Positions 1-32,956 of a stretch of DNA of 32,956 bases are shown here, piece after piece. Both the position numbers and the translations under genes were made by a program. The notes below the pieces were generated by a model. It saw only the letters and a list, made by a program, of their open reading frames with translations, had not been told where the DNA came from and made no database searches. This DNA is from Actinomycetota bacterium (lineage in GTDB: Bacteria; Actinomycetota; Thermoleophilia; Solirubrobacterales; 70-9). Every line of letters starts with the position of its first letter. Position 1 is the first letter of the stretch. The stretch is taken from contig JAFDWO010000093.1 of the NCBI GenBank assembly GCA_018268415.1, positions 1 through 32,956 of the forward strand. Direction: 5' to 3'.

Positions 1-76
1 CCGTCACGGAGGAGGGACCCCGTCACGGAGACGTAGGGAACTCCACGCCTCCTCCCGTGTTGTCCAACGCTCACGG

Positions 77-128
77 ACGCGTTCCGTACTTTGACCCTGC
101 CATGGCAGGGTCAAAGTACGGAACGCGT
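77..128. repeat. 52-bp perfect palindrome
   Basis: The left arm at 77-102 and the right arm at 103-128 are exact reverse complements with no spacer, centred on CCATGG. The arms begin ACGCGTTCCG and end at the centre with CCCTGCCA. Flanking bases 74-76 and 130-133 could extend pairing with a small bulge. It lies in DNA without genes, about 660 bp beyond the last gene of the pyridine operon. It could be a cruciform or hairpin-forming intergenic element, or a binding site for a dimeric protein. The perfect symmetry is seen directly; the function is unknown. Confidence 0.85.
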
Positions 129-282
129 TTCCGGACCCTCCTTCCGGGCCCGGGAACGGACCGAAGGTTCAGGAAAGGGTGACGTTACCGGCGTCTTTGT
201 GACCGATCGGGGCGAGGTGTGGCCCCTCCCGCACGGACCCGTCACGTAAGTCCGACCTCGTGCCGTCCCTGTGTCTCCCTCA

Positions 283-381
283 TCCCTGTCCCGCCTTTCT
301 CACGACCCCTTCCGTCCCTGTGTCGTCTTTTTCACGACCCCGTCCCGTCCCTGTGCCCGCCTTCCCCACGACCCCCTCCCG
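283..381. repeat. Pyrimidine-rich tandem repeat, about 33-nt period
   Basis: The string TCCCTG recurs at 283, 315 and 348, and TCCC again at 382, giving steps of 32, 33 and 34 nt. Each unit also contains a CACGACCCC-like block. The units are degenerate. The last unit runs into the left arm of the hairpin at 378-441. Confidence 0.6.
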
Positions 382-441
382 TCCCGGGCGCCTCATGGCG
401 GTCACAGCCTGCCAGGAGCGCCATGAGGCGCCCGGGACGGG
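378..441. repeat. Long hairpin, 23-bp perfect arms, conserved loop
   Basis: Bases 378-400 are the exact reverse complement of 419-441, with an 18-nt loop at 401-418. The loop contains ACAGCCTGCCAG at 404-415. The same 12 nt in reverse complement form the whole loop of the hairpin at 32859-32910, although the stems differ. Outer pairing is possible between CGACCCCC at 369-376 and GGGGGTCG at 456-463. There is no T-tract, so it does not look like an ordinary terminator. Confidence 0.8.
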
Positions 442-751
442 TCTCGGACGGGTGCGGGGGTCGGGGTCGGGGGGCATCTCGGACGGGTGCGGGTCGGGGG
501 GTTGCGCGCCATCTCGGACGGGCGCACGGGCCGCGGGCCGCTCCGTATCGCCGCCCGGGCGCCGCATCTCGGACGGGTGCGGGGGTCGGGGTCGGGCGGC
601 CACGCGCCCCGCGCCGCAACTCGGACTGGTGAAGGGGGGCGGGGTCGCGCCGCCACGCGCCGCCGCACCGCAACTCGGACGGGCGGGGTGGTCGGGGGTC
701 GCGCGGCATCGGACGGGTGGGAGACCCGGGGTCGCACCGCAACTCGGACGG
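442..751. repeat. Degenerate G-rich motif array (CTCGGACGGG)
   Basis: A core of CATCTCGGACGGG or CAACTCGGACGG recurs with its start near 440, 475, 510, 565, 617, 671, 708 and 740. Steps are about 32-37 or 52-55 nt. The sequence between cores is G-rich, typically GTGCGGGGGTCGGGG. No two units are identical and there is no cas gene, so this is not a CRISPR array. Confidence 0.65.
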
Positions 752-786
752 CCGCCCCGGCCGTGGATCGCGGGCGGGGCGGGCCG

Positions 787-1545
787 CTAGCTGCCCGCGG
801 TCCCTGCCAGCAGGGATCCCGCCCCGGGCACACTGCGGTCGAGGCCGAGGGCGTCGAGGATCTCGGCGGCGGTGGCGGTGGCGGCGGAGATGACCGGGAG
901 GGAGTGGTCGGTCTCGAGGTCCTCGAGGACTTCGAGCGAGGGCATCTGGACACAGGCCGAGGCGATCAGGGCCTGGGCGCGGCCGAGGTCGAGACCGCGG
1001 GCGTGGTCACGGAGACCCGCCTGGGGCAGTTTGCCGACCTCGACGTTGTTGGAGACCGCGAGGCTCAGGGAGTCGACGACCTCGATGTCGTAGGCCTGGA
1101 TGTAATCGGCGACCAGCTTGGTCAGTGGCGGCATGTACGGGGTCATGATCGCGACCCGTTCGACCCCCTCGCGCTGCAGGGTCCGGATCAGCGCCCCGGC
1201 GCTGGAGACGATCGGGCTGCTGCCCCCGGCCGCGGCGACCACCTCGGCGAGGTGCCGCTCGATCTCCTCGTGGGCGCCCGCCCCCCGCGCCATCAGGGCG
1301 ACGAGGCAGGCGTAGGCGATCACGTCGACGCGGGCGTCGGCGAGCTCACCGGCACAGCGATCGGAGTCGGCCACCATGCGATCGAGCGACTCCTTGTCGA
1401 CGCTGTGCAGGACGGCGCGGCTGGAGTGGAAGGTGACCGGCACGCCGAGGTCGGCGCGGGCCAGCATCAAGGGGATCTCGGTCTCGATCGTCGTGTTCGA
1501 GCTGGGGACGATGAAGCCGATGCGCCTGGTCTCCGCAGCGCTCAT
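787..1545 (-). CDS. nicE: Maleate cis-trans isomerase (NicE/MaiA-like)
   Basis: This 252-aa protein belongs to the Asp/Glu racemase superfamily, maleate isomerase branch, which converts maleate to fumarate through a cysteine addition mechanism. The family signature VPSSNTTIE is at residues 13-21. The two expected active-site cysteines are present: Cys80 (VIAYACLV) and Cys198 (ASACVQMP). Length is normal for the family. The ATG overlaps the stop of the SRPBCC gene as ATGA, so it is the last gene of the operon and catalyses the last pathway step. A related arylmalonate decarboxylase activity is less likely because both cysteines and the pathway context are present. A small hairpin (TCCCTG-CCAG-CAGGGA, 801-816) lies inside its last codons. 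Confidence 0.9.
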   Translation of the reverse strand: MSAAETRRIGFIVPSSNTTIETEIPLMLARADLGVPVTFHSSRAVLHSVDKESLDRMVADSDRCAGELADARVDVIAYACLVALMARGAGAHEEIERHLAEVVAAAGGSSPIVSSAGALIRTLQREGVERVAIMTPYMPPLTKLVADYIQAYDIEVVDSLSLAVSNNVEVGKLPQAGLRDHARGLDLGRAQALIASACVQMPSLEVLEDLETDHSLPVISAATATAAEILDALGLDRSVPGAGSLLAGTAGS

Positions 1546-2237
1546 CGACGCCCCCTGAGGAGGACGATGATCAGCGTCGCGAGCACGGCGCCGAGCGCCG
1601 TGCCACGGAGGAAGTCGTAGGAGATAAAGAAGCCCGCGGGGGCAGCAGCCTCACCGAGCGCGGTCGGTGCCGTGGGGCTGGCCGGCCGGGCGCCGCTCGT
1701 GCCGCCGGTGCCGGCCGCCCGCGCCGCGCTGCCGTTCGACCCCGTCGCCGCGCCGCCGTTCGACGCCGCCGCGGCCCCCGGCCCGACCTCTTCGCCGCGG
1801 ACCGCGCGCTCCAGCGAGGTCATGAAGTCACGGGTCACCGAGTCGGCCTGCTTGGCGATCACCTTCTGCCCGACCGAGCCGAGCACGCCGCCGATCGCCA
1901 GGTCGGCCGCGAGGTTGACCCGCGTGCCCTCCTCGACCGGCTCCAGCGTCACCGTGTTCTGGCTGCGGATGTTGCCCGCCGCGCCCTTCACGGCGCGGCC
2001 GATCGCGGTGAACTGCATCCGCTCGTTCGGCTCCCGCTCGGTGATCCGCATCCGCAGGTCGAAGGTCGCCGTCATCGGGCCGACCGCCTGGGTGACGCGT
2101 ATTTTCGAATTGTCGGCGTCGACCACCTCGACCGCCTCGACCCCGGGCACGCACTTCGCCACCTCGTCGACCTGCTCGAAGAACTCCCAGAGCCGCTCCC
2201 GCGGCTCGGCGATCACGAACGACTGCTCAACCTTCAC
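1542..2237 (-). CDS. SRPBCC (CoxG-type) subunit with C-terminal membrane anchor
   Basis: This 231-aa protein has an SRPBCC ligand-binding domain at about residues 1-148, an Ala/Gly/Ser/Thr-rich linker at 150-205 and one membrane helix at about 212-227, followed by RGRR. I chose the GTG at 2237 because GGAGG lies 8 nt upstream; a longer reading frame upstream has no support. The start overlaps the end of the molybdenum subunit gene. CoxG proteins of CO dehydrogenases have the same plan and are thought to tether the enzyme to the membrane and link it to quinone. Here the partner is an N-heterocycle hydroxylase. A separate SRPBCC subunit is also what I recall for 3-hydroxypyridine dehydrogenase of Ensifer adhaerens HP1. 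Confidence 0.85.
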   Translation of the reverse strand: MKVEQSFVIAEPRERLWEFFEQVDEVAKCVPGVEAVEVVDADNSKIRVTQAVGPMTATFDLRMRITEREPNERMQFTAIGRAVKGAAGNIRSQNTVTLEPVEEGTRVNLAADLAIGGVLGSVGQKVIAKQADSVTRDFMTSLERAVRGEEVGPGAAAASNGGAATGSNGSAARAAGTGGTSGARPASPTAPTALGEAAAPAGFFISYDFLRGTALGAVLATLIIVLLRGRR

Positions 2238-4611
2238 GACTTTCACCTCCGTTGCCGGCTTTGCGTATCGCCCGCCAGACCAGCTCCGGCGTGATCGGCA
2301 GGCTCGAAATCTCGACTCCGTACTCGGCGAGCGCATCGCAGATCGCGTTCGCTATCGCCGCCCCCGGCGGGATCGTCCCCGTCTCCCCCACCCCACGGAC
2401 GCCGAACGGCGTCACCGGCGAGGGAACTTCGGTGTGCAGCAGCTCCACCGCCGGCAGGTCGCTGGCGGTCGGCACGAAGTAATCGAGCATCGTGCCGTTG
2501 ACGAGCTGGCCCGACTGCGGCTCATAACGGAGCTCCTCGGTCAGCGCGGCGCCGAACCCCTGCGCCAGCGCCCCGCGCACCTGCCCCTCGACCGCGCCCG
2601 GATTGACGATCCGGCCGCTGTCGTGGGCGAGGACGAAACGCTCGATCTCGAACTCGCCGGTCTCGGCGTCCACCGCGACCACCGCGGCGGCGCTGCCGTA
2701 CGCGTAAGCGGCATCGGTGGGCTCGAAGTGGGCGGTCGCCTCCAGCCCCGGCTGCTCGTCCGCGGGCAGCCCCTGGCCGATGATCGCCGCCCGGTGCAGG
2801 TCGGCCAGCGTGACCCGCTTGTCCGGGTCGGTGCGGGAGACGACGGCACCGTCGACGACCTCCAGGTCCTCGACCTCCACCGAGAGCTGGCCGGCGGCGA
2901 TCCGCAACGTCTTGTCGCGCAGCTCCTGCGCCGCCTCGCGCACCGCGCCGGATCCGGCGATCAGCGTCCGCGAGGCGAACGCCCCCGTGTTCAGCGGGGT
3001 CGCCCCGGTGTCCCCGGCATGGACCCGGATCGCGTCGAAATCGATCCCGTGCACCTCGGCGCAGATCTGGGCGAAGGCGGTCTCGTTGCTCTGCCCGAAG
3101 GTCGACACGCCGGTGTAGAGGTCGATCCCGCCGCTGCGGTTGGCGCGCAGCGTGACGCTCTCGTGGGCGCCGTAACGGGACCCACGGTTGGCGAGGAACT
3201 TGGCGCTGGCATAGCCGGTGCGCTCGACGAAGCAGGTGAAGCCGACGCCGCGGTAACGACCGTCCTCCCCCGGCCCGCGCCCCGCCGCCCGCAGCCGCTC
3301 ATAGTCGATCGCCTCGGCGACCATCCGCAGGCACTGCGCGTAATCGCCGCTGTCGTAGAGGGCGCCCGCCGCGTTCCGCCACGGCAGCTCGTCGGCCCCG
3401 AGCAGGTTCTGCAGGCGCAACTCGTAGGGATCGCGGCCGAGCCTGCGCGCCAACCGGTCGATCAGGGTCTCGCGGGCGAGGTTGACCTCCGGCTGCCCGT
3501 AACCACGGTAGGCGCCGACCGGCGTCTTGTTGGTGACGGCGACGCGGCGCTCGACCGCACCGTCCTCGACCCGGTAGGGCCCGGTGAAGACGATGCTGGA
3601 GAGCTGGGCCGAGCCGAAGCCCGAATTCTGGCCGCCGAGATCGGTGGTATAGAGGTCGGTCATCGCGACGAACGTGCCGTCGGCGTCGGCGCCGATGCGA
3701 AACTCGTGCACCGACTCGCGGGCGTGGGTCGAGGCGCGGAAGTGCTCGAGCCGATCCTCCACCCACTTCACCGCGCGCCGCAGGTCCATCGCGTGCCGGC
3801 AGGCAAGGAGCTCCTCCGGGTAGAGGCCGAGCTTCAGCCCGAAGCCGCCGCCGACGTCACCGGTGATCACCCGCACTTCGCCCTCGTCCAGACGCAGCGA
3901 CTCGGCCAGCTGCATGCGGACCAGGTGGGGCACCTGGGTCGCGACGTGGGCGGTCAGCTCGCGCGCCCCCGGCCGCCACTCGGCGACCACCGCGCGCGGC
4001 TCCATCGGCAGCGGCGCGACGCGGCCGATCTGGAAGCTGTCGCCGACGACCACGTCGGCATCGCGCAGCACAGCCTCCGCATCACCACGGTGCTGCGGGT
4101 TGGACGCGAGCAGGTTGCTCTCCATCCGATCGGGGTGGATGACCGGGGCGTCGGGCTCGAGCGCCGCCAGCGTGTCGGTGACGTGGGCGAGCGGCTCGTA
4201 ATCGATCCAGATCGCCTCGACCGCGTCCTCGGCGATCTGCCGGCTGTCGGCGACGACGCTGACCACCGGCTGGCCCTCGAAGACACAGAACTCCTCGGCC
4301 AGGGCGTAGAAGGGCAGCTGGACCGCACCGGGCACCGGGCGCAGGACGCCGATCGGCTCGGTGCGGGCGACGATGTCGACCCCGGTCAGCACCTGGTGGA
4401 CACCGGGCATCGCGGCCGCCGCCTCGACGTCGATCGACTCGATCCGGGCGCGTGGGAAAGGACAACGCCCGACCGCCATGTGCAGGGAGCGGGCGGGCTC
4501 GACGTCGTCGGTGAAGCGCCCGTCGCCCTGCAGAAGGCGGTCGTCCTCCTTGCGCGGGACGGAGCTGCCGAGGACCCCGGTCCGCCGCTCGGTGGCGACG
4601 CTGCCGCTCAC
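2227..4611 (-). CDS. Molybdenum hydroxylase large subunit (xanthine oxidase/CoxL family)
   Basis: This 794-aa molybdopterin-binding subunit is of normal length. Visible marks are the N-terminal SSVPRKEDDRLLQGDGRFTDD block, a GGGFGLK cofactor motif, GAYRGYGQPE in the active-site region, and a C-terminal GVGETGTIPP carrying the catalytic Glu of the family. The CO dehydrogenase loop (AYRCSFR type) is absent, so it is not a true CO dehydrogenase. The GTG start at 4611 overlaps the FeS gene stop as GTGA. In this operon the likely reaction is ring hydroxylation of a pyridine to give 2,5-dihydroxypyridine. The exact substrate, 3-hydroxypyridine or a relative, is inferred from the neighbours. Confidence 0.88.
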   Translation of the reverse strand: MSGSVATERRTGVLGSSVPRKEDDRLLQGDGRFTDDVEPARSLHMAVGRCPFPRARIESIDVEAAAAMPGVHQVLTGVDIVARTEPIGVLRPVPGAVQLPFYALAEEFCVFEGQPVVSVVADSRQIAEDAVEAIWIDYEPLAHVTDTLAALEPDAPVIHPDRMESNLLASNPQHRGDAEAVLRDADVVVGDSFQIGRVAPLPMEPRAVVAEWRPGARELTAHVATQVPHLVRMQLAESLRLDEGEVRVITGDVGGGFGLKLGLYPEELLACRHAMDLRRAVKWVEDRLEHFRASTHARESVHEFRIGADADGTFVAMTDLYTTDLGGQNSGFGSAQLSSIVFTGPYRVEDGAVERRVAVTNKTPVGAYRGYGQPEVNLARETLIDRLARRLGRDPYELRLQNLLGADELPWRNAAGALYDSGDYAQCLRMVAEAIDYERLRAAGRGPGEDGRYRGVGFTCFVERTGYASAKFLANRGSRYGAHESVTLRANRSGGIDLYTGVSTFGQSNETAFAQICAEVHGIDFDAIRVHAGDTGATPLNTGAFASRTLIAGSGAVREAAQELRDKTLRIAAGQLSVEVEDLEVVDGAVVSRTDPDKRVTLADLHRAAIIGQGLPADEQPGLEATAHFEPTDAAYAYGSAAAVVAVDAETGEFEIERFVLAHDSGRIVNPGAVEGQVRGALAQGFGAALTEELRYEPQSGQLVNGTMLDYFVPTASDLPAVELLHTEVPSPVTPFGVRGVGETGTIPPGAAIANAICDALAEYGVEISSLPITPELVWRAIRKAGNGGESREG

Positions 4612-5102
4612 CGCTCGTCCTCGACGCCGACGGCATCGCCGTTCAGCACCCGGTCGACGGCGTTGACGATCCCCTCGTAACCGGTGCACCGGCAGATCAC
4701 GCCGCTGAGCTCGTCACGGATCTCCTCCCGGTCGAGGCTCCGGCCCGACTCCTTGAGCGCGGTCGCGGTCATCAGGAAGCCGGGGGTGCAGAAGCCGCAC
4801 TGGAGACCGTGGGCCTCCTTGAAGGCCCGTTGCACCGGGGCCAGCTCGCCGCCCTCGGCCAGCGACTCGACCGTCCGCACCTCGCGGCCGTCGAGCTGCG
4901 GCGCCAGCATCAGGCAGGACTTCACCGCGTCGCCGTCCAGAAGGATCGTGCACATCCCGCAGACGCCCTGCTCGCAGCCCACGTGGGTGCCGGTGAGCCC
5001 GAGCCCGCGGCGCAGGAAGTCGGCGACGTGCATCCGCGGCGAGACCTGCTCGCGGTGGACGGTGCCGTTGACGGTGACGGTGATCTCGATCAGTTCATCC
5101 AT
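4608..5102 (-). CDS. Molybdenum hydroxylase [2Fe-2S] small subunit (CoxS type)
   Basis: This 164-aa protein carries both iron-sulfur clusters that pass electrons from the molybdenum centre to FAD. The plant-ferredoxin-type cluster ligands are Cys43, Cys48, Cys51 and Cys63. The second cluster uses Cys102, Cys105, Cys137 and Cys139 (CGFCTPG and CRCTG). All eight cysteines are present, so it should be functional. The ATG at 5102 overlaps the FAD-subunit stop by 8 nt, and its own stop overlaps the large-subunit start, which suggests translational coupling. The length is typical. Confidence 0.93.
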   Translation of the reverse strand: MDELIEITVTVNGTVHREQVSPRMHVADFLRRGLGLTGTHVGCEQGVCGMCTILLDGDAVKSCLMLAPQLDGREVRTVESLAEGGELAPVQRAFKEAHGLQCGFCTPGFLMTATALKESGRSLDREEIRDELSGVICRCTGYEGIVNAVDRVLNGDAVGVEDER

Positions 5103-5964
5103 GGCGTGGCTCCTTGGCGAGGCCCGCCAGCAGCCGGCCGAGGTGGATCGGCAGCAGGTGGGCGCGGTACTCGGCGCTGGCGCGGACGTCCTCGGGCGGG
5201 TCGGCGTCACGCAGGGCCAGCGTCGCCGCCTCGGCCAGCGCCGCCTCGTCCCAGCGGGCGCCCTCGAGGCGCTCCGCCGCCGCCCGCGCCAGCACCGGGG
5301 TGTCGTTCATCCCGCCCATGCCGATGCGCACGTCGTGCCAGGTTCCGTCGCTCTCCGGCGTGGCGACCACGGCCAGGCTGAGGACGGCGAAGTCGTTGTG
5401 CTTGCGGCCCCGCTCGAAGAACGCGGAGCGGGACGGCACGACGCCGAAGCGCACCCCGGTGATCATCTCCTCGGGGCCGAGCGTGTTGGCGTAGGAGCCG
5501 ACGAAGAAGCCGTCCGCGGCCAGCTCCCGCTCCCCGCCGGGACCGGTGACGAGTACCGTCGCGCCGAGCGTCAGGGCGACCAGCGCCACCTCGCCGGTCG
5601 GGTCCGACTGGGCGATCGCGCCGCCGAGCGTGCCCCGGTTGCGGACCTGACGGTCGCCGATATGACGGATCGCGGTGCCCAACAACGGCAGTCGCTCGGC
5701 GATCACCGGCGAGGTCTCGGCCTCGCTGTAACGGACCAGGGCGCCGATCGTCGTCTCCGACCCGCGCGCCTCGATCCGGCCCAGCTCCTCGCCGAGGCCG
5801 TTGATGTCGATCACCGCGCCGGGGCGCATCAGCCGCATGCCGAGCATCGGCACCAAGCTCTGGCCGCCTGCCAGGATCCGCGCCGTGCCGCCGTAGAGGT
5901 CGAGCGTCGCGACCGCCTCGGCCACCGACTCGGGCCGCAGGTATTCGAACGAGGCGGGCTTCAC
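5095..5964 (-). CDS. Molybdenum hydroxylase FAD subunit (CoxM type)
   Basis: This 289-aa protein starts KPASFEYLRPES, typical of the family. FAD-contact motifs are AGGQSL at residues 32-37 and GTLGGAIAQSDP at 111-122. It takes electrons from the FeS subunit and passes them to an acceptor. The GTG start at 5964 overlaps the stop of the upstream ATP-grasp gene as GTGA. The order FAD-FeS-Mo-SRPBCC is contiguous, so the four genes very likely form one enzyme. Confidence 0.92.
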   Translation of the reverse strand: MKPASFEYLRPESVAEAVATLDLYGGTARILAGGQSLVPMLGMRLMRPGAVIDINGLGEELGRIEARGSETTIGALVRYSEAETSPVIAERLPLLGTAIRHIGDRQVRNRGTLGGAIAQSDPTGEVALVALTLGATVLVTGPGGERELAADGFFVGSYANTLGPEEMITGVRFGVVPSRSAFFERGRKHNDFAVLSLAVVATPESDGTWHDVRIGMGGMNDTPVLARAAAERLEGARWDEAALAEAATLALRDADPPEDVRASAEYRAHLLPIHLGRLLAGLAKEPRHG

Positions 5965-7043
5965 TTGTCGCCGCGGGCCCCGAGGAAGGTCGCCATCACC
6001 CGGCCGAGGGCGTCGCCGCCGCTCTCGTTCCCGTTCCCGTTGCCGCCGGCGCTCGGGGCCGCCTGGCGCGCGGACCAGATCGTCTCCGGGCGCGCCTGCA
6101 GCAGGTGCAGCCGGCCCTCGACGTCGATCGCCCACTCGCAATCGGTCGGGCCGCCGCGGTGGCGCTCGACCCGCTTGCCGAGCTCGGCGATCGTCCGCGC
6201 CTCGTCCTCGGTGATCGAGCCCTCCTCGCGGCGCTCGGCCGGGACCGGGAGCAGGCCGACCTCGCCCGCCTCGCCGTCGAACCGGTATTCCTCGGCCTGG
6301 TCGACCACCTCGCGCTCGAGCACCTCGAGCGTGATCTTGTCGACCCGGTGGCGATCCGGCTGCACGTCGCCTTTGACGACGCCCTCGCCGAGCCCCCAGC
6401 AGCTCTCGATCACGATCCGCGACCGGTCGCCGCTGATCGGGTCGAGCGTGAACATGACGCCCGCCGAGCGGGCGCGGGCCATCACCTGGACGCCGACCCC
6501 CATGCCGGGGATCTCGGCCTCGGCGGGCGACTCGACGCCGTCCGGCCGGTAGGTGAGGACGGCGGCGTTGAAGAGGCCCGACCAGCACCTGCGCACGTTG
6601 TCGACCACATCGTCGGCGCCGCTCACCCAGAGGTAGGTGTCGTACTGCCCGGCGAAGCTCGCCCCCTCGAGGTCCTCGTTGACGCCGCTCGAGCGCACCG
6701 CCACCGGGACGTCCGCACCGACCCGCCGCTCGAGCTCGGCGTAGGCGGCGCGGATCTCCGCCTCGACCTCGGCCGGCAGCGCGGCCGCCTCGATCAGCGC
6801 CGCGATCTCGGCCGCGGCCCGCTCGACCGCGGCAACGTCGGCGACGTCGAGTCCCGCGCGGATCGCGTCGATCCGCTCCGCCGGCCCGGCGGCCTCCAGG
6901 AACTCCGCGAAGGCCTCGGTGGTGACCCCGAACGCCGGGGGCACGGCGAAGCCGGCCGCGGTCATCTCGGCAAGGCTCGCGACCTTGCCGCCGACCAGGT
7001 CACTGGTGGCGGCAGGGTCATCGATCCAGAGGACGCGGGGCAT
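5961..7043 (-). CDS. Stand-alone PEP synthase/PPDK ATP-grasp domain protein
   Basis: This 360-aa protein matches only the N-terminal ATP-binding half of PEP synthase. It has GGK at residues 18-20, VRSSG at 116-120, EDLEGASFAGQ at 123-133, a WGLGEGVVKG block, and the closing QARPET motif near residue 325. It lacks the swivelling phosphohistidine domain and the PEP/pyruvate barrel of full enzymes. Split proteins of this type occur in phenylphosphate synthase, which phosphorylates phenol. In E. adhaerens HP1 a PPDK-type and a PEP-utilizing protein were reported as needed for 3-hydroxypyridine dehydrogenase (recalled, not checked). The expected His-domain partner is not in this window. The gene begins 2 nt after the nicX-like stop. 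A Gly/Asn-rich tail follows the domain. Confidence 0.85.
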   Translation of the reverse strand: MPRVLWIDDPAATSDLVGGKVASLAEMTAAGFAVPPAFGVTTEAFAEFLEAAGPAERIDAIRAGLDVADVAAVERAAAEIAALIEAAALPAEVEAEIRAAYAELERRVGADVPVAVRSSGVNEDLEGASFAGQYDTYLWVSGADDVVDNVRRCWSGLFNAAVLTYRPDGVESPAEAEIPGMGVGVQVMARARSAGVMFTLDPISGDRSRIVIESCWGLGEGVVKGDVQPDRHRVDKITLEVLEREVVDQAEEYRFDGEAGEVGLLPVPAERREEGSITEDEARTIAELGKRVERHRGGPTDCEWAIDVEGRLHLLQARPETIWSARQAAPSAGGNGNGNESGGDALGRVMATFLGARGDK

Positions 7044-7045
7044 GA

Positions 7046-8095
7046 TCAGACGGCGGCGGGCCGCTCGGCCTTCAACACGTCGACCACGATGTCACCGTCG
7101 ACGACGATCGGCTCGTCGTCGAGGTAGAGCGTGCAGTTGCGCATCGGCACGTCGACGTGGCAGAGGGTCTGGTTGGGGCCGCCGAGCTCCCCGTTGGGGC
7201 CGGTCGAGAAGAGGACGTTGCCGTAGAAGGAGCGGCCGTGCATCCCCATCCCGCGCCGGTCGTGGGCGAGGATCGACCACTGCGCCGTCTCCAGCATCCC
7301 CCAGCCGATGTGGCTGATGCCGTAGGCGTCGGGATCGTCGAAGGAGGCCATGTACTCGCGCAGCAGGTCGGCGTCGACGCCGCCGTCGATCGCGGTGATC
7401 CGGCCCCGCTCGATGGTCAGCTCGATCGCCGTCTGCACGTAGGACTTGAACGGGAAGATGATGTCGCCGGGAGCGATCACGACCTTGCCGTCGACGCCGT
7501 CGTCGGCCCCGCCGGTGAAGAGGAAGCCCGACGGCCAGTGGTCCCAGCGGCCGGGCGTGTCGGTGTAGCCGTACTGGGTCATCGCCGGGTAGGCACCCAG
7601 CTGGTAGGTGACGTCGGAGCCCGCCTCGTTGGTGAAGCGCAGCGTCTTCGCGTTGCCGAGGAGCTCGGCGCCGGCCTCGACCCGCTCGCGCAGGCGGGCG
7701 CTCGGCTGCATCGCTTCGATGTGCTCGACCGGCTCGATGCAGAGCAGGATCCGCGTCCCCGATTCCTGGATCTCCATCTGCTCGGGCGAGAAGAGGAGGA
7801 AGACCGTGTCGATGACCAGGTCGACGCCCTTCAGCGCCTCGATCGCCGGGCGGTTGCCGGCCAGCGGCGTCGCACCGACCTCCCAGACCCCGTCTTCCCC
7901 GTCGAGCGAGGAGTCGACCGACGCCAGGCGGACGTTGAAGCCGGTCGCCCCGAGTTGTTCGCCGGCGGCGATGAACGCATCGACATAATCGAGTTTGCGG
8001 TTGCCCTGGGAGAGCACCGCGATGGTGCTGCCCTCGCCGATGCCGCAGAGCTCGAGCTCGTCACGGCATAGATCGGTGAACGTGGTCTGTGACAT
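7046..8095 (-). CDS. nicX: 2,5-dihydroxypyridine 5,6-dioxygenase (NicX-like)
   Basis: This 349-aa protein resembles NicX, the Fe(II) extradiol-type dioxygenase with an M29-aminopeptidase fold that opens 2,5-dihydroxypyridine to N-formylmaleamate. Expected metal ligands are present: His262 (YGISHIGWG) and the HVD pair His313 and Asp315 (LCHVDVPM). As I recall, NicX of Pseudomonas putida uses His265, His318 and Asp320, nearly the same spacing. Length agrees. The ATG at 8095 has GGAGG 6 nt upstream. It lies 17 nt after the deformylase gene. A plain M29 aminopeptidase is the alternative, but the operon around it fits ring cleavage. Confidence 0.88.
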   Translation of the reverse strand: MSQTTFTDLCRDELELCGIGEGSTIAVLSQGNRKLDYVDAFIAAGEQLGATGFNVRLASVDSSLDGEDGVWEVGATPLAGNRPAIEALKGVDLVIDTVFLLFSPEQMEIQESGTRILLCIEPVEHIEAMQPSARLRERVEAGAELLGNAKTLRFTNEAGSDVTYQLGAYPAMTQYGYTDTPGRWDHWPSGFLFTGGADDGVDGKVVIAPGDIIFPFKSYVQTAIELTIERGRITAIDGGVDADLLREYMASFDDPDAYGISHIGWGMLETAQWSILAHDRRGMGMHGRSFYGNVLFSTGPNGELGGPNQTLCHVDVPMRNCTLYLDDEPIVVDGDIVVDVLKAERPAAV

Positions 8096-8112
8096 CGATT
8101 CCTCCGTCGAAT

Positions 8113-8982
8113 CTAGGAGCCGTCGCCGCCGGCGGCAAGCTCGGTTTTCAGTGCGTCGTCAAGAACCGTGTTGAAGCCCTCGGTGTTGTCCCAAGGGATC
8201 ATGTGGCCGGCGTCCGGCACGACCGCATATTCGGCACCCGGATTGGCCTCGCGGGCTTCGGCCATCCCCTCCTCCGTCACCACCGGGCTGTTGCCACCGC
8301 GGATCAGGGCGGCCGGCGTCGGGACCGCGGCCCAGGTCTCGAGGAAGCCTTCCTCGGCGAAGCGGTCGTAGGTGGCGAGAACGGCGTCACGCTCGCAGGT
8401 GCCCACCCAGCGGGCGCGCAGCAGGAGCTCGGTGCGGGGCCAGAGCGGGTAGGCAGCGGCGACCTCGTCGGCGGTGGTACCCGCGTAGCCGCCGTCGAGC
8501 TGGGCTTCGAAGGACTCGCGCGGCGTCGGGTAGCCGCCGCGGCCGGGGCCGCAGAGCGGCGGGTCGACGCAGATCGTCTTGCCGAGCTCGACGTCGCCGC
8601 GGGCGGCGAGGGCGGCGGCGATCCGGGCACCGAGGCTGTGGCCGAGGACGAGTGGGCGCTCCAGCCCCAGCTGGTCGACCGCGGCGGCGGCGTCGGCGGC
8701 GAAGTCGGCGGCCGCGTACTCGCCGCCCGCCTCGCTGAAGCCACGGCCGCGCAGGTCCATCACCAACGGCCGGACCCGATCGCGCAGCGGCGCGACGATG
8801 AAGTCCCAGGTGATCGCCGGGCTGGTGATCCCCGGCAGGACGAGGAGCGGCCGCGCGTCACCGCCATAATCGAGGACGTGGAGGCGACGGCCGTCGCTCT
8901 CGATCCAGCGGCTCTCGGCGCCGAGGGCGCGCAGCTCCTCGCGGTCTGAGTCGGTGATCGGGCGGCGTTGGTTCTCAGGCAT
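8113..8982 (-). CDS. nicD: N-formylmaleamate deformylase (NicD-like alpha/beta hydrolase)
   Basis: This 289-aa alpha/beta hydrolase has the nucleophile elbow GHSLG with Ser116, a [13 protein letters not shown] stretch starting at Asp140, and His260 in DAGHMIPWD. The DPP-GPGR-YP stretch is a feature I associate with NicD/Hpo, where the acidic triad residue sits in an unusual place. The role is removal of formate from N-formylmaleamate to give maleamate. The ATG at 8982 was chosen for AAGGAG 9 nt upstream; it overlaps the leuB-like stop by 8 nt. Other alpha/beta hydrolase activities cannot be excluded from sequence alone, but the neighbours make deformylase the best reading. Confidence 0.82.
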
Positions 8983-9982
8983 CGGCGGGCTCCTTGCTGG
9001 GGTCGGCGTCGAGGGCCGCGACGACCGCGTCGCCGAGCTCGGCGGTGCTCGCCGAGCCACCTTGGTCGCGGGTACGGACGGTGGTGGCGGCCCGGTCGAG
9101 CGCCGCTTCGAGGCGCGCCGCCTGGTCGGGAAGGTCGAGCCCGTGCTCGAGCAGCATCGCCACCGAGCGGATCGCCGCGGTCGGGTTGGCGATGCCCTGG
9201 CCGGCGATGTCGGGCGCGGTGCCGTGGACCGGCTCGAAGAGGCCGGGCCCGGAATCGCCGAGGCTGGCGCTGGCGGCGAGCCCGAGCCCGCCGCTGAGCG
9301 CCGCGGCGATGTCGGAGAGGATGTCGCCGAAGGTGTTCTCGGTGACGATCACGTCGAAGCTCTCCGGCGCCTGCACGAGCCGCATCGCGGCGGTGTCGAC
9401 CAGCAGGTGGTCGAGCTCCACGTCGGGATAATCGGCGGCCAGCGCCAGCGCCCGCTCCCGCCACATGCGCGAGGTCGCGAGGACGTTGGCCTTGTCGACC
9501 GAGGTCAGCTTGCCGCGCCGCGAGCGGGCCAGCTCGAAGCCGCGCCGCAGGACCCGGTCGACCTGGTCGGGCCGGTATTCGCAGGTGTCGTAGACGGTGC
9601 CGTCGGCGCGGGTCCCGCGCTCGCCGAAGTAGAGGCCGCCGACCAGCTCGCGGACGATCAGCAGGTCGATCTCCGCGGTGCGGAACGGGCGCACGTTGGC
9701 GTAGACGTCGAGCGCCCGACGCAAGGAGAACATCCCGTCCTCGGGATTCGACGTCGACCAGGAGTAATCACCGGAGCCGACCGCGCCGAGCAGGACCCCG
9801 TCGGCTTCTTCGCAGGCGGCGAGGGTCACGGGCGGCAGCGCGTCGCCGTCCTGGGCCAGCGCGTCGAAGCCGATCAGGTGCTCGGATGCCTCGAGGTCGG
9901 GCACGACCGCGACCAGCACCTTGCGGGCCTCGGCGACCACCTCGGGGCCGATCCCGTCGCCGGGGAGGAAGACGACCTTCAT
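8975..9982 (-). CDS. 3-isopropylmalate/D-malate dehydrogenase family (LeuB-like)
   Basis: This 335-aa protein is a complete NAD-dependent beta-decarboxylating dehydrogenase. It starts [15 protein letters not shown] and has [17 protein letters not shown] with the catalytic Tyr, SVDKANVL with the catalytic Lys, the Asp-rich FGDILSD metal site, and [18 protein letters not shown]. It looks most like 3-isopropylmalate dehydrogenase. Its position is odd: ATGA overlap with the maleamate amidase gene upstream and 8-nt overlap with the deformylase gene downstream, in the middle of a pyridine operon with no other leucine genes. It could be the cell's leuB moved here, or could oxidise a C4 hydroxyacid such as D-malate. 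Sequence alone does not decide. Confidence 0.85.
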
Positions 9983-10632
9983 CGGCCTGGCTCCTCGCCC
10001 GCCGGGGCGGCGACGTAGGCAAGCGCGTCGTCGAGGTCGATCACGTCGCCGTACTTGGCGTCGATGTCGAAGAGGTTGGCCTCGTGGGGGGCGGCGGCGC
10101 GGTCGCCGACGCAGGGCCGCGGGACGAGCACGGTGAAGCCGTACTGGACCGCGTCGACGACGCTGGCGCGCACGCAGCCGCTGGTCGTCGCGCCACAAAC
10201 GAGCACGGTGTCGACGCCGCGGGCGGTGAGCGACGCGGCGAGGTCGGTGCCGAAGAAGGCCGAGGGGCCCTTCTTCACGACCAGCGCGTCCTTGGCGTCG
10301 CGCGGGAGGCGCGGGTCGAGGTCGACCATCTCGCTGCCGGTCCGCAGGATGCCCATCCCGGGCGCCTTGCACAGCCAGGCACAACCGCCGTCGAGGTCGG
10401 CCTCCTCGTAGGCGATCGTGGTGAAGACGACCGGTGCACCGGTCGAGTGGGCCACGTCGACCAGGTCCGAGGTCGCCTTGACCACGTCGGTGAGGTCGGC
10501 CCCGGTCGGGAACTCGGGCTCGGTGAACCCGCGGCTCAAATCGACGACCAGGATGGCCGGACGACTGCCCCGCGGCACGCGATTGCCCCAGCCGGCGCGC
10601 GCATAGATCTTCCCCGTCTCTCTCTCGCTCAT
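9979..10632 (-). CDS. nicF: Maleamate amidohydrolase (NicF-like, isochorismatase fold)
   Basis: This 217-aa cysteine hydrolase of the isochorismatase family carries the triad Asp31 (VVDLSRGF), Lys120 or Lys121 (VVKKGPSAFFGT) and Cys153 (TTSGCVRAS). The SAFFGT block and length match maleamate amidases, which release ammonia and maleate. It is the first gene of the ten-gene operon. The start is uncertain: ATG at 10632 gives MSERETGK, while ATG at 10644 adds four residues. Neither has a good ribosome site, and the latter lies about where transcription might begin, so a leaderless mRNA is possible. N-carbamoylsarcosine amidase is a less likely alternative. Confidence 0.85.
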   Translation of the reverse strand: MSERETGKIYARAGWGNRVPRGSRPAILVVDLSRGFTEPEFPTGADLTDVVKATSDLVDVAHSTGAPVVFTTIAYEEADLDGGCAWLCKAPGMGILRTGSEMVDLDPRLPRDAKDALVVKKGPSAFFGTDLAASLTARGVDTVLVCGATTSGCVRASVVDAVQYGFTVLVPRPCVGDRAAAPHEANLFDIDAKYGDVIDLDDALAYVAAPAGEEPGR

Positions 10633-10645
10633 GTCGGAGAGCATT

Positions 10646-10659
10646 GCATACACGTATAC
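10646..10659. promoter_or_regulatory. Candidate GntR operator in divergent promoter region
   Basis: GCATACACGTATAC is an imperfect inverted repeat with ATAC/GTAT arms. It lies between the nicF-like gene and the gntR gene, just ahead of the nicF starts. It contains a -10-like TATACT on the plus strand (10655-10660), and its minus strand reads TATACG. The half-site TGCATAC (10645-10651) recurs as TGCATACA at 10727-10734, next to the gntR start. FCD-type GntR proteins commonly bind AT-rich inverted repeats. No convincing -35 was found for either direction. Confidence 0.45.
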
Positions 10660-10726
10660 TTTGCTCAAGTGAGGGTCGCGAAATGGCGCTGTAGACCCCT
10701 TTTTCGCGGTTGGTGGAGGTACTATC

Positions 10727-10734
10727 TGCATACA
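10727..10734. promoter_or_regulatory. Second TGCATAC half-site at the gntR start
   Basis: TGCATACA sits between GGAGGT (10715-10720) and the ATG of gntR at 10735. It repeats the half-site found 82 nt upstream. If bound, it could allow autoregulation by blocking transcription or translation. This is a short match and therefore weak. Confidence 0.3.
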
Positions 10735-11471
10735 ATGGGGCGCAAACCTCTAAAGTCATCCGAGATGGTGGAACTCGCGGTACCGACCGGAGCACTGCGC
10801 GGGGAGAAGACCAGCGCCTCGGCTGCGCGCATCCTCCGCGAGGCCATCTTCTCCGGTGAGCTGCGCCCCGGCCAGACCCTCGGCGAGGAGAACCTGGCGC
10901 GCCAGCTCGGCATCAGCCGCACCCCCGTCCGCGAGGCCCTCGTCCTGCTGCGCGGCGAAGGCCTGGTCGAGACGCCGCCCAACCGCCCCGCGGCCGTCCG
11001 CAACTTCACCGGCAGCGACCTGCGCGAGATGCACTCGCTGCGCGCCGTCCTCGAGGGCTACGCGGCGCGGACGGCGGCCCCGCTCCTCACCGACGAGCAG
11101 CTCGGCGAACTGGAGCGCAGCGTCGAGCGCTACGCGTCGCTGATGGAGAACGACGCGATGCTGCGCGAACTGGTCGCCGAGAACTTCACCTTCCACAACA
11201 CGATCATCGACGCGGCGGGGAGCGAGCGGCTCAAGTCGATGATCCGCCAGACCACGGCGATGCCGCTGATCTACCGCTCTTACATGACCTACTCGCGCGA
11301 GAACCGCGATTCCGCCTTGCAGGACCACCGCAAGATCCTCGCCGGGCTCCGCGATCGCGATCCCGAGCGGGCCGAATCGCTGATGAAGGCACACGTCCTC
11401 TGGGCCCGTGACGTGGCGCTCGCCCACCTGCCGCTGATCGAGGACGCCGCCGAAGCCCCGGGCACTCCCGC

Positions 11472-11475
<4 letters not shown>
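10735..11475 (+). CDS. GntR-family regulator (FCD type)
   Basis: This 246-aa regulator has an N-terminal winged helix (about residues 25-90, with LARQLGISRTPVREAL as recognition region) and an all-helical FCD ligand-binding domain after it, with His residues that could bind metal or acid ligands. It is divergent from the pyridine operon, with about 100 bp between, so it likely controls that operon and itself. The ATG at 10735 has GGAGGT 14 nt upstream, longer than usual; the next ATG is at 10765. Its stop overlaps the following ATPase start as GTGA, so the two are co-transcribed. The ligand may be a pathway intermediate such as a C4 dicarboxylate, which is inference. Confidence 0.88.
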
Positions 11476-12275
<800 letters not shown>

Positions 12276-12309
12276 TCGCGCCCCGCGACTGCGCGCGAGG
12301 CGCGCCGGA

Positions 12310-12891
12310 TCAGCGGATCGTCAGGCGCCAGAGGGGCGAGCTCGCGACGGAGATCAGCGCACCCTTCCGCCCGTGCGCGCAGGCGTCGCACCAGATCGCG
12401 TAGGCGTAGGCGCCGGGGCGCAGGTCGGGGACGGTGAAGCCCACGCGATAGCGCGGCGGGTCCCCGGATCCGGGGTCGTTGCCGCCGGGCGGCGGGACCG
12501 CGCGGCCGAGGTAGGTGTAGGGCGCCCGGCGGGGCGGCCCGAGGGGTTCGCGCGGCGGACAGATGCCTTGCTCGCCGCAGTCGGCGAGCGCGAGGGCCCG
12601 GTCGCGCGGGAGCAGCGAGATGCCGAACCAGGCCGGCGGGTCCTCCTTGGTCCCAAGCATGCAGGGGCCGTGCTCGAAGCCTTTCGGGTGGCGTTGGCCC
12701 TTGGGACCGACGCAGGGCGGGAAGCAGAAGCCGCAACCGAGGGTCAAGGTCACCGACGACCCCGGCGCGCCCGCGTGGCGGCTCGCCGATTCGATCCCGA
12801 CGGCGGCGTGGGCGCCACCCGCGAGGGTGACCGAGGCAAGTAGGGCGGCCTCGGTGGTGGCGAGGAGGAGGGTCCGGATCCGTCGTCTCAT
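12310..12891 (-). CDS. Secreted Cys-rich protein of unknown function
   Basis: This 193-aa protein starts at the ATG at 12891, with AAGGAG 7 nt upstream. It has a clear signal peptide (MRRRIR, hydrophobic stretch, cleavage near AHA at residue 29). The mature part has eight cysteines at 53, 56, 60, 77, 105, 111, 168 and 171, which could form disulfides or bind metal. The opening GAPGSSVTLTLGCGF resembles the start of bacterial Ig-like domains. I do not recognise the family. It is divergent from an ECF sigma gene and has a matching ECF-type promoter, so it is probably a target of that sigma factor in the cell envelope. Confidence 0.75.
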   Translation of the reverse strand: MRRRIRTLLLATTEAALLASVTLAGGAHAAVGIESASRHAGAPGSSVTLTLGCGFCFPPCVGPKGQRHPKGFEHGPCMLGTKEDPPAWFGISLLPRDRALALADCGEQGICPPREPLGPPRRAPYTYLGRAVPPPGGNDPGSGDPPRYRVGFTVPDLRPGAYAYAIWCDACAHGRKGALISVASSPLWRLTIR

Positions 12892-12927
12892 CGTGGCTCC
12901 TTGGTCGGTGACGGAAGGTCTGCCCCC

Positions 12928-12955
12928 TCTACGCCCGACGGCAGGGAAAGGTTCC
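12928..12955 (-). promoter_or_regulatory. ECF-type promoter for the secreted protein
   Basis: Read on the minus strand: GGAACC at 12955-12950, 16 nt, then CGTAGA at 12933-12928. This fits ECF sigma promoters (a GGAAC-like -35, N16, a CGT-type -10). Transcription would start near 12921, leaving about a 30-nt leader with AAGGAG before the ATG at 12891. The same layout occurs on the other strand. Confidence 0.65.
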
Positions 12956-12965
12956 ATCCCAGGAG

Positions 12966-12993
12966 GGAACCGATCGCCGGGCCGCCCGGTAGA
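12966..12993 (+). promoter_or_regulatory. ECF-type autoregulatory promoter for the sigma gene
   Basis: GGAACC at 12966-12971, 16 nt, then GGTAGA at 12988-12993. It matches the divergent promoter in -35 sequence, spacer length and five of six -10 bases. The predicted start of transcription, about 12999-13002, lies almost on the GTG at 13003, so the mRNA may be leaderless. The two GGAACC elements form an inverted repeat separated by 10 nt (12950-12955 and 12966-12971). Confidence 0.65.
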
Positions 12994-13002
12994 AGGGGGT
13001 GA

Positions 13003-13560
13003 GTGGCGGCCGAGCGGAGTGCCGAGGACGAGGGGCTGATCACCCGGGCCAGGGAGGGTGACGTGCGCTCCTACGAAGCGCTGGTGGAGCGCCACCAGAC
13101 CGTCGCCTTCCGGGTCGCCTGGCTGATCACCCGCTCGACGCCGGAGGCCGAGGACGCCGCCCAGGAGGCCTTCGTCAAGGCCTACCGGAACCTCGGGCGC
13201 TTCCGCGTCGGGGCGCCGTTCCGGCCCTGGCTGCTGGCGATCGTCGCCAACGAGGCCCGCAATCGGAAGGCCTCGGAGCGCCGCCGTGAGCGGCTCGCGC
13301 TGCGCGTCGGCAGCGAGCCGGTGGCTCGCTCGGGACCGGGCGCGGACGTCGAGGCGCTCGCCGGCGAGGAGCGTCGCACGCTCCTCGCCGCGGTCGGGCG
13401 CCTCGGCGAGCGTGACCAGTCGGTGATCGCGGCGCGCTTCTTCCTCGAGCTCGACGAGGCCGAGGCGGCGGCGGTCCTGGGCGTCCGCCGCGGCACCGTG
13501 AAGTCGCGCCTCAGCCGCGCACTCGGCCGACTGCGAAAGGAGCTGGAGGCCGATGGCTGA
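13003..13560 (+). CDS. ECF-family RNA polymerase sigma factor
   Basis: This 185-aa protein has sigma region 2 (about residues 20-90, with YEALVERHQ and EDAAQEAFVKAYRNL) and region 4 (about 125-180, with DEAEAAAVLGVRRGTVKSRLSRAL), joined by a short linker and with no sigma 3. The GTG at 13003 follows AGAAGGGGG, which may be a ribosome site or part of the promoter. The next gene overlaps by 8 nt and encodes a membrane protein, the classic sigma/anti-sigma pair. The nearby promoters suggest it controls itself and the divergent secreted protein. Confidence 0.93.
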   Translation: MAAERSAEDEGLITRAREGDVRSYEALVERHQTVAFRVAWLITRSTPEAEDAAQEAFVKAYRNLGRFRVGAPFRPWLLAIVANEARNRKASERRRERLALRVGSEPVARSGPGADVEALAGEERRTLLAAVGRLGERDQSVIAARFFLELDEAEAAAVLGVRRGTVKSRLSRALGRLRKELEADG

Positions 13561-14323
13561 TCTGGAGACCCGACTGCGCGAGCTGGCGGGGGAGGTCGAT
13601 CACCCTGCCACGCCACCGCTCGCCGGGCGCGTGGGCGAGGAGCTGCGCACCGCGCCGTCCCCACGCACCCGTCGCGGCGCCTCCCGCCTGCGCCTGGCGC
13701 TGCTCGTCGCCGCGATCGCCCTGCTGCTGGCCGCCGCGGGCGCCGCGGCGGTTCCGGCGACCCGCCACGCGGTGCTCGAATTCCTCGGTCTGCGTGGCGC
13801 GTCGATACAGCGGGTCCCGGCCCTGCCGGGGAACGTACGGGCGCGCCCGAGCCGGCGCCTCGGCCATCCCACCACGCTCGCCGCCGCCCGCCCCAGACTC
13901 TCCTTCACGCCCCTCCTCCCCCAGGCGGTCGGTCCTCCGAACGGCGTCTTCCTCAGCTCCCAGGTGCCCGGCGACAACCTCAACCTCACCTACCCGCCGC
14001 AGGCCGGCCTCCCACCCTCCCGCCTCACCGGCGTCGGCCTCCTGGTCAGCGAGCTGAACGGCCACTTCGCCCCGGCCTCCTTCGGCAAGCTCGTCCCTCC
14101 CGGCGCCAAGGTCCAACGGTTCGGCGTCGACGGCCACTTCGCCCTCTGGATCGAAGGCCTCCACGTCTTCTACTTCAAGCCCGCCGACCACACCTTCCAC
14201 ATCGACCGCTCCCGCCTCGCCGCCAACGCCCTCCTCGTCCAAAGGGGCGACGTGATGGTCCGCCTCGAGGCCGAGTTCGACAAACCGACCGCGGTGGCGA
14301 TCGCCCGGTCGCTCAGGCCGTAG
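13553..14323 (+). CDS. Probable anti-sigma membrane protein
   Basis: This 256-aa protein has a short cytoplasmic N-terminus (residues 1-47), one membrane helix at about 48-68 (LALLVAAIALLLAAAGAAA), and a 180-residue external domain. Translation begins within the end of the sigma gene (8-nt overlap), so the partner role is strongly suggested by position. It lacks the HxxxCxxC zinc-binding motif of common ECF anti-sigma factors, and the cytoplasmic part is short, so the mode of sigma binding is unclear. The outer domain is Pro- and Leu-rich; I do not recognise its fold. Confidence 0.75.
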   Translation: MADLETRLRELAGEVDHPATPPLAGRVGEELRTAPSPRTRRGASRLRLALLVAAIALLLAAAGAAAVPATRHAVLEFLGLRGASIQRVPALPGNVRARPSRRLGHPTTLAAARPRLSFTPLLPQAVGPPNGVFLSSQVPGDNLNLTYPPQAGLPPSRLTGVGLLVSELNGHFAPASFGKLVPPGAKVQRFGVDGHFALWIEGLHVFYFKPADHTFHIDRSRLAANALLVQRGDVMVRLEAEFDKPTAVAIARSLRP

Positions 14324-14342
14324 TGATCGATCGCGAATCGCC

Positions 14343-14385
14343 CCGCTGTTCCTTATGCCGTCTATACAGGCATGAGGAACAGCGG
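14343..14385. terminator. Hairpin between convergent genes, likely two-way terminator
   Basis: Bases 14343-14359 and 14369-14385 form a 17-bp stem with one G-T pair and a 9-nt loop. It lies in the 85-bp gap between the end of the anti-sigma gene (plus) and the end of the acyl-CoA ligase gene (minus). There is no clear T-tract on either side, but position and stem strength suit transcription ending from both directions. Confidence 0.7.
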
Positions 14386-14408
14386 AAGGGACGGGGCTCC
14401 CGGGTTCG

Positions 14409-15947
14409 TCACCTGGCGCGTTCGGCCTCTACCAGCTTGAACTTCTGCAGCTTGCCGGAAGCCGTCTTCGGCAGCGGCGGGCCGTGGGTGATCTGCCATT
14501 GCTTGGGGATCTTGAAGCGCGCGACGAACGGTTCGATCGACGTGCGCAACTCGTCCGCGTCGACGGATCGGCCGTCCTCGAGGACGATGACGGCCTTGGC
14601 GATCTCGCCCCATTTCTCGTCCGGGACGGGGATGACCGCGGCTTCGGCGACCGCCGGGTGGCGCATCAGCGCGCCCTCGATCTCGACCGGGTAGATGTTG
14701 AGGCCGCCGCTGATGATCACGTCCTTGGAGCGGCCGGAGATGAAGAGGAAGCCGTCCTCGTCGAGGTAACCGAGGTCACCGGTGTGGAGCCAGCCGCCCC
14801 GCAGCGCGGCCGCGGTTTCCTCCCCCCGCCCGTAGTACCCGATCATCGTGGCGGGCGAGCGGGTGAGGATCTCGCCGACCTCGCCGGGCGCGCGGTCGAC
14901 GTCGTCGGCATCGACCACCCGCATCTGCGAGACGCAGTTCGGCCGCCCGGCCGAGCCGAGCTTGCGGGCCGCGTCAGCGGGCTCCAGCAGCGTTACCAGG
15001 GAGGGGAACTCGCTCATCCCGTAAACCTGGATCCCGGTGAGGTCCGGCAGCCGCGCCGCCATCTCTTCGAGCAGGTTGACCGGCACCGCCTCGCCGCCCG
15101 CGATCGCCAGCATCCAGGAGGAGAGGTCGAAGCTCTCGAGGTCGGGGACCGAGAGGATCAGCCGCAGGACGGTCGGCACCAGGGCCACGGTGGTGACCCG
15201 CTCGCGCTCGACCGTCGCGCAGAACTCGCGCGGGTCGAAGGAGCGATTGCTGGGCGCGAGGACGACCCGCCCGCCCGACCAGAGCGTCTCCAGGTGCAGC
15301 GAGTGGAAGCCGGCGACCCAGCTCAGGGCGGGCAGGCAGTAGTAGACGGTGTCGGCCGAGAGGTCGAAGTGCGGGCGCTGGGAGATCGCGTTCCACATCA
15401 CCGTCGCGTGGGTGTGCATCGCGCCCTTCGGGAAACCGGTCGTGCCCGAGGTGTACTGGAGGAGGAAGAGGTCGTCGCCGTTCACCTCGACGGCGGGAGC
15501 CGGGGCGTCGCCCGCGCGCAGGCCCGGGAGATCGTGATCGCCGTACCCGGCCTCCGACCCGATCACGGTGAGTCGCTCGCGCACCGCGGCGTCGAGGCCG
15601 TCGACTTTGTCCCAGAGATCAGGTTCGGCGACCAGCCACCGGGCCCCGCAATCGTCCGCGATGTAGGCGATCTCGTGCGGCGTCAGCAGGTGGTTGAGCG
15701 GCACGATCACCCCGCCCAGCCGGGCCAGGGCGAAGAAGACCTCGTGCCACTCGGTGCGCGTGTGCATGAGCACGCAGAGCCGGTCGCCCTTGGCGAAGCC
15801 CGCCGCCGCCAGCCCGGCGGCGACCCGCTCGGCCCGGTGCTCCAGCTCCTCGTAGGTCAGTGCCGTCGCCGCGTCGGCGACCGCGACGCGCTGCCGCTCA
15901 GCGGCGTCGGTCTTGGCGACCAACTGAGCGAGGGTGAAGACGCTCAC
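14409..15947 (-). CDS. Acyl-CoA synthetase (AMP-forming ligase)
   Basis: This 512-aa protein belongs to the adenylate-forming superfamily. Visible motifs are the P-loop YTSGTTGFPKGAM, YGMSE, LHTGDLGYLDEDGFLFISGR, and the C-terminal PKTASGKLQK with the catalytic Lys. It activates a carboxylic acid to its CoA thioester through an acyl-AMP. The substrate cannot be read from sequence. The GTG at 15947 overlaps the E2 stop as GTGA, making it the last gene of the long minus-strand unit. In context the acid may come from the retro-Claisen hydrolase encoded upstream. Confidence 0.88.
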   Translation of the reverse strand: MSVFTLAQLVAKTDAAERQRVAVADAATALTYEELEHRAERVAAGLAAAGFAKGDRLCVLMHTRTEWHEVFFALARLGGVIVPLNHLLTPHEIAYIADDCGARWLVAEPDLWDKVDGLDAAVRERLTVIGSEAGYGDHDLPGLRAGDAPAPAVEVNGDDLFLLQYTSGTTGFPKGAMHTHATVMWNAISQRPHFDLSADTVYYCLPALSWVAGFHSLHLETLWSGGRVVLAPSNRSFDPREFCATVERERVTTVALVPTVLRLILSVPDLESFDLSSWMLAIAGGEAVPVNLLEEMAARLPDLTGIQVYGMSEFPSLVTLLEPADAARKLGSAGRPNCVSQMRVVDADDVDRAPGEVGEILTRSPATMIGYYGRGEETAAALRGGWLHTGDLGYLDEDGFLFISGRSKDVIISGGLNIYPVEIEGALMRHPAVAEAAVIPVPDEKWGEIAKAVIVLEDGRSVDADELRTSIEPFVARFKIPKQWQITHGPPLPKTASGKLQKFKLVEAERAR

Positions 15948-17176
15948 AGCAGGCGCTCCGGCTCGGCGAGCAGCGCGCCGATGGCGGTCTGGAAGTCGCC
16001 CGCCGCCTTGCCGTCGACGACCCGGTGGTCGATGGTCAGGCTGGTGTACATGGTGGTGCCGACCGTGATCTCCCCATTGCGGACGACCGGGCGCTCGAGG
16101 AAGGCGCCGGTGCCGAGGATCCCCACCTGTCCCCCGATCAGGATCGGCGTCGCCATCTGCGACCCGTAGCTGCCGATGTTGGTCAGGGTGAAGGTGCCGC
16201 CGGCCAGCTCCTCGAGCGAAAGGCTGCCCGTCCGCGCCCGCTCGACCAGGGCGGCGACCCCGGTGTGGATCTCCCCCAGCGAGAGGTCCTGGGCGCCGTG
16301 CAGCACCGGGACGATCAGCCCGGCCGGGATCGCGACGGCGATCCCCACGTTCACCTCGCCGTGGCGGACCAGCTCGTCGCCCTCCAGCGACGCGTTCAGG
16401 TCCGGCACCTCGGCGAGCGCCAGCACGGTGGCCCGCACGAACAGATCGGTGAACGAGAGCCCCGTGCCGAGGCGCTTCGCCCACCGCGACCCCTCGCGCC
16501 GGAGCGCGACCAGGTCGGTGACGTCGTGCTCGCGGAAGTCGGTGATCTGCGCCGTCTCCTGGAGGCTCGCGACCAGGCGCTGGGAGATCCGGCGGCGCAT
16601 CGGCGAGAACGGCTCGCGCTCGGCCGGAGGCGCGACGCGGGGCGACGACGGCGCCGCGGCGAGCGCGGGCGCCGATGCGGGCGCCGCGAGCGCGGCGAGG
16701 ACGTCACGCTTGCGCAGCGGCCGACCGGGGTTGGCGGCGGCGAGCACCTCCAGGTCGACCCCGCGGTCGGCGGCGAGGCGGCGCGCCACCGGGCTGGCGC
16801 GCAAGGAGGAGCGCGCGCCGTCGCCCGGGGACGAGGTCGCCAAAGGCGCGGCCGAAGGCACCGGCGCCGGGCCGCCCGGGTCCTCGCCCTCGGTCGGGGC
16901 CGCAGGCGCCGGGCCGTCTGCGTCTCCGGCCGGCTCCTCGCCCTCGGCGAGGATGGAGGCCAGCCGTTCGCCCACCGCGCACTCCGTCTCGACCGCGGCG
17001 AAGATCCGGATCCGGCCGCTCGCCGGGGCCTCCAGGTCGGTGGTGATCTTGTCGGTTTCGATGGTCGCGATCGGCGCACCCTCGACCACCACGTCGCCAT
17101 CGGCGACCAACCAGTCGGTGAGCAGGGCCGACTCCATCTCCGGCCCCATTTTCGCGATCACGACGTCGGTAGCCAC
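15944..17176 (-). CDS. E2 acyltransferase of a 2-oxoacid/acetoin dehydrogenase complex
   Basis: This 410-aa protein has an N-terminal lipoyl domain with Lys43 in IETDKITTD, an Ala/Pro linker, an E1/E3-binding domain (SPVARRLAADRGVDLEVL), a second linker and a catalytic domain ending with the DHRVVDG motif. It moves the acyl group from E1 to CoA. The GTG at 17176 begins one base from the E1-beta stop. One lipoyl domain is normal for acetoin or branched-chain types. No E3 (dihydrolipoamide dehydrogenase) gene is present in the window, so E3 must come from elsewhere. Confidence 0.9.
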   Translation of the reverse strand: MATDVVIAKMGPEMESALLTDWLVADGDVVVEGAPIATIETDKITTDLEAPASGRIRIFAAVETECAVGERLASILAEGEEPAGDADGPAPAAPTEGEDPGGPAPVPSAAPLATSSPGDGARSSLRASPVARRLAADRGVDLEVLAAANPGRPLRKRDVLAALAAPASAPALAAAPSSPRVAPPAEREPFSPMRRRISQRLVASLQETAQITDFREHDVTDLVALRREGSRWAKRLGTGLSFTDLFVRATVLALAEVPDLNASLEGDELVRHGEVNVGIAVAIPAGLIVPVLHGAQDLSLGEIHTGVAALVERARTGSLSLEELAGGTFTLTNIGSYGSQMATPILIGGQVGILGTGAFLERPVVRNGEITVGTTMYTSLTIDHRVVDGKAAGDFQTAIGALLAEPERLL

Positions 17177-17177
17177 G

Positions 17178-18170
17178 TCAGGCCCCCGCCACCTCGCGCG
17201 CCGCGGCGGCGATGTCGGCACTGGTCGGGAACAGGTAATCCTCCGCTGGCCCGGGCGGGATCGGGGCGAAGGCGGAGCCCAGGCGGCGCACCGGCGCGTC
17301 GAGCTCGTAGAGGCACTCTTCGGCGATCGTCGCGGCGATCTCGGCACCGAAGCCGGAGGACCGCGGCGCCTCGTGCGCGACGACCGCGCCGCCGGTCTTC
17401 GCCACCGACTCGACGATCGTCGGCACGTCGAGCGGCAGCAGGGTCCGCGGGTCGATCACCTCGGCCTCGACCCCCTCGCCGGCGAGGCCCTCGGCGGCCT
17501 CGAGGGCGGCCGGGACCATCCGCCCGGTGGCGACGATCGTCACGTCACCGCCGCCCCGGCGCACCGCCGCCTTGCCGATCGGCAGCACCTCGTCGGGGGC
17601 GGGCGCCGGGCCCTTCTCGCCGAGCAGCGCCTTCGTCTCGATGAAGACGACCGGGTCGGGATCGCGGATCGCCGCCTTCAGCAGCCCCTTCGCGTCGGCG
17701 GGCGTCGATGCCTGGATCACCTTCAGCCCCGGCACGTGGGTCAGCCAGGCCTCGAGGCTCTGGCCGTGGTGGGCGCCGATCCGGAAGCCGGCGCCGCCCA
17801 GGGTGCGGACGACGAGCGGCGCCCCGACCCGACCGCCGGAGAGGTAACGGGTCTTCGCCGCCTGGTTGGCGAGCGCGTCCATCGTCAGGGCGATGAAGTC
17901 CATGAACATGATTTCGAGGACCGGGCGCATGCCGTTGATCGCCATCCCCACGGCGAGGTTGGCAAGCGCCTCCTCGCTGATCGGCGCATCGCGCACGCGC
18001 TCCGGCCCGAACTGGTCGATCAGACCACGGGTCAGGCCGAAGACGCCGCCGGCCGGGCCGATGTCCTGGCCGATCAGGACGACGCGCTCGTCGCGTTCCA
18101 TCTCCTCCTGCTGGGCCTGGGTGATCGCCCACCGCATGTTGAGGCTCTCGGTCACGGCGCCCTCAGACAT
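17178..18170 (-). CDS. E1-beta subunit, TPP-dependent dehydrogenase
   Basis: This 330-aa transketolase-like beta subunit has GQDIGPAGGVFGLT, DAPISEEA and IETKALLG blocks typical of acetoin and pyruvate dehydrogenase E1-beta. It pairs with the alpha subunit encoded just upstream. I chose ATG at 18170, which overlaps the E1-alpha stop by 8 nt; a GTG at 18179 has a better-placed GAGGTG and would add three residues. The acetoin-dehydrogenase subfamily is suggested by overall appearance, but 2-oxoacid substrates are also possible. Confidence 0.9.
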   Translation of the reverse strand: MSEGAVTESLNMRWAITQAQQEEMERDERVVLIGQDIGPAGGVFGLTRGLIDQFGPERVRDAPISEEALANLAVGMAINGMRPVLEIMFMDFIALTMDALANQAAKTRYLSGGRVGAPLVVRTLGGAGFRIGAHHGQSLEAWLTHVPGLKVIQASTPADAKGLLKAAIRDPDPVVFIETKALLGEKGPAPAPDEVLPIGKAAVRRGGGDVTIVATGRMVPAALEAAEGLAGEGVEAEVIDPRTLLPLDVPTIVESVAKTGGAVVAHEAPRSSGFGAEIAATIAEECLYELDAPVRRLGSAFAPIPPGPAEDYLFPTSADIAAAAREVAGA

Positions 18171-19167
18171 CGGCTTCACCCGCGTACACCTCGCGCACCG
18201 CGTCGGCGGCGCTGATCAGCGGCCGGCCCTCCGCCCAGGCGATCGCCTCCTCGACCTCGGCCGCCGCCTCCTCCTCCCAGGCGGCGATCTCGTCCTCGCC
18301 GGCGAGCCCCGACTCGAGGGCGTGGGCCCGGTAGGAAGGCACCGGGTCGCTCTCGTCCAGTGCCCCCACTTCGGCGGCATCGCGGTAGGCCTGGGGATCG
18401 CCCTCCCAGTGCCCGCGGCGGCGGATCATCTTCGCCTCCACCAGACACGGCCGCCCCGCGCGGGCCGCGGCGATCGCGGGCCGCAGCGTCGCCACCAACT
18501 CCTCCGGGTCGTGACCGTCGACCGCGTGGCCGGCGATGCCGTAGGCGGCGGCCCGGTCGGCGATGTTCTCGACCCGGATGAAGTCGCTGATCTTCGACAG
18601 CTCGGCGAAATAGTTGTTCTCACAGATGAACACCACCGGCAGGTCCCAGATCGCCGCCAGATTCAGCGCTTCGTGGAAGGTGCCGCGGTTGGCGGTGCCG
18701 TCGCCGAAGCTGCAGACCGTCACCTCGTCGGTCCCCTGCAGCTTCGACGCCAGGGCGACGCCGGTGGCGAGCGCGATGTTGGCGCCCAACACGCCGGTCA
18801 TCCCGTAGATCCGGTTGGCGACGCTCGAGACGTGGGTCTCACCGCCCCGCCCGCCGCTGGCCGCGTCGACGGTCGCGAACACCTCGGCCACCACCTCCCG
18901 CACCGACATGCCCTTGGCGAGCTGCTCGGGCCGCGAGCGGTAGTGGGGCACGAGGTGATCGCGGTCCTCGAAGCAGACCGCCAGGGCGCCGCCGAGCGCC
19001 TCGTGGCCCTCGCAGGAGTGGATCCAGCCGGTCAGCTTGCCGTCCGCGTAGGCATCCGCGAGCCGCTGCTCGAGGACCCGCGCGGTCAGCATCAGCCGCA
19101 GCATGCGCACGGCCTCCTCGCCGGAGACCAGGGGCCCGGCGGCACTCTTTGATTTCGGGCTCGGCAC
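18163..19167 (-). CDS. E1-alpha subunit, TPP-dependent dehydrogenase
   Basis: This 334-aa protein carries the thiamine diphosphate motif from GDG at residues 155-157 through Asn160 and Asn169 to ENN near 183-185, plus the HxSRP-type block HYRSRPEQLAKG. With E1-beta it would decarboxylate a 2-oxoacid, or cleave acetoin or a diketone, and load the product onto the lipoyl arm of E2. The GTG at 19167 lies 12 nt after the hydrolase stop with only a weak ribosome site. The subfamily looks closest to acetoin dehydrogenase (AcoA), judged by eye. Confidence 0.9.
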   Translation of the reverse strand: MPSPKSKSAAGPLVSGEEAVRMLRLMLTARVLEQRLADAYADGKLTGWIHSCEGHEALGGALAVCFEDRDHLVPHYRSRPEQLAKGMSVREVVAEVFATVDAASGGRGGETHVSSVANRIYGMTGVLGANIALATGVALASKLQGTDEVTVCSFGDGTANRGTFHEALNLAAIWDLPVVFICENNYFAELSKISDFIRVENIADRAAAYGIAGHAVDGHDPEELVATLRPAIAAARAGRPCLVEAKMIRRRGHWEGDPQAYRDAAEVGALDESDPVPSYRAHALESGLAGEDEIAAWEEEAAAEVEEAIAWAEGRPLISAADAVREVYAGEADV

Positions 19168-19179
19168 CTGGCGCCGTGC

Positions 19180-19968
19180 TTACTCGGGGAGCTTGGCGCC
19201 CTTGAAGGTGCGCGGCCAGTAGTTCGCGGCGGCAAGCCCCTCCAGCGCCGCGCCGTAGGGCAGCGTGTTGTTGAGCTGGTCCTTGATCACCGCGCCGAAC
19301 GCCCGGCGGGTGAGGCGACGCGTCAGCTTCGGCGCCTCGAGCAGCTGCGTCGCCAGCTCCTGGGCACGCGGCAACAGATCCTCGCGCGGCATCACCTCGT
19401 TGACCAGGCCGACGTCCTTCGCCTCGCCGGCGGAGAGCACCTGCCCCGTGTACATCAGGTACCGGGCCCGGTTCATCCCGATCAGCATCGGCCAGATCAC
19501 CTGCACCCCGTCCCCCGGGACGAGGCCGTTGGGGAAATGCGGCTGGTCGGCGAAGACGGCGTGGTCGGCGGCCAACACGATGTCGCAGAGCAGGCCCATC
19601 TCGGCGTGGATCGTCGCGGGCCCGTTGATCGCGGCGATCATCGGCGCGTCGATGTCGAGGTGGTTGTGGATCAGGCGGATCACGTAGGGGAGGATGTAGC
19701 TGCCCCACATCTCCGCCGGCAGCTGATCGAAGTCGGCGCCGAGTTCCTCGTTGTGGATGAAGGTGTCACCGGTCCCGGTGAGGATCACGATCTCGTTTTC
19801 TTCATCGCTGCCGATGTCGACGAACGCACGCCCGAGCTCGTCGTCGGGCTTCATCCCCCAGACGAGGTCCTTGCCTTCGGTGTGCATGGTCACGGTGAGC
19901 ACACCGCGGTCATCACGCTCGAATTTGAAGTTCTCGTATTTGTCCTGGTACTGATCCAGAGTGGCCAT
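19180..19968 (-). CDS. 6-oxocamphor hydrolase-like retro-Claisen hydrolase (crotonase fold)
   Basis: This 262-aa crotonase-superfamily protein is unlike ordinary enoyl-CoA hydratases. It resembles 6-oxocamphor hydrolase, which cuts C-C bonds of cyclic beta-diketones without CoA. Shared blocks include KYEN, HTEGK-LVW, VILTGTG, INGP, and PHFPNGLVPGDG. The catalytic residues reported for that enzyme (His122, His145, Asp154, Glu244) correspond here to His121, His144, Asp153 and Glu243, each shifted by one. This supports true hydrolase chemistry. The ATG at 19968 has GGGAAGGA just upstream. Neighbours (SDR, acyl-CoA ligase, E1/E2, importer) suggest it opens a ring ketone made by the SDR. Confidence 0.85.
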   Translation of the reverse strand: MATLDQYQDKYENFKFERDDRGVLTVTMHTEGKDLVWGMKPDDELGRAFVDIGSDEENEIVILTGTGDTFIHNEELGADFDQLPAEMWGSYILPYVIRLIHNHLDIDAPMIAAINGPATIHAEMGLLCDIVLAADHAVFADQPHFPNGLVPGDGVQVIWPMLIGMNRARYLMYTGQVLSAGEAKDVGLVNEVMPREDLLPRAQELATQLLEAPKLTRRLTRRAFGAVIKDQLNNTLPYGAALEGLAAANYWPRTFKGAKLPE

Positions 19969-20059
19969 GTTTCCTTCCCTTTCCGTTCGAATCTAGGGGT
20001 CCCCCGGCGAGCCGCAAAATACGCCGCGCCGGGCCGGCTGTTGATCCGCACACCCGCGT

Positions 20060-20803
20060 CTAGGAGACTCCCCAACCGCCGTCCACGGCGACCACCTGAC
20101 CGGTGATGTAGGAGGCGTCCTCGGAGAAGAGGTGGGCGATCGTGGCGGCGATGTCCTCGGGCTTGCCGAAGTAACCGATCGGGATGCCGGCCGCCATGTC
20201 GTCGAGCAGCTGTTGCTCGATCCCGTCCTGGATCGCGGTGCGGATGAAGCCGGGGGCGATCGCGTTCACGGTGATGCCCTCTTTGACGTACTCGATCGCC
20301 GCCTGCCGGGTGAGCGCGGCGATCGCGCCCTTGGTCGCCGTGTAGGCGGCCAGCCCGGGGATCCCGATCAGCGCCGCCTCGGAGGCGATGTTGACGATCC
20401 GCCCGCTCCCCTGCTCCCGCATCCCGGGCAGCACCGCCCGCATGCCGAGCCAGGAGCCGCGCAGGTTGATCGAGACGATGCGGTCCCACTCGTCCTCGGT
20501 CTGCTCGACCACGGTGTCGGCGCCGGTCGAGACGACCCCGGCGATGTTGGCGAGCAGGTCGAGCGAGCCGAAGCGCTCCCTCGCCGCGGCGACCGCGGCG
20601 TCCCAGGCGCCCGCCTCGCGCACGTCGAGCGTGATCGCCTCGGCGGTGCCGTCGGCGGCGGCGATCCCGTCGGCGGTCTCGCCCGCGTTGACCACGTCGG
20701 CGCAGAGCACCGAGGCCCCCTCGGCGGCGGCCCGTTGTGCGGTCGCGCGGCCGATGCCGGAGCCGGCGCCGGTCACCAGCGCCACCTTGCCTTGCAGTTT
20801 CAC
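20060..20803 (-). CDS. Short-chain dehydrogenase/reductase
   Basis: This 247-aa classical SDR has the cofactor loop TGAGSGIG at residues 11-18, NIAG at 86-89, and the catalytic Ser141, Tyr154 and Lys158 (YTATK). Asp36 after the second strand favours NAD(H). It would oxidise an alcohol to a ketone or the reverse. The GTG at 20803 has GAAGGAG 6 nt upstream and starts 22 nt after the permease gene. It precedes the 6-oxocamphor hydrolase homologue, so it may make that enzyme's diketone substrate. The 91-bp gap after it (19969-20059) shows no clear terminator. Confidence 0.92.
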   Translation of the reverse strand: MKLQGKVALVTGAGSGIGRATAQRAAAEGASVLCADVVNAGETADGIAAADGTAEAITLDVREAGAWDAAVAAARERFGSLDLLANIAGVVSTGADTVVEQTEDEWDRIVSINLRGSWLGMRAVLPGMREQGSGRIVNIASEAALIGIPGLAAYTATKGAIAALTRQAAIEYVKEGITVNAIAPGFIRTAIQDGIEQQLLDDMAAGIPIGYFGKPEDIAATIAHLFSEDASYITGQVVAVDGGWGVS

Positions 20804-20825
20804 TCCTTGCTCCTTCCCTCGGATT

Positions 20826-21857
20826 TCACGTTTGCGCCTCCCTTCGTCGCAGGCCGCCGAAGCGGCGCACGAGGTCGGTCGGGAACTGCCGCCGGTCCTC
20901 CGACGATTCGAGGCCGGTCACAAACTCGACCGCGACGACGAGGAGGAGCAGGCCGCCGGTCGCCAGCTGCTGCACCTCCTGGGTCGCCCCCTGGTCGATC
21001 AGGCCCGCCAGGAACGACTCGAGGATCAGACAGCCGATGACGACGTTGAAGATCGTGCCGCGACCGCCGTAGAGGCCGATGCCGCCGATCAGTACCGCGG
21101 TGACGGCCTGCAGGAGGACGCTCGAGTACGCTTCCGCCGCGCCGGAGCCGGCGACCACCGCCGAGAGCGCGCCGCCGAGCCCGGCGGTGAAGCCGGAGAT
21201 CCCGAAGGCGACGACCAGCGGCCGCACCTGCGGCACGCCCGCCGCCACCGACTCGGCCCGGGCGCCGCCGATCGCGTAGATCTCCCGTCCCCACCGCGAG
21301 ATCGCCATCACGATGCCGATCGCCAGCACCACCGCGATGGTGATGAAGACGTAGGGGCAGAAGATCCAGATCCGTTCGATCAGCGCTTCGGACTGGTCGA
21401 GCTTGTCCAGCGGCAGCAGTACCGACTTGCTGTGGGTGAGCAGGTTGGCGACCCCGCGCAGGGCGAACAGCGTGCCGATCGTGAAGACGATCGAGTTGAT
21501 CTTCAGGTAGGCGATACAGGCTCCCTGGACGACGCCGAAGGCGCCCGCGATGAGCGCCGCGAGGATGATCGCCGGGACCAGCCCGAGGCCCGCCATCTTG
21601 ACCGCGAGGATGCCCGCGACGGCGGCCATCGAGGCGACCGAAAGGTCGAGCTCCCCGGCGATCATGGCCACCCCGACGCCGACCGCGATCAGGCCGAGGA
21701 AGGCGAAGGACTGGAGCACGCTGAAGACGATGTCGGTGCTCGCGAAGGAGGCGTCGAGCGCGCTGAAGACGATCCAGACGATCGCCAGCAACGCGATCCG
21801 CGAGATCACGTCCGGCTGAGCGATCCAGCGCCGCAGGAACGGGGCCGCGGTGCTCAT
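20826..21857 (-). CDS. ABC importer permease (RbsC-like), second
   Basis: This 343-aa integral membrane protein has about nine or ten hydrophobic helices and the family blocks GELDLSVASM and AYSSVLLQAVTAVLIGGIGLYGGRGT. Such permeases work with a dual ATPase and a sugar-type binding protein in CUT2 importers. The ATG overlaps the first permease stop as ATGA, so the two probably form a heterodimer in equal amounts. Confidence 0.9.
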   Translation of the reverse strand: MSTAAPFLRRWIAQPDVISRIALLAIVWIVFSALDASFASTDIVFSVLQSFAFLGLIAVGVGVAMIAGELDLSVASMAAVAGILAVKMAGLGLVPAIILAALIAGAFGVVQGACIAYLKINSIVFTIGTLFALRGVANLLTHSKSVLLPLDKLDQSEALIERIWIFCPYVFITIAVVLAIGIVMAISRWGREIYAIGGARAESVAAGVPQVRPLVVAFGISGFTAGLGGALSAVVAGSGAAEAYSSVLLQAVTAVLIGGIGLYGGRGTIFNVVIGCLILESFLAGLIDQGATQEVQQLATGGLLLLVVAVEFVTGLESSEDRRQFPTDLVRRFGGLRRREAQT

Positions 21858-22855
21858 CGCCCGGTCCTCCGCCGGCGGATCAGGTGGAAGGCGGTCACGG
21901 CCACCAACACGACGACGCCCTGCACCGTCATCCGCAGGCCGAACGAGTAGTTGTGGAGCACCATGAAGTCGCCCAGGGTGGCGATGAAGACCGCGCCGAT
22001 CGCGGTCCGCGCCGGCGACCCCTCGCCGCCCCCGATCGCCGCGCCGCCGACCAGGATCGCGGCCAGCGCGTCGAAGGTCAGCCCTTCGAACTGGATCGTG
22101 TCGGCGCGCTGGAACTGGGCGACGGTGATCGTCGCCGCCAGCGCGCAACCGACCGCGGTGAGGACGAAGGCGAGCATCGTCGTTCGCGACACGCTGAGCC
22201 CGCTGGCGGCCGCCGCGTCACGGTTCGAGCCGACCAGCATCAGCGCTCGCCCCGCCCGCGCCCGGGCGAGGAAGATCGCGGCGAGGACCGCGACGGCAAT
22301 GAAGACGTAGGTCGGCATCGTGAAGCCGAACACCTTCGCGGTACCGAGCCAACCGATCGAGGTCGGCCCGGTGGTGATCCCGGTCCCACCCGAGATCACG
22401 CCGGTCAACCCGGCCAGGGCGGCGCCGGCGCCGAGCGTGACGATGATCGGGTTGGCGCCGAGCGCGACCACGCCGCCCTGGACGACGCCGAGGACGATCG
22501 CGACCCCGAGGATGACCAGCAGCGCCAGGCCCGCGGCCCAACCGTCGTGCAGCATCATCGCCAGCAGCACGCCGCAGATCGCCGCCGTCTGTTCCAGCGA
22601 GAGCGAGAGCAGGTTGCCGGAGAGGGTGACGAAGGTGAGGCCGATCGCGACGATCCCGGTGAGGGCGGCCGAGCGGACGATCGCCCGCGCGTTTTCGGAG
22701 TTGAAGAAGCCTTCGGTGGTGATCGCGCTGACCAGGATCAGCAAGGCCAGCATCCCGAGCAGGATCGTCATCTCCGTGGTCGGGCGGAGGCGGCGCAGCA
22801 GGGCGCCCGCGCTGGGGCCCTCGGCGGGTACGGCGACCGACGACGGCGTGCTCAT
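21854..22855 (-). CDS. ABC importer permease (RbsC-like), first
   Basis: This 333-aa membrane protein has a cytoplasmic N-terminus of about 28 residues followed by multiple membrane helices. It has LSGNLLSLSLEQTAA in place of the usual G-DLSVG motif, and FDALAAILVGGAAIGGGEGS near the end. The altered motif is a mild oddity compared with its partner permease. Its ATG overlaps the ATPase stop as ATGA. Confidence 0.9.
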   Translation of the reverse strand: MSTPSSVAVPAEGPSAGALLRRLRPTTEMTILLGMLALLILVSAITTEGFFNSENARAIVRSAALTGIVAIGLTFVTLSGNLLSLSLEQTAAICGVLLAMMLHDGWAAGLALLVILGVAIVLGVVQGGVVALGANPIIVTLGAGAALAGLTGVISGGTGITTGPTSIGWLGTAKVFGFTMPTYVFIAVAVLAAIFLARARAGRALMLVGSNRDAAAASGLSVSRTTMLAFVLTAVGCALAATITVAQFQRADTIQFEGLTFDALAAILVGGAAIGGGEGSPARTAIGAVFIATLGDFMVLHNYSFGLRMTVQGVVVLVAVTAFHLIRRRRTGR

Positions 22856-24357
22856 CGGGCCACCTCAGGACCGTGGGTGACGTCCGCCATCAGCTCCGCC
22901 TGGGGCAGCTCGACGGCGGGCGCCGAGCGCACCACGCGACCGCGGTAGAAGGTGACCACGGTGTCGGCGAGGCCGGCCACCTCGGCCAGGTCCGAGGAGG
23001 CGAAGACGATCCCCATCCCCTCGTCGGCGAGCTCGCGCAGGTGGCCGTAGATCTCGGCCCGGGCGCCGACGTCGACGCCCCTGGTGGGCTCCTCGACCAG
23101 CAGCACGCGCGGTTCGATCCCGATCCATTTGCCGACCGCGACCTTCTGCTGATTGCCGCCGCTGAGCGTCCCGGTATCGGCGTCGAGCCGGCGCGCCTGG
23201 ATCGCGAAGCGCGCCGCCAGCTCGCCCGCGAGCCGGCGCGAGCGACCGGGTGAGAACCAGCCGAGCGGCGTGACCCGACGCAGCGACGGCGCGGTCAGGT
23301 TGTCGGCGACCGAGCGGAGCTCGAAGATTCCGTCGCGCTTGCGGTCCGGCGAGCAGTAGGCGATGCCCGCCTTGATCGCCTGGGCGAGGCCGCGGTTGGG
23401 GACCGGGCGACCGTCGACCTCGAGCCTGCCGCCGGCGGCGCCCGAGAGCCCGGCGATGCCTTCGAGAAGGCTGCCCGCGCCGCTGCCGAGCTGACCGGCG
23501 AGGCCGACGATCTCCCCCTCGCCGACGGTCAGGTCGACCGGCTCGCGGAGGCCCGGTGCGGTCACTTCGACGGCGTTCAGGAGCGGCGGCCCGATCCGTT
23601 CGGCGCGGTCCGGGTAGATCGTCGTCAGCTCGCGGCCGAGCATCCGGGTGATCAGGCCGCGGACGTCGGTGTCGGCGACCTCGATCGGCTCCTGGCTCTG
23701 GCCGTCGCGCATGACCGTGGCGCGATCGCCGATCTCGAAGACCTCGCCGAGGCGGTGGGTGACGTAGACGATCGAGCGCCCGTCGGCGGCGAGCCGGCGA
23801 ACCAGGTCGAGGATGCGGGCGATCTCGACGTCGGAGAGGGCCGCCGTCGGCTCGTCGAAGATCAGGATGCGGGCGTCGCGGGCGAGCACCCGCGCCACCT
23901 CGATCAGCTGCCGTTCGCCGACCGAGAGCTCCCCGACCGGCTTGCGGCGCTCGGCGGTCCCGAGCCCGACCGAGTCGAGAAACGGGGCGGCGCGGCGCTG
24001 CAGGCGAGCCTGGTTCCAGGACCCCCGCAGGCCGCTGCCGAGGAAGACGTTCTCCGCCGCGTTGAGCTGTCCGACCAGGCTGAACTCCTGGGTCACCGTG
24101 GCGACCCCGGCCTCGCGCGACGCGGCCGGCGTCGACAGGTCGAGCTCGGCGCCGTTGATCCGCACCGTGCCCTCGTCGCGGGCGACCAGCCCGCTGAGCA
24201 CCTTGACCAGCGTGCTCTTGCCGCTGCCGTTCTCGCCCAGCAGGGCCATCACCTCGCCGGCCCGGACTTCGAAGTCGGCGCCCCTCAGCGCCTGCACGGC
24301 GCCATAGGACTTCTTCAGGCCGGCGACCTCGACCAGCGGCGGCTTGGCCTCGACCAT
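22852..24357 (-). CDS. ABC importer dual ATPase (RbsA/MglA-like)
   Basis: This 501-aa protein has two fused ABC domains. The first has Walker A GENGSGKST at residues 41-49, signature LSVGERQ and FDEPTAALS. The second has a degenerate Walker A (GQLGSGAGS, no Lys), an intact LSGGNQQK signature and VEEPTRGVDVGA. A degenerate second site is usual in CUT2 systems. I chose ATG at 24357; a GTG at 24366 is in frame. It powers uptake through the two permeases encoded next. The substrate could be a sugar, cyclitol or other small polar molecule. Confidence 0.93.
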   Translation of the reverse strand: MVEAKPPLVEVAGLKKSYGAVQALRGADFEVRAGEVMALLGENGSGKSTLVKVLSGLVARDEGTVRINGAELDLSTPAASREAGVATVTQEFSLVGQLNAAENVFLGSGLRGSWNQARLQRRAAPFLDSVGLGTAERRKPVGELSVGERQLIEVARVLARDARILIFDEPTAALSDVEIARILDLVRRLAADGRSIVYVTHRLGEVFEIGDRATVMRDGQSQEPIEVADTDVRGLITRMLGRELTTIYPDRAERIGPPLLNAVEVTAPGLREPVDLTVGEGEIVGLAGQLGSGAGSLLEGIAGLSGAAGGRLEVDGRPVPNRGLAQAIKAGIAYCSPDRKRDGIFELRSVADNLTAPSLRRVTPLGWFSPGRSRRLAGELAARFAIQARRLDADTGTLSGGNQQKVAVGKWIGIEPRVLLVEEPTRGVDVGARAEIYGHLRELADEGMGIVFASSDLAEVAGLADTVVTFYRGRVVRSAPAVELPQAELMADVTHGPEVAR

Positions 24358-24418
24358 GGTCAGCACCGGCCGGCGGGGACGCGCGAGGGCGCCCCCGCCG
24401 GGTTGTCGCCGGCCGGGA

Positions 24419-25591
24419 TCATTTGGGGCAGAGTTCTTCCGGCGATTGGCCCCAGAGCTTCGTCTTCGCGAGCATCGCTTCGTTTTCCTTGGGCGTACCC
24501 CCGCCTTCGAGCGGCGGCAGCGGGAAGTAGTTCGCGTAGGCGGGCGTGGCGGGGAACGGCGGTTCGGAGCCCGGCGTCGCCGGGAGGGTCACTTCGGACC
24601 CGGCCCCTTGGGTCTTTTCACCGTTTTCGAGGAAGTTGATCAGCGTGTTGGCGACCATCTTGCCTTCGAGGATCGGGCTCTGCAGGATCGTCCCGAACTC
24701 TTCACCCGACACCAGGTGGTCGAAGTTCGTCTGACAGTTACCGGTCACGACGCCGACGTTCTCACCCGGCTTGTAACCGGCTTCCTTCAGCGCTTCGATC
24801 GCGCCGAGGGCCGGGAACTCGCTGACCGCGAGGACGAAGTCGATCCCCTTCGACTTCAGCTTCGGCAATACCTGGGCTACCGACTTGTACGATTCTTCGG
24901 TGGTGAAGCCGGTTTCCACCGTTTCGATCACGTTGAATGGTTCGCTTTTGGTGGCTTCTTCGATCCCTTTCACCCGATCGATACCGGCCTGGTAGCCACC
25001 GCCGTAGGTGACGATGATCGCGTTGCCACCCTTACCGTGCATCTTCATGCCCTTCTTTTCGAAGGCTTCGCGCATCTTCAGGGCAAGTTCACCGGTGGCC
25101 ACACCGTCCGCGAGATCGTGTACTCCGGCAAAGGCCGAGATGTATTCTTCGGCTTCCGGGAGGACCGCGTTGTTGGTCTGGATGACCGGCGCCACAGCGG
25201 CCAGGCGGCGTGCCGAGGCGATGCCGGCTTCGTTGTCGGAAGGCCAGTAGACGAAGGCACCCGGTTCTTCACCGGTGGCAAGTACCTGTTGAACCTGCTG
25301 GTCCTCTTCCGATTGTTCGAAATTGTTCTGGTAGAACTTCACGGACCAACCTTCTTTTTCAAGGATTTCCTTGACGGTCTTGGTCCAGAGTGCGACGTAG
25401 TTGTTTTCGGTGGTCGGGGTGAAGGCGATCATCGACTTCTTGACCGCACCACCCGAAGACCCACCGCCGCCGCTCGACGACGCGCTGCTGCTATCGCTCG
25501 AGCTCCCACCGCCTCCGCAGGCCGCGAGGCTCAGGGCTGCGGCCACGATCGCGACCACCGCGAAGCCCACACGCACACCAACACTTCTCAT
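24419..25591 (-). CDS. Sugar-type ABC substrate-binding lipoprotein
   Basis: This 390-aa protein has a lipoprotein signal with lipobox LAAC (Cys25), a Gly/Ser-rich tether (to about residue 50), and a periplasmic-binding-protein fold of the RbsB type. Visible marks include NNYVALWTKTVKEILEKEGW and the hinge-like LAVSEFPALGAIEALKEAG. It would capture the substrate outside the membrane. The ATG at 25591 has GGAGGAG 6 nt upstream. Its DNA is noticeably less GC-rich than its neighbours, with many TTC, TTT and GAA codons, which suggests high expression or codon selection. It is the first gene of the importer and catabolic unit. Confidence 0.93.
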   Translation of the reverse strand: MRSVGVRVGFAVVAIVAAALSLAACGGGGSSSDSSSASSSGGGGSSGGAVKKSMIAFTPTTENNYVALWTKTVKEILEKEGWSVKFYQNNFEQSEEDQQVQQVLATGEEPGAFVYWPSDNEAGIASARRLAAVAPVIQTNNAVLPEAEEYISAFAGVHDLADGVATGELALKMREAFEKKGMKMHGKGGNAIIVTYGGGYQAGIDRVKGIEEATKSEPFNVIETVETGFTTEESYKSVAQVLPKLKSKGIDFVLAVSEFPALGAIEALKEAGYKPGENVGVVTGNCQTNFDHLVSGEEFGTILQSPILEGKMVANTLINFLENGEKTQGAGSEVTLPATPGSEPPFPATPAYANYFPLPPLEGGGTPKENEAMLAKTKLWGQSPEELCPK

Positions 25592-25649
25592 CGATTCTCC
25601 TCCGTCGGTTCAGGTCCCCGTCGGGTGCGGCAGGTTCAGGTCGCTTCCC

Positions 25650-25670
25650 CCGTCCGGATGCTCCGGACGG
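25650..25670. promoter_or_regulatory. Inverted repeat upstream of the importer unit
   Basis: CCGTCCGGA (25650-25658) and TCCGGACGG (25662-25670) are exact reverse complements around a 3-nt loop. It lies in the 209-bp gap between the PucR-type gene and the binding-protein gene, 59 nt before the latter's start. It could be an operator, or an RNA hairpin in the leader. Confidence 0.55.
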
Positions 25671-25755
25671 TCGACTCCCTGGCCCACCCCGACGGCCATC
25701 GCGGCGATTGTCCGCGGCGCCCGGGGGGCGGGCAACCACCTTCCCGGCGACCCGG

Positions 25756-25769
25756 TGTGGCATGCCACA
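25756..25769. promoter_or_regulatory. 14-bp perfect palindrome, candidate operator
   Basis: TGTGGCATGCCACA reads the same on both strands. It lies 165 nt before the binding-protein start and 32 nt after the regulator gene ends. It is a good candidate for a dimeric regulator controlling the importer and catabolic genes, possibly the PucR-type protein encoded next to it. Confidence 0.55.
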
Positions 25770-25800
25770 GTGAAGGTGGCGCCAGGCGCGCGGCGAGCGC

Positions 25801-27669
25801 TCAGGCGACCGCGACTGCGCCCTCCGAGGCCAGCTCGGCGCGCAGCCTGAGCGCCTGCTCGGCGAGCTGGAGCTGCAGCCGCGCCTCGCCGTCGCCGACC
25901 GGATCGCGCCCGGTCAGCTCGGCGATGCGGGCCAGGCGGTTGCGCACGCTGTTCTCGTGGATGCCGAGCGCGGCGGCGGTCCGGCCGGTGCTGCTGCCGG
26001 TGCGCGTGTAACAGGCGATCGTCTCGAGCAGCGGCGCCACCTTCGCCTCGTCCTCGTCGAGGAGTCCGCCGAGGACATCACGCAGGAAGCCGTCGAGCTG
26101 CTCGCGATCGTGGGAGGCGAAGAGGAACCGGCTCGCGCCCAGCTGCTCGCTGCTCAGCACCCTCATGCCGGCCGCGGTGGCGCGGCTGTGCTCGCGGAGC
26201 AGGCCGATGATCTGGGAGGCCTCGAAGTGGGCGCGCGGATAGTCGCCCGGGCCCAGGCAGACGGTCGAGATGCCGGCGAGCAGCTCCGCCTCGGCGTCGA
26301 GGTCGGCGACCGCCGCCCCGAGGGCGGTGGCGAGCTCCTCGCCCCGCGACGCGTCGCCGACCTCGACGACGAGCGTGATCGCGTCTTCGACTTCGGCCCC
26401 GAGCACCGGCACCTCCCCCAGCCCGGCCGCGGTACCGGCGGCCAGTGCCGCGGCGAGCGCGGTCGCCGTCGGCGGCCGGGCCGAGCGGTCGCGAGCGGCG
26501 AGGACGATCACCGCGTGGGGCGCGTAGACGTCGACACCGAGCCGCCGGCTGCGGCGTTCCAGCGCCGTCGTGTCCTCGCCCCCGCGCACCAGTTCGCTGA
26601 CCAGCGCCCGGCGCAGGTCGAGCTCCAGCTCGCTGCCGCGGCGCAGCGCGTCGAGCTCCAGCGCGATCGCCGTCGCCGCGCGTTCGGCGGTCGCCATCTC
26701 CAACGTGCCGAGCGCCTGCCTGCGTTCCTCGATCACCAGGTGGCCCCAGGCTTCGCCGCGCGCCGACACCTTGGCGACGATGACCCGCCGCGGCAGCCCG
26801 GCCGCGGCGACCGGCGCCAGCATCACGACGCGCTTGTCGGCCAGCTTGGCGAGCTCCCGGCCTACCTGGGGGTGGTCGCGCCGCTCCGGGTCGAGCGGCG
26901 AGGTCGGGTGCTCTCCGCCACCTTCGGCGATGCGATGGCCGGCACCGTCGAGGATCACGCAGGGGTTCCCGGCCAGCTCGGCGATCGCCCGCGCGATCGC
27001 GTCGAGGCCGCTGGCTCCCTCCAACACGATCGAGGTGAGCCTGTCGTTGGCGGAGGAGAGCCGGCGCAGCAGTTCGTTCTGCCGCGTGATCATGCTGAGG
27101 TTGGCGCGCAGCTTCGCCCGGCCTTCGGCCTGGACGATCGCGCTGGCCCCGAGGTTGGCGAAAACCTGCGCGAGTTCTCGCTGGGCGCGTGTGTACGGGT
27201 AGGGATCGGCGGCGTTGTCGAGGAAGGCCAGCCCGATCACCTCGCCGCGGGCGATCATCGGGACGCCGAACATCGACCGCACCCCCCAGCGGCGCATCTG
27301 CGAGCGGACCGGCCGCGGGTCGTGCTGGGCGTCGGCGATCAGCACCGCCTCCTTGGTCTCGAGGATCTCGCGGGTGAGCCCGTCGGCGGGCACCCCGGCC
27401 ACGTAACGCTGGATCACGTCGTCGACGTCGACCTTGTAGTGGGCCACGCGGCCGCGGAAGAGCCCGGTCTCGGCGTCCTTCAGGTAGAGGCTGCAGCGCT
27501 CGATCTCCAGCAGCCGGCAGAGCTTCTCGCAGAGCAGGTGCAGCAGGGCGTCAAGCGGCAGTTCGTCGTTCAGGCCGGCAGCGATCTCCGAGAAGGCCGC
27601 CATCGCCTCCTTGTACGCCGATTGGTCCTCGAACTGGCCCTCCGCGGGCGCGAGCGTGGTGGTGCTCAC
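25801..27669 (-). CDS. GAF-PucR/CdaR-type transcriptional regulator
   Basis: This 622-aa protein has an N-terminal GAF domain (about residues 30-190, with CRLLEIERCSLYLKD and SMFGVPMIARGEVIGLAFLDN), a middle CdaR/GGDEF-like region, and a C-terminal PucR helix-turn-helix (about 560-610, TAAALGIHENSVRNRLARI). GAF domains bind small molecules, so it is probably a ligand-controlled activator. The GTG at 27669 has GGAGGA 6 nt upstream. It sits just ahead of the importer/catabolic unit on the same strand and divergent from a TetR gene, so it most likely controls the unit that follows. Confidence 0.9.
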   Translation of the reverse strand: MSTTTLAPAEGQFEDQSAYKEAMAAFSEIAAGLNDELPLDALLHLLCEKLCRLLEIERCSLYLKDAETGLFRGRVAHYKVDVDDVIQRYVAGVPADGLTREILETKEAVLIADAQHDPRPVRSQMRRWGVRSMFGVPMIARGEVIGLAFLDNAADPYPYTRAQRELAQVFANLGASAIVQAEGRAKLRANLSMITRQNELLRRLSSANDRLTSIVLEGASGLDAIARAIAELAGNPCVILDGAGHRIAEGGGEHPTSPLDPERRDHPQVGRELAKLADKRVVMLAPVAAAGLPRRVIVAKVSARGEAWGHLVIEERRQALGTLEMATAERAATAIALELDALRRGSELELDLRRALVSELVRGGEDTTALERRSRRLGVDVYAPHAVIVLAARDRSARPPTATALAAALAAGTAAGLGEVPVLGAEVEDAITLVVEVGDASRGEELATALGAAVADLDAEAELLAGISTVCLGPGDYPRAHFEASQIIGLLREHSRATAAGMRVLSSEQLGASRFLFASHDREQLDGFLRDVLGGLLDEDEAKVAPLLETIACYTRTGSSTGRTAAALGIHENSVRNRLARIAELTGRDPVGDGEARLQLQLAEQALRLRAELASEGAVAVA

Positions 27670-27731
27670 TCTCTTCCTCCGACGGCTTTCGGTGGGGATC
27701 TACCCACCGCCTTTCCCTGCGCCCATATTGA

Positions 27732-27751
27732 CATACCTTCGGGTAGGTATG
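27732..27751. promoter_or_regulatory. TetR operator overlapping promoter and start codon
   Basis: CATACCT (27732-27738) and AGGTATG (27745-27751) form an inverted repeat with a 6-nt spacer. It overlaps TTGACA (27728-27733), a -35-like box, and TATGAT (27748-27753), a -10-like box, with a short 14-nt spacing. The right arm runs into the first ATG. This layout suits autorepression by the TetR protein and may also act on the divergent PucR gene. Confidence 0.6.
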
Positions 27752-28351
27752 ATGGAAATCGTGGCCCCGGGAGAGCGCACCGCCGCCAAGCAGGAGACCC
27801 GCCGTCGCCTGCTCGACGCGGCGATCGAGCGGATGGCCGCGGGCGACCGGGCGGTCAACTTCGACGCGATCGCGGCCGATGTCGGGCTCACCAAGGGGGC
27901 GCTCTACCACCACTTCGGCTCGGTCGACGGGCTGGTCGAAGCGGTCTACAAAGAGGCGATCCGGCGGCACGCGGAGCGCGTCATCGACGCCAGCCTCGAG
28001 GGCACCGGGCGCGAGCGCCTCCACCACATCATCGACGCCTCGGCGGCGCTCCTGGGCTCCGACACCCCGTTCTATCGACTGCTCCTGCGCCTCCACGTCG
28101 AAGCGGGCTCCTCGCGGACACACCTGGCACCGATCACCCGCGAGGTGCAGAAGCGCCAGCGCGCCTACTTCACCAGCCTTGTCGCCGCCGGTCAGCAGGA
28201 CGGCTCGATCCGCGCCGACGTCGACGCGGCGACCGTCGGGATGATGATCAACGCCACCCTCCAGGGCCTCCTGGTCCAGCAGCTGGAGCCCGCCCAGGAC
28301 CAGCGCCACGCCGCCGAACGCTTCGACGACCTACTCGACATCCTCCTGTGA
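27749..28351 (+). CDS. TetR-family transcriptional regulator
   Basis: This 200-aa regulator has an N-terminal TetR DNA-binding domain with the helix-turn-helix around FDAIAADVGLTKGALYHHFGS and a helical ligand domain. The start is uncertain. ATGs at 27749 and 27752 have no ribosome site and overlap the -10-like box. GTG at 27761 would sit where transcription should begin and could be a leaderless start (196 aa). The stop overlaps the kinase gene start as GTGA, so it probably regulates the kinase and acyl-CoA dehydrogenase genes. Confidence 0.88.
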   Translation: MMEIVAPGERTAAKQETRRRLLDAAIERMAAGDRAVNFDAIAADVGLTKGALYHHFGSVDGLVEAVYKEAIRRHAERVIDASLEGTGRERLHHIIDASAALLGSDTPFYRLLLRLHVEAGSSRTHLAPITREVQKRQRAYFTSLVAAGQQDGSIRADVDAATVGMMINATLQGLLVQQLEPAQDQRHAAERFDDLLDILL

Positions 28352-29406
28352 GCGCGGCCGCCGCACCCCCGGCCGACGTCGACCGGCGCCTCGCCGACTT
28401 CCTCGACGAGCGCGGCCTGGGGAGCGGGCCGGTGGAGCTGACCCCGATCGGCGCGGGCCACTCGAACATCACCCTCCTCCTGCGCCGCGGGGACGCGCGC
28501 CTGGTGCTGCGCCGCCCGCCGCTCGGCCCGCTGGCGCGCTCGGCCAACGACGTGGTGCGCGAAGCGTCGGTCCTGCGGGTCCTCGCCACGACCCCGGTGG
28601 CGGTGCCCACCGTCGTCGACGTCTGCGCCGACGAGGCGGTGATCGGCGCGCCGTTCTACCTGATGGAGGAGGTCGACGGCCTGGTCCTGACCGAGGACCT
28701 GCCGCGGGCCTACGCGAGTCGGGGCAACTCGATCGCGGCGGCAGCGCTGGAGCAGCTGATCGAGATCCACGCGGTGCCGACGGGCGACGCGGCGATCGCC
28801 GCGCTCGGCCGCGGCGACGGCTACCTGGAGCGCCAGGTCCACCGCTTCGGCCTGCTGCTCGAAAGCAACGCGGCGCGGCCCCTTCCCGAGCTCGAGCGGA
28901 TCGGCTCCTGGCTGCGGGAGAACCTGCCGGCCTCGCCTGCGACGACCGTGGTGCACGGCGATTTTCGCCTCGGCAACCTCCTCTTCGACCCGCGGCCGAC
29001 GCGGATCGCGGCGGTGCTCGACTGGGAGATGGCGACGCTCGGGGACCCGCTCGCCGACCTCGGTTACTTCACCGCGATGTGGTCGGAGCCGGACGACGAG
29101 CCGAACCCGATGCTGTCGCTCTCGACCCTCACTCGCGAGCCGGGCTTCCCGTCGCGGGTCGAGCTCGCCCGCCGTTACGGCGAGCGGACCGGCGCCGACC
29201 TGGCCGGGCTGGGGTGGTACCAGGTGCTGGCCGCGTGGAAGTCGGCGATCTTCCTCGAGGGCAGCTACAAGCGCTTCCGCGCCGGGCTCAGCGACGATCG
29301 ATTCTTCGCCGGCCTCGAGGAGGGCGTCCCGGCACTGGCGCGCTGGGCGGCGCGGTTGGTCGAGAACGCCGAGGAACCGGTCGGCGGGGCCCGGAGCGCG
29401 CCGTGA
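28348..29406 (+). CDS. APH-fold kinase, LvaA/ACAD10-11 kinase-domain type
   Basis: This 352-aa protein has the aminoglycoside-phosphotransferase fold. The catalytic loop is HGDFRLGN (residues 203-210), the metal-binding Asp is in DWEMATLGDP (225-234), and a nucleotide-binding region is at about 30-60. It is not expected to be a resistance enzyme. It is coupled by GTGA overlap to an acyl-CoA dehydrogenase gene, the same pair as the fused domains of human ACAD10/11 and as LvaA/LvaC in Pseudomonas putida. In those systems the kinase phosphorylates the 4-hydroxy group of a 4-hydroxyacyl-CoA. Confidence 0.85.
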   Translation: MSAAAAPPADVDRRLADFLDERGLGSGPVELTPIGAGHSNITLLLRRGDARLVLRRPPLGPLARSANDVVREASVLRVLATTPVAVPTVVDVCADEAVIGAPFYLMEEVDGLVLTEDLPRAYASRGNSIAAAALEQLIEIHAVPTGDAAIAALGRGDGYLERQVHRFGLLLESNAARPLPELERIGSWLRENLPASPATTVVHGDFRLGNLLFDPRPTRIAAVLDWEMATLGDPLADLGYFTAMWSEPDDEPNPMLSLSTLTREPGFPSRVELARRYGERTGADLAGLGWYQVLAAWKSAIFLEGSYKRFRAGLSDDRFFAGLEEGVPALARWAARLVENAEEPVGGARSAP

Positions 29407-30605
29407 TCGACTTCGAGATCCCGACCGAGGTCGCCGCGCTGCGCGAGCGGGTCGCCGCCTTCGTGCGCGACGTGGCGATCCCGGCCGAGGCGCGCGACCA
29501 CGGCGAGCACGGCATCGAGGACGCGCTCCGCACCGAGCTGCAGGCCGCGGCCAAGGAAGCGGGCGTGTTCGCGCCGCAACTGAGCGACGACCTCGGCGGC
29601 CTCGGCCTCGACCTGCGCGGGGCGGCGGTGATCCTCGAGGAGGCCGGTTACGGGCTGCTCGGCCCCCAGGCGCTCAACTGCGCCGCCCCCGACGAGGGCA
29701 ACATGCACCTGCTCGACGTCGTCGCCGACCCCGACCAGCGCGAGCGCTATCTGGTGCCCCTGGCCGCCGGCCGGGTGCGGTCCTGCTTCGCGATGACGGA
29801 GCCCGCGCCGGGGGCGGGATCCGATCCCTCGATGTTGCGGACGACCGCGGTCCGGGTCGCGGGCGGCTGGTCGATCAGCGGCCGCAAGTGGTTTATCACC
29901 GGCGCCGAGGGCGCCGCCTTCGCGATCTGCATGGCGATGGCGCCGAGCGGCGCGACGATGTTCCTGGTCGACGCCGAGAACCCCGGCTGGCGGATCGAGC
30001 GCATGATCGACGCCACCGACCGGGTCTTCGCGGGCGGCCACGCCGAAGTCGTCTTCGAGGACTGCTTCGTGCCCGAGGCAGCGGTGCTCGGCGCGGTCGG
30101 CGAGGGCTTCCGTTACGCCCAGGTCCGCCTCGCGCCGGCCCGGCTCACCCACTGCATGCGCTGGCTCGGCGCCGCCCGCCGCGCCCACGACTTCGCCGTC
30201 GCCCGCGCCACCGAGCGCGAGGCCTTCGGCGCCCCCCTCGCCGACAACGGCATGACCCAGCGCTCGATCGCCGAATCGGCGATCGAGATCGAGGCCGGCC
30301 GCGCCCTGATCTGGCGCTGCGCCTGGGCGCTCGACCGCGGCGAACCTGCCCGGGGCGAGTCCTCGATCGCCAAGGCCTACGTCGCCGAGGCGGTCCACCG
30401 GATCGTCGACCGCTCGATCCAGATCTGCGGCGCCCTCGGCGTCTCCGGCGACGGTCCCCTCGCCCGCCTCACCGCCGAGGTCCGCCCCTTCCGCATCTAC
30501 GACGGCCCCACCGAGACCCACCTCTGGACGATCGCCCGCCGCGAGGTGCGCCGCGTCGCCGACGCTCCCCCGCGCCCCTCAGGCGGCGAGGGCGCGCTTG
30601 CCTAG
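29403..30605 (+). CDS. Acyl-CoA dehydrogenase, ACAD10/11 (LvaC) type
   Basis: This 400-aa protein has the acyl-CoA dehydrogenase fold, with CFAMTEPAPGAGSDPS, the FAD-contact WFITGAEGA and a C-terminal IYDGPTETH at 365-373. Typical members carry the catalytic Glu in YEGT at that position; the DGP form is what I associate with the ACAD10/11 group. With its coupled kinase it probably eliminates phosphate from a 4-phosphoacyl-CoA and shifts the double bond, feeding beta-oxidation. The GTG at 29403 overlaps the kinase stop. Its 3' end overlaps the convergent C39-like gene by 27 bp. An ordinary dehydrogenase role cannot be excluded. Confidence 0.85.
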   Translation: MIDFEIPTEVAALRERVAAFVRDVAIPAEARDHGEHGIEDALRTELQAAAKEAGVFAPQLSDDLGGLGLDLRGAAVILEEAGYGLLGPQALNCAAPDEGNMHLLDVVADPDQRERYLVPLAAGRVRSCFAMTEPAPGAGSDPSMLRTTAVRVAGGWSISGRKWFITGAEGAAFAICMAMAPSGATMFLVDAENPGWRIERMIDATDRVFAGGHAEVVFEDCFVPEAAVLGAVGEGFRYAQVRLAPARLTHCMRWLGAARRAHDFAVARATEREAFGAPLADNGMTQRSIAESAIEIEAGRALIWRCAWALDRGEPARGESSIAKAYVAEAVHRIVDRSIQICGALGVSGDGPLARLTAEVRPFRIYDGPTETHLWTIARREVRRVADAPPRPSGGEGALA

Positions 30606-31547
30606 CCCGGCCCACATCCGGGCGAATTCGGCCTTGCTCCAGGTGAGGCGTTCGCCGGAGAGAGGGTCGTTGACGTACACCTCACCGCCGTCGACGCCGG
30701 TGAGGACGACGGCGTGCTCGCCGTAGTTGATCTGAATCTCCTTGCCTTCGGGCGAGGTCCAGCTCGCGTAGGGCCCGGCCGAGAGCGCCACCCAGGCCAG
30801 GACCGGGCGCCCGGCGAGGAGGGCGGCGTAGAGGCGCTCGGGTCGCGTGCCGGAGAGGTCGGTCATCACCAGGCCGTGGCGCCGCGCAAGGGCGCGGATC
30901 GGGTCCTGGTAGACGCCGAAGCCTCCCGCCGGGCCGCCGCCGTCGGCCCGGCCGACGAAGCCCAGTGACGGATCGCCCCAGATCTCTTCTCCGTTCGGTC
31001 CGGTTTCGGGGTCGAGCGGAAGGGCGTGGGCAACCTGCCGCTGGAGCACCAGTTGGTCGACCGGGCGGCCACCGTAGCCGAGCACCATCGAGAGCGCCGT
31101 GGTCTCGCAGTCGTCGCGCAGGCGCTGGGCGATCATCGGCACCGCGATGTGGGAGGAGATCGGCCGCTCCGGGACCGAGACGGTGCCGCTGCCACGCGCC
31201 AGGGCCCGGCGCAGCGCCACCCCGGCCGCGGCACGGTCGACCGCGTAGGTGATCTTCGCCTCGCCGGCGGTGGCGACGCGGTGGCTCGGTATCTCGCGCA
31301 GCGCCGCGGCGATCGCCGCGGCCCTCCCGGCGGGGCGGGCGCTGATCCGGCCGAGGGTCGTGCCACCCAGTTCCAGGCGCACCACCGCGGGGGCCGGTGG
31401 CGGCGCCGGCGCACCGCCTTCTTCGGAACCTCCGCGGGTGGCGATCGCCACCCCCACCACGCCGGCGAGCAGCGCCAGGACCACGAGCGAGCGGCGGCGG
31501 CGCACCGTGGCCCGGGTGGGACCGCGCCGCTGCACGCCGACGCTCAT
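30579..31547 (-). CDS. Membrane-anchored C39-like cysteine peptidase family protein
   Basis: This 322-aa protein has a basic N-terminus (RRRRS), one membrane helix at about 20-37, a Pro/Ala/Gly linker, and a C39-like papain-fold domain. Probable catalytic residues are Cys147 (RDDCETTALSMVL), His278 (YGEHAVVLTGVD) and Asp294 (VNDP). The domain faces outside by the positive-inside rule. No bacteriocin exporter or leader peptide gene is nearby, so it is likely a wall- or envelope-acting peptidase or relative. The ATG overlaps the methyltransferase stop as ATGA. Confidence 0.82.
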   Translation of the reverse strand: MSVGVQRRGPTRATVRRRRSLVVLALLAGVVGVAIATRGGSEEGGAPAPPPAPAVVRLELGGTTLGRISARPAGRAAAIAAALREIPSHRVATAGEAKITYAVDRAAAGVALRRALARGSGTVSVPERPISSHIAVPMIAQRLRDDCETTALSMVLGYGGRPVDQLVLQRQVAHALPLDPETGPNGEEIWGDPSLGFVGRADGGGPAGGFGVYQDPIRALARRHGLVMTDLSGTRPERLYAALLAGRPVLAWVALSAGPYASWTSPEGKEIQINYGEHAVVLTGVDGGEVYVNDPLSGERLTWSKAEFARMWAGLGKRALAA

Positions 31548-32311
31548 CCCGGCTTGATCGCCGCGGCGATTCCGCCCTCGTGCGGGAGCAGGTCGATCTG
31601 GACCTCGTCGAAGCCTGCCCCGATCAGGGCGACGCGCCACCACTCGGGCGGCGCCGGGTGCTCGCCCCGGCCGCCGAGCATGCGAAATGCATTGGAGAGG
31701 AGCCGGACATAGCCGGCGGGACCGCGGCGGGCGATCGCCCGAACCTTCGTCCGGACGATCGTGCGGTTGCGCTCGACCCCTGGGCTCCAGCCGAACATCA
31801 TGTCGCCGAAGACGAAGCGGCCGCCCGGCCGCAGAACCCTCAGTACCTCGGCGAGCGCGATCCGCTTGTCGCCTTCGCTCAGGTGGTGGAAGCAGTAGTT
31901 GGAGACGACGAGGTCCACGCTCTCGTCATCCAACGGCAGGCTCACCGCCGAGGCGACCAGGGGGTAGACGTTGCCGAGCTCGCGGCCGCCGACCACCCAG
32001 CGGAGGTGCTCGACCATCGCCGCCGCGTTGTCGATCGCCCAGACGTCGTGACAGCGCGGCGCCAGGGCGAGGGCAAGGAGGCCGGTCCCGGTGCCGACGT
32101 CGAGCGCACGGTCGCCCTCCGAGGGCGCCGCGCGCGCAAGGATCCGGTCGCGGAGCTCGCGGAATCCGGGGCTACGGGACAGTTCGTCGGCCTGCCGGAC
32201 CCGCCGGTCCCAGTCCTTCGCGGCCCCGCCGTGGCCGGCCGGCTTACCCGGGCGGCCGAGGTCGGCGCCGATCACCCCGGAGGGCGCGTGGGGATGGTGT
32301 GCTGAGGTCAT
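31544..32311 (-). CDS. Class I SAM-dependent methyltransferase
   Basis: This 255-aa protein has motif I LDVGTGTGLLALAL near residues 70-83, the acidic AIDNAAAMVEHL that follows, and VVSNYCFHHLSEGDK with VLRPGGRFVFGD, typical of UbiE-like methyltransferases. The substrate is unknown. The first 30 residues are His/Gly/Pro-rich and may be disordered; no strong ribosome site precedes the ATG at 32311. It is the first gene of a two-gene unit with the C39-like protein. Confidence 0.88.
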   Translation of the reverse strand: MTSAHHPHAPSGVIGADLGRPGKPAGHGGAAKDWDRRVRQADELSRSPGFRELRDRILARAAPSEGDRALDVGTGTGLLALALAPRCHDVWAIDNAAAMVEHLRWVVGGRELGNVYPLVASAVSLPLDDESVDLVVSNYCFHHLSEGDKRIALAEVLRVLRPGGRFVFGDMMFGWSPGVERNRTIVRTKVRAIARRGPAGYVRLLSNAFRMLGGRGEHPAPPEWWRVALIGAGFDEVQIDLLPHEGGIAAAIKPG

Positions 32312-32350
32312 CCCAGCAGGCTGCGGCGCCCGCCTGAAACTGGGATTGGA

Positions 32351-32364
32351 TGGTCATTGGACCA
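32351..32364. promoter_or_regulatory. Small inverted repeat in methyltransferase promoter region
   Basis: TGGTC (32351-32355) and GACCA (32360-32364) form an inverted repeat with a 4-nt spacer, 40 nt before the methyltransferase start, inside a locally AT-richer stretch. It may be an operator; it is short, so chance is possible. Confidence 0.35.
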
Positions 32365-32541
32365 ACCGAAATATTGCGTGAGAAAGCCCTCATGTCCGAA
32401 GACCCTTCCGCGCTCGACACCCCTGAGAGCCGCCGGCCGGCCCCATGAACGTACGGAGCCCCCGCCCCGGCGCTCTCACCTCGCCGTAACCGATCCCGCA
32501 AACCGCGAACGCGGAGGGGACTGGCAAGGGGAAGGCCCAGA

Positions 32542-32844
32542 GAAGCTGTCGCCCGGGACGGATATCACCCGTCAGGGCATAGGGATGAGTCCAGGGAGAC
32601 TGGCTCCCGGGAGGCATGCGGCCTGGGTGGCCGCGCAAGAGGAAGGGCCGGGGCCTGGGGAAGGCGTCGGCCGGGAGGGGGACGGGGCCTAGGGAAGCTG
32701 TCGCCCGGAAGGGATGGAGCCTCGGGAAGCTGTCGCCCGGGGGAAAGGCCCCCGGCCCCTGAAGCTGTCGCCCGGGGCGGAAGGGCCCCGGCCCCCCAAG
32801 CTGCCGCCCGGAAAGGGATGAGGCCTGAGGAAGCTGTCGCCCGC
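32542..32844 (+). repeat. GAAGCTGTCGCCCGG repeat array, about 34-nt period
   Basis: Copies or close variants of GAAGCTGTCGCCCGG start at 32542, 32596 (diverged), 32660 (diverged), 32694, 32726, 32761, 32797 and 32830. The last six steps are 34, 32, 35, 36 and 33 nt. Spacers are G-rich, often with AAGGGATG or a GGCCCC run, and differ in length. This is not a CRISPR array, since repeats are inexact, spacers are short and related, and no cas gene is present. Confidence 0.75.
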
Positions 32845-32858
32845 AGGGGAAAGGGATG

Positions 32859-32910
32859 CGGCCGTCTCGTCCACGGCCCTGGCAGGCTGTGGCCGTGGCC
32901 GAGACGGCCG
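32859..32910. repeat. 20-bp hairpin with the conserved 12-nt loop
   Basis: Bases 32859-32878 pair with 32891-32910 with one mismatch. The loop at 32879-32890 is CTGGCAGGCTGT, the exact reverse complement of 404-415 in the loop of the left-edge hairpin. The stem sequence differs from that hairpin. It directly follows the GAAGCTGTCGCCCGG array. Confidence 0.75.
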
Positions 32911-32956
32911 GGGGTGCGGGGAGCGGGCGGGGGAAGCACGGAAGGCCCCCGCGGGA

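What the first reader, a model, noticed from the sequence alone, without database searches (positions are those of the whole stretch)
787..10632. Complete 3-hydroxypyridine-type degradation operon in a putative actinomycetote
Ten tightly overlapping genes encode every step from a hydroxylated pyridine to fumarate: molybdenum hydroxylase, 2,5-dihydroxypyridine dioxygenase, N-formylmaleamate deformylase, maleamate amidase and maleate isomerase. The key residues are intact (NicX His262/His313/Asp315; NicE Cys80/Cys198; NicF Asp31/Cys153). No flavin monooxygenase of the NicC type is present, which argues against plain nicotinate breakdown and for direct hydroxylation of 3-hydroxypyridine. The gene set resembles, from memory, the 3hpd cluster of Ensifer adhaerens HP1, but here it is fused with a leuB-like gene in one operon.
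Basis: partly seen in the sequence, partly recalled or inferred. Interest (0 to 1): 0.82.

Follow-up and report, generated by a model that had tools for sequence, protein, structure and literature searches.

The report
Operon for eating 3-hydroxypyridine, with kinase
A soil-type actinobacterium carries what looks like a complete set of genes to break down the ring compound 3-hydroxypyridine, and comparison with relatives suggests that the ring is first tagged with phosphate, then oxidised, then untagged, a trick described for phenol-type compounds.

Summary
In detail: ten co-directional genes fill 787-10632 (minus strand) and encode a molybdenum hydroxylase, NicX, NicD-, NicF- and NicE-like enzymes, with intact catalytic residues and no NicC. 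The list was incomplete: two of the ten are a CoxG/SRPBCC protein with a hydrophobic tail and a stand-alone ATP-grasp protein, one half of a two-component small-molecule dikinase (HpeHI/CreHI/phenylphosphate-synthase type). The other half lies on another contig of the genome, beside an HD-fold protein and XdhC. In three congeners both genes lie just downstream of the operon, and both units share an operator-like motif. In a kinase-blind sample of 80 NicX loci, the ATP-grasp half occurs in 17 of 18 loci with this hydroxylase and 0 of 62 others. It is a 3hpd-type (3-hydroxypyridine) cluster in Solirubrobacterales. My mechanism: 3-hydroxypyridine is phosphorylated, hydroxylated next to the ring nitrogen, dephosphorylated to 2,5-dihydroxypyridine, then split to fumarate, formate and ammonia. 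Shown: genes, residues, co-occurrence, predicted fold. Inferred: substrate and phosphorylated intermediates. The extra LeuB-like dehydrogenase is lineage-specific and follows the ring-cleavage genes, not the hydroxylase.

The parts
9979..10632 (-). nicF-like maleamate amidase (isochorismatase fold; D31, C153)
   Evidence: Pfam Isochorismatase 7.7e-34 (on ORF 9979-10731); 4l07 3.6e-59, 3ot4/3uao 1.4e-42; residues
8975..9982 (-). leuB-like dehydrogenase, 335 aa, altered pocket motif (GMFSLRR for GLLGLRK) and a loop about 15 residues shorter than the own canonical leuB
   Evidence: Iso_dh 1.8e-104; TIGR00169 350.4 bits, just under cut-off 353.2; alignment
8113..8982 (-). nicD-like N-formylmaleamate deformylase (alpha/beta hydrolase, GHSLG)
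   Evidence: 4l0c Deformylase 8e-49; motif
7046..8095 (-). nicX, 2,5-dihydroxypyridine 5,6-dioxygenase
   Evidence: 7cn3 2.5e-97; iron ligands H262, S297, H313, D315; no Pfam or NCBIfam match at 0.001
5961..7043 (-). stand-alone PPDK_N ATP-grasp protein, 360 aa: ATP-binding half of a two-component small-molecule dikinase
   Evidence: PPDK_N 4.2e-93; best PDB hit 9goj 1.6e-66; tree
5095..5964 (-). FAD subunit (CoxM type) of the Mo hydroxylase
   Evidence: FAD_binding_5 5e-41, CO_deh_flav_C 7.5e-23 (on the longer ORF 5095-6588)
4608..5102 (-). 2x[2Fe-2S] subunit (CoxS type)
   Evidence: Fer2_2 2.6e-28, Fer2 2.3e-07 (on ORF 4608-5210)
2227..4611 (-). molybdenum-cofactor large subunit (CoxL type), GAYRGYG and GVGET motifs
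   Evidence: MoCoBD_2 1.4e-72 (on ORF 2227-4689); 1t3q 1.2e-145; motifs; tree
1542..2237 (-). CoxG/SRPBCC protein with C-terminal hydrophobic tail (GTG at 2246 also possible)
   Evidence: COXG 6.9e-18 (on ORF 1542-2336); tail
787..1545 (-). nicE-like maleate cis-trans isomerase (C80, C198)
   Evidence: 2xec 1.7e-59, 4fq7 4.8e-59; residues; Pfam family Amdase 2.3e-19
10768..11475 (+). divergent GntR/FCD regulator
   Evidence: FCD 1.3e-23, GntR 3.6e-16; at least 100 bits in 17 of 18 Hpd-type and 3 of 62 other NicX loci
10644..10659 (-). operator-like site GTATACGTGTATGCAA upstream of nicF
   Evidence: conserved in relatives; also, with 2 mismatches, before HD-PEPu on contig C124

Best explanation
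This is a 3-hydroxypyridine (3HP) catabolic operon of the 3hpd kind in a Solirubrobacterales bacterium. A two-component dikinase (ATP-grasp subunit 5961-7043 plus the 607-aa swivel/substrate subunit on contig C124) phosphorylates the phenol-like hydroxyl of 3HP. The four-component Mo hydroxylase (CoxM/S/L plus membrane-anchored CoxG) hydroxylates the phosphorylated ring next to the nitrogen and sends electrons to the membrane. The HD-fold protein on C124 removes the phosphate, giving 2,5-dihydroxypyridine. NicX opens the ring, NicD releases formate, NicF releases ammonia and NicE turns maleate into fumarate. A GntR/FCD regulator on a shared operator controls both units. Shown: gene content, residues, predicted HD fold, co-occurrence. 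Inferred: substrate, the order phosphorylation-oxidation-dephosphorylation, electron route, regulation.
For: NicX-to-NicE identities and residues. 3HP gives 2,5-dihydroxypyridine by alpha-hydroxylation in Agrobacterium DW-1 (PMC6525221, abstract and discussion read). No NicC. Kinase halves: family searches of the own genome find one stand-alone ATP-grasp half (window) and one stand-alone swivel half (C124) besides one ORF with both domains on C154. The swivel half has SDIGGIMAH, His565, matching T/SXXGGXXXH with Met at -2, as in phenolic kinases (PMC12167813 section 8), and its Hpd-type rows form one 100/99 clade apart from the Pps-, Cre- and Hpe-type pairs included. Linkage: HD-PEPu lie after NicE and a reverse amt in three congeners; operator-like site at both units. 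Kinase-blind co-occurrence in Hpd-type vs other NicX loci, by bit thresholds set: PPDK_N 17/18 vs 0/62, PEPu 16/18 vs 2/62, HD 16/18 vs 1/62, CoxG 16/18 vs 0/62, NicC 0/18 vs 41/62; the misses of kinase, HD and CoxG (L060, L061, L075) lie at contig ends. HD fold: model pLDDT 90.9, best match HD protein YpgQ, Foldseek E 6.6e-4, invariant H53, H79-D80, H107, H139, D154 in 16 sequences. Precedent: HpeCBA carboxylates only phosphorylated substrates and the phosphatase HpeD follows (PMC9618137 passages).
Against: No biochemical evidence; no paper in the library holds any of five phrases for phosphorylated 3-hydroxypyridine or its kinase (0 papers). The second kinase half and the HD gene are not in the window; adjacency rests on sibling synteny, because the 117 bp shared by the contig ends is a dispersed repeat. 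The HD protein reaches no Pfam cut-off (DUF4202 27.5 vs 35.1 bits; HD 14.1 and 17.1 vs 22 bits in two relatives, nothing in a third), only one structure matches below 1e-3 (TM 0.57), and its similarity to the HD proteins of cre-type clusters is weak (hhalign probability 11-15%). G412 has hydroxylase (55%), CoxG and both kinase halves, but no HD, NicD, NicE or NicF hit in the stretch and only a 35% NicX-like protein. The 18 loci are not independent lineages, and the scan that gave the 80 was capped and pattern-based. Weaker CoxG hits (54-60 bits, below my threshold) occur in three of the 62 other loci (L056, L064, L130). The operator pattern with up to 2 mismatches is not rarer genome-wide than its reversed control (3 vs 5 hits), and it also stands before nicF in L056, which has no kinase in its locus.
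Confidence: 0.64

Rival explanations
1. 3HP operon as above, but the hydroxylase acts on free 3HP; the kinase only traps 3HP or its product inside the cell, with the HD enzyme releasing it on demand.
For: Trapping by phosphorylation is the authors' own suggestion for HpeHI (PMC12167813 discussion). Same gene evidence as the main reading.
Against: In the Hpe pathway the next enzyme accepts only phosphorylated substrates (PMC9618137 passages). The co-inheritance here ties the kinase to this one hydroxylase clade and not to NicX pathways in general.
Confidence: 0.2
2. The dikinase subunits assist the Mo hydroxylase itself (cofactor maturation, or phosphorylation of a subunit), not the substrate.
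For: XdhC, a Mo-hydroxylase maturation protein, follows the swivel subunit on C124.
Against: The swivel subunit carries the His motif of small-molecule phenolic kinases; the family search of this genome finds no second stand-alone ATP-grasp half although there are six other MoCoBD_1 proteins.
Confidence: 0.07
3. Operon for another hydroxypyridine or N-heterocycle that also yields 2,5-dihydroxypyridine (for example an alkyl- or carboxy-substituted 3-hydroxypyridine).
For: Substrate not shown; NicX fixes only the product. Best solved relative of the large subunit is quinoline 2-oxidoreductase. The window NicX has Gln174 where P. putida NicX has Glu177.
Against: No decarboxylase or dealkylating enzyme is evident among the ten genes; nicE falls in the Amdase fold family but its best solved relatives are maleate isomerases. 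3HP is the mono-hydroxypyridine whose alpha-hydroxylation gives 2,5-dihydroxypyridine and whose hydroxyl suits a phenol kinase (chemistry, inference).
Confidence: 0.15
4. Ordinary nicotinate (nic) or nicotine pathway.
For: Shared lower pathway NicX/D/F/E.
Against: NicC absent from the window and from 18 of 18 loci with this hydroxylase; large subunit apart from the NicC-associated ones included in the tree.
Confidence: 0.03

Closest known systems
3hpd cluster / HpdA of Ensifer adhaerens HP1 (Wang et al. 2020, AEM.01313-20; title seen as a citation in PMC11962113, content recalled, paper not held)
   Same: Four-component Mo hydroxylase with a separate SRPBCC/CoxG subunit, PEP-utilising protein and PPDK-type protein, 2,5-dihydroxypyridine route (HP1 side recalled)
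   Different: Lineage; extra leuB-like gene; gene order and sequence identity to HP1 not compared; the HD protein and the phosphorylated intermediate are my additions (whether HP1 has the HD gene is unknown to me)
Two-component small-molecule dikinases HpeHI, CreHI, PpsAB
   Same: Split ATP-grasp (about 40 kDa) and swivel/substrate (about 70 kDa) proteins, T/SXXGGXXXH motif with Met at -2, beside an enzyme that modifies a phenol-like compound
   Different: Own clade; Ala before the phospho-His in 17 of 26 rows with the motif, all in Hpd-type genomes, Ser in the other 9, which include the two rows of G412; paired with a Mo hydroxylase and a pyridine pathway; 'pyridine' does not occur in the HpeHI paper's main text
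Cre-type clusters (P450 + dikinase + HD protein; L018, L142; the label 'cre-type' is mine, from recalled gene content)
   Same: Kinase halves, oxidase and HD-domain protein in one cluster
   Different: Cytochrome P450 instead of a Mo hydroxylase; HD proteins only weakly alike
nic cluster (nicotinate degradation)
   Same: NicX, NicD, NicF and NicE lower pathway
   Different: No NicC; different hydroxylase; kinase, HD and CoxG added
Mo-CO dehydrogenase with CoxG
   Same: CoxM/S/L architecture and CoxG with hydrophobic tail
   Different: GAYRGYG in place of the CO dehydrogenase active-site Cys motif (that motif recalled)

Membership tests
3hpd-type cluster (features recalled from the HP1 abstract) | Mo hydroxylase of three subunits plus separate SRPBCC protein | tested here: met
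3hpd-type cluster (features recalled from the HP1 abstract) | PPDK-type ATP-grasp protein and PEP-utilising protein linked to it | tested here: met
   ATP-grasp half in operon; swivel half on C124, downstream of the operon in three congeners
3hpd-type cluster (features recalled from the HP1 abstract) | 2,5-dihydroxypyridine ring cleavage to maleate/fumarate | tested here: met
   by homology and residues only
3hpd-type cluster (features recalled from the HP1 abstract) | sequence orthology to E. adhaerens HP1 proteins | not testable with these tools
   paper not held; 0 of 394 genomes of the family of S. shofinae matched at 1e-200
3hpd-type cluster (features recalled from the HP1 abstract) | activity on 3-hydroxypyridine | not testable with these tools
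   needs assay
two-component small-molecule dikinase | ATP-grasp domain as a separate protein without PEP/pyruvate domain | tested here: met
   360 aa, PPDK_N only
two-component small-molecule dikinase | swivel subunit with T/SXXGGXXXH and Met at -2 of the His | tested here: met
   SDIGGIMAH, His565
two-component small-molecule dikinase | ATP-dependent phosphorylation of a phenolic substrate | not testable with these tools
   needs assay
HD-superfamily phosphohydrolase | HD fold and H...HD...D metal motif | tested here: met
   motif invariant in 16 sequences; model and Foldseek
HD-superfamily phosphohydrolase | score over a Pfam cut-off (HD or DUF4202) | tested here: not met
   DUF4202 27.5 vs 35.1 bits; HD 14.1 and 17.1 vs 22 bits in relatives
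HD-superfamily phosphohydrolase | orthology to the HD protein of cre-type clusters | tested here: inconclusive
   colinear motifs but hhalign probability 11-15%
nicotinate (nic) cluster | NicC monooxygenase | tested here: not met
LeuB equivalog TIGR00169 | score over curated cut-off | tested here: not met
   350.4 vs 353.2 bits
Mo-CO dehydrogenase | active-site Cys motif (recalled AYXCSFR) | tested here: not met
   GAYRGYG instead

The most novel reading that the evidence does not exclude
A phosphorylation-gated pyridine pathway: a two-component dikinase turns 3-hydroxypyridine into pyridin-3-yl phosphate, a Mo hydroxylase with a CoxG membrane anchor oxidises that ester, and an HD hydrolase frees 2,5-dihydroxypyridine. 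It would extend phosphate-activated aromatic catabolism to N-heterocycles and explain why Hpd-type clusters in at least two phyla carry a split dikinase.
Probability: 0.6. Interest if true: 0.8.

Novelty: new variant of a known kind. Interest (0 to 1): 0.58.

Why it matters
It gives a testable job to the dikinase genes that accompany the four-component 3-hydroxypyridine hydroxylase, makes the phenol-kinase subfamily relevant to N-heterocycle breakdown, and shows the gene set, with an HD protein and a shared operator-like site, in a little-cultured actinobacterial order, with counterparts across Actinomycetota and Pseudomonadota.

Tried and rejected
Nicotinate reading: rejected (no NicC). Absence of the second kinase half: rejected after finding it on C124. 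Contig overlap as proof of adjacency: dropped, because the shared 117 bp is a dispersed repeat; 40 of 240 candidate places were scored and all 40 match over at least 104 of the 117 bases, so the copy number is a lower bound. The idea that Hpe-type clusters need no phosphatase: dropped after reading that HpeD is one. Clade-specific basic residues in the large subunit as a phosphate pocket: 10 found, but no coordinates to place them, so not used. NicX H105F as a lineage trait: not used, since the scan pattern FLLFSPEQ itself selects for Phe. HP1-type hydroxylase in the family of Sinorhizobium shofinae: none in 394 genomes at 1e-200. Operator scan genome-wide: 3 hits vs 5 for the reversed control, so it counts only by position and conservation. 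PDB search by sequence for the HD protein: only two designed proteins at E 0.14-0.16, taken as nothing. Plasmid search for a close large subunit: 1024 records with a match, all below 60% identity, 41% the highest among the 40 rows listed. A sigma-70/terminator scan of 10600-10800 found nothing.
Full report
WHAT IS THERE. Ten genes on the minus strand run from 10632 down to 787: nicF-like, leuB-like, nicD-like, nicX, a stand-alone PPDK_N ATP-grasp gene, coxM, coxS, coxL, coxG (SRPBCC) and nicE-like. Seven of nine junctions overlap by 4-11 nt and two gaps are 2 and 17 nt. A GntR/FCD regulator diverges at 10768-11475. NicC has no hit in the window, with positive controls L067 and L090.

THE MISSING HALF. 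[quoted passage not shown] In the own genome (94% complete) PF01326 is found only in the window and in an 899-aa ORF on C154, and PF00391 only in that ORF and in a 607-aa stand-alone protein on C124. On C124 the order is amt (reverse), a 218-aa DUF4202/HD-like protein, the 607-aa PEP-utiliser and XdhC. The window ends at a contig edge inside a 117-bp repeat that also starts C124, but that repeat occurs at 40 or more places in the genome (40 of 240 candidates were scored), so adjacency here rests on synteny. An operator-like site GTATACnnGTATGCAA lies upstream of nicF; three matches with at most 2 mismatches exist in the genome, one of them in the amt-HD gap of C124, with 3-mismatch matches at the corresponding place in the three congeners. 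The reversed control pattern has 5 matches, so the count itself is at chance level; position and conservation carry the weight. Of 11 regulator-nicF gaps extracted, 7 (the window, L055-L058, L060, L061) hold an exact TGTATGCA, L056 among them; the other four (L078, L081, L102, L128) show, by eye, a related palindrome.

CO-OCCURRENCE, KINASE-BLIND. I split the 80 loci by their large subunit (at least 50% identity and 400 bits to the window's): 18 Hpd-type and 62 others. With the bit thresholds: PPDK_N 17/18 vs 0/62; PEP-utiliser 16/18 vs 2/62; HD 16/18 vs 1/62; CoxG 16/18 vs 0/62 (weaker hits of 54-60 bits in L056, L064 and L130); GntR 17/18 vs 3/62; NicC 0/18 vs 41/62; LeuB 6/18 vs 1/62; NicE 14/18 vs 51/62, NicD 17/18 vs 54/62 and NicF 16/18 vs 56/62 do not differ. 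The kinase, HD and CoxG misses among the 18 are L060, L061 and L075, whose stretches stop at contig ends; L085 lacks NicE and NicF hits. The two PEP-utiliser loci among the 62 are L062 and L063; the genome of L062 has an Hpd-type large subunit on another contig, and L063 is an 8998-bp contig that cuts the gene. The loci are related, so the Fisher p-values (1.8e-16 for PPDK_N) overstate independence; but the pattern occurs in Actinomycetota and in Pseudomonadota (L076, L085; L075 is cut) with different gene orders. In 396 genomes drawn from the phylum, 3 (the own genome included) had the large subunit at 1e-250; in the other two, G209 and G412, both kinase halves lie beside it. In 17 chosen genomes the PEP-utiliser rang in 6: G003, G005, G011, G209, G412 and G489, all with the large subunit; of the 11 without it, three (G483, G484, G490) were tested for the large subunit and lack it at 1e-200, the other eight were not tested for it. 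G490 is the genome of L056, a relative that keeps NicF-LeuB-NicD-NicX (best segments 78-92% identical) but lacks this hydroxylase and the PEP-utiliser genome-wide, and the ATP-grasp half within its locus: it looks like a natural module swap.

KINASE AND HD. The PEP-utiliser rows of Hpd-type genomes form one clade (100/99, 21 of 28 rows) apart from the phenylphosphate-synthase pair beside ppcBDAG in Azoarcus (L141), the P450-linked pairs in Rhodococcus (L018, L142) and the carboxylase-linked pair in Rhizobium (L020); two short rows (L058, L063) were left out. The ATP-grasp tree (27 rows) gives a 19-row clade (95/99) with G412 outside it. Among 30 PEP-utiliser rows 26 reach the His motif: 17, all from Hpd-type genomes, have Ala before the His; the 9 others (Azoarcus, two Rhodococcus, Rhizobium, three from the order, and the two of G412) have Ser. 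In HpeH the C580A variant was faster than wild type (1.0 vs 0.6 U/mg) and H581Q showed no activity (PMC12167813; abstract, passages and sections 8 and 10 read). The HD protein has invariant H53, H79-D80, H107, H139 and D154 over 16 sequences; it reaches no Pfam cut-off; the AlphaFold2 model, made on the L057 protein, has pLDDT 90.9 and matches YpgQ best (Foldseek E 6.6e-4, probability 1.00, TM 0.57, the only match under 1e-3), followed by an annotated HD-superfamily hydrolase, 2pq7. Its alignment to the HD proteins of the P450-linked clusters is colinear but weak. That CreD is the phosphatase of the cresol pathway is recalled; CreJ as its P450 is in passages of PMC9549646.

HYDROXYLASE. The large subunit is closest among solved structures to quinoline 2-oxidoreductase (490 bits), then CO dehydrogenases (471, 419), with nicotinate dehydrogenase (137 for its larger chain) and xanthine dehydrogenases (152 at most) far lower. 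In a 39-row tree 20 rows (18 Hpd-type rows with the window, plus G209 and G412; L060 was too short) form a 100/100 clade, apart from the 12 large subunits taken from non-Hpd loci, eight of them beside NicC, and from the six other own subunits; the nearest row, from a quinoline-bioreactor Rhodococcus plasmid, joins with weak support (82/27) and a long branch. CoxG has a hydrophobic C-terminal tail in 16 of 19 rows by eye (L061 is cut, L138 and L139 lack it; L056, not Hpd-type, was not counted), fitting membrane anchoring as proposed for HP1 and shown for other CoxG proteins (PMC11962113, passages read).

LEUB-LIKE GENE. It is not the only copy: C8 carries a canonical-looking leuB (49% identity), whereas this one has MF for LL in the motif that I recall as lining the substrate pocket and a loop about 15 residues shorter, and it just misses the LeuB cut-off. 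At 150 bits or more it occurs in 6 of 18 Hpd-type loci, all actinobacterial MAGs (four titled Solirubrobacterales or Conexibacter), and in L056 without the hydroxylase; G412 carries a relative of another subfamily, tartrate/D-malate-like by recalled motif. It therefore goes with ring cleavage, not hydroxylation; oxidation of malate-like products is my guess.

MECHANISM. Step order, with basis: 3HP phosphorylated (inferred from kinase class and co-inheritance); alpha-hydroxylation (family; shown for 3HP in another organism, PMC6525221, abstract and discussion read); dephosphorylation (inferred from the HD fold and linkage); ring cleavage to N-formylmaleamate, deformylation, deamidation, isomerisation (homology plus residues). 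The Hpe pathway is the closest precedent: its carboxylase acts only on phosphorylated substrates and a phosphatase follows (PMC9618137, passages read). From memory only, and not checkable here: the HP1 abstract says that a PEP-utilising protein and a PPDK are involved in HpdA activity, with function open. A search of the library for five phrases naming phosphorylated 3-hydroxypyridine or its kinase gave 0 papers; most subscription papers are not in it.

Noticed in passing
window 1-128: Dispersed palindromic repeat (26-nt perfect inverted arms at 77-102/103-128); at least 40 copies matching 104-117 of 117 bases in the genome (40 of 240 candidates scored), several within 300 bases of contig starts.
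   Followed up: partly
window 440-780: Degenerate direct repeats around CTCGGACGGG, 52-69 nt apart, downstream of nicE.
   Followed up: no
window 14409-27669: A second catabolic-looking cluster: acyl-CoA synthetase, 2-oxoacid dehydrogenase E2/E1, enoyl-CoA hydratase, SDR, ABC transporter with periplasmic binding protein (Peripla_BP_4), GAF/PucR regulator.
   Followed up: no
L056: Relative with NicF-LeuB-NicD-NicX but a flavin reductase, CoxM, a CoxG-like protein and hydantoinase B after NicX in place of the Hpd module.
   Followed up: partly
L062:1001-3301: Molybdopterin oxidoreductase of the PF00384 type between NicE and NicX-HD-PEPu in a Conexibacter MAG.
   Followed up: no
L139 (G412): Divergent Hpd-like cluster: 55% large subunit, two PEP-utilisers, 35% NicX-like protein with Ala at the Ser iron-ligand position, dehydrogenase of another Iso_dh subfamily.
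   Followed up: partly
L138 (G209): Two PEP-utiliser copies (64% and 54%) in one Hpd cluster.
   Followed up: no
window 7046-8095: NicX has Gln174 where P. putida NicX has Glu177; Gln in 7 of 19 Hpd-type loci (L055, L057-L061, L138), Glu in 12; Gln also in 4 of 62 others.
   Followed up: partly
L014:715-2124: Ammonium transporter gene divergent from HD-PEPu, possibly under the same operator; the pathway releases ammonia.
   Followed up: no
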